Assembly (NCBI GenBank): GCA_007693585.1
Contig: REDH01000108.1
Coordinates: 1-35,457, forward strand
Source of the DNA: Deltaproteobacteria bacterium
Lineage (GTDB): Bacteria > Myxococcota_A > Bradymonadia > REDH01
Direction: 5' to 3'
Length of the DNA stretch: 35,457 nucleotides
Each line of letters opens with the position of its first letter. The stretch's first letter is position 1. Shown piece after piece: positions 1-35,457 of the stretch. The position numbers and the translations under genes were made by a program. Below the pieces are notes generated by a model. It did not search any database, was not told where the DNA came from, and was given only the letters and a program-made list of their open reading frames with translations.

Positions 1-55
1 GGCCGCCACGCCCCACCGCCCGGGATCGGGCCGCCACGCCCCACCGCCCGGGATC
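1..55. repeat. 28-bp tandem repeat, two copies
   Basis: A unit beginning GGCCGCCACGCCCC and ending CCGGGATC occurs at 1-27 and again at 29-55, a period of 28 bp. The array may continue to the left of the window. No gene is visible here. Its role is unknown. Confidence 0.8.
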
Positions 56-88
56 CGGCAGACCGGCCACGGCTGTCCCGCGTGGATC

Positions 89-201
89 ATGCGGGAAGGT
101 GACCGACAACCCGCGCACGATGCACGCAGGTCGTGGTGGCCCTGCTGGTGATGCATTCAGGTTATGGAGAGCGCCCTCGTAATGCGTGCAGGTTATCGAG
201 C
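89..201. repeat. 31-bp imperfect tandem repeat, four copies
   Basis: Four units start exactly 31 bp apart at 89, 120, 151 and 182. Each begins ATGC and carries an (A/C)AGGT core; the last two share CAGGTTAT. The block lies just downstream of the nif3 stop codon on the minus strand. The units are diverged, so this is not a recent slippage product. It could be part of the 3' untranslated region, but no clear terminator hairpin is seen. Confidence 0.65.
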
Positions 202-205
202 CCCG

Positions 206-970
206 CTAGACCGGGTTCGGCACGTCCACGAACTCCACCTCCAGCCCGAACTCCACCGCCATCCGCTCCCCCAGCGCCCGCACGCCCCCGCGCTCCGTCG
301 CATGGTGCCCGAACGCCGCGAACGTGATGCCCTCCTCCCGCGCCACCCCCTGGCTCTGCTCGCTCGGCTCCCCGCTCACGAACAGGTCCGCCCCCTCCGC
401 CAGCGCCGCCTCCAGGAAGCCTGCGCCGCCCCCGCTGCACACCGCCACGCGCCTCACCTCGTCGGGCCCGTGCACGAACGCCACCGGCGCCTGCCCCAGC
501 GCCCCCTCCAGCCGCCCGAGCACCTCGCCCACCGGCGTCGGCGCCATCTCCCCCAGCCACGCGATCGGCGGGCTCGCGTCCCCGAACGGCCGCACCGGCT
601 CCGCCCCGGCGTCCCGCAGCAGCAACACATTGTTCCCCAGCTCCCCGTGTGCATCCAGCGGCAGATGCCACGCCAGCAGCGCCATCCCCGCGCGCACCAT
701 CGCCCGCACCCGCGCCCCCCGATGACCCACCAGCGCACGCGGCTCCCTGTCCCAGAAGAACCCGTGGTGAACCAGCAGCGCATCCGCCCCGCGCTCCATC
801 GCGGCCTCGATCAGCGCCGCGTTCGCCGACACCCCCGACACCACCCGACGGATCGGCCGATCCCCCTCGATCTGCAGCCCGTGCGGCGCCCAGTCCCGAA
901 ACGCCTGCGCGTCCAGCAGCGCGTTGCCCCACGCCGCAAGCTCCCGTCCACTCACCTCTCCCATCGTCAT
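206..970 (-). CDS. NIF3/YbgI-family dinuclear metal-centre protein
   Basis: The 254-residue product matches the NIF3/YbgI (DUF34) family, often labelled GTP cyclohydrolase 1 type 2. Members form hexameric toroids that bind two metal ions per subunit; their cellular role is not settled. Visible family landmarks are GLQIEG near residue 31, the HHG motif at 68-70, WHLPLDAHGELGNN at 101-114 and GHHATERGG at 221-229. H68, H69, D106, H222 and E226 are the probable metal ligands. The start codon overlaps the stop of the upstream lipoprotein gene in an ATGA, so the two are very likely translationally coupled. A second in-frame ATG lies two codons further in. Length is normal for the bacterial single-domain form. 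Confidence 0.9.
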   Translation of the reverse strand: MTMGEVSGRELAAWGNALLDAQAFRDWAPHGLQIEGDRPIRRVVSGVSANAALIEAAMERGADALLVHHGFFWDREPRALVGHRGARVRAMVRAGMALLAWHLPLDAHGELGNNVLLLRDAGAEPVRPFGDASPPIAWLGEMAPTPVGEVLGRLEGALGQAPVAFVHGPDEVRRVAVCSGGGAGFLEAALAEGADLFVSGEPSEQSQGVAREEGITFAAFGHHATERGGVRALGERMAVEFGLEVEFVDVPNPV

Positions 971-2364
971 CCTCCGTCGCGATCCCGATCCAGCCCACCC
1001 CCGGCGCCTCCGCCGGCCCCGTCTCCACCTCCACTTTCGTCTTCGCCCCCGCCGGCACCGTCGCCTTCACCTCCGCCGGCGCTGTCACCGCCCGCACCGT
1101 GGCCTGCGTCGCCGTCCCCGCCATGACCTGCGCCATCGTCCCCGCCATGACCTGCGCCATCGTCCCCGTCCTCCTCCCGCGCCGTGTCCGCTCCCCCGCG
1201 TCCGCCGTCCCCCATGACCTCCGCGGGTGCCGTCGCCGTTCCCCGCGCCGGCGAGGACTCCGCCCCGTCCGCGTGGCCCGTTGCAGCTCCGTCCGCGGCT
1301 TCCCCATCTTCCCGATCTTCCCCACCGTGTCCGCGGACTCCGGCGTTGTCGTCGCCTTCCGGGAGCTGTCTGCTCTCGCCCATGGTCGCGGCGGTGCGCA
1401 TCGAGGGCTCCGCCTCTCCGTCGAAAATCCCCGCGAGCATTCCGGCCGCGGCGGCGAGCTCCTGGCGGGAGATCTCCGCGTCCATGCGCAGGGTGCTCCC
1501 GTCGCGTTCCACGCTGTCGATCCAGCCGAGCCAGGGCGGGCCGTCGCGGGTCTCGACGGCGGCGCCCAGGCGGGCGGCCATGACCCGTGCGGCGGCGGCG
1601 GAGTCGGCCGTCACCTCGAGGTGGACGTCCGGGGCCGCGTCGCTGCCGGCCCCGCCGCGCAGGCGCAGGGTGAGGGCGTCCAGGGATCGCAGCAGCAGCT
1701 CGGCGCCTGGCTGGTCGAGGCGCCTCGCGATGGCGCGGCGGGTGGTCTCGCCGAGCCGCAGGCGGACGGTGAGGTCGGCGTCGTCGGTGAACCAGGAGGC
1801 GGGGGTGGCACGGGTGCCGTCGCGGACGTCCTCGAGCAGGGTGAGCACCTCGCGGACGCGCTCGGGGTCCCCCTGCACGAGGAGGTTCCGGGCGGGGGTG
1901 GCGATGGCGGCGCCGGAGGCGGGGTCGGTGAAGAGGGACGAGCGCCCGATGGTGCTGTGCACCCATCCGCCGGTTCCCGGGCGTCCGCGCACCATGGCGA
2001 GCAGGCGGTCGCGGGGGAAGGTACCCCGCGCCACCAGGGTGGGGGTGCCCGGAGACAGCAGGCTGAAGGCGAGGAAGACCTCGTCGAGGTCGGGGGCGTC
2101 CGGGTCGAAGGCGAGCGGGTCGAGGGTGTCGAGGAGGGGATCGACGAGGCCGTCGGCGCGCAGGGTGGCGGGTCGGTAGTGGACCCAGAGGGTGGGCTCG
2201 CGGTCGAGGAGCAGGCCGAGGTCCCCGTCCCACGGGGCGGGGGGCGTGGGCTCGACGGGTCCGTCGCCGCGGCGGCAGCCGGACAGGGCGAGGACGATCG
2301 CGAGTCCGAGGAGCAGGGGGGCGAGCGGTGCGTGCCGCGGCCGGTGATGGGGCGTGCTGGGCAT
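967..2364 (-). CDS. Unknown lipoprotein with Gly/Asp-rich C-terminal tail
   Basis: The 465-residue product starts with a basic stretch, a hydrophobic segment and a lipobox LALSGC with the lipidated cysteine at residue 30, so it is probably an envelope lipoprotein. The middle (about 45-350) looks like an ordinary folded domain but I do not recognise a family. The last ~100 residues are low complexity, rich in Gly, Asp, Glu and Ala, with short repeats such as DDGAGHGG. It is the first gene of a two-gene unit with nif3, overlapping it by 4 bp. Codon choice changes within the gene: the N-terminal part has C-ending codons, while the part after about 1330 (the C-terminal tail) favours G-ending codons. 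No ribosome binding site is obvious at the start, so the start is moderately certain. Confidence 0.75.
   Translation of the reverse strand: MPSTPHHRPRHAPLAPLLLGLAIVLALSGCRRGDGPVEPTPPAPWDGDLGLLLDREPTLWVHYRPATLRADGLVDPLLDTLDPLAFDPDAPDLDEVFLAFSLLSPGTPTLVARGTFPRDRLLAMVRGRPGTGGWVHSTIGRSSLFTDPASGAAIATPARNLLVQGDPERVREVLTLLEDVRDGTRATPASWFTDDADLTVRLRLGETTRRAIARRLDQPGAELLLRSLDALTLRLRGGAGSDAAPDVHLEVTADSAAAARVMAARLGAAVETRDGPPWLGWIDSVERDGSTLRMDAEISRQELAAAAGMLAGIFDGEAEPSMRTAATMGESRQLPEGDDNAGVRGHGGEDREDGEAADGAATGHADGAESSPARGTATAPAEVMGDGGRGGADTAREEDGDDGAGHGGDDGAGHGGDGDAGHGAGGDSAGGGEGDGAGGGEDESGGGDGAGGGAGGGLDRDRDGG
1121..1168. repeat. 24-bp perfect tandem duplication inside the lipoprotein tail
   Basis: A 24-bp unit starting CCATGACCTGCG is present twice back to back (1121-1144 and 1145-1168). 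It is in frame, so it adds eight residues to the low-complexity tail of the minus-strand lipoprotein. This suggests replication slippage in a tolerant region. Confidence 0.85.
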
Positions 2365-2416
2365 GGTGTCGCGGGGGAGCTTCGCGGCAGGGCGCTGCGG
2401 AACGCGTGGGCGGATC

Positions 2417-2456
2417 GGAGTGGTGCGGTTTGGAGTGGTGCGGGCGATCGTATCGC
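2417..2456. promoter_or_regulatory. Direct repeat plus inverted repeat between divergent genes
   Basis: GGAGTGGTGCGG occurs at 2417-2428 and again at 2432-2443. It is followed by the inverted repeat GCGAT-CGT-ATCGC at 2444-2456. This sits upstream of the minus-strand lipoprotein gene, between it and the small plus-strand gene. It could be an operator; no regulator can be named. Confidence 0.35.
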
Positions 2457-2562
2457 GGGCCTGGAAGGTGCGGGTTCTCGTCGTGGTGGCGCGGCGCTGT
2501 GGGTGCTCGCCGTGGTGGAATGCGGCGGGCCGTTCCGGAGCGGGTTCCGGGCCGAACGGGGG

Positions 2563-2591
2563 TTGCCATGGGGGCGGGGTGGCGGTAGGAC
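2563..2591 (+). promoter_or_regulatory. Candidate sigma-70 promoter for the small 78-residue gene
   Basis: TTGCCA at 2563-2568 and TAGGAC at 2586-2591 are exactly 17 bp apart. Transcription would start near 2598, about 33 nt before the ATG at 2631. The same TTGCC(A/G)-N17 arrangement precedes mdh and bolA in this window. Confidence 0.5.
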
Positions 2592-2630
2592 CGCCGCGCC
2601 CGCTGGACTCTCTGCTGGAGCACTAGCACG

Positions 2631-2867
2631 ATGAAGAGACCCCTGCCACCGCCCCTGACCCGTCACCTGAGTCGCCTGCGCCTGCTGGCGCGGCGGGATG
2701 ACGAGCGCCCGATGTTCGACGACATGGAGGATGCGGTCGAGGCCGCCGCCGAGGAGAGCCGTGCGACGGGCATCCGCCACGTGGCGACGCCGGTGTGGCG
2801 GATCGATCACGACGCGATCGAGGACAGCGAGCCGGTGGCGTGGTCGTGGAGCCGGGTCCCGGTGTAG
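2631..2867 (+). CDS. Small hypothetical protein
   Basis: The 78-residue product has a basic N-terminus (about residues 1-22) followed by an acidic helical-looking segment (DDERPMFDDMEDAVEAAAEE). No family is recognised and no signal peptide or membrane segment is seen. A GGAG at 2617-2620 lies 10 nt before the ATG, and a good candidate promoter sits 40 bp upstream. The gene ends 12 bp before the stop of the convergent diguanylate cyclase. The promoter and ribosome binding site are the main support that it is real. Confidence 0.5.
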   Translation: MKRPLPPPLTRHLSRLRLLARRDDERPMFDDMEDAVEAAAEESRATGIRHVATPVWRIDHDAIEDSEPVAWSWSRVPV

Positions 2868-2879
2868 GGGTCGAAGGCT

Positions 2880-5225
2880 TCAGCGGCCTTCGGGCGGTGC
2901 GTCGGGGTCGTGTCCGGGGTCGAGGCGGACGACGCGGTTGCGGCCCTGTGCCTTGGCCGTTCGGAGCGCGCGGTCGGCGCGCTGGAGGAGGGCGTGCACG
3001 TCCTCGTGTCCGTCCCAGGCGGTGACGCCGAAGCTGGCGGTCAGGGGCCAGTGGGGGTTCTCGAGTGGGTTTTCCGCGAGGCTCCTTCGGAACCGTTCGG
3101 CGGCGCGTTCGGCGTCGGCGGGGGTGGCGAGGGGGAGGACGATGGCGAATTCCTCTCCGCCGAGGCGACCGGGGGTGTCGGTGGCGCGGAGGGCGTCCTC
3201 GACGGTGTGTACGGAGGTTCGGAGGGCTTCGTCGCCGCGGAGGTGTCCGAGGCTGTCGTTGAGCTTCTTGAAGTGGTCGAGGTCGTAGACGATGAGGCCG
3301 AGGGGGGTCTGGTCCTGGCGTGCGCGCAGGAGGTCTTCCCGGAGTCGTTCCATGAAGCCCTTGCGGTTGGGCCAGCCGGTGAGGCCGTCGATGCGGGCGT
3401 GCTGGAGGAGCTCGATGCGGAGCCTGTACTCGTCGGCGCGCAGGGCGGTGAGGTGCTGCTGTGCGGCGAGTGCGACGAGGGCGGCGACGAAGAGGACGCC
3501 GCCGTCGACGATGACGACGGAGGCGAGGGTTGCGGCGGCCTCGGGGGGTGCGAGGGCGAGCCAGGCGGTGGGTGCTCCGATGGCGATGGTGCCGAGGACG
3601 AGGATTCCGGTGCGTCGGTCCGCGCCCATGGCGAGGGACCAGGTGAGCATGACGTATGCGATGGCGTCGAGGTAGGCGGCGTGGTGGGGGACCGCTTGCA
3701 CGGCGCCGAAGAGGACGAATGTGGCGGTGCCGAGGAGGAGTCCGGCGTGGAGGGCGAGGGTGATGGGTCGGGAGGCGGGGAGTCGGGGGTAGAGGAGGAT
3801 GACGGCGAGGGCGACGGTGGCGGCGATCGTCATGCGTGTCGGGAGGACGGTTCGCAGGAGGGGTTCGTGTCCGGTCTCGAGGTACAGGCCGAGTTCGAGG
3901 AGTCCGAAGCCGGCGAGCCAGGCGGCGCCGATGCCGAGGAGCCATCGGAGCACGCCGTGGTGGAGCTGCACGAGGTGGTCGTGGGTGGCGGCGGCGGGTG
4001 GGGGGATGGCGCGTCGCCCGAGGGAGAGGGGGCGCATGAGTCGTTCGAGGGCCTCGGGGTCGGGTTCGGCGTGTTCGGCGGCGCGTTGCACGCGGTCGCC
4101 GCCTTCGCCCTTGGCGGTGTAGAGTGCGTGGTCTGCGGCGGCGAGGAGTGCGGCGACGGCGCTGTGCTGGCCGGGTCCGAGCTGAGCGACGCCGATGGAG
4201 GCGGTGGTGCGCAGCGTGGTTCTCTTCCACGGGACGCGGATGGCTCGGATGGCGAGTCGGAGTTGCTCGGCGGCGTCGAGGAGTGCCTCTTCGTCGAGGT
4301 CGGGGAGGAGGATGACGAACTCCTCGCCGCCGTAGCGGGCGATGGCGGGGGGTGCGGCGTTGGGCTGGATTCCGGTGGCGACGTGTTTCAGGGTGCGTGC
4401 GACGTGCTGGAGCATGCGGTCGCCGGCGGCGTAGCCGTGCTGGTGGTTGAAGCGCTTGAAGCGGTCGACGTCGATGAAGAGGACGCCGAGTCGGCTGCCG
4501 TGTCGTTCGCAGCGCTGGGCTTCGCGGTGGAGCCGTTCGGCGAGGGCGCGTCGGTTGAGGGTGTCGGTGAGGCTGTCGTGGTTGGCGGTGCGCTCGAGGT
4601 CGGCGAGGACGTCGGCGCGGCCGAGGAAGATGACCTCGTGGACCCACATGAGGACGAGGGCGATGCTGAGTCCTGCGGCGATGGTGACGGTGTCGATGGC
4701 GAGGTCGACGTCGCCCGGTGCGGCGGTACCGGTCACGATCTGGGTGAAGGGCCAGATGACGGCGGCGAGCAGGAGGGTGGGGACGCCTGCGGATGCGGGG
4801 GAGGGGAGGAGGATGGCGAAGCCGAAGAGGAGGATCGCGATCGCCGCGGGTTCGGGGCCGGCGAGGGAGCCGGTGAGGAGGGGCTGCAGGGAGAGGAAGA
4901 GGGCGGCGGTGATGGTGAAGAGGCTGGCTCGTCGGTAGGTTCCGCGCCAGGGGAGGTTGCGTCGTGCGGCGGAGAAGGTGTGGAGGAGGGCCCAGCCGAC
5001 GAGGATCGCGAGCCCGGCCACGAAGAGGAGCGAGGCGCCGCGCGTGGGAAAGCCTCGCAGGAGGAGGGTGATGCCGCCGTAAATGGGAAAGCAGATGGCG
5101 GCGACGCGCGCTCCGGTGCGCAGTCCTTCCGCGGCGACGGCCCTGCGTCGGTCGCGGAGGATGATGCGCGCTCGGTCCGCGGGTGGGGCGGCGTCGGCGC
5201 GGGCGCTGGATTCCGGAGCGGCCAT
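2880..5225 (-). CDS. Membrane diguanylate cyclase with two GGDEF domains
   Basis: The 781-residue product is a tandem of two units, each a multi-pass hydrophobic block followed by a GGDEF domain. Block 1 spans about residues 38-200, with GGDEF 1 at about 215-375 and signature RYGGEEF ending at 303. Block 2 spans about 425-590, with GGDEF 2 at about 610-765 and signature RLGGEEF ending at 693. Both signatures are of the catalytic type, predicting synthesis of cyclic di-GMP from GTP. The second domain keeps an inhibitory I-site, RATD at 680-683, five residues before GGEEF. The first has no RxxD there. The start was chosen at MAAPESS because no domain lies upstream and a good promoter sits just before it. 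The ligand of the membrane blocks is unknown. It converges with the small gene at 2631-2867. Confidence 0.9.
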   Translation of the reverse strand: MAAPESSARADAAPPADRARIILRDRRRAVAAEGLRTGARVAAICFPIYGGITLLLRGFPTRGASLLFVAGLAILVGWALLHTFSAARRNLPWRGTYRRASLFTITAALFLSLQPLLTGSLAGPEPAAIAILLFGFAILLPSPASAGVPTLLLAAVIWPFTQIVTGTAAPGDVDLAIDTVTIAAGLSIALVLMWVHEVIFLGRADVLADLERTANHDSLTDTLNRRALAERLHREAQRCERHGSRLGVLFIDVDRFKRFNHQHGYAAGDRMLQHVARTLKHVATGIQPNAAPPAIARYGGEEFVILLPDLDEEALLDAAEQLRLAIRAIRVPWKRTTLRTTASIGVAQLGPGQHSAVAALLAAADHALYTAKGEGGDRVQRAAEHAEPDPEALERLMRPLSLGRRAIPPPAAATHDHLVQLHHGVLRWLLGIGAAWLAGFGLLELGLYLETGHEPLLRTVLPTRMTIAATVALAVILLYPRLPASRPITLALHAGLLLGTATFVLFGAVQAVPHHAAYLDAIAYVMLTWSLAMGADRRTGILVLGTIAIGAPTAWLALAPPEAAATLASVVIVDGGVLFVAALVALAAQQHLTALRADEYRLRIELLQHARIDGLTGWPNRKGFMERLREDLLRARQDQTPLGLIVYDLDHFKKLNDSLGHLRGDEALRTSVHTVEDALRATDTPGRLGGEEFAIVLPLATPADAERAAERFRRSLAENPLENPHWPLTASFGVTAWDGHEDVHALLQRADRALRTAKAQGRNRVVRLDPGHDPDAPPEGR

Positions 5226-5271
5226 GGTTGCAGGGCGGTGTCGGGGCCGTGGAGCGGCATTGAACGGATCG

Positions 5272-5300
5272 ATTGTCGCGCCGGTGGGTTCTGGTTGCAA
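5272..5300 (-). promoter_or_regulatory. Candidate promoter for the double-GGDEF gene
   Basis: On the minus strand TTGCAA (5300-5295) and GACAAT (5277-5272) are 17 bp apart. This would give a 5' untranslated region of about 40 nt before the ATG at 5225. The same GACAAT -10 sequence precedes the UPF0262-like gene. Confidence 0.5.
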
Positions 5301-5534
5301 TCGCCCTGCGGCGACCCGGTGCGCACTGTGCCGGATGGGTACAGGGGCGGGGTGGTGTGGTGCGGGCGCAGGCGGCGGTACGAGCCGGGGGGGCCGGGTG
5401 TCGCGGCGACGGCCATGCACGGCCCGCGCATCCACCGGGGCCGTTGTCTCGGGCCGTGCGGTGCCGGGCACGTGTCTGCGCCGAGCGGGGTGGCCCGGAC
5501 CGGGACCGCACGGGGCGTCGGTCGCGGGCCGTGC

Positions 5535-5563
5535 TGGACAGGGCACCGGGAACGGCGGACAAT
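5535..5563 (+). promoter_or_regulatory. Candidate promoter for the UPF0262-like gene
   Basis: TGGACA at 5535-5540 and GACAAT at 5558-5563 are 17 bp apart, matching the sigma-70 consensus at 5 of 6 and 4 of 6 positions. Transcription would begin near 5570, about 37 nt before the ATG. The rest of the 381-bp gap between the divergent genes (5226-5606) shows nothing further. Confidence 0.55.
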
Positions 5564-5606
5564 GGGCGCGGTGCGCGGGGATGGGAAGTCCTCCGGGGAA
5601 CGAACG

Positions 5607-6101
5607 ATGGTGACGGCTGCGCGAAAGCGGTTCGAGGTACGCCTGCACGGGGCGCTGTGGAAGTCGGCGGAGAAGCTTCGCCGCCAGGAGTGGACGCAGG
5701 CGCTGGGAGAGATCAACGGCACCGAGCACGACGCGGTGGATCTGGGGATCGAGTTCGTGCGCCCGCCCGGGTGCCCGTGGCAGGTGCGGATCTATCGGGA
5801 TGGCACGGAGCTGATCGACACGGTGGAGCCGGATGTCCGCGAGCTGGAGCGGTGCATCAGCGAGTACGGGGCGACGATTCGCCAGCTCGTGCAGGTGGAC
5901 CGCAATGCGCCGGTGCGGGGGGTGGAGGCCCTCGACTATGCGAAGCGGGTGGTGCACGACGAGGCCGCGTCGATCCTGCGGGAGGCGCTGGAGGGGCACA
6001 TCGTGCTGACGCTCGACGAGGCCCGCAAGCTGTTCACGGTCCTGTTCCTCGCGGCGAGTGACCTGCCGGGGGAGTTCATCCGCTACCACCGGTTCCACTG
6101 A
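5607..6101 (+). CDS. UPF0262-like protein
   Basis: The 164-residue product resembles the UPF0262 family in its C-terminal half. The pattern EALDYAKRVVHDEA (about 111-124), then LEGHIVLTLDEARKLFTVLF, corresponds to the family's 'GR.GLHNEG...L...L.GKI..D..TARRLFTL' region, and the length fits. The function of UPF0262 is unknown. The N-terminal half is less recognisable. The ATG is preceded by GGGGAA seven bases upstream and by a good candidate promoter. The first copy of a 36-bp direct repeat begins within the last codon. No signal peptide is present, so the protein is probably cytoplasmic. Confidence 0.7.
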   Translation: MVTAARKRFEVRLHGALWKSAEKLRRQEWTQALGEINGTEHDAVDLGIEFVRPPGCPWQVRIYRDGTELIDTVEPDVRELERCISEYGATIRQLVQVDRNAPVRGVEALDYAKRVVHDEAASILREALEGHIVLTLDEARKLFTVLFLAASDLPGEFIRYHRFH

Positions 6102-6206
6102 CGGTACCGCCGAGGTTTGTGGTGCTTCCAGGTTGCGCGCCGGGGGGCCCCAGGTTGATGACCTGGTCGGACTGACGGTACCGCCGAGGTTTGTGGTGCT
6201 TCCAGG
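6097..6206. repeat. 36-bp direct repeat pair
   Basis: An identical 36-bp sequence starting ACTGACGGTACCGCC and ending GTGCTTCCAGG occurs at 6097-6132 and 6171-6206, a period of 74 bp. The first copy contains the stop codon of the UPF0262-like gene. The 38 bp between the copies hold a small inverted repeat CAGGT-TGATG-ACCTG at 6151-6165. The copies may be remnants of a local duplication of the 3' end of the gene. Confidence 0.85.
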
Positions 6207-6211
6207 GGCCG

Positions 6212-6350
6212 TGCGGAGGAGGCCCTGGCCGCGGGGGTCGTTCTTCATGCCGCCGCGGCAGGGTGGGGCGTCGGGTGGTCCGCCGCCCTGCGGAGGAGGC
6301 CCTACCCGCGGGGGTCGTTCTTCATGCCGCCGCGGCAGGGTGGGGCGTCG
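6212..6350. repeat. 62-bp direct repeat pair, REP-like
   Basis: Two nearly identical 62-bp copies lie at 6212-6273 and 6289-6350, a period of 77 bp. Each starts TGCGGAGGAGGCCCT and ends GGCAGGGTGGGGCGTCG. CCCTGCGG at the left of the second copy and CCGCGGCAGGG at the right form an imperfect inverted pair, so each unit could fold like a REP element. The second copy overlaps the 3' end of bolA and supplies its stop codon. Confidence 0.8.
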
Positions 6351-6628
6351 AGTTGTGGGCCCCCGCTTTCGGCCCACTGCGCCGGGGTGACGGCCTCGAT
6401 GGCGAGGGCGTGGACGCCGCCGGCCAGCTCCTCGGCGAGGAGGGCGTTGATGCGGCGGTGCCGGGCGACGCGGGTCATGCCCTCGAACTCGGGGCTGACG
6501 GCGATGACGCGGAAGTGGGTCTCGGAGCCGGCGGGGACGTTGTGTCCGTGGCTCTCGTTGAGGACCTCGAGGTGTTCCAGGGCGAGACCGGCTTCGAGCT
6601 TGCGGGTGATCGACTCGTGCAGGCGCAT
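6302..6628 (-). CDS. bolA: BolA-family protein with repeat-derived C-terminal tail
   Basis: The 108-residue product matches BolA/IbaG proteins, small class II KH-like proteins that partner monothiol glutaredoxins in iron-sulfur trafficking and can act as transcription factors in the cytoplasm. Characteristic stretches are an N-terminal MRLHESITRKLEAGL, the LEVLNESHGHNVPAGSETHF region with its conserved His residues, and a C-terminal RHRRINALLAEELAGGVHAL. The family core ends at about TPAQWAES. The last ~18 residues, including CRGGMKNDPRG, are encoded by the 62-bp intergenic repeat and are unlikely to be ancestral. It is divergent from the acyl-CoA dehydrogenase gene, and each has its own candidate promoter. 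Confidence 0.9.
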   Translation of the reverse strand: MRLHESITRKLEAGLALEHLEVLNESHGHNVPAGSETHFRVIAVSPEFEGMTRVARHRRINALLAEELAGGVHALAIEAVTPAQWAESGGPQLDAPPCRGGMKNDPRG

Positions 6629-6744
6629 GGGCAGTCCGTGGGGTTGGGGGCGAACGGTCGTTCGGGGGAGCGGCGTGCCTGGGTGGGCGAGCGGTGGTCG
6701 CGCGTGGTCGGTGGCCGGGTCCTGTCGCGCCGCGCGTGCGGCGG

Positions 6745-6773
6745 GGGATAGGCGTGGCCGGTCGGCCCGGCAA
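6745..6773 (-). promoter_or_regulatory. Candidate promoter for bolA
   Basis: On the minus strand TTGCCG (6773-6768) and TATCCC (6750-6745) are 17 bp apart. This nearly repeats the mdh promoter. The 5' untranslated region would be about 110 nt, long enough to carry control elements, though none is recognised. Confidence 0.5.
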
Positions 6774-6779
6774 TGCCCC

Positions 6780-6808
6780 TTTCGCATGGCGGGCATCGGG
6801 CGTACTGT
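6780..6808 (+). promoter_or_regulatory. Possible promoter for the acyl-CoA dehydrogenase gene
   Basis: TTTCGC at 6780-6785 and TACTGT at 6803-6808 are 17 bp apart, back to back with the bolA promoter. The -35 match is weak, so this is a lower-confidence call. Confidence 0.3.
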
Positions 6809-6888
6809 CGGGCCGCCGGGCGTGGTCGGACCAATTGTGGATCGCGGCAGCCGGCGAGGCGTTTCCCCGACAGGAGACCGAGGACGAC

Positions 6889-8541
6889 ATGAGCGCAATC
6901 GACGACGGACGAGAGGATCTGGCCCGCTGGAAGGCGGAGCAGCCGGACAATTTCTTCACGGCGGACGTGGTGTTTCGCCACGCGCTGCAGCGGCTGGCGG
7001 GGGAGGAGACGTGGGCGTCGCTGCGTCCGCGGCTCGAGGCGTTCGGCGCGCAGTGCGCGACGGAGATGGATGCGGCGGCGGACGTGAACAACCGTCCGCA
7101 CAACCTGCCGTTGCTGGAGCGGTATGACGCGATCGGTCGGCGCACGGAGGGGGTGGAGCATCATCCGAGCTACCACGTGGTGGGGCGGCTGATCTACGAG
7201 AGCGGGATGATGGGGGAGTATGCGGAGCCCGGAGGGTTCCTGCGCTCCCTGGCGTTCTTCCACCTGTCGTCGATGTGCGGGGAGGCGGGGCACAACTGTC
7301 CGGTGGCGTGCACGGCGGGGATCATCAAGAGTCTGCAGGCGCTGGGCACGCCGGAGCTGAAGGCGCGCTATCTTCCGCGGCTGCTTTCACGGGTGTACGC
7401 GGAGCGGTACGACGGGGCGCAGTTCCTGACGGAGGTGCAGGGGGGGAGCGACGTGGGGCTGAACGCGGTCCGTGCGGAGCGGGCGGAGGATGGCACCTGG
7501 CGGATTCATGGGGAGAAGTGGTTCTGCTCGAACGCGGACGCGGACCTGATTCTGATGACGGCGCGTCATGACGAGGCGGTCGGGGGGACGCGGGGTCTGG
7601 GGTTGTTCCTGGTGCCGCGTCTTCTGGAGGACGGGAGTGTGAACGCGTTCCGGATCCGTCGCCTGAAGGACAAGCTGGGCACGCGGTCGATGCCGAGCGG
7701 GGAGATGGACTTCGAGGGGGCGCGGGCGTGGGCGCTCGGGGAGGTGGAGGAGGGGTTCCGGAGCATGATGCGCTTCGTGATCAACACATCGCGGATCTAC
7801 AACGCGATCGCGGTGACGGGGATTGCGCGTCGCGCTGCGTTCGTGGCGGGGGGATATGCGCGTCACCGGAAGGCGTTCGGTCGCCGGATCGGGGACTTTG
7901 CGCTGGTGCGGGAGACGGTGGATCGGATCGAGGCGAGCTCGGCGGCGATCGCGCTGGGCACGTGGGCGCTGATCCCGATGATGGATGCCGCGGAGCAGGG
8001 TGGGCTGTCGGACGAGGAGGCGGCGTTTCTGCGGATGGCGATCAACGTGAACAAGCGGCGCAGCTCGATCACGGCGACGGAGTGTGCGCTCCAGGGGATC
8101 GAGGTTCTGGGGGGAAACGGGGCGATCGAGAGCTTCTCGATCCTGCCGCGGCTGCTGCGGGACGCGATCGTGTGCGAGAACTGGGAGGGGACGCACAACA
8201 CGCTGACGGCGCAGGTGCTCCGGGACATGCACCGCTACCGGTTGCACGAGGCGTACGTGGCCCAGCTTCGGCGGCGTTTCGCGTCGCTGGAGGGCGGCCC
8301 GATGGGGGCGTGGGCGTCGCGGGGAGCGCGGGCGGTGGACGGGCTCGAGGGTTCGCTCGCGGAGGTGCTGACGCTGGACGAGGATGCGGCGTCGCTGCGG
8401 ATGCGGCCGCTGATGGATCGGCTGGCGTGGGTGCTGTACGCGTCGGCGATGGCGGAGCAGGCGGCGTACGACGCGGAGGCGGGTCTGGGCGACGAGGTGT
8501 CGCGCCTGCTGGCGTTCTACGCGGACTGGCGGGGGATCTGA
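6889..8541 (+). CDS. AidB-like acyl-CoA dehydrogenase family protein
   Basis: The 550-residue product is an acyl-CoA dehydrogenase-family flavoprotein of the long AidB-like type (E. coli AidB has 541 residues). The middle domain motif TEVQGGSDVGLNAV corresponds to AidB's TE.QGGSDV, followed by the beta-domain segment WRIHGEKWFCSNADADLIL. The C-terminal helical domain includes YARHRKAFGRRI and the ending LGGNGAIE...LPRLLRDAIVCENWEGTHN typical of the family. It is expected to bind FAD. In AidB the role is linked to alkylation resistance and DNA binding; whether this homologue oxidises an acyl-CoA or does something else cannot be read from sequence. The ATG has GAGG six bases upstream. It converges on mdh across a 267-bp gap. 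Confidence 0.85.
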   Translation: MSAIDDGREDLARWKAEQPDNFFTADVVFRHALQRLAGEETWASLRPRLEAFGAQCATEMDAAADVNNRPHNLPLLERYDAIGRRTEGVEHHPSYHVVGRLIYESGMMGEYAEPGGFLRSLAFFHLSSMCGEAGHNCPVACTAGIIKSLQALGTPELKARYLPRLLSRVYAERYDGAQFLTEVQGGSDVGLNAVRAERAEDGTWRIHGEKWFCSNADADLILMTARHDEAVGGTRGLGLFLVPRLLEDGSVNAFRIRRLKDKLGTRSMPSGEMDFEGARAWALGEVEEGFRSMMRFVINTSRIYNAIAVTGIARRAAFVAGGYARHRKAFGRRIGDFALVRETVDRIEASSAAIALGTWALIPMMDAAEQGGLSDEEAAFLRMAINVNKRRSSITATECALQGIEVLGGNGAIESFSILPRLLRDAIVCENWEGTHNTLTAQVLRDMHRYRLHEAYVAQLRRRFASLEGGPMGAWASRGARAVDGLEGSLAEVLTLDEDAASLRMRPLMDRLAWVLYASAMAEQAAYDAEAGLGDEVSRLLAFYADWRGI

Positions 8542-8620
8542 GGCGCGTCCCGCTGGAGGCCTGGTCGGCGGGGCGGGCGAACCGGATGTGTCCTCGCGCG
8601 GTTGGGGCGCGGGGTGTCGC

Positions 8621-8670
8621 GTCCCGTCGCGTCCCGTCGCGTCCCGTCGCGTCCCGTCGCGTCCCGTCCC
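8621..8670. repeat. Decamer tandem repeat, five copies
   Basis: GTCCCGTCGC repeats at 8621, 8631, 8641 and 8651, with a variant GTCCCGTCCC at 8661. It lies in the 267-bp non-coding gap between the convergent dehydrogenase and mdh genes. No other feature is seen in this gap. Confidence 0.9.
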
Positions 8671-8808
8671 GTCGTGTTCGGTTGGCGGGGCGTTCCCGGC
8701 GTCGCGCGGTGTGGTGCGCTGTCGCGTTCGGGCGGTGGGGTGCGCCGGGCGTCGCGTTGTGGTGTTCTCCCCCGGTGGGGAGGGTGTGCGGGCCCGGTTG
8801 CCGGGTGC

Positions 8809-9798
8809 TCAGGCGAGCATGTCCTTGACGGCGTCGCGTTCGGAGACGAGCTCTTCGGTGGTCTTCGCGAGGGCGGCCTGGCTGAAGTCGTTGAGCTCGA
8901 TGCCCTGGACGATCTCGTAGGTCCAGGGTGCGGTGATGCGGCAGGGGAAGGAGAAGATGAGTCCTTCGGGGATGCCGTAGGAGCCGTCGGAGGGGATGGC
9001 CATGGAGACGTAGTCTCCGGTCATGGCTCCGGTGGCCCAGGAGAAGATGTGGTCGATGGCCGCGGAGGCGGCGGAGGCGGCGGAGGACTTTCCGCGGGCC
9101 TGGATGATTTCGGCGCCGCGCTTCTGGACGCGGGTGAGGAAGTCGCCCTTGAGCCAGTCGTGGTCGGAGATGGCTTCGGTGACGGGTGTGCCGTCGATGG
9201 TGGCGTTGAAGAAGTCGGGGTACATGGTGGGGGAGTGGTTGCCCCAGATGGCGAGGTTCTTCACGGAGGCGACGGGCTTGCCGGCCCTTGCGGCGAGCTG
9301 TGCCATGGCGCGGTTCTGATCGAGCCGGGTCATGGCGTGGTAGTTGGCCTTGCTGGTGCGCGTGGCGCGGGAGGCGGCGATGAGGCAGTTGGTGTTGCAG
9401 GGGTTTCCGACGACGAGGACCTTGACGTCCTTGCTGGCGGAGCGGTCGATGGCCTCGCCCTGTCCGATGAAGATCTTGCCGTTGTCCTTGAGGAGGTCGG
9501 CCCGTTCCATGCCGGGTCCGCGGGGCTTGGCGCCGACGAGGATGGCGATGTCGGCGTCGCCGAAGCCTTCGTCGGGGTCGGAGGCGACCTTCGTTCCGGC
9601 GAGGAGGGGGAAGGCGCAGTCTTCGAGCTCCATGACGACGCCGCGGCAGGCGTCGAGGGCGACGGGGAGGTCGATGAGGTGGAGGATGACGGGCTGGTCG
9701 GGGCCGAGCAGGTCGCCGTTGGCGATGCGGAAGAGGAGGCTGTAGTCGATCTGGCCTGCGGCGCCGGTGACGGCAACGCGAACGGGGCTCTTGCTCAT
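8809..9798 (-). CDS. mdh: Malate dehydrogenase
   Basis: The 329-residue product is a malate dehydrogenase of the cytosolic/Thermus-like group, interconverting malate and oxaloacetate with NAD in the TCA cycle. Seen are the dinucleotide-binding start [11 protein letters not shown]43 after LHLI at the end of the second strand (which favours NAD), the substrate-binding loop [13 protein letters not shown] (R93, R99), GNPCNTNC at 131-138, D160 and R163, and the catalytic H188 in [13 protein letters not shown]. One oddity is D18 in GQIDYSLLF, where relatives have Gly or Ala. The start has a good AGGGAG ribosome binding site. A candidate promoter lies about 70 bp upstream, so it is probably transcribed alone although it follows the sulfatase gene. 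Confidence 0.95.
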
Positions 9799-9863
9799 CG
9801 GGGACTCCCTGGGGTGGAGGTGAGGAGGTGTTCCCGCCGGGGCGGGCGGTGTCGGGCGTCGGG

Positions 9864-9892
9864 GGGATAACCGCGGCGGTGCCGGATGGCAA
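9864..9892 (-). promoter_or_regulatory. Candidate promoter for mdh
   Basis: On the minus strand TTGCCA (9892-9887) and TATCCC (9869-9864) are 17 bp apart. It lies between the sulfatase stop and the mdh start, giving a leader of about 60 nt. Confidence 0.55.
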
Positions 9893-9914
9893 CACGGCGG
9901 TTGTGGGTCCGGGT

Positions 9915-11279
9915 TCAGCGACCGGTTCCGACGCGTCTGCTGTAGGCGAGGAAGTGGTCGAAGTGTCCGAGGAGGGTGGTGCGCAGTTCGGGGTCGAGCT
10001 CGACGTCGTGTACGGGGCAGGCGTCCGGGGGGAGGACTTCGAAGAGGGACTCGGCCTGGTCGCCGGCGATGCGGGAGCGGAGCCACTGGGTGTTGCGGAG
10101 GACGTACTTGTGGTGGTCGGCGATGAAGGCGAACTGGTTGAACCGGTACTGGGGCAGGGTCTTGTTGTCCTTGTTGTACCAGTAGCTCTCCTGGATGGGC
10201 AGGGAGCGTTCGGGTTCGGCGACGACGTCGACGGGGTCGTCGGGGGTGTCGAGTTGTCCGGCGGCGAGGAGTGTGCCGTGGATGTGACGTGCGCTGACGG
10301 GGGTGTGGATGGTCCGCGGTTCGGCGTCGGGGGGGAGGGCGTGGAAGAGGACGTGTGTGCCGGCGTCGTTGACGTTGCTGAAGTGGTATTCCCAGTTCTG
10401 TTCGCCGAAGTTGTCGCCGTGGTCGGAGCCGAAGAAGACGTGGTTTCCGGTGTCTTCGTGCATTTCCTGGAGGAAGGCGTCGATCATGGGGGCGAGGCGG
10501 TTCCATGCGCGCCGTTGTCGGTCGCGGAGGGCGAGGAGCATGGGGGGCGCGATCACCTCGCGGTCGACGGTGAGGCGGGTCTGGTTGGCGAGGTGGAAGA
10601 GGCTGACGATCTCCTTCGCTCTCCAGATGACGCCGTCTCGGGAGGGTTCGAAGGTGTCGGCGATGTGGTAGGGGAAGTGGCTCTCCATGAGGTTGATGAA
10701 GAGGAAGGCCTTCTGGCCGCGGTTCTCGCATTCGCGGAGGATGCGCCGGGCCATGTCGAACTGCATCTCGGCGTTGGACTGCATCCAGGAGCGCGCGGCG
10801 TTCACGTCTTCGGCGAGTCGTCCGGCGACGAAGTCTTCGGTGTCGGTGAGGAGCTTTCGTCGGATGCGGGGTCGGGCGAGGATGGAGAGGATGGTGTCGA
10901 CGAGTCCGTGGCGTCTGTCGGCGAGGGTCCAGACGCGGTGGACCTCGTCGAAGCCGCGGTCGAGGCCGAAGATGTGGGTCGTGGCGGGGTTGGCGGTGAT
11001 CTGGACGGTGCGGTACCCGGCGTCGCGGTAGCGTTCGGCGACGGTGGGGACATCGCGGGAGATGTCTCGCGTCTGGGTGGTGGCCCCGTGCTCGGAGGGG
11101 AGCAGGCCGGTGAACATGGACCCGGTGGCGGGCAGGGTCCAGCAGCCGGCGGAGCGCATCTGCGAGAACCGGGTGGAGCGGGACTCGGTGTAGGGCAGCG
11201 TCGCCTGGCCTGCGAGGTGGGCGCTGTCGTAGCGAAGGCTGTCCGCGACGAGGAAGATCACATGGCCGTCCGCCGGCAT
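9915..11279 (-). CDS. Sulfatase/alkaline-phosphatase-superfamily protein
   Basis: The 454-residue product begins directly with the sulfatase fold: [13 protein letters not shown] at 7-19 provides the first metal-binding Asp (D13). The nucleophile region is [13 protein letters not shown] at 46-58. T48 occupies the place of the Cys/Ser that is converted to formylglycine in true sulfatases, and the usual Arg two residues after the Pro is Thr. The second metal site is [11 protein letters not shown]. This points to a phosphodiesterase/phosphotransferase or Thr-nucleophile member rather than an aryl sulfatase. No signal peptide or membrane anchor is seen, so it is probably cytoplasmic. No ribosome binding site is visible, but the domain leaves little room for a later start. 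The substrate is unknown. Confidence 0.8.
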
Positions 11280-11335
11280 GGCGAGTCCGTGAGGAAGGAG
11301 GGGTCATGTCCCCCGGGGCGCCGGAGGCGGGCGGA

Positions 11336-11365
11336 GGGCTACCACAGCCATGCGCGCGCGCGCAA
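11336..11365 (-). promoter_or_regulatory. Possible promoter for the sulfatase-like gene
   Basis: On the minus strand TTGCGC (11365-11360) and TAGCCC (11341-11336) are 18 bp apart, about 57 bp before the start codon. The -35 overlaps a CG-alternating run, so it may be chance. Confidence 0.3.
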
Positions 11366-11448
11366 CGCGGGGATTGGGGGTCGACGCCTCCGGCTCGGAG
11401 CCCGGCGCCTGCGCGCAACGCGAGGATTGCGGCGGAAGCGTCCGGTGC
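11355..11448. repeat. Imperfect direct repeat carrying two promoter-like segments
   Basis: CGCAACGCGGGGATTG at 11361 recurs as CGCAACGCGAGGATTG at 11414, 53 bp apart, and the similarity continues as GACGCCTCCGG versus GAAGCGTCCGG. The first copy overlaps the minus-strand promoter candidate and the second the plus-strand one. The 310-bp gap 11280-11589 otherwise holds only the promoter and hairpin listed next. Confidence 0.55.
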
Positions 11449-11455
11449 CCAGCAT
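11427..11455 (+). promoter_or_regulatory. Candidate promoter for the lipoprotein gene at 11590
   Basis: TTGCGG at 11427-11432 and CAGCAT at 11450-11455 are 17 bp apart. Transcription would start near 11462, inside the adjoining perfect inverted repeat, leaving a leader of about 130 nt. Confidence 0.4.
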
Positions 11456-11456
11456 C

Positions 11457-11477
11457 CCCGCACCGGCGCGGTGCGGG
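11457..11477. promoter_or_regulatory. Perfect 8-bp inverted repeat at the predicted transcription start
   Basis: CCCGCACC and GGTGCGGG flank a 5-base loop GGCGC. It lies directly after a candidate -10 element. No T-run follows, so it is more likely an operator or a 5' leader hairpin than a terminator. Confidence 0.45.
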
Positions 11478-11589
11478 TTGTCCGGCCCGCGCTCGCGACG
11501 GCTCCGCGCCGCGTCTCCTGCCGTCGCGGTTCCTTCCGTCGCGGGGTGCTCGCACCCGGTCCGCTTCCTCGTGCCTCCCACCGTCCGTC

Positions 11590-13080
11590 ATGATGGTTCG
11601 ATCCCCTTCGCCGCTTCGTACGTTCTCCCTGTGGCTCGTGTGCCGGTCGCTGCTGCGGGCGGTGGCGCTCCTCGCGCTGGTCGGGGGGTGCAACCGGGAG
11701 GGTCCTCGGGAGCGTTCCGGGCCGCCGGAGGCGGTGGAGCAGGCGATGGAGTCGACGGAGGCGCCGGGGGAGAGCGGGGCGCTCGCGGAGGACCCCGTGG
11801 AGCTGGTTTCGCCGCCGGGCCTGCGGGCGCGGGGGCGGGTGATGTCGGTGCCGGATCGGCTGCGCGCCCGGCTGATCGAGGCGATTGTTCCGCTCGACGA
11901 CGGTGCGCTGGTGGCGACGCTGGACGTGCGGCCGCCGCGCGCGGACATCCGGGTGTATCGCCTGGGTTCGGCGTCGGGCGGGGCGTTTCTCGAGCCGGTG
12001 GGGGAGGAGGCCCTCGGCGTGGGGCGGGTGCGGTCGACGGTGCCGCGGCTCGTTCCGCTCGCGGGGCAGGGGCTCGCGGTGTTCCAGTCCCTCGACTTCC
12101 TGTCGGAGGTCGACAAGGAGCGGGCGTTGCTGCAGTGGTGGGCGTCCGGCGAGTCGGGGCGGCTCGATGGTCCGGATGTGCTCCCGCTGCCGGAGGGTTT
12201 CCTGCTGGGGCGCGAGGTCTCGATGGGCGCGGTGGGCCGGCACGTGGCGCTGTGCGGCTCGCGGGTGGCGGACCTCGACTCGCTGGAGGACGAGGTGATC
12301 GAGGATGTGTACTGCGGGCTGTGGGCGCCGGGGGAAGGGCGATGGGTGAGCCCGCTGGAGCCGGTGGTGCGGGGGGGGAACGGCATCGTCCAGTTCGATG
12401 TTCTGGGTGGTGGCGAACACGGCGCGTTCCTGCTCCGGGTCGAGGCGGACGGGGAGGGGTGGCGTCCCCACGGCACGCTGCTGCTTCCGCCGGAGGAGGA
12501 CGGCCAGCCCATGCGGGTCGTGGAGCTGGGCGAGCTGTCCGGGGAGGCGCTCGGTGCGGGTCGCTCGTCGTTCGTCTGGAGCACGCCGCCGCTCGCGAGT
12601 GTCGGGCCGGACACGGCGGCGTACTATCTGCCGCGGGTGGGGGATGACCCGGCGCGTGGGGGGCAGGTGCTCCGCAGCGGCGAGCGGCTGGGTGATCGCC
12701 GGCAGCTCCCGTCCTGGCCGGCCCGCACCGAGCGGGCGGTGATGCTGCCGGGAGCGGAGGGGCATCTCATGCTCTTCGACTCCCTCGGTCCGCGGGGGGA
12801 GCGGACGCTGGTGCGTTTTGCGGAGGCCGGCATCCACGCGATGGACTACTGGACCCCGCTCGACACGGCGGATCATGCGGCGATGGCCCGGCTGGGGGCG
12901 GCCACCGCCGGGGTGGTGGCGATGGTGCAGGACGTGGGGGATCGTCCGGGCGTGATCAGCGTGCTCGAGGGGGCCTCGTTGCTGGCGCGCCCGCCGGCGG
13001 CGGAGGAGGGGGGCGGGGAGGACGCGGTCCCGCTTCCGGAGGATGCGGACGCGGAGAAGGAGAATCCGGACGGGCCGTGA
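11590..13080 (+). CDS. Unknown lipoprotein
   Basis: The 496-residue product has a basic N-terminus, a hydrophobic stretch ([14 protein letters not shown]) and a lipidated cysteine at residue 34, so it should be an envelope lipoprotein. After a Glu/Pro/Ser-rich linker (about 36-80) follows a long region rich in beta-strand-like segments with repeated Arg-Val-Tyr and Gly-Arg patterns, perhaps a propeller, but no family is recognised. The C-terminal 30 residues are acidic. Two adjacent ATG codons (11590 and 11593) can serve as start, and neither has a clear ribosome binding site. It is divergent from the sulfatase-like gene. The 260-bp gap after it (13081-13340) shows no feature. Confidence 0.7.
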
Positions 13081-13340
13081 GCGCGGAGCGGGCGGGTTGG
13101 TGCGGGGGGGGCGGGGTGCGTTGTTCGGTTTCGGGGGTGTGGTGGATGCTTCGCGGGCCCTGGTGGCGTGGCCGCGGGCGCAGCGGGCCGATGCGCGTGC
13201 GGTTGCCGCCGGCCTGTCCGGAAGGGGCTCCCGCTGTGGGTGGTGCGGCGTGCGTGTCGGGCTCGTCGGTGCGCGATCACCCGCATCCGCGGGCTCTCGT
13301 GTGATTTGGCCCGCGGTGGTGGGAGGTCGATCCCGGTGGA

Positions 13341-13619
13341 TCAGGAGGGGGGGAGCGTGTCGAATTCGAGGGAGATGATGCGCAGCGGGCCGCTGGCGCG
13401 CACGGTGAGCACGTCGATGTCCGCGAGGCCTCGCCGTTCGAGCAGGATCCTGAACTGCTGGCGGAGTCCGTCGGCGAGGGCGGGGTCCTCGACGGCGAGG
13501 GTGACCGCACGGAGATCGTCGCGCCGGCCGTTGGCCATGCTCAGGACGGACCGTGCGAGGTCCTGGAGCTGCTCACGCATCTGTCGGGTCAGTTCGCTCA
13601 CGCCGGAGGTGATCTGCAA
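13341..13619 (-). CDS. Small hypothetical protein, start uncertain
   Basis: The frame encodes a helical N-terminal part ([19 protein letters not shown]) followed by a mixed alpha/beta region ending [20 protein letters not shown] do not recognise it. The start is unclear: the open frame extends up to an ATG at 13751, but its first ~43 residues look non-coding (Pro/Arg-rich) and would overlap an inverted repeat. A TTG at 13619, a GTG a few codons later or an ATG at MREQ are alternatives. It is divergent from the NtrC-type regulator gene and could be connected with it. A DNA-independent partner role is possible but unsupported. Confidence 0.45.
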
Positions 13620-13725
13620 TGCTCGTGCCAGACCGTGCTCCGTCGGGACGGGGGCAGGGTGTTCCGGTTCGGTGCGCTGGCCGGATGCGTGGAGGGAGAA
13701 GAACCGGGGGGGGCGTACGGAGCGG

Positions 13726-13751
13726 TTGCACGGGCGGGTTCTGCGGTGCAA
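13726..13751. promoter_or_regulatory. Inverted repeat TTGCAC-N14-GTGCAA, candidate operator
   Basis: TTGCAC at 13726-13731 and GTGCAA at 13746-13751 are arranged as a dyad with half-site starts 20 bp apart, about two helical turns. It lies 51 bp before the regulator's start codon in the divergent region. A dimeric transcription factor, possibly the regulator itself, could bind here. No -24/-12 sigma-54 promoter was found nearby. Confidence 0.4.
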
Positions 13752-13801
13752 GACAGGGACGCCGAGGGCCGTGAACCCACCGCGAGGGGATGGAGAAGCT
13801 G

Positions 13802-15172
<1,371 letters not shown>

Positions 15173-15268
15173 AGCGGGGCTGCTCCCGGGGTGCGGGTCG
15201 GGTCGCTGGCGCCGGCGTCGCTCGTCCGGAGGGTTGTCGATGACGCCCACGGGGTCGGGGCGCGCGGA

Positions 15269-16759
15269 TCAGGTGGGGTCGCGGTCGACGGCGCCGGGAT
15301 CCATGCGGATCACGAAGCAGGCGCCGCCCAGCCCGGGGCGGGGGTCGAGTTCGAGGTCACCGTCCATGGCGTGCATCATGCGCTGGGAGATGGGAAGCCC
15401 GAGTCCGGTTCCGCGGACCTTCGTCGTGAAGAAGGGTTCGAAGAGGCGGGCGACGGCTTCCTCGGCGACCCCGGGGCCGCTGTCGCTCACGCGGAGGCAG
15501 CCGGGGCTGCACTCGGCGCGCACGGTTCCTTCGCCGTCCATGGCCTGGATGGCGTTGAGCACGAGGTTGAGCATCACCTGACGCAGCATGTCGGGGTCGG
15601 CGAGAGCGCTGCCGTGGCCGTCGATCTCGAAGGTGACCCGGTCCGCTTCGGTGGACTGGCTCTCGAAGACATCTTCGGCCATGGCGCGGAGGTCCACGGT
15701 GCGCACGTGGGGTTCCTTGGGCCGGGCGAAGGCGAGGAGGTCGCTCACCAGCCGGTTGAGGCCGAGGATCTGGTCGAGGACCTTGCGCATGATGGGTTGT
15801 CGGCGGTCGTCTTCGGGGAGGCTTCCCGCGAAGACCTGGAGGGCGCCGCTGATGCCGGCGAGGGGGTTTCGGAGCTCGTGGGCCACCGCGGCGGAGAGGG
15901 CGCCGATCTGGGCGAGGGATTCGGAGCGTCGGAGCCGGGCCTCGTTCTGGACGGCTTCGGTGATGTCCTCGATGTGGAGGATGAGGCTCGCCCGTCCGTG
16001 GCGCACGGGCTGGAGGTGGAGGGCGAGGTGGCGGGGGAGCCCGTCGATCTCGGCGTCCACGCGGGGGATGGTGATCTGTCGTCCGGTGTCGACGGCGCGC
16101 TGGATGTGGGCCTCGAGGGCGGCGCCCTCGACGAGGTCGATCGGCAGGCTGTCGAGGTAGGGGTTTCCGGGGATGAGGCGATCGCCGAGCATGGCGCGTT
16201 CGGGGTGGGTGGCCGCGGTGATGCGGAGCTCGCGGTCGAGCACGACCACGGTCACGGGAATGCTGGAGACGATGAGCTCGGAGAATTCGCGCAGGCGTTC
16301 CTCCTCGTGGACGGTGAGGAAGTTTCCGGTCATCGCGGCGAGGTCGATGTCGGTGATCCTGATGATGGCCCCGCAGACGTCTTCGGTGGGGAGGTCGGCG
16401 GTGTGGGCGAGCTCCAGGAAGTGTTCGCGGACGACGCCCATGGCCATGAACATGGCGGTGTGGGGCAGTCCGATCTCCACGTGGACGCGTCCGATGCGCT
16501 GTCGGCGTTCGAAGTACTCCTCGTCCCAGGGGCCGTTGAAGAGCTCCTTCATCCAGGTCTTGAGGGTGGCCATGAGCCTTGCGAGCTGCGCGTCATCGCG
16601 GATCACGAAGCGCGTGCTCGGGTGGGCGAGGGCCTGTTCGTAGAAGCGGGCGCAGATCTCGTCGAGGTGGGGTGCGACGCGCGGCCAGACGGTCCGGAGG
16701 GTGTCCTCGTCGCGTGCGGAGAAGCCCAGGTAGGACTTCAGTTCGTCGAGCGGATGCAT
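15269..16759 (-). CDS. Globin-coupled sensor histidine kinase (protoglobin-PAS-HisKA-HATPase)
   Basis: The 496-residue product is soluble with no membrane segment. Residues about 1-155 form a protoglobin/globin-coupled-sensor domain: RIGRVHVEIGLPH places the proximal haem ligand at H93, and Y40 in ARFYEQAL is the probable distal B10 tyrosine. A PAS-like domain follows (about 160-275), then the dimerisation and phosphotransfer helix with H294 in AVAHELRNPL. The ATP-binding domain has N402 in NLVLNAIQAM, DSGPG at 426-430 and GTGLGL at 450-455. It is expected to sense oxygen, NO or CO through haem and phosphorylate the NtrC-type regulator whose gene ends 96 bp away on the other strand. It resembles the known globin-coupled kinase of Anaeromyxobacter. 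It starts 71 bp after the DUF4397 lipoprotein gene and may share its transcript. Confidence 0.92.
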   Translation of the reverse strand: MHPLDELKSYLGFSARDEDTLRTVWPRVAPHLDEICARFYEQALAHPSTRFVIRDDAQLARLMATLKTWMKELFNGPWDEEYFERRQRIGRVHVEIGLPHTAMFMAMGVVREHFLELAHTADLPTEDVCGAIIRITDIDLAAMTGNFLTVHEEERLREFSELIVSSIPVTVVVLDRELRITAATHPERAMLGDRLIPGNPYLDSLPIDLVEGAALEAHIQRAVDTGRQITIPRVDAEIDGLPRHLALHLQPVRHGRASLILHIEDITEAVQNEARLRRSESLAQIGALSAAVAHELRNPLAGISGALQVFAGSLPEDDRRQPIMRKVLDQILGLNRLVSDLLAFARPKEPHVRTVDLRAMAEDVFESQSTEADRVTFEIDGHGSALADPDMLRQVMLNLVLNAIQAMDGEGTVRAECSPGCLRVSDSGPGVAEEAVARLFEPFFTTKVRGTGLGLPISQRMMHAMDGDLELDPRPGLGGACFVIRMDPGAVDRDPT

Positions 16760-16830
16760 TCGTCGCGGGGGTGGAGGGGCGCGGGCACGCCGGGACGGGT
16801 GGGTGAGGGACCGGGTGCCGGCGGCGCCGT

Positions 16831-19512
16831 TCAGTCCTGTGCGGGGGTGGGGGTGATGGTGGAGACGATGCTGTCGTCGTCGAGGACGAGGGCGACGACG
16901 AATTCCTCGCCGAGGTCTCCGGCGACGAACACATCGTGGCTTGCGCTGGCGGGGTCAAGCTCGAGGTCGAAGCGGGCGAGCACGGTGTCGCCGTCGGCGG
17001 CGACGATCTCGAGGGTGACGGGTCCGGGGGCGCGGGAGAGGGAGAAGGTGTCGCCGAGGTTGACGTTGCCCTGGGTGGCGACGGGGTTCAGGTCTCCGGT
17101 GCCGTCGTCCTCGGACAGGCGCAGGGAGACGGCTCCGGTGCCGGAGGTGGCGTGGTGGATGCGGAGGGTTCCTTCGCCGTCTTCGGCGATGTCCGTCTCG
17201 GAGAGGACGTCGACGTCGAAGGTGTCGACGGCGGGGGCGGTGCTGCCGAAGGCCCAGGCGAGGTGTTGCTGTCCGGCGACGATGCGGACGAAGGAGCGGT
17301 AGAGGGCGTCGTCGAGCGCGCCGCCGGCGGGGACGACGGCGATGTCGCGCATGCCGGCGGGGATGGGGGCGTAGGCGGCCCGTGCGTCTCCGGGGGCGGA
17401 GCCGGGCACGTTGGCGCCGAAGGGCACGGTGTCGGCGATCGGTTGTCCATCGACCCAGATGTCGACGGCGGGTCCGAGGAGGGTGGGCATGGCCGGGTCG
17501 AGGGGGGTGTCGTCGGTGAATGCGGCGTGCTGGATGCGGACGAGGCCGGTCTCGGGGAGGACGCGGGTCATCTGGCTGCTGGCGTCGACGGCGAGGAGGA
17601 AGACGGCGGGGAAGGTGAGGTCGCCGGCGGCGAAGACGGCGAGGACGTCCCCGTCCTCGACCTCGATGGCGAACTCGAGTGCGGGGGCGATGCTTCCGGG
17701 TCCGCCGAGTCCTCCGGCCCACAGGCCGATGGTCCAGGCGCCGGGGGGTACGCTCACGGGTTCGCCGGCGGTGCCGAAGGCGATGTCGGCGAGGAGGGGG
17801 CTCTCGGGTCCGAACGGCGTGCCGTCGGGGGTGGCGAAGACCTGGGCCTGTCCGACGTTGGCGGCGGCGTGGAAGAGGGTGAGGACCGCGGCGCCGTCTT
17901 CGGGGGTGGTGGCGGTCTCGTCGGTGGCGGCGAGACCGAAGGCGGCGGTTGCGTTCTCGGGGGGAGCGGTCGCGTTGCCGTAGGCCCACAGGGTGGTGCG
18001 GGTTCCGGGCTGCAGGCGGGGGGCGAGGGTGCCGATGGCGGCGGTGGCGAGGGCTTCGCCGGTGAGGGCATCGCCGGGTTCACCGGGTTCGACGAAGTCG
18101 GTGGGCACGATGTGCACGAGCCAGTCGCCGGCGGGGATCATGAGCCAGTCGTCGGCGGGGGTGGCCGAGCCGGGGACGTTGGCGCCGAACGGGAGGGCGG
18201 CGACCCTGCGTTCTCCGCGCAGGTAGAGGTCGACGAAGGGGGGGATGAGCGGGGTGTCGCCGTCCATGGCTGCGGGTACGTCGGTCACGAACGCGGCGTG
18301 CTGGACCCGGACGGAGGTCATGCTCGGCAGCAGCCGGTCGACGATGCTGTCGCTGGTGAGGGTGAGGGCGAACACGGCTTCCTGTGCTGCGTCGCCGGTG
18401 AGGAAGATGCGCAGGAGGGATTCGGGTTCGGTGAGGTCGGCGGCGAAGACGAGGGCGATGGGGAGTTGATCACCGACGGCGCCGGCCAGCGGGGCGATGC
18501 CGAGTTCCCAGACACCGGGCTCGAGTTCGAGCGCGTCGGCGGCCTCACCGAAGGCGAGGGAGGGGATGGCGGGCTCGGCGGGGAAGTCGTCGTCCTCGAC
18601 GCCGCGGACGAACACGGCCACAGGGCCGATGTTCGCGACGGCGTGCTGGAGGCCGAGCGCCGTGACGCCGTCGTCCTCGGGCCACGCGACGTCGTCGCGG
18701 GTGAGTCGCGCGCCGAAGGCGTTGAGCTCGGCGATCTCGCCGTCGGTCCGGCCGTAGGCCCAGGCGGTGTACCAGGCGTTTGGCTCGAAGGTGAAGTCTC
18801 CGGCGAAGAGGGCCTCGTCGTCGAGGTCGGCTTCGTCCAGCGCGGGGGCGGGCTCGCCATCGGCGTCGAGGTCGGTGGGGACCACGTGGACGCGCAGGGT
18901 GCCGGCGGGCAGGGTGGTGTAGGCGGTACGGTCCTCGCCGGTGGCCGAGCCCGGGAGGTTGGCGCCGAAGGGCACGGCGGCGCGGATGCGGCCGCCGTCG
19001 AGGTAGACGTCCACGAAGGGCGGGATGAGGTCGACGCCGGTGTCGGACTGTCCCTGCGCTTCGGTGGTGAGGAACGCGGCGTGCTGGATGCGCACGTTCA
19101 TCTCGGCGCAGCGGCCGGTGCCCTCGTCACAGGAGCCGCCGTCGACGGAGAGGGCGCAGTCGAAGGCGAGCCGGCGGCGGAAGTCGCTCTGGGGCTGGTC
19201 GACGCACTGCACGGAGCTGGTTCCGTCGCAGGTGGCGGCGGGGTCCTCGGGCGCGCACTCGTTCGGTCCGGGCGTGGCGGTCGTGGTGGGTCCGTTCGGG
19301 TCGGTCGTGGGGGTGCCCGGTTCGGAGGAGACCGACGACGATACGCCGGGGCCGCTCGTCGATCCGGGCTCGCCGGAGTCCGAGGGTTCTGCCGGCACCT
19401 CGGGGGGCGGGACATCCGGCCAGTCCTCCGAGGAGACGCAGCCGGCGGCGACGAGGGCGAGGGCGAGGGGAACGAGCGCGAGCTGCAGCAGTGCGGCGGT
19501 CGTGGTTCGCAT
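16831..19512 (-). CDS. Secreted lipoprotein with three DUF4397 modules
   Basis: The 893-residue product has a lipoprotein signal ending LVAAGC (cysteine near residue 25), a Ser/Thr/Pro/Gly-rich linker to about residue 90, and a short cysteine-containing stretch. Three homologous modules follow. Each opens with V(R)(I/V)QHAAF, then a PPFVD(V/L)YL-type strand, the shared motif PFGAN(L/V)PGSA, an (I/L)PAG turn and a VVPT strand. This matches the DUF4397 pattern of extracellular beta-rich domains. The third module lacks the PPFVD wording (GPAVDIWVDG) but keeps PFGANVPGSA. The function of DUF4397 is unknown; a cell-surface binding or adhesive role is an inference. A CGGAG ribosome binding site precedes the ATG. 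The histidine kinase gene lies 71 bp downstream. Confidence 0.85.
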   Translation of the reverse strand: MRTTTAALLQLALVPLALALVAAGCVSSEDWPDVPPPEVPAEPSDSGEPGSTSGPGVSSSVSSEPGTPTTDPNGPTTTATPGPNECAPEDPAATCDGTSSVQCVDQPQSDFRRRLAFDCALSVDGGSCDEGTGRCAEMNVRIQHAAFLTTEAQGQSDTGVDLIPPFVDVYLDGGRIRAAVPFGANLPGSATGEDRTAYTTLPAGTLRVHVVPTDLDADGEPAPALDEADLDDEALFAGDFTFEPNAWYTAWAYGRTDGEIAELNAFGARLTRDDVAWPEDDGVTALGLQHAVANIGPVAVFVRGVEDDDFPAEPAIPSLAFGEAADALELEPGVWELGIAPLAGAVGDQLPIALVFAADLTEPESLLRIFLTGDAAQEAVFALTLTSDSIVDRLLPSMTSVRVQHAAFVTDVPAAMDGDTPLIPPFVDLYLRGERRVAALPFGANVPGSATPADDWLMIPAGDWLVHIVPTDFVEPGEPGDALTGEALATAAIGTLAPRLQPGTRTTLWAYGNATAPPENATAAFGLAATDETATTPEDGAAVLTLFHAAANVGQAQVFATPDGTPFGPESPLLADIAFGTAGEPVSVPPGAWTIGLWAGGLGGPGSIAPALEFAIEVEDGDVLAVFAAGDLTFPAVFLLAVDASSQMTRVLPETGLVRIQHAAFTDDTPLDPAMPTLLGPAVDIWVDGQPIADTVPFGANVPGSAPGDARAAYAPIPAGMRDIAVVPAGGALDDALYRSFVRIVAGQQHLAWAFGSTAPAVDTFDVDVLSETDIAEDGEGTLRIHHATSGTGAVSLRLSEDDGTGDLNPVATQGNVNLGDTFSLSRAPGPVTLEIVAADGDTVLARFDLELDPASASHDVFVAGDLGEEFVVALVLDDDSIVSTITPTPAQD

Positions 19513-19589
19513 CGGTTCAACTCCGGGAGATTCGGTTCGGCGCCGGACGCCGGGGGCGTGCGGGCACGGGGAAGGCCATGGGCTCCGCG

Positions 19590-19618
19590 AGCCTAGCGTC
19601 CCGATCCCGGGACGACAA
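19590..19618 (-). promoter_or_regulatory. Candidate promoter for the DUF4397 lipoprotein (and kinase)
   Basis: On the minus strand TTGTCG (19618-19613) and TAGGCT (19595-19590) are 17 bp apart. The spacer holds an inverted repeat GTCCCG-ATCC-CGGGAC at 19598-19613, a plausible operator position. The leader would be about 70 nt. Confidence 0.5.
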
Positions 19619-19715
19619 GCGCTCCCCGGGTGCGGTCGGGTGACGCGCAGCGGCACGCGGGCATGGGCGGGGCGGGGTCGGGCCCAGGCGGCAGGTCGTG
19701 GGGTCCGTCGTGGGA

Positions 19716-20891
19716 TCAGGTGCTCACGCGGTTTCGGCCGCCCTCCTTGGCCCGGTACAGGGCTTCGTCGGCGCGTTTGATGACCTGAAGCGGGTGGGCG
19801 GTGTCGGCCTCTCGCTCGGCCACGCCGATGCTGATGGTGACGGAGAGGTCCTTCGGCTTGCGGGGCTTTCCGCGCTTCGTCTTCGGGGTGACGGTGATGC
19901 GGGCCTCGCCCACGGCGCGGCGCAGGGCCTCGAGGTGGGGGGTCGCCTCCTCGGCGGTGCGGCCGGGGAAGACGACGGTGAACTCCTCGCCGCCGTAGCG
20001 GAAGGGCCGGCCGCCGCCGGTGACGCCCGCCATGCAGGCGGCGACCCTGCGCAGCACGATGTCGCCCACGTCGTGTCCCCAGGTGTCGTTGAACTTCTTG
20101 AAGTGGTCGACGTCGAGCATGGCCACCGTGTAGCGGGGTCCGACTCGGCGCAGGAGCTCCATCAGGGCGCGGCGGCCGCCGAGTCCGGTGAGCTCGTCGC
20201 GGTAGGCGAGGCTGTGGGCCTGTTCGAGGACGCCGACGAGGAGGGCGAGTCCGGCGAGGCCGACGTGGGCCCATGCGGTTTCGGGTCCGGCGAGGGCTGC
20301 GGTCAGCAGGGCGAGCAGGACGGCGGGCAGCATCCGGACGAGCGGGCTGCCGTCCCGCCAGACGAGCACGCCGAGGGCCAGCGCGCCCACGCTCCAGGAC
20401 AGCACCGCGGCATCGGGGAGGCTCCACCAGCTCGGCGTTGTGCCGGGGAGGAGCTCGACGTCGAACGCGGCCCGGGCTTCGTCCCAGGGGGGTGTGGCCA
20501 GCACGACGCCGCCGGCGGCGAGGGCTGGCAGCAGCAGCATGCGCAGCAGGCCGAGGGGGCTGCTCCACCGGCGCTCCGGGAGTGCGGCGAGGACGACGAA
20601 CACGAGGGGCAGGAGCACCGCCACCGCTGCGCCGAGGCCGGCGGGGGCGCCGATCGGGAAGAGGGCGCCCCCGGTCAGGACGTCCCCGGCCATGAGGACG
20701 AGCACGGCGAGCAGCGCGGCGGAGCCGCGGTGGAAGCGCCAGCCGAGGAGCACGGCGGCGCAGCCCGCGGCGAGGAGCAGCGGGCCCGTGGCCGCTGTGG
20801 CGGTGGGGACGAGGTCGGGCCGCAGGAGCATCCCGGCCGCCAGGAGGGCGAACAGCAGGCTCGGTAGCAGTGCGAGCAGACGAAGGCGCAT
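19716..20891 (-). CDS. Membrane GGDEF diguanylate cyclase
   Basis: The 391-residue product has an N-terminal half made of about seven hydrophobic segments (residues 5-225), then a GGDEF domain (about 228-388) with substrate/metal residues in MLDVDHFKKFND and the active signature RYGGEEF ending at 304. No RxxD inhibitory site is present five residues upstream (the region reads TGGGRPFRY). It should make cyclic di-GMP at the inner membrane without that form of product inhibition. An insertion rich in Lys and Pro (KTKRGKPRKPKDL) lies between strands of the GGDEF fold. The start was placed at MRLRLLALLP because the first membrane helix begins at once. It is divergent from the NUDIX gene. The signal sensed is unknown. 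Confidence 0.9.
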   Translation of the reverse strand: MRLRLLALLPSLLFALLAAGMLLRPDLVPTATAATGPLLLAAGCAAVLLGWRFHRGSAALLAVLVLMAGDVLTGGALFPIGAPAGLGAAVAVLLPLVFVVLAALPERRWSSPLGLLRMLLLPALAAGGVVLATPPWDEARAAFDVELLPGTTPSWWSLPDAAVLSWSVGALALGVLVWRDGSPLVRMLPAVLLALLTAALAGPETAWAHVGLAGLALLVGVLEQAHSLAYRDELTGLGGRRALMELLRRVGPRYTVAMLDVDHFKKFNDTWGHDVGDIVLRRVAACMAGVTGGGRPFRYGGEEFTVVFPGRTAEEATPHLEALRRAVGEARITVTPKTKRGKPRKPKDLSVTISIGVAEREADTAHPLQVIKRADEALYRAKEGGRNRVST

Positions 20892-20925
20892 GGCCCCGGG
20901 GGATCGACAGGGACGCTCCCGCGCA

Positions 20926-20954
20926 TCGACCGCGGGTCGGCGATGCCGTAGCAT
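20926..20954 (+). promoter_or_regulatory. Candidate promoter for the NUDIX hydrolase gene
   Basis: TCGACC at 20926-20931 and TAGCAT at 20949-20954 are 17 bp apart. The -10 lies in GTAGCATGCC, which recurs at the promoter of the giant cysteine-rich gene. Confidence 0.4.
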
Positions 20955-21025
20955 GCCATCCGGGGCGGCCCATGGCGAATGTTTGCCGGCCCCGCGAACT
21001 GTCTGTTCTCCCATCGGACCTGCGC

Positions 21026-21889
21026 ATGACCCCCCTGCCTGCCGCCACCGTGATCCTCGTGCGGGACGCCCGCGCGCATCCCGAGGTGCTGTTGCTTCGC
21101 CGTCAGCCCCGCGCCTCCTTCATGCCGCATCTGCACGTCTTTCCCGGGGGCCGGATCGACGATGACGACGCCCTCGTGCATCCGGTGGCTTCGGCGGCTC
21201 GCCCGCATGGGGTGAGTGACCCGGAGGCTCCGGTCCTGCTGCGGCATCCGCACGCTCCGGCGGTCGCGGCGGCCCGCGAGTGCTTCGAGGAGGCGGGTGT
21301 GTTGCTCGCGGGTGGGCCGGGTGGTTCGGCGGGGGTGCATGACCCCGCGGTCCTCGCCTCCGCGCGGGAGCTGCTCCACGCCGGCGGACGTCCCTTCCAC
21401 GGGCTGTGTCGCGAGCTCGGCTGGGATCTGGTGCTGGGGGAGCTCGCGCCGGTCGCGCGGTGGATCACGCCGGCGGGGGAGCGGCGTCGCTTCGACACGC
21501 TGTTCTTTCTGGCTCGGGTGCCGGCGGGTTCCGCGGCGGTGTGTGATGGTGCGGAGACCATCGATGAGTGCTGGCTGACGGCGCCGGAGGCCCTCGCGCG
21601 TCATGCGGCCGGCGCGTTGCCGCTGGCGCCGCCGACCTGGGCGGTGTTGCGGGATCTCGCGGCGCTGGGGACGGCGGAGGAGGTGCAGGCGTGGGCGGAC
21701 GCGCGGCGTCCCTGGCCGATTCTGCCGGCGTTCGGGGTGGACGAGGAGGGGGAGCCGGTGTTGCTGCTGCCGGGGGATCGGCTGTGTCCGCGGCCGCCGG
21801 GGTGCGGTGCGGACCCGGCGCATCCCGGGGGGGTGACCCGCGTTCGCGGCTCGGCGCAGGGCTGGGTGGGCGAGGCGTGCCCGGGCTGA
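21026..21889 (+). CDS. NUDIX hydrolase, NUDT19-like
   Basis: The 287-residue product begins with a typical NUDIX strand (ATVILVRDARAHPEVLLLRR) and FPGGRIDDDD. The NUDIX helix RECFEEAGVLLA comes about 40 residues later, after an insertion, which is characteristic of the NUDT19/RP2p-like subgroup that acts on CoA-type diphosphates. The catalytic Glu residues of REcfEEaG are present. Substrate identity is inferred only. The C-terminal region includes a small region ending near PGDRLCPRPPG. An ATG at 20972 in the same frame is a possible alternative start, but the domain starts right after 21026. It converges with the DUF4177-like gene, leaving only 21 bp between stops. Confidence 0.85.
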   Translation: MTPLPAATVILVRDARAHPEVLLLRRQPRASFMPHLHVFPGGRIDDDDALVHPVASAARPHGVSDPEAPVLLRHPHAPAVAAARECFEEAGVLLAGGPGGSAGVHDPAVLASARELLHAGGRPFHGLCRELGWDLVLGELAPVARWITPAGERRRFDTLFFLARVPAGSAAVCDGAETIDECWLTAPEALARHAAGALPLAPPTWAVLRDLAALGTAEEVQAWADARRPWPILPAFGVDEEGEPVLLLPGDRLCPRPPGCGADPAHPGGVTRVRGSAQGWVGEACPG

Positions 21890-21910
21890 GGTCCTGGCGG
21901 TGCGCGGGGG

Positions 21911-22162
21911 TCAGTTGCCCTGGGCGCGGCCGAATCCTGCGGGGTAGCCGTCCTCGCGGTTGCGCTTGAAGAAGTATTCGTAGCGCGATTCGCGGGTTTC
22001 CGGGTCCTGGCTCATGATCACGCTCACGAGCTCCCAGCCGTGCTGCCCGATGATCTTGAGGGCCACGTCGCGGTAGAGCGCCTGGTCCTGGTGGTCGTAG
22101 AAGGTGATGCTCTCGGGGCGGTCGATGCCCGCGAACCCGTGGATGTACTCCCAGATGGCCAT
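21911..22162 (-). CDS. DUF4177-like small protein
   Basis: The 83-residue product has the pattern WEYIHG at the start, an LYRDVALKIIGQHGWELVSVI middle and YEYFFKR near residue 62. This is the layout of DUF4177-type small proteins (W-E-Y, L-N-x-x-G-x-x-GWELV, YYFKR). Their function is unknown. It has no signal peptide. A strong candidate promoter lies 36-64 bp upstream. Confidence 0.75.
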   Translation of the reverse strand: MAIWEYIHGFAGIDRPESITFYDHQDQALYRDVALKIIGQHGWELVSVIMSQDPETRESRYEYFFKRNREDGYPAGFGRAQGN

Positions 22163-22197
22163 GCGTTCCTCGTGGGCGGAGCCGGTGGTCGGGAGGG

Positions 22198-22226
22198 ACT
22201 GTACCCGAGCGCGGCGCGCCCTGCAA
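22198..22226 (-). promoter_or_regulatory. Candidate promoter for the DUF4177-like gene
   Basis: On the minus strand TTGCAG (22226-22221) and TACAGT (22203-22198) are 17 bp apart. Transcription would begin near 22191, a leader of about 30 nt. Confidence 0.5.
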
Positions 22227-22279
22227 CGCGGGAGCGCGGCTCCGGGTCGGGGCTTCGGTGCCTCGGTGGGCCAACGGGT

Positions 22280-22307
22280 TTGCCGGCGCGCGTGCGGTGC
22301 CTACGGG
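22280..22307 (+). promoter_or_regulatory. Possible promoter for the DUF4340-gshB unit
   Basis: TTGCCG at 22280-22285 and TACGGG at 22302-22307 are 16 bp apart, about 148 bp before the DUF4340 start. The -10 match is weak. The rest of the 290-bp divergent gap shows nothing. Confidence 0.25.
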
Positions 22308-22454
22308 TTCGAGGGAGATCGCGGGGCGACGGGCCCGTGCGGGACGGGGGGCGCAGCCGAAGGAGCCCGGCGACGGCGTCGGGCCGGTTGCCCTCGCCGC
22401 GTCGTCGGAGGAGGATGCATCCGTTCGGAGGGGGACGGGTGAGGAGGAGGCGTG

Positions 22455-23495
22455 ATGATGAAGCCATTCGGGATCGCACTCGCCCTGCTGGTGATTGTCG
22501 GCAGCGTCTGGCTGCTCGTCGAACGGGAGCGCGCCGCCGTGGAGGAGGGCGCCGAGGGCGTGGAAGCGCACGCCGCGGGGGAGTGGGTGTTCCCCGCGGT
22601 GGAGGATGCGGCACGGATCGAGGTGGGACTTCGCGAGGCCATCGCCGTCTTCGAACGCACGGATGGCGAGTGGTGGATGGTGCTTCCCCTGCGGGACCGG
22701 ATGGATCCCGACAGCGCCCGGGAGCTGGAGGAGCTGCTTCGGGAGCCGCCGGTGATCGATCGGCGTCGCCCGCTCGGCGATGCGCACGCGCTTGGGCTCG
22801 GCATGAACTCGAGGCGTCCGGCGTTGCGGTACCTCGACGCGGACGGCGAGGTGCTGGTCGGCCTCGTGGTCGGCTCCCGGGTGGAGCAGGGGGACGCGGG
22901 CCGGGTGCTCACCTGGGTGGAGCCGGAGGGGGCCGGCGAGATCGTTCGGGCGGGTCGCGATCTGCGATCGGTGGTGGAGCGGGACCTCGGCAGCTTTCGC
23001 GATCGTCAGCTCCTGCGCGTTCCGGTCGAGGAGGTGGTGCGGGTCGACCGGATCACCCCGGACGGGGGCTGGGTGATGATCCGGGGGGAGGATGGGTGGA
23101 CGCTGGTGGCCGGGGATCGGCGGGAGGCGGCTGCTGCCGATCGCGTGGACGCGCTGCTGCGCGGGCTGACGATGGCGCGTGCGAGCGGGTTTCTGCCGCA
23201 GAGTTCGGACCGTGCCGCGCATGGGATCGAGGAGCCCCGGGCCGAGGTCACGATCACGCTGGAGGAGGGCGGGACGGCCTCGCTGCTGCTCGGCGACGCA
23301 CTGGATGGGGAGGACGAGGGGGGGGCGACGCGGTGGGCGATCGGTCGGGGGGATACGCTTCTGTTGTGGGCGGTGCCGGCCGAGGTGCGCGCCCTGATGA
23401 TGCGCACGGCGGACTGGCTGGTCGGCGCGGAGGAGTCGGACGGGATGGAGGAGTCGGCCGGTGAGGACGAGTCGGCCGGTGAGGACGGCGGCTGA
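22455..23495 (+). CDS. DUF4340 domain-containing membrane-anchored protein
   Basis: The 346-residue product has one N-terminal membrane segment (IALALLVIVGSVWLLV) and then the DUF4340 pattern: FPAVEDAARIEVGLRE, then VFERTDGEWWMVLPLRDRMD, a helical segment, and repeated beta-rich units of the same type (VDRITPDGGWVMIRGEDGWTLV). Family members are often found with ABC transporters of the gliding-motility type, but no such partner is present here. Starts are possible at GTG 22452, ATG 22455 or ATG 22458; GGAGG at 22445-22450 fits the two ATGs. The C-terminus has a repeated acidic ESAGEDESAGED tail. The gshB gene starts 88 bp later on the same strand. Confidence 0.75.
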   Translation: MMKPFGIALALLVIVGSVWLLVERERAAVEEGAEGVEAHAAGEWVFPAVEDAARIEVGLREAIAVFERTDGEWWMVLPLRDRMDPDSARELEELLREPPVIDRRRPLGDAHALGLGMNSRRPALRYLDADGEVLVGLVVGSRVEQGDAGRVLTWVEPEGAGEIVRAGRDLRSVVERDLGSFRDRQLLRVPVEEVVRVDRITPDGGWVMIRGEDGWTLVAGDRREAAAADRVDALLRGLTMARASGFLPQSSDRAAHGIEEPRAEVTITLEEGGTASLLLGDALDGEDEGGATRWAIGRGDTLLLWAVPAEVRALMMRTADWLVGAEESDGMEESAGEDESAGEDGG

Positions 23496-23583
23496 CGGGG
23501 AGGCGGTCGGTCCGGCGCTTGCGGATCGGGTGTTGCGGTGCGAACAGGGTCGGCGGGGAGGGCGCGCCGATCGGGAGGACCGC

Positions 23584-24534
23584 ATGCGGATGCTCTTCGT
23601 CATGGATCCGGTGGAGCGGATCAATATCCGGAAGGACACGACGTTCGCCTTCATGCTGGAGGCTCAGGCCCGGGGCCACGAGGTCCATGTGTGTGGTCTG
23701 GAGGGCCTTCGTGCGCGCGGGTCATCGGCGTGGGCCACGGCCTCGCGGGTGACGCTGCGACGGGAGGAGGGCAACCACGTGGACGTGGAGGAGCCGGTCG
23801 CGCATCCGCTGGAGCACTGGTCGGCGGTGTGGATGCGGAAGGATCCGCCGTTCGACATGGAGTACGTGTACGCGACGTATCTGCTGGAGCGTGCGGACCC
23901 GTCGCGGACGCTGGTGTTGAACCGGCCATCGGGGTTGCGCAACGCGAACGAGAAGGCGTTCATCCTCAACGTTCCGGAGGTGACGCCGGAGACGATGATC
24001 GGTCGGGATCGGGGGGAGATCCGGCGGTTCGTGGAGGAGGTGGGTGGGGTGGGGGTGATCAAGCCGCTGGACGGGATGGGTGGTGCGGGGATTTTCCAGC
24101 TTCGGCTGGAGGATCCGAACTTCTCGGCGATCTGGGAGGGGGTGACGGATCATGGCCGGCGCTTTGCGATGGTGCAGTCGTTCGTGCCGGAGGCGGCGCA
24201 GGGGGACAAGCGGCTGCTGCTGATGGACGGGGAGCCGCTTGGGGCGATCCTGCGGGTGCCGGCGCGGGGGGAGTTCCGGGGCAACATGGCGGCGGGGGGG
24301 ACGGCGGTGGCGGCGGAGGTGACCGAACGCGATCGGGAGATCGTGGCGGCGGTGGCGCCGCGGCTTCGGGAGGAGGGGCTGTGGTTCGTGGGGCTCGACA
24401 TCATCGGCGGTCTGCTGACCGAGGTGAACGTGACCAGCCCCACGGGGGTGCAGGAGGCGAACCGGTTGTGCGGGCTCCATGTGGAGGGGGCGGTGCTGGA
24501 CTGGGTGGAGGGTCGCGTCCCGCGGTCGGCGTAG
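23584..24534 (+). CDS. gshB: Glutathione synthetase
   Basis: The 316-residue product equals the E. coli GshB length. It joins gamma-glutamylcysteine and glycine using ATP in the cytoplasm. It opens with MLFVMDPVERINIRKDTTFA, the family's MDP-x-x-x-I-x-x-x-KDTTFAM signature. MRKDPPFDMEYVYATYLLE follows, then the ATP-grasp elements VIKPLDGMGGAGIF (about 156-169), MVQSFVPEAAQGDKRLLLMDGEP and the metal-binding end GLWFVGLDIIGGLLTEVNVTSPTG. No gshA is in the window. It lies 88 bp after the DUF4340 gene and may be co-transcribed. Confidence 0.95.
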   Translation: MRMLFVMDPVERINIRKDTTFAFMLEAQARGHEVHVCGLEGLRARGSSAWATASRVTLRREEGNHVDVEEPVAHPLEHWSAVWMRKDPPFDMEYVYATYLLERADPSRTLVLNRPSGLRNANEKAFILNVPEVTPETMIGRDRGEIRRFVEEVGGVGVIKPLDGMGGAGIFQLRLEDPNFSAIWEGVTDHGRRFAMVQSFVPEAAQGDKRLLLMDGEPLGAILRVPARGEFRGNMAAGGTAVAAEVTERDREIVAAVAPRLREEGLWFVGLDIIGGLLTEVNVTSPTGVQEANRLCGLHVEGAVLDWVEGRVPRSA

Positions 24535-24572
24535 GGCTCGGGGAGCGCTCCGCGGCGCCGAGCGGATTCCGC

Positions 24573-24601
24573 TTTTCATCCGCCGTCCCGGGGCGTAGCA
24601 T
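24573..24601 (+). promoter_or_regulatory. Candidate promoter for the giant cysteine-rich gene
   Basis: TTTTCA at 24573-24578 and TAGCAT at 24596-24601 are 17 bp apart, giving a start near 24608 and a leader of about 44 nt. The -10 is embedded in GTAGCATGCC. Confidence 0.45.
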
Positions 24602-24651
24602 GCCGCCGACCACCTCGGCGCCTCGCGCCCCTGTCCGGATGGAGCGTCCGC

Positions 24652-27600
24652 ATGAAGTCCCTCACCGTGCCCACCGCCCTGTCCAGGGCCGTCTTCGTTG
24701 CCCTGACCTGTGCCGCGCTCGCCTTCGCCTGCGGCGGCTCGGATTCCGATCCGGCCACCTCGGCGTCGTCGGAGACGGATCCGTCCGGAACGTCCGGGGG
24801 CGTGGACCCGACGGGCACGGAGGATCTGTGCGGCAACGGCGTGCTCGATCCCGGCGAGAGCTGCGACGGCGCTGACCTGGGTGGCGTGACCTGCGGCAGC
24901 CTTGGCTTTGATGGCGGGACCCTGGCGTGCACGGCCGAGTGCGCGTTCGATACATCGGGCTGTGTTCGGGAGACCACCGGCCCCTCCTGCGGCAACGGTG
25001 TGATCGAGGGGGACGAGGCGTGTGACGGTGCGGATCTGGGTGGGGAGACGTGCGAGGGTCTGGGTTTCGACGGGGGCACGCTGTCGTGCGCGTCGGACTG
25101 CACGTTCGACACGGCGGGCTGTGATGCGGCGCCCTCGTGCGGCAACGGTGTGATCGAGGGGGACGAGGAGTGCGATGGCGCGGAGCTGGGCGGGGAGACG
25201 TGCGAGGGACTGGGTTTCGACGGGGGCACGCTGTCGTGCGCGTCGGACTGCACGTTCGACACGGACGCGTGCACGCGGGAGCCGTTCTGCGGGGACGGGG
25301 TGGTGAACGAGGATCTGGGGGAGGAGTGCGATGACGGCGAGGCGAACAGTGACCGGCTGCCCAACGCGTGCCGCACGGACTGTACGCTGCCGCGGTGCGG
25401 GGACGGGGTGATCGACGATGGCGAGCAGTGCGACGACGGGGACGCCAACGGCCCGGACGCGCCGTGCTCGGAGGCGTGCACGATCAATCCGCAGGCGGCC
25501 TGTGCGGGCAACGGCGCGGTGACGGATCTGCTGGAGGTGGCCGCGGAGCAGGAGGATGGCTCGCTGCTGGTCGTCGGCGAGCTGGCGTCGATCGTCGGGG
25601 ACTCCTTCGCGACGGCGGCGTGTGGTCCGGCGGCGGCGACGCGTCGGCAGCTCTTCTTCGTGACCGCGCCCGAGGCGGGGCTGTGGGAGTTCTCGCTGGT
25701 GGACGAGCGGACGACGGCTGCTGCGGCGCTGATCGCGATCGAGGGTTGCGATGCGGATGCCCTGCGGCTCGCGTGCACGGACGCGGACACCACGGGTCGG
25801 CTGCTGATCGAGGCCGGGGAAGGGCAGGCGTTCTTCCTCGCGCTGGAGGCGGAGGGCACGGCCCGTGCGTTCGGGCTGCAGGCCCGGCTGCTCGAGGGTC
25901 TGGCCGGGGAGGGCGAGGCGTGCGGTGCGTCGGTGGCGTGCGAGGATGGTCTCCTGTGCGCGGGCGCGGACGGTGAGGAGCGCTGCATCGATCCGGACTC
26001 GGCCACGCTGGAGAGCGTCGAGGTGCTGCTGCCCACCCCGGACCTCTTCGTGATCGAGATGCGCGGTCAGGATCCGGGCCGGTTGCTGGATCTCGTGCAC
26101 ATCGAGCAGCTCCTGCTCGCCGGGGACCTGGGCCAGGCCGGGGACCTGACGTTCCCGCCGGACGTGCTGCTCCGGGACGGGGACGGCTACCTGATGCGCC
26201 TGTTCCTTCCGGTGGACGTGTTCGACGAGCCGGAGGACGGGTTCGTGATCGGCATCGAGGGCTTCGAGAGCATCACCGTGGCCGCGGAGAGCGGCCGCAC
26301 GGGTCAGCGCACCGCGTCGCGGACGGCCCCCTTCCCGTCCGAGGACGACCTGCTCGTCCCGGAGGAGGCCGAGAGCGGTGGTCCGTGCGACCTCGAGGGC
26401 TACCTCTTCGTGTGTCCGGAGGGCGAGGCCTGCGGTGAGGTCGACGGGGCGTTCCTGTGCGGGGAGCCCGCCGCGCCGGTGCTCGATCGGGTGACCGCGG
26501 TCCGCACCGCACTCAACGCCGTGCGCATCACCATCGACGGCCGCGACGAGAACGCGGACGTGGTCGAGCTGAGCCTGTCGCTCTACCGTCCGGGCGAGGA
26601 GGAGCCGGCGTTCACCTACGCGCCGCTCGCCCTGGGGGATGCGCTGCGCGGCCAGCGCTCGTTCACCTGGAGCATCACCGCCGACGAGGCCCGCTTCAAC
26701 GGGCTGCTCAACGCCACGGATCCCGCGTTCGGCTTCGACCGCATCGCGGTCATGCTCACCGACGCCACCGGCCTGACCTCGGAGACCGTCTTCGTCGACT
26801 ACCCCGCGGTGGAGGTGCTCGAGCCCGGCGCGTCCTGCGACCTGCAGCGGGTGCGGAACGTCTGCCCCGAGCCTCAGGTCTGCGGACGCATCTCCGCCAC
26901 CGAGGCGCGCTGCGGTGCGCCGGTCGCGCCCGAGGTCCGCGGCGTGACCTACACCATCGACGACGACGGCATCACGCGCGTCAGCGTCGAGGGCTTCCAC
27001 GCCAACGCCAACGTCACGGGCTTCGATCTCTTCTTCCGCGTCGCCGATCCCGCCTCCCCGGAGGAGGAGTTCATCGGTCTCGCCGAGCGCCCCGCCACGG
27101 ACATGACCCCGAACCCTGCCGGGCGGACCTCGTTCGTGGCCGCCCTGCCTGCCCTGAACCTCGGCGACTTCGAGCTGACGTCCATCCTCGTGCGCCTGCG
27201 GTCGGGCGCCCTCCAGAGCCCGTTCTTCGAGGTCCCGTTCTCCCCCGTGCCCGCGGGAGGTGAGTGCGATCCCGCGCTCGAGTTCAACCCCTGCGCCGCC
27301 GGCAGCACCTGCGCCGCCGGGACCTGTGAGCCCGCCGCTCCCCCGGTGCTCGTCGCCGCAGCCCTCGAGCGCCCCGCCGCCGACCGCATCCGCTTCCGGG
27401 TCGAGGGGGAGGACCCCAACGGGGACGTGGCCTTCCTCGAGCTCGCCATCCAGCGCGCCAACGGCACCACCTTCGGGCAGTTCTCCGAGACCTTCGACGA
27501 CCCCGGGGTCGACGGACTGACCGCCTTCGAGGGCACCGTCACGATCGAGGGCTTCCAGAACGAGCCCACCACCACCGCGTTCGTCGTGCGCCTGCGCGAC

Positions 27601-30600
27601 CGCGCCGGCCTGCACAGCGAACACGCCGTGGTCAACCTCCCCCCCATCATTCCCGTCGGCGGAACCTGCGAGGACGGAACCGGGGTCACCGACGTCTGCG
27701 CCCTCGGCGCCCTCTGCGAGGAGGGGGTCTGCGTCCCCGACGTCACGCAGGACGCCTGCGCCGGCGACAACCTCATCGACTTCGCGACCGCCGCCAGCGG
27801 CGGCAACGGCGAGACGCCCTCGGTGGTCGTGCCCGCCGAGGGGCGCCTCAACCTCGACCCCTTCCCCTGCGCTGCCCCCGTCAGCCGCGGGCGCGTCGTG
27901 CGCTTCGTCGCCCCGGTCACCGGTGACCTGCAGGCCGACGCCACCCGCATCTCCGGAAACGCCGATCCCGTCCTCGCCGTCTCCCGGGACGCCTGCGACG
28001 CGGAACCCTTCGCCTGTCACGACGACGTGGCCTTCCCCGACAACCTCGACAGCCGCCTCGTCTTCCCCGTGAACGCCGGCGATGTCCTCTACTTCCGCGT
28101 CGGCGACTGGGAGTCCGGCGGCGACATCCGCCTCGCCATCGCCGTCGAGGAGGACACCTGCGGCAACGGCATCATCGACGACGGTGAGGACTGCGACGGC
28201 GATGACCTCGGCGACGCCACCTGCGCCACCGTCGGCTTCGACGAAGGCACCCTCGCCTGCACCGCCACCTGCACCTTCGACACCTCGGGCTGCACCCGCG
28301 ACGGCTTCTGCGGGGACGGCGTCGTCGACCCCGGCGAGCAGTGCGACGACGGCGAGGCCAACGGGCCCGACGCCCCCTGCTCCGAGACCTGCACCCTCGA
28401 CCCGGTCGCCGACTGTGCCGGCCAGGGCGACGTGCTCGACTTCGTCGCCGTCGCCGAGCTGCAGGAGGATGGCTCGCTCCTCCACACCGGGACCCTCGCC
28501 CCCCTCGCGGGCGAGGCCTTCTCGACAGCCGCCTGCGGCGGCGAGAGCACCAGCCTCCGCGCCCTGTACTTCATCGAGGCCCCCGTCGACGGCACCTGGG
28601 AGTTCAGCCTCGTGGACGAGCGCACCAGCGCCAGCGCCGCCCTCATCGCCCTCGACCGCTGCCACGCCGACGCCCGGCAGATCGCCTGCGACGACGGCGG
28701 AAACGCCTCCCGCGTCCTCATCGACGCCCTCGAGGGCGACGCCCTCTACCTCGCCCTCGAGAGCGACGACATCGGCCAGGCCTACGCCCTCCGCGGACGC
28801 CTGATCGACGGCACCGCCGCCGGCCTCGGCGAGGCCTGCGACGAGGACACCCCCTGCGACACCGGGCTGGCGTGCAGCCCGCGCCCCGAGAGCAGCGTCT
28901 GCGCCTCGTCCGCCGGGATCAGCCTCGAGTCCCTCACCATCCGGGCCCCGGACAGCGAGACCTTCCTGATCGACGCCCGCGGCACCGACCCCGCACACCT
29001 CGTCGACCAGCTCTTCGTCTCCCAGCTCGCCGTCGCCATCGGGACCGCCAGCAACTTCGTCCTCGAACCCGACGCCATCCACCGCGACGGCGACCAGTTC
29101 ACCCTCCGCGTCGTCCTCCCGGTGAGCATCTTCGACACCGACGCCATCTCCCTGGGCATCGACGACTTCAACACCCTCACCGCCGCCGTCGAAGCCACCG
29201 CCCTCGGCTGGCGCAGCCCCTCGCGCACCGCCGCCTTCCCCGCCGCCTCCGCCGTCGCCGATCCCCAGCCGGTCGAAGAAGGCGAAGGCTGCGACCTCGA
29301 CCGACTCCTCTTCCTGTGCCCCGACGGTCAGGCCTGCGACGGCGAGGAAGCCCCCTTCGCCTGCGCCGACGCACAGGCCCCCACCCTCCTCGACGCCACC
29401 GCCACCCGACTCTCCGGCACCAGCATCCGGTTCGACCTCCGCGGCACCGACCCCAACGGCGACATCACCACCATCGTCCTCGCCGCCTACCGGCCCGGCT
29501 CCACCGAGCCCGACCTCACCCTCGACCCCATCGACGTCGAGAACGCCATGCGCGGACAGCGCGAGATCCACTACACCTTCCGGGGCGACGGCGGATTCTT
29601 CTCCGCGCAGCTCAACGCCACCGCACCCGAGTTCGGCTTCGACCGCATCGGCCTCCTCCTCGTCGACGCCACCGGCCTCGCCTCGGACGTCGTCGTGATC
29701 CCCTACCCCTCCGCCGACCCCCGCGCCACCGGCGAGCCCTGCGACCTCACCGGCGCCTCCACCTGGTGCGAGGCCCCCGGCACCGCGTGCACGGCCCTCC
29801 CCTCCGGCGACGCCACCTGCGCCGCCTTCCCCGCGCCGGAAGTGCGCGCCCTGCGCGCCACCCTCACCGAAGGCGTCGCCAGCATCCGCATCGAAGGCGC
29901 CCACGCCGCCGCCAGCGTCGAAGGCGTCGAGGTCATCTTCCGGCTCGCCAACCCGCCCAACCCCGAGACCCCCTTCATCGGACTCGACGAGTTCCCCGCC
30001 ACCGAGCTCGCCCCCGCCCCCGCAGGACGCACCCACTTCACCAGCGACCTGCCCCCCATCAACCTCGGCGGCAACGAGGTCGTCACCGCCGCCGTCCGCC
30101 TGCGCGCCGGAAACCTCCGCAGCCTCTACCTCGAGGTGCCCTTCAATCCCCTCGCCGCCGGCGCCACCTGCGACGCCTCCCTCGGCTACAACCCCTGCGA
30201 CAACGGCCTCACCTGCACCGCAGGCACCTGCTCCGCCGCCAACGCACCCACCCTCACCACCGCCACCATCACCCGACCCCGCGCCGACGCCTTCGACATC
30301 GCCGTCGCCGGCCTCGACCCCGATGGCGACATCGACGGACTCGAATACATCCTCCGACGCGAGGTCGGCACCGTGTTCGGCTCCTTCTTCGAACCCTTCG
30401 ACCCCCCCGTCGACGGACAGCAGGAGATCGACGCCACCGTCCGCATCGAAGCCGCCTTCCTCGCCAGCGAACCCGCCTCCACCACCCTCGAAGTCCGCCT
30501 GCGCGACCGCAGCGGACGCGTCAGCAACGCCATCGTCCTCGCCCCACCACCGGTCATCCCCGTCGGCGGCACCTGCGTCGAAGGCACCGGACTCGTCGAC

Positions 30601-31065
30601 CTCTGCACCGGCGATGCCACCTGCATCGAGGACGTCTGCGTCCTCCCCGACGGCGCCGGACTCTGCGACCCCGACAACATCATCGACTTCAACGACACCG
30701 CCACCCCCGACGAGGACACCGGCACCCTCGGCGTCCTCATCGCCCCCGACGCCTACTTCCCCAGCACCCCCTTCTCCTGCGCCGCCCCCGTCAACACCGC
30801 GCGCGCCATCCGCTTCGTGCCCGACACCACCACGACCTGGACCATCACCGCCAGCGCCGTCGACGGTACCGCCGACCCCGTCCTCTCCGCCGCCGCACTG
30901 ACCTGCGACGCCGAACCCTTCGTCTGCAACGACGACATCGACTTCCCCGACATCCTCGACAGCGAGCTCCGCATCGAGAGCACCGCCGACGAACCCATCT
31001 GGCTCTTCGTCGGCAACTGGGAAACCACCGGCACCATCCGGCTCTCCATCCAGGCCGACGACTGA
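24652..31065 (+). CDS. Giant secreted protein with Myxococcus cysteine-rich (DUF4215-type) repeats and two homologous halves
   Basis: The 2137-residue product has an N-terminal export signal with a possible, non-ideal lipobox (LAFAC, C27) and a Ser/Thr/Gly linker. Next come five cysteine-rich units with the pattern CG(N/D)GV..(G)E.CD(G/D), typical of Myxococcota surface proteins. Two homologous ~880-residue halves follow: half A from about 25501 to 28149 and half B from 28414 to the end, each preceded by cysteine-rich units. Each half contains, in order, a pre-peptidase-C-like beta domain (QEDGSLL...WEFSLVDERT), cysteine-bounded modules with R(I/F)...G.DPNGD(V/I) patterns, and a final PPC-like domain (CDAEPF.C.DD..FPD.LDS). 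The protein is very acidic. An extracellular binding or structural role is inferred. The GH1 gene follows 50 bp later. Confidence 0.85.
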   Translation: MKSLTVPTALSRAVFVALTCAALAFACGGSDSDPATSASSETDPSGTSGGVDPTGTEDLCGNGVLDPGESCDGADLGGVTCGSLGFDGGTLACTAECAFDTSGCVRETTGPSCGNGVIEGDEACDGADLGGETCEGLGFDGGTLSCASDCTFDTAGCDAAPSCGNGVIEGDEECDGAELGGETCEGLGFDGGTLSCASDCTFDTDACTREPFCGDGVVNEDLGEECDDGEANSDRLPNACRTDCTLPRCGDGVIDDGEQCDDGDANGPDAPCSEACTINPQAACAGNGAVTDLLEVAAEQEDGSLLVVGELASIVGDSFATAACGPAAATRRQLFFVTAPEAGLWEFSLVDERTTAAAALIAIEGCDADALRLACTDADTTGRLLIEAGEGQAFFLALEAEGTARAFGLQARLLEGLAGEGEACGASVACEDGLLCAGADGEERCIDPDSATLESVEVLLPTPDLFVIEMRGQDPGRLLDLVHIEQLLLAGDLGQAGDLTFPPDVLLRDGDGYLMRLFLPVDVFDEPEDGFVIGIEGFESITVAAESGRTGQRTASRTAPFPSEDDLLVPEEAESGGPCDLEGYLFVCPEGEACGEVDGAFLCGEPAAPVLDRVTAVRTALNAVRITIDGRDENADVVELSLSLYRPGEEEPAFTYAPLALGDALRGQRSFTWSITADEARFNGLLNATDPAFGFDRIAVMLTDATGLTSETVFVDYPAVEVLEPGASCDLQRVRNVCPEPQVCGRISATEARCGAPVAPEVRGVTYTIDDDGITRVSVEGFHANANVTGFDLFFRVADPASPEEEFIGLAERPATDMTPNPAGRTSFVAALPALNLGDFELTSILVRLRSGALQSPFFEVPFSPVPAGGECDPALEFNPCAAGSTCAAGTCEPAAPPVLVAAALERPAADRIRFRVEGEDPNGDVAFLELAIQRANGTTFGQFSETFDDPGVDGLTAFEGTVTIEGFQNEPTTTAFVVRLRDRAGLHSEHAVVNLPPIIPVGGTCEDGTGVTDVCALGALCEEGVCVPDVTQDACAGDNLIDFATAASGGNGETPSVVVPAEGRLNLDPFPCAAPVSRGRVVRFVAPVTGDLQADATRISGNADPVLAVSRDACDAEPFACHDDVAFPDNLDSRLVFPVNAGDVLYFRVGDWESGGDIRLAIAVEEDTCGNGIIDDGEDCDGDDLGDATCATVGFDEGTLACTATCTFDTSGCTRDGFCGDGVVDPGEQCDDGEANGPDAPCSETCTLDPVADCAGQGDVLDFVAVAELQEDGSLLHTGTLAPLAGEAFSTAACGGESTSLRALYFIEAPVDGTWEFSLVDERTSASAALIALDRCHADARQIACDDGGNASRVLIDALEGDALYLALESDDIGQAYALRGRLIDGTAAGLGEACDEDTPCDTGLACSPRPESSVCASSAGISLESLTIRAPDSETFLIDARGTDPAHLVDQLFVSQLAVAIGTASNFVLEPDAIHRDGDQFTLRVVLPVSIFDTDAISLGIDDFNTLTAAVEATALGWRSPSRTAAFPAASAVADPQPVEEGEGCDLDRLLFLCPDGQACDGEEAPFACADAQAPTLLDATATRLSGTSIRFDLRGTDPNGDITTIVLAAYRPGSTEPDLTLDPIDVENAMRGQREIHYTFRGDGGFFSAQLNATAPEFGFDRIGLLLVDATGLASDVVVIPYPSADPRATGEPCDLTGASTWCEAPGTACTALPSGDATCAAFPAPEVRALRATLTEGVASIRIEGAHAAASVEGVEVIFRLANPPNPETPFIGLDEFPATELAPAPAGRTHFTSDLPPINLGGNEVVTAAVRLRAGNLRSLYLEVPFNPLAAGATCDASLGYNPCDNGLTCTAGTCSAANAPTLTTATITRPRADAFDIAVAGLDPDGDIDGLEYILRREVGTVFGSFFEPFDPPVDGQQEIDATVRIEAAFLASEPASTTLEVRLRDRSGRVSNAIVLAPPPVIPVGGTCVEGTGLVDLCTGDATCIEDVCVLPDGAGLCDPDNIIDFNDTATPDEDTGTLGVLIAPDAYFPSTPFSCAAPVNTARAIRFVPDTTTTWTITASAVDGTADPVLSAAALTCDAEPFVCNDDIDFPDILDSELRIESTADEPIWLFVGNWETTGTIRLSIQADD
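24829..25290 (+). repeat. Cysteine-rich repeat units, ~150-bp period
   Basis: TGCGGCAACGG starts units at 24829, 24988 and 25138. The second and third are exactly 150 bp apart and almost identical at the DNA level over most of their length (for example the run encoding EGLGFDGGTLSCASDCTFDT). The first is more diverged. This looks like a recent in-frame duplication of a 50-residue module. Confidence 0.85.
25501..31062 (+). repeat. ~2.65-kb internal duplication within the giant gene
   Basis: Half A (about 25501-28149) and half B (about 28414-31062) encode proteins that align from start to end with almost the same length. Paired landmarks are CAGNGAVTDL / CAGQGDVLDF, WEFSLVDERT in both, GQRSFTWSI / GQREIHYTF, IPVGGTC in both, and CDAEPFACHDD / CDAEPFVCNDD. 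DNA identity is clearly lower than protein similarity, so the event is old. Confidence 0.85.
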
Positions 31066-31115
31066 TCGCACCTCCGCAGGCCCCGCCGACCTCCCCAGCG
31101 CCCCACAGGATGCCG

Positions 31116-32759
31116 ATGCGACGCCTCGCGCTCCCGCTCCTCCTCGCCACCACCCTCGCCACCGCCTGCGGCAAGACCCCCGCCGAGCGCTACGCCGACC
31201 GCGCCGTCACCCCCTTCCCCGCACCCAGCGTCGAGGACGATGACGGCACCATCCGCTTCGCCCCCCCCGGCAGCCGCAGCGGACCCACCGGCTCCACCAG
31301 CTTCACCTTCGGCGTCGCCACCGCGCCCACCCAGATCGAGGACCGGAACTTCACCGTCGACTGGTACGTCTGGTCCGACCGCGAAGACGGACTCGGCCAG
31401 AGCGAAGCCCCCCTCGGCGAAGCCTCCCGAGGATTCACCCGCGCCCTCGACGACGTCGAGCTCCTCCGCGAACTCAACGTCGACCTCTACCGCTTCGGCA
31501 TCGAGTGGGCCCGCGTCGAACCCGTCCGCGGCCAGTACGACGAGGAAGCCCTCGCCCACTACGACCGCTTCATCGACGCCCTCGTCGAGGCCGGCATCCG
31601 GCCCATGATCACCCTCCACCACTTCTCCAATCCCGTCTGGGTCGACGACCCCCGCGACCCGTCCTGCGCCGACGGACCCTCCGACACCAACCTCTGCGGC
31701 TGGGACCACCCCGAAGGCGCCGAGATGATCCTCGACGACATCGAACGCTTCGCCCGCATGCTCGGCGAACGCTACGGCGACCGCGTCGACGAGTGGTGCA
31801 CCGTCAACGAACCGATCAACTACCTCCTCGCCGCCTACGGCGCCGGATACTTCCCCCCCGGCAAGACCGTCCTCCTGAGCAACCTCGACCGCTTCATCGA
31901 CGTCGTCCGAAACTACCTGCGCGCCCACGTGCGCATGTACGACGCCATCCACGAGGCCGACACCACCGACGCCACCGGCGACGGCATCGCCGCCAGCGTC
32001 GGCTACACCCTCTCCGTCGCCGAGTGGGTCCCCGCCCGCCGCAACCGCCCCAGCGACCACCCCGACGACCTCGCCGCCGTCGAGCGCATCAACCACATCT
32101 ACCACCACTTCTTCACCGACGCCCTCGTCCGCGGCGCCTTCGACCCCGACCTCGACGCCTCCTTTTCCGAACCCCAGCCCGACTGGGAAGGAAAGGTCGA
32201 CTGGCTCGGCGTCCAGTACTACTTCCGCGGCGGCGCCACCGGCGAGATCCGCCTCATCCCCGGCGTGCGCGCCACCGTCTGCTACGCCGGCTTCGACGCC
32301 GGCTCCTGCCTCGCCCCCGAGGACCCCACCCACTTCGTGCCCGAGATGGGGTACGAATACTGGGCCCCCGGCCTCTACAACCGACTCGTGGAGTTCTCCG
32401 AGCGCTGGCCCGACCTCCCCCTCACCGTCACCGAGAGCGGCCTCGCCACGAACGTCGGCGCCCGCCGCGCCGAGCACGTCGTGCGCTCCCTCGAACAGAT
32501 CCACCGCGCCATCGCCGACGGGGCCGACGTCCGCGGATACTTCCACTGGACCCTCATGGACAACTTCGAGTGGGCCGAGGGCTACGGCCCGCGGTTCGGC
32601 CTGTACTTCGTCGACTTCGGCGACACCTGGGACCGCACCCTCACCGAGGGCGGCGCCGTCTTCGCCGAGATCGCCGGCGCCCGAACCCTCACCCCCGACC
32701 AGCGCGCGCAGCTCGGCGGACTCGGCCCCATGACCCCCGAGGCGGAGCACGGGGAGTAA
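31116..32759 (+). CDS. GH1-family glycosidase, secreted lipoprotein
   Basis: The 547-residue product has a short signal peptide with a probable lipidation cysteine at residue 18 (ATACGK) and then a complete glycoside hydrolase family 1 barrel. Visible are FTFGVATAPTQIE at the start, YRFGIEWARVEP, ITLHHFSNPVW, the acid/base Glu in CTVNEPINY (E232), the nucleophile Glu in LTVTESG (E440; TENG in most relatives) and YFHWTLMDNFEWAEGY near the end. A retaining beta-glycosidase activity is expected; the sugar is unknown. An insertion with four cysteines around 185-200 and 390-400 fits an exported protein. The ATG at 31116 has AGGA five bases upstream, and an in-frame ATG at 31110 is the alternative. 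It probably shares a transcript with the giant gene. Confidence 0.9.
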   Translation: MRRLALPLLLATTLATACGKTPAERYADRAVTPFPAPSVEDDDGTIRFAPPGSRSGPTGSTSFTFGVATAPTQIEDRNFTVDWYVWSDREDGLGQSEAPLGEASRGFTRALDDVELLRELNVDLYRFGIEWARVEPVRGQYDEEALAHYDRFIDALVEAGIRPMITLHHFSNPVWVDDPRDPSCADGPSDTNLCGWDHPEGAEMILDDIERFARMLGERYGDRVDEWCTVNEPINYLLAAYGAGYFPPGKTVLLSNLDRFIDVVRNYLRAHVRMYDAIHEADTTDATGDGIAASVGYTLSVAEWVPARRNRPSDHPDDLAAVERINHIYHHFFTDALVRGAFDPDLDASFSEPQPDWEGKVDWLGVQYYFRGGATGEIRLIPGVRATVCYAGFDAGSCLAPEDPTHFVPEMGYEYWAPGLYNRLVEFSERWPDLPLTVTESGLATNVGARRAEHVVRSLEQIHRAIADGADVRGYFHWTLMDNFEWAEGYGPRFGLYFVDFGDTWDRTLTEGGAVFAEIAGARTLTPDQRAQLGGLGPMTPEAEHGE

Positions 32760-32808
32760 GGGGGACGGACGGGCCGGAACGGGCGCGCAAGCCCCGACGA
32801 TGACGAGC

Positions 32809-32852
32809 GCGGCACGTTACGTGCCGCTCTCTCCGAATTCCGGACCTTTTTC
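32809..32852 (+). terminator. Possible terminator after the GH1 gene
   Basis: GCGGCACGT and ACGTGCCGC form a near-perfect dyad at 32809-32827. A run of five T lies 20 bases further on (32847-32851), too far for a classical intrinsic terminator. It sits between GH1 and the cas genes and could separate the two units. The remaining 32853-32980 shows only a ribosome binding site. Confidence 0.35.
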
Positions 32853-32980
32853 GGCGTCCGCGCTTGCCGTGCAGGGGAGCTCTGGCTCAGGTCGGGGGCA
32901 GAGCCTCCCGTTGCGCCCACTCTCCCGAGCGGGCCCCGCATGTCCCTGTGGAGGCTGAACCTTGCACTGGGAGGTTGGTG

Positions 32981-34684
32981 ATGGAGACGCACGACGAGGA
33001 GTCGGGACGGGGCGATCTGGTGGCGGTCCGGGACGTGAACGCCCATGTGTTCTGTCCGAGGCTGTTCTGGCTGAAGCACGTGGAGGGCATCTGGCTCGAC
33101 AACGAGCACACCATCGAGGGGCGTCACGTGCATCGGCGCGTGGATCGTCCGGGCGGGCGCATGCCGGCGCCCGGCGAGGGCGACGCCTCCGCTGGCGATG
33201 ATGCTGCCTGGGAGACGCGGTCGCTGTGGCTCTCCAGCACCGCGCTGGGGGTGACCGGACGCATCGATCTCGTGGACACCCGCGGGGATGGGCGGGTGAT
33301 GCCCGTGGACACCAAGAAGGGACGGTCCGATGACGGGGCGCTGTGGGCCCCCGATCGGGTGCAGCTCGTGCTGCAGGCCCTCCTGTTGCGGGAGGCGGGG
33401 TACCGGGTGGAGGAGGTGGCTGCCTGGTACCATGCGGAGCGTCGTCGTGTGGTGGTGGCGCTCGATGACGCGCTGGTCGCGGAGGCGGAGGCGGCGGTGG
33501 AGGCCGCGAGGGTCACGCGGGAAGGGGAGCGGGCGCCGGAGCCGCTGGTGGGCTCGCGGCGCTGCATGGGGTGCTCCCTGAACGCGGCGTGTCTTCCCGA
33601 CGAGGTGCGTCGGCTCGCGGTGGCGGAGGAGCTGCGGGAGCCGGACGCGGAGGTGCGGCGGGTCGTTCCGCCGCGGGCGGACCGGATCCCGCTGTACGTG
33701 CAGCAGCAGGGTGCCACGGTGCGCCTGTCGAAGGAGGAGGTCGTGGTCCAGCCGCGATCCGGCGAGGAGGGCGCGGAACGGCGGGTGGGCCTGGGTCATC
33801 TGGGTCAGATCAACGTGTACGGCCAGGTGCATGTCACGGGGCCGGTGTTGCGGGAGTGCATGGATCGGGGGGTGGATCTGAACTTCTTCAGTCAGGGCGG
33901 GTGGTACCGGGGCCGGGTGGTCTCGACGCGCAATCGTCAGGTGCATGTGCGTGCGGCGCAGTTCGGGGCCGTGGGGACGGCGTCGGCGCTCGTGGTGGCG
34001 CGGCGGCTGGTGGCGGACAAGGTTGCGAACGGGCGGACGCTGCTGCGGCGCAATCGCGGCGAGGCGCTGGACGAGGACGTGTTGCGGGATCTGCGGACGG
34101 ACGGGCGACTGGCGCTGGAGGCCGAGAGCGCGGGGAGCCTGCTGGGCCATGAGGGCACGGCGGCGCGTCGCTACTGGGGGGCGTACAGCGATCTGGTGGG
34201 ACGGGAGGGCGACGCGTTCCGGTTGCGGGGGCGGACCCGCCGGCCGCCGCGGGATCGAACGAACGCGATGCTGTCGTATGCCTACGGGATGCTGACGAAG
34301 GACTGTGTGCTGGCGGTGGAGGCGGTGGGTCTGGATGCGCACTGCGGGTTGTACCACACCGCGCATCATGGTCGGCCATCGATGGCGCTGGATCTGATGG
34401 AGCCGTTTCGTCCGCTGGTGGTGGACTCGGTGGTGCTGCAGCTGGTGCGGCGCCGCGAGCTGGGGGAGGGGGACTTCATCGTGGCGGGCCAGGAGGTGCG
34501 GTTGAAGCCGCGGTCCCGTCGGGTCCTGATCCGTGCGTACGAGCGGCGGATGGACGAGACGGTGACGCACCCGGAGTTCGGGTACGCGATCACGTATCGG
34601 CAGTTGTTGCAGGTGCATGCGCGCCTGGTGGTGCGCTACCTGCTGGGCGAGCTGGAGTCGCCCCCTTCCTTTCGGACGAGGTGA
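32981..34684 (+). CDS. cas4-cas1: Cas4-Cas1 fusion (CRISPR adaptation)
   Basis: The 567-residue product fuses Cas4 (about 10-210) to Cas1 (about 235-560). Cas4 is an iron-sulfur nuclease that selects and trims prespacers with the right PAM. Its four cluster cysteines are visible (C25 in VFCPRLFWL, then C195, C198 and C204), with the RecB-type nuclease residues D96 (GRIDLVD), D110 and K112 (VDTKKG). Cas1 is the integrase. It shows SQGGWYRGR, E391 in GHEGTAARRYWGAY, H459 in GLYHT and D471/E474 in ALDLMEPFRP as the metal-binding set. Cas4-Cas1 fusions are best known from type I-G (formerly I-U). GGGAGG lies six bases before the ATG. The cas2 start follows the stop by 3 bp, so they form an operon. 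Confidence 0.97.
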   Translation: METHDEESGRGDLVAVRDVNAHVFCPRLFWLKHVEGIWLDNEHTIEGRHVHRRVDRPGGRMPAPGEGDASAGDDAAWETRSLWLSSTALGVTGRIDLVDTRGDGRVMPVDTKKGRSDDGALWAPDRVQLVLQALLLREAGYRVEEVAAWYHAERRRVVVALDDALVAEAEAAVEAARVTREGERAPEPLVGSRRCMGCSLNAACLPDEVRRLAVAEELREPDAEVRRVVPPRADRIPLYVQQQGATVRLSKEEVVVQPRSGEEGAERRVGLGHLGQINVYGQVHVTGPVLRECMDRGVDLNFFSQGGWYRGRVVSTRNRQVHVRAAQFGAVGTASALVVARRLVADKVANGRTLLRRNRGEALDEDVLRDLRTDGRLALEAESAGSLLGHEGTAARRYWGAYSDLVGREGDAFRLRGRTRRPPRDRTNAMLSYAYGMLTKDCVLAVEAVGLDAHCGLYHTAHHGRPSMALDLMEPFRPLVVDSVVLQLVRRRELGEGDFIVAGQEVRLKPRSRRVLIRAYERRMDETVTHPEFGYAITYRQLLQVHARLVVRYLLGELESPPSFRTR

Positions 34685-34687
34685 GCC

Positions 34688-34981
34688 ATGGAGCGGAACG
34701 TGTATGTGGTGACGTACGACATTGCGGACGATCGGCGTCGGACGGCGGTGTACCAGTATCTGCGGGGCTGGGGGGACCACCTTCAGTACTCGGTGTTTCG
34801 GCTCGTGCTCCATCGTGCGGATCGGATGCGGGTGCGCACGACGCTCCACGATCTGATCGATCATGGGGTGGACCAGGTGCTGTTCCTGGATCTGGGTCCG
34901 TTCGAGGGTCGGGCGCGTGGATCGGTGGACGCGATTGGTGTAGCCTACACGCACCCGGAGCGTCATGCGGTGGTGGTGTAG
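34688..34981 (+). CDS. cas2: Cas2, CRISPR adaptation subunit
   Basis: The 97-residue product has the Cas2 ferredoxin-like start VYVVTYDIADDRRRTAVYQYL, with the conserved Asp at residue 10, then LQYSVFRLVL and VLFLDLGP. Cas2 is the dimeric scaffold that joins two Cas1 dimers in the spacer-integration complex. It lies 3 bp after the Cas4-Cas1 stop and ends 196 bp before the first CRISPR repeat. Length is normal for the family. Confidence 0.97.
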   Translation: MERNVYVVTYDIADDRRRTAVYQYLRGWGDHLQYSVFRLVLHRADRMRVRTTLHDLIDHGVDQVLFLDLGPFEGRARGSVDAIGVAYTHPERHAVVV

Positions 34982-35043
34982 CGCAGATGCGAGCGTGCCG
35001 GTGCCGCCCGGACCCGTGGTTGCGCTCGCACTGCTCGTAATCC

Positions 35044-35072
35044 TTGACAATCGAAGAGAATTCGGGTACGTT
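35044..35072 (+). promoter_or_regulatory. CRISPR leader promoter candidate
   Basis: A perfect -35 TTGACA at 35044-35049 and TACGTT at 35067-35072 are 17 bp apart. They sit in the leader between cas2 and the first repeat and point into the array; transcription would begin about 100 bp before repeat 1. The leader (34982-35177) is visibly less GC-rich than its surroundings around this site. Confidence 0.6.
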
Positions 35073-35177
35073 CCCCCCATGGTTTCGCTGCTTCACAGCC
35101 CTCGATTGGTCGTTTCGGCGCAGGCGCTCGCAAAGTGCTTGTCAGGACCCCGAGGTCCGGTCGAAAATGCGCGGGCT

Positions 35178-35457
35178 CTTTCCCCCGCCTCACGGCGGGG
35201 GCCCCATTGAAGCAGGCCACACTCAACGAGATGGTGGCGATGGTCGAAGCTTTCCCCCGCCTCACGGCGGGGGCCCCATTGAAGCCCCGGCGTGACGTGG
35301 TATCCACCGGGGAGCGTGCCCCACTTTCCCCCGCCTCACGGCGGGGGCCCCATTGAAGCCCCCATCCCGTCCTCTCGCACAGCTCCTCGTAGCTGCTTTC
35401 CCCCGCCTCACGGCGGGGGCCCCATTGAAGCATCTTCGACTCGATCCTGTCGTCGCC
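35178..35457 (+). CRISPR. CRISPR array, four 36-bp repeats visible, truncated by the window end
   Basis: Identical 36-bp repeats lie at 35178-35213, 35250-35285, 35324-35359 and 35396-35431. Each starts CTTTCCCCCGCC and ends CCCCATTGAAGC. Inside is a perfect hairpin CCCCCGCC-TCAC-GGCGGGGG, and the ATTGAAGC end fits an 8-base crRNA 5' tag for transcription on the plus strand. Spacers are 36, 38 and 36 bp; a fourth is cut after 26 bases. With the leader on the cas2 side, the first spacers should be the newest. All repeats are the same, so the array appears active rather than decaying. Confidence 0.98.

What the first reader, a model, noticed from the sequence alone, without database searches (positions are those of the whole stretch)
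32760..35457. CRISPR adaptation module with no effector genes on its upstream side
A Cas4-Cas1 fusion, Cas2, a leader and an array of perfect repeats are all present. The gene directly upstream is an unrelated GH1 lipoprotein in a different transcription unit. In type I-G loci, where this fusion is best known, cas3, csb and csx17 genes usually lie upstream of cas4-cas1. Either the effectors lie beyond the array, or this is a stand-alone adaptation unit serving another locus or an undescribed effector. All motif residues of Cas4 and Cas1 appear intact.
Basis: partly seen in the sequence, partly recalled or inferred. Interest (0 to 1): 0.75.

Follow-up and report, generated by a model that had tools for sequence, protein, structure and literature searches.

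The report
Split type I-G CRISPR-Cas locus
The 'orphan' CRISPR adaptation genes at the window's end are one half of an ordinary type I-G immune locus cut by an assembly gap inside its repeat array; the missing effector genes lie on the contig that carries the other end of the array, and the only new thing seen is a short palindrome that sits in front of every CRISPR operon found in this genome.

Summary
In detail: Cas4g/Cas1g fusion (32981-34684), Cas2 (34688-34981), leader, and four perfect 36-bp repeats running off the window. The 'no effectors' impression is an assembly artefact. The same repeat occurs ten times in the genome: four at the end of this contig (C18) and six at the start of contig C51, which holds the leader-distal end with a truncated last repeat. 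C51 then carries hipBA and, on the opposite strand, a complete type I-G effector operon csb1-csb2-cas3g-cas8g with overlapping start and stop codons. Convergent, array-separated layouts also occur in a closed chromosome of the same class and in a long contig of the same phylum. Gene order, 36-bp '-TTGAAGC' repeat and TA genes inside I-G loci are published. Two secondary points: the Cas4-Cas1 belongs to a clade of Csx17-type loci although its effectors are Cas8u1-type (module exchange); and the palindrome CGGCACGNTACGTGCCG occurs exactly four times in 5 Mb, each upstream of a CRISPR operon (both I-G modules, III-B cas10/cas6, PrimPol-cas1-cas2): a candidate shared operator. The C18-C51 join is inferred, not sequenced.

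The parts
32809..32827 (.). Perfect 19-bp palindrome GCGGCACGTTACGTGCCGC, 153 bp before cas4-cas1; candidate operator shared with the other CRISPR operons of the genome
   Evidence: core CGGCACGNTACGTGCCG occurs 4 times in 4.97 Mb, each upstream of a CRISPR operon; function inferred
32981..34684 (+). cas4-cas1 fusion (Cas4g/Cas1g), 567 aa
   Evidence: NF049935 631.8 bits; PADLOC Cas1g; 7mi4 alignment
34688..34981 (+). cas2 (Cas2g), 97 aa
   Evidence: TIGR01573 over cut-off; PADLOC Cas2g E=2e-26
34982..35177 (+). Leader; promoter-like TTGTCA-18-GAAAAT at 35139-35168
   Evidence: position between cas2 and first repeat; consensus scan only
35178..35457 (+). Leader-proximal part of the CRISPR array: 4 identical 36-bp repeats, 3 full spacers and a cut one; the array continues on contig C51 from base 1 to about 513 (a cut repeat, 6 full repeats, a degenerate last repeat)
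   Evidence: repeat hairpin

Best explanation
This is the adaptation half of one complete type I-G (formerly I-U) CRISPR-Cas locus. Order: cas4-cas1, cas2, leader, array, hipBA, then the effector operon csb1-csb2-cas3g-cas8g pointing back toward the array; the window and the assembly contig break within the array. Mechanism: Cas4-Cas1 with Cas2 selects PAM-bearing prespacers and inserts them next to the leader beside cas2; the array transcript folds into repeat hairpins that Csb2 cleaves 4 nt after the stem, leaving an 8-nt 5' handle (ATTGAAGC); the Csb1 (Cas7) backbone, Csb2 and Cas8g form Cascade with the crRNA, and Cas3g cuts the target. Gene content, repeat, hairpin, handle geometry and motif residues are shown here; C18-C51 continuity is strongly inferred; the biochemical steps are taken from studied relatives.
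For: The repeat is found with up to 3 mismatches only ten times in the 4.97 Mb genome: 4 at the end of C18, 6 at the start of C51, same strand and identical. C18 holds the leader end; C51 has no leader and ends in a truncated repeat, so the two ends complement each other. C51: cas8g 2571-3494, cas3g 3491-6568, csb2 6565-8331, csb1 8328-9578, all on the minus strand, adjacent genes overlapping by 4 bp; Cas3g 749 bits, Csb2 219 bits, Csb1 72.5 bits, Cas3-extension 309 bits, all over cut-off, PADLOC Cas3g/Cas56g/Cas7g/Cas8g. Cas3g keeps GAGKT, DEVH, SAT and an HD motif. Precedents: G036 (closed chromosome, same class) cas3g-csx17-csb1-csb2 (+), array, then cas2 and cas4-cas1 on the minus strand; G089 csb1-csb2-cas3g-cas8g (+), array, minus-strand cas2 and cas4-cas1. 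The repeat folds as an 8-bp hairpin + CCCC + ATTGAAGC, the cleavage geometry published for type I-G (PMC9638904); the -TTGAAGC tail and csb1-csb2-cas3-cas8u1 order are published for myxobacterial I-G (PMC11237760).
Against: No single contig spans the array, so the join is not sequenced. C18 ends in a spacer and C51 begins within a repeat, with no overlap beyond the repeat itself, so the number of missing units is unknown. A separate array of the same repeat on C51 is not strictly excluded. No spacer had a convincing viral match.
Confidence: 0.94

Rival explanations
1. A stand-alone adaptation unit that feeds a distant I-G effector locus or the genome's type III-B system; C51 is a different array with the same repeat.
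For: The genome also has type III-B genes (Cas10, Cmr3, Cmr1 and a Cas6). Scattered I-G arrays with one repeat are known in myxobacteria (PMC11237760).
Against: All ten repeats sit at two complementary contig ends, one with leader and one without. A second Cas1/Cas2 pair that could serve III-B is on C167. Relatives show the same array-separated layout in one piece.
Confidence: 0.04
2. An adaptation module serving an undescribed effector.
For: Only that no effector lies upstream in the window.
Against: A complete I-G effector operon on the contig with the array's other end; matched subtype of Cas1g, Cas2g, Csb1, Csb2, Cas3g and Cas8g.
Confidence: 0.01
3. Modules of mixed origin: the adaptation module and array belong to a Csx17-type I-G lineage and were joined to a Cas8u1-type effector operon, which would account for the rearranged order. 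This is compatible with the best explanation rather than exclusive of it.
For: Cas4-Cas1 groups with three Csx17-type loci (G016, G021, G036) at 98/98 support, best identities 51-54% against 35-45% for the other full-length cas4g-cas1g relatives. Cas3g splits 100/100 by effector type and the C51 copy falls on the Cas8u1 side. No csx17 in the genome, while the same search finds it in six relatives. G036, in the same Cas4-Cas1 clade, has the convergent layout.
Against: Only 14 loci were compared; Cas4-Cas1 lineage and effector type are mixed elsewhere too (G009 with G029, 91/86), so the pairing may be loose in general.
Confidence: 0.6

Closest known systems
Type I-G CRISPR-Cas, Cas8u1-type of myxobacteria (PMC11237760)
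   Same: csb1-csb2-cas3-cas8u1 order; Cas4/1-Cas2 adaptation; 36-bp repeat ending -TTGAAGC
   Different: Adaptation genes lie on the far side of the array, the effector operon is convergent, hipBA lies between
Type I-G of Thioalkalivibrio sulfidiphilus (PMC9638904)
   Same: Cas3, Cas7/Csb1, Csb2, Cas4-1 families; 36-nt repeat with cleavage 4 nt after the hairpin, 8-nt handle; toxin-antitoxin genes inside the locus; a III-B locus in the same genome
   Different: Large subunit there is Csx17; here the shorter Cas8u1/Cas3-extension family
Cas4/Cas1 fusion of PDB entry 7mi4
   Same: Full-length match, E=2e-119, motif residues kept
   Different: Effector context and large subunit of that system were not compared here

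Membership tests
Type I-G CRISPR-Cas | Cas4g/Cas1g fusion and Cas2 | tested here: met
Type I-G CRISPR-Cas | Csb1 (Cas7g) and Csb2 (Cas5-Cas6 fusion) | tested here: met
   C51:8328-9578 and 6565-8331, over cut-off
Type I-G CRISPR-Cas | Cas3g helicase-nuclease with motif residues | tested here: met
   C51:3491-6568, 749 bits; GAGKT, DEVH, SAT, HD
Type I-G CRISPR-Cas | Large subunit: Csx17 or Cas8u1/Cas3-extension | tested here: met
   Cas8u1-type present (NF049934, PADLOC Cas8g); Csx17 absent
Type I-G CRISPR-Cas | 36-bp repeat with hairpin and 8-nt handle, -TTGAAGC tail | tested here: met
Type I-G CRISPR-Cas | Adaptation genes, array and effectors in one locus | tested here: inconclusive
   Contig ends complement each other and relatives show it contiguous, but no spanning sequence
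Type I-G CRISPR-Cas | Interference and spacer acquisition activity, TTN PAM | not testable with these tools
   No convincing protospacer found
Orphan/stand-alone adaptation module | No effector genes linked to the array | tested here: not met
   Effector operon on the contig with the array's other end

The most novel reading that the evidence does not exclude
All CRISPR operons found in this genome (I-G adaptation, I-G effectors, the III-B cas10/cas6 divergent pair, PrimPol-cas1-cas2) are under one dedicated regulator that binds the palindrome CGGCACGNTACGTGCCG in front of each, so that separate CRISPR types are switched together.
Probability: 0.5. Interest if true: 0.5.

Novelty: new member of a known kind. 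Interest (0 to 1): 0.25.

Why it matters
It removes a false lead: there is no undescribed effector here, only an array broken by assembly, a trap likely to recur in fragmented genomes. It adds an example of I-G loci whose adaptation and effector modules appear to be exchanged and placed on either side of the array. The shared palindrome, if it is an operator, would give a direct handle on how several CRISPR types in one cell are co-regulated.

Tried and rejected
Single-protein scan of genome contigs with Cas4-Cas1: no relatives returned. Spacer matches: one weak hit to a Burkholderia phage portal gene lacks the seed part and was dropped; four spacer starts gave nothing in viral contigs; the tested spacer occurs only in the array. 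Palindrome as a terminator of the preceding gene: rejected for C51 and C43, where it lies between divergent genes. Palindrome as a widely conserved cas operator: 26 exact matches in 84,980 genomes, none near relatives of these Cas proteins; in G036 about 27 near-matches are dispersed and some look intragenic, so outside this genome it is not cas-linked. The first Cas3 tree had one sequence in the wrong frame and was redone.

Full report
What is there. The window is the whole of contig C18 up to its end, in a 4.97 Mb, 223-contig genome (97.7% complete). Its end carries cas4-cas1 (32981-34684), cas2 (34688-34981), a leader and four identical 36-bp repeats that run into the window end. The protein families are the I-G versions (Cas4g/Cas1g 631.8 bits, Cas2g). 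The active-site residues align with those of the solved fusion 7mi4.

Where the effectors are. Searching the whole genome for the repeat with up to three mismatches gave ten copies, all exact and on the same strand: four at the end of C18 and six at the start of C51. C51 starts inside a repeat, has no leader, and its array ends in a degenerate copy at about 492-513, followed by non-array DNA. The two contig ends are therefore best read as the leader-proximal and leader-distal parts of one array that the assembler broke. Beyond the array on C51 come hipB (859-1206) and hipA (1203-2498) on the plus strand, then on the minus strand csb1 (9578-8328), csb2 (8331-6565), cas3g (6568-3491) and cas8g (3494-2571), each overlapping the next by four bases. 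All pass curated cut-offs. The large subunit is the 'Cas3-extension'/Cas8g family that I equate with the published Cas8u1 (inference from size, position after cas3 and the PADLOC name Cas8g), not Csx17, which this genome lacks (the same search finds it in six relatives).

How it works. The repeat folds into an 8-bp hairpin followed by CCCC and ATTGAAGC. For the T. sulfidiphilus I-G system Csb2 cuts four nucleotides after the hairpin to leave an 8-nt handle (PMC9638904); the same geometry fits here exactly. Adaptation by Cas4-Cas1/Cas2 and interference by Csb1-Csb2-Cas8g with Cas3g are inferred from those studied systems.

Layout in relatives. In G017 and G065 the order is collinear, csb1-csb2-cas3g-cas8g-cas4/1-cas2-array. 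In G089 (one 501-kb contig) and in G036 (closed chromosome) the effector operon and the adaptation genes converge on an array that lies between them. G066, in the genus of G089, has adaptation genes and effectors on two contigs that both carry the same repeat, consistent with the same layout broken by its assembly, just as in this genome. In G006 too the adaptation genes and the effectors are on two contigs that both carry the array repeat, although there the effectors run in the array's direction. So a layout in which the array separates the two modules is a recurrent variant. Published surveys describe csb1-csb2-cas3-cas8u1, the -TTGAAGC repeat tail and variable adaptation modules in myxobacterial I-G loci (PMC11237760), and toxin-antitoxin genes within an I-G locus (PMC9638904).

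Module exchange. The Cas4-Cas1 protein groups with three Csx17-type loci (98/98), whereas Cas3g splits 100/100 by effector type with the C51 copy on the Cas8u1 side. The simplest reading is that the adaptation module plus array and the effector operon have different histories. Only 14 loci support this.

A shared palindrome. The strongest dyad in the region between GH1 and cas4-cas1 is GCGGCACGTTACGTGCCGC (32809-32827). A genome-wide scan shows that its core CGGCACGNTACGTGCCG occurs exactly four times: here, at C51:9991 (412 bp before csb1), at C43:6045 (between divergent cas10 and cas6 of the III-B system) and at C167:3187 (before PrimPol-cas1-cas2, at the contig end). About 0.02 copies are expected from base composition. 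I noticed the first two by eye; the other two were found by the genome scan and both fell on the remaining CRISPR contigs, which is hard to explain by chance. In two of the places it lies between divergent genes, so it is not a terminator there. It is not cas-linked in the other genomes looked at, so a lineage-specific operator is the likeliest reading; the binding protein is unknown. The literature search returned coordinate control of several CRISPR types by other means, for example Rsm in Serratia (PMC8450108, abstract).

Verdict. It is an ordinary, apparently complete I-G locus with a rearranged order, in which only the shared palindrome deserves follow-up.

Noticed in passing
window 32809-32827; C51:9991-10009 (L011); C43:6045-6063 (L066); C167:3187-3205 (L108): Palindrome CGGCACGNTACGTGCCG occurs four times in the genome, each upstream of a CRISPR operon: candidate shared operator.
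   Followed up: yes
L108 (C167) 1 to about 3120, minus strand: PrimPol (AEP-TOTE; PADLOC 'adaptation polymerase')-cas1-cas2 cluster on a 3.2-kb contig: a second adaptation module of the CRISPR-associated primase-polymerase kind (compare PMC8211822).
   Followed up: partly
L066 (C43) 1305-7197: Type III-B genes: cas10, cmr3, cmr1 on the minus strand and a divergent cas6.
   Followed up: partly
L011 (C51) 859-2498: hipBA-like toxin-antitoxin pair between the array's distal end and the effector operon; could act as an addiction module for the locus.
   Followed up: no
L011 (C51) 10203-12916: Behind the effector operon: an HNH endonuclease gene and an AAA ATPase matching the candidate defence family PDC-M56A, with a small partner gene: likely a defence island.
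   Followed up: no
window 24652-31065: Very long (2137 aa) cysteine-rich protein with repeated 'CGNGV..GE.CDG' motifs, upstream of the GH1 lipoprotein.
   Followed up: no
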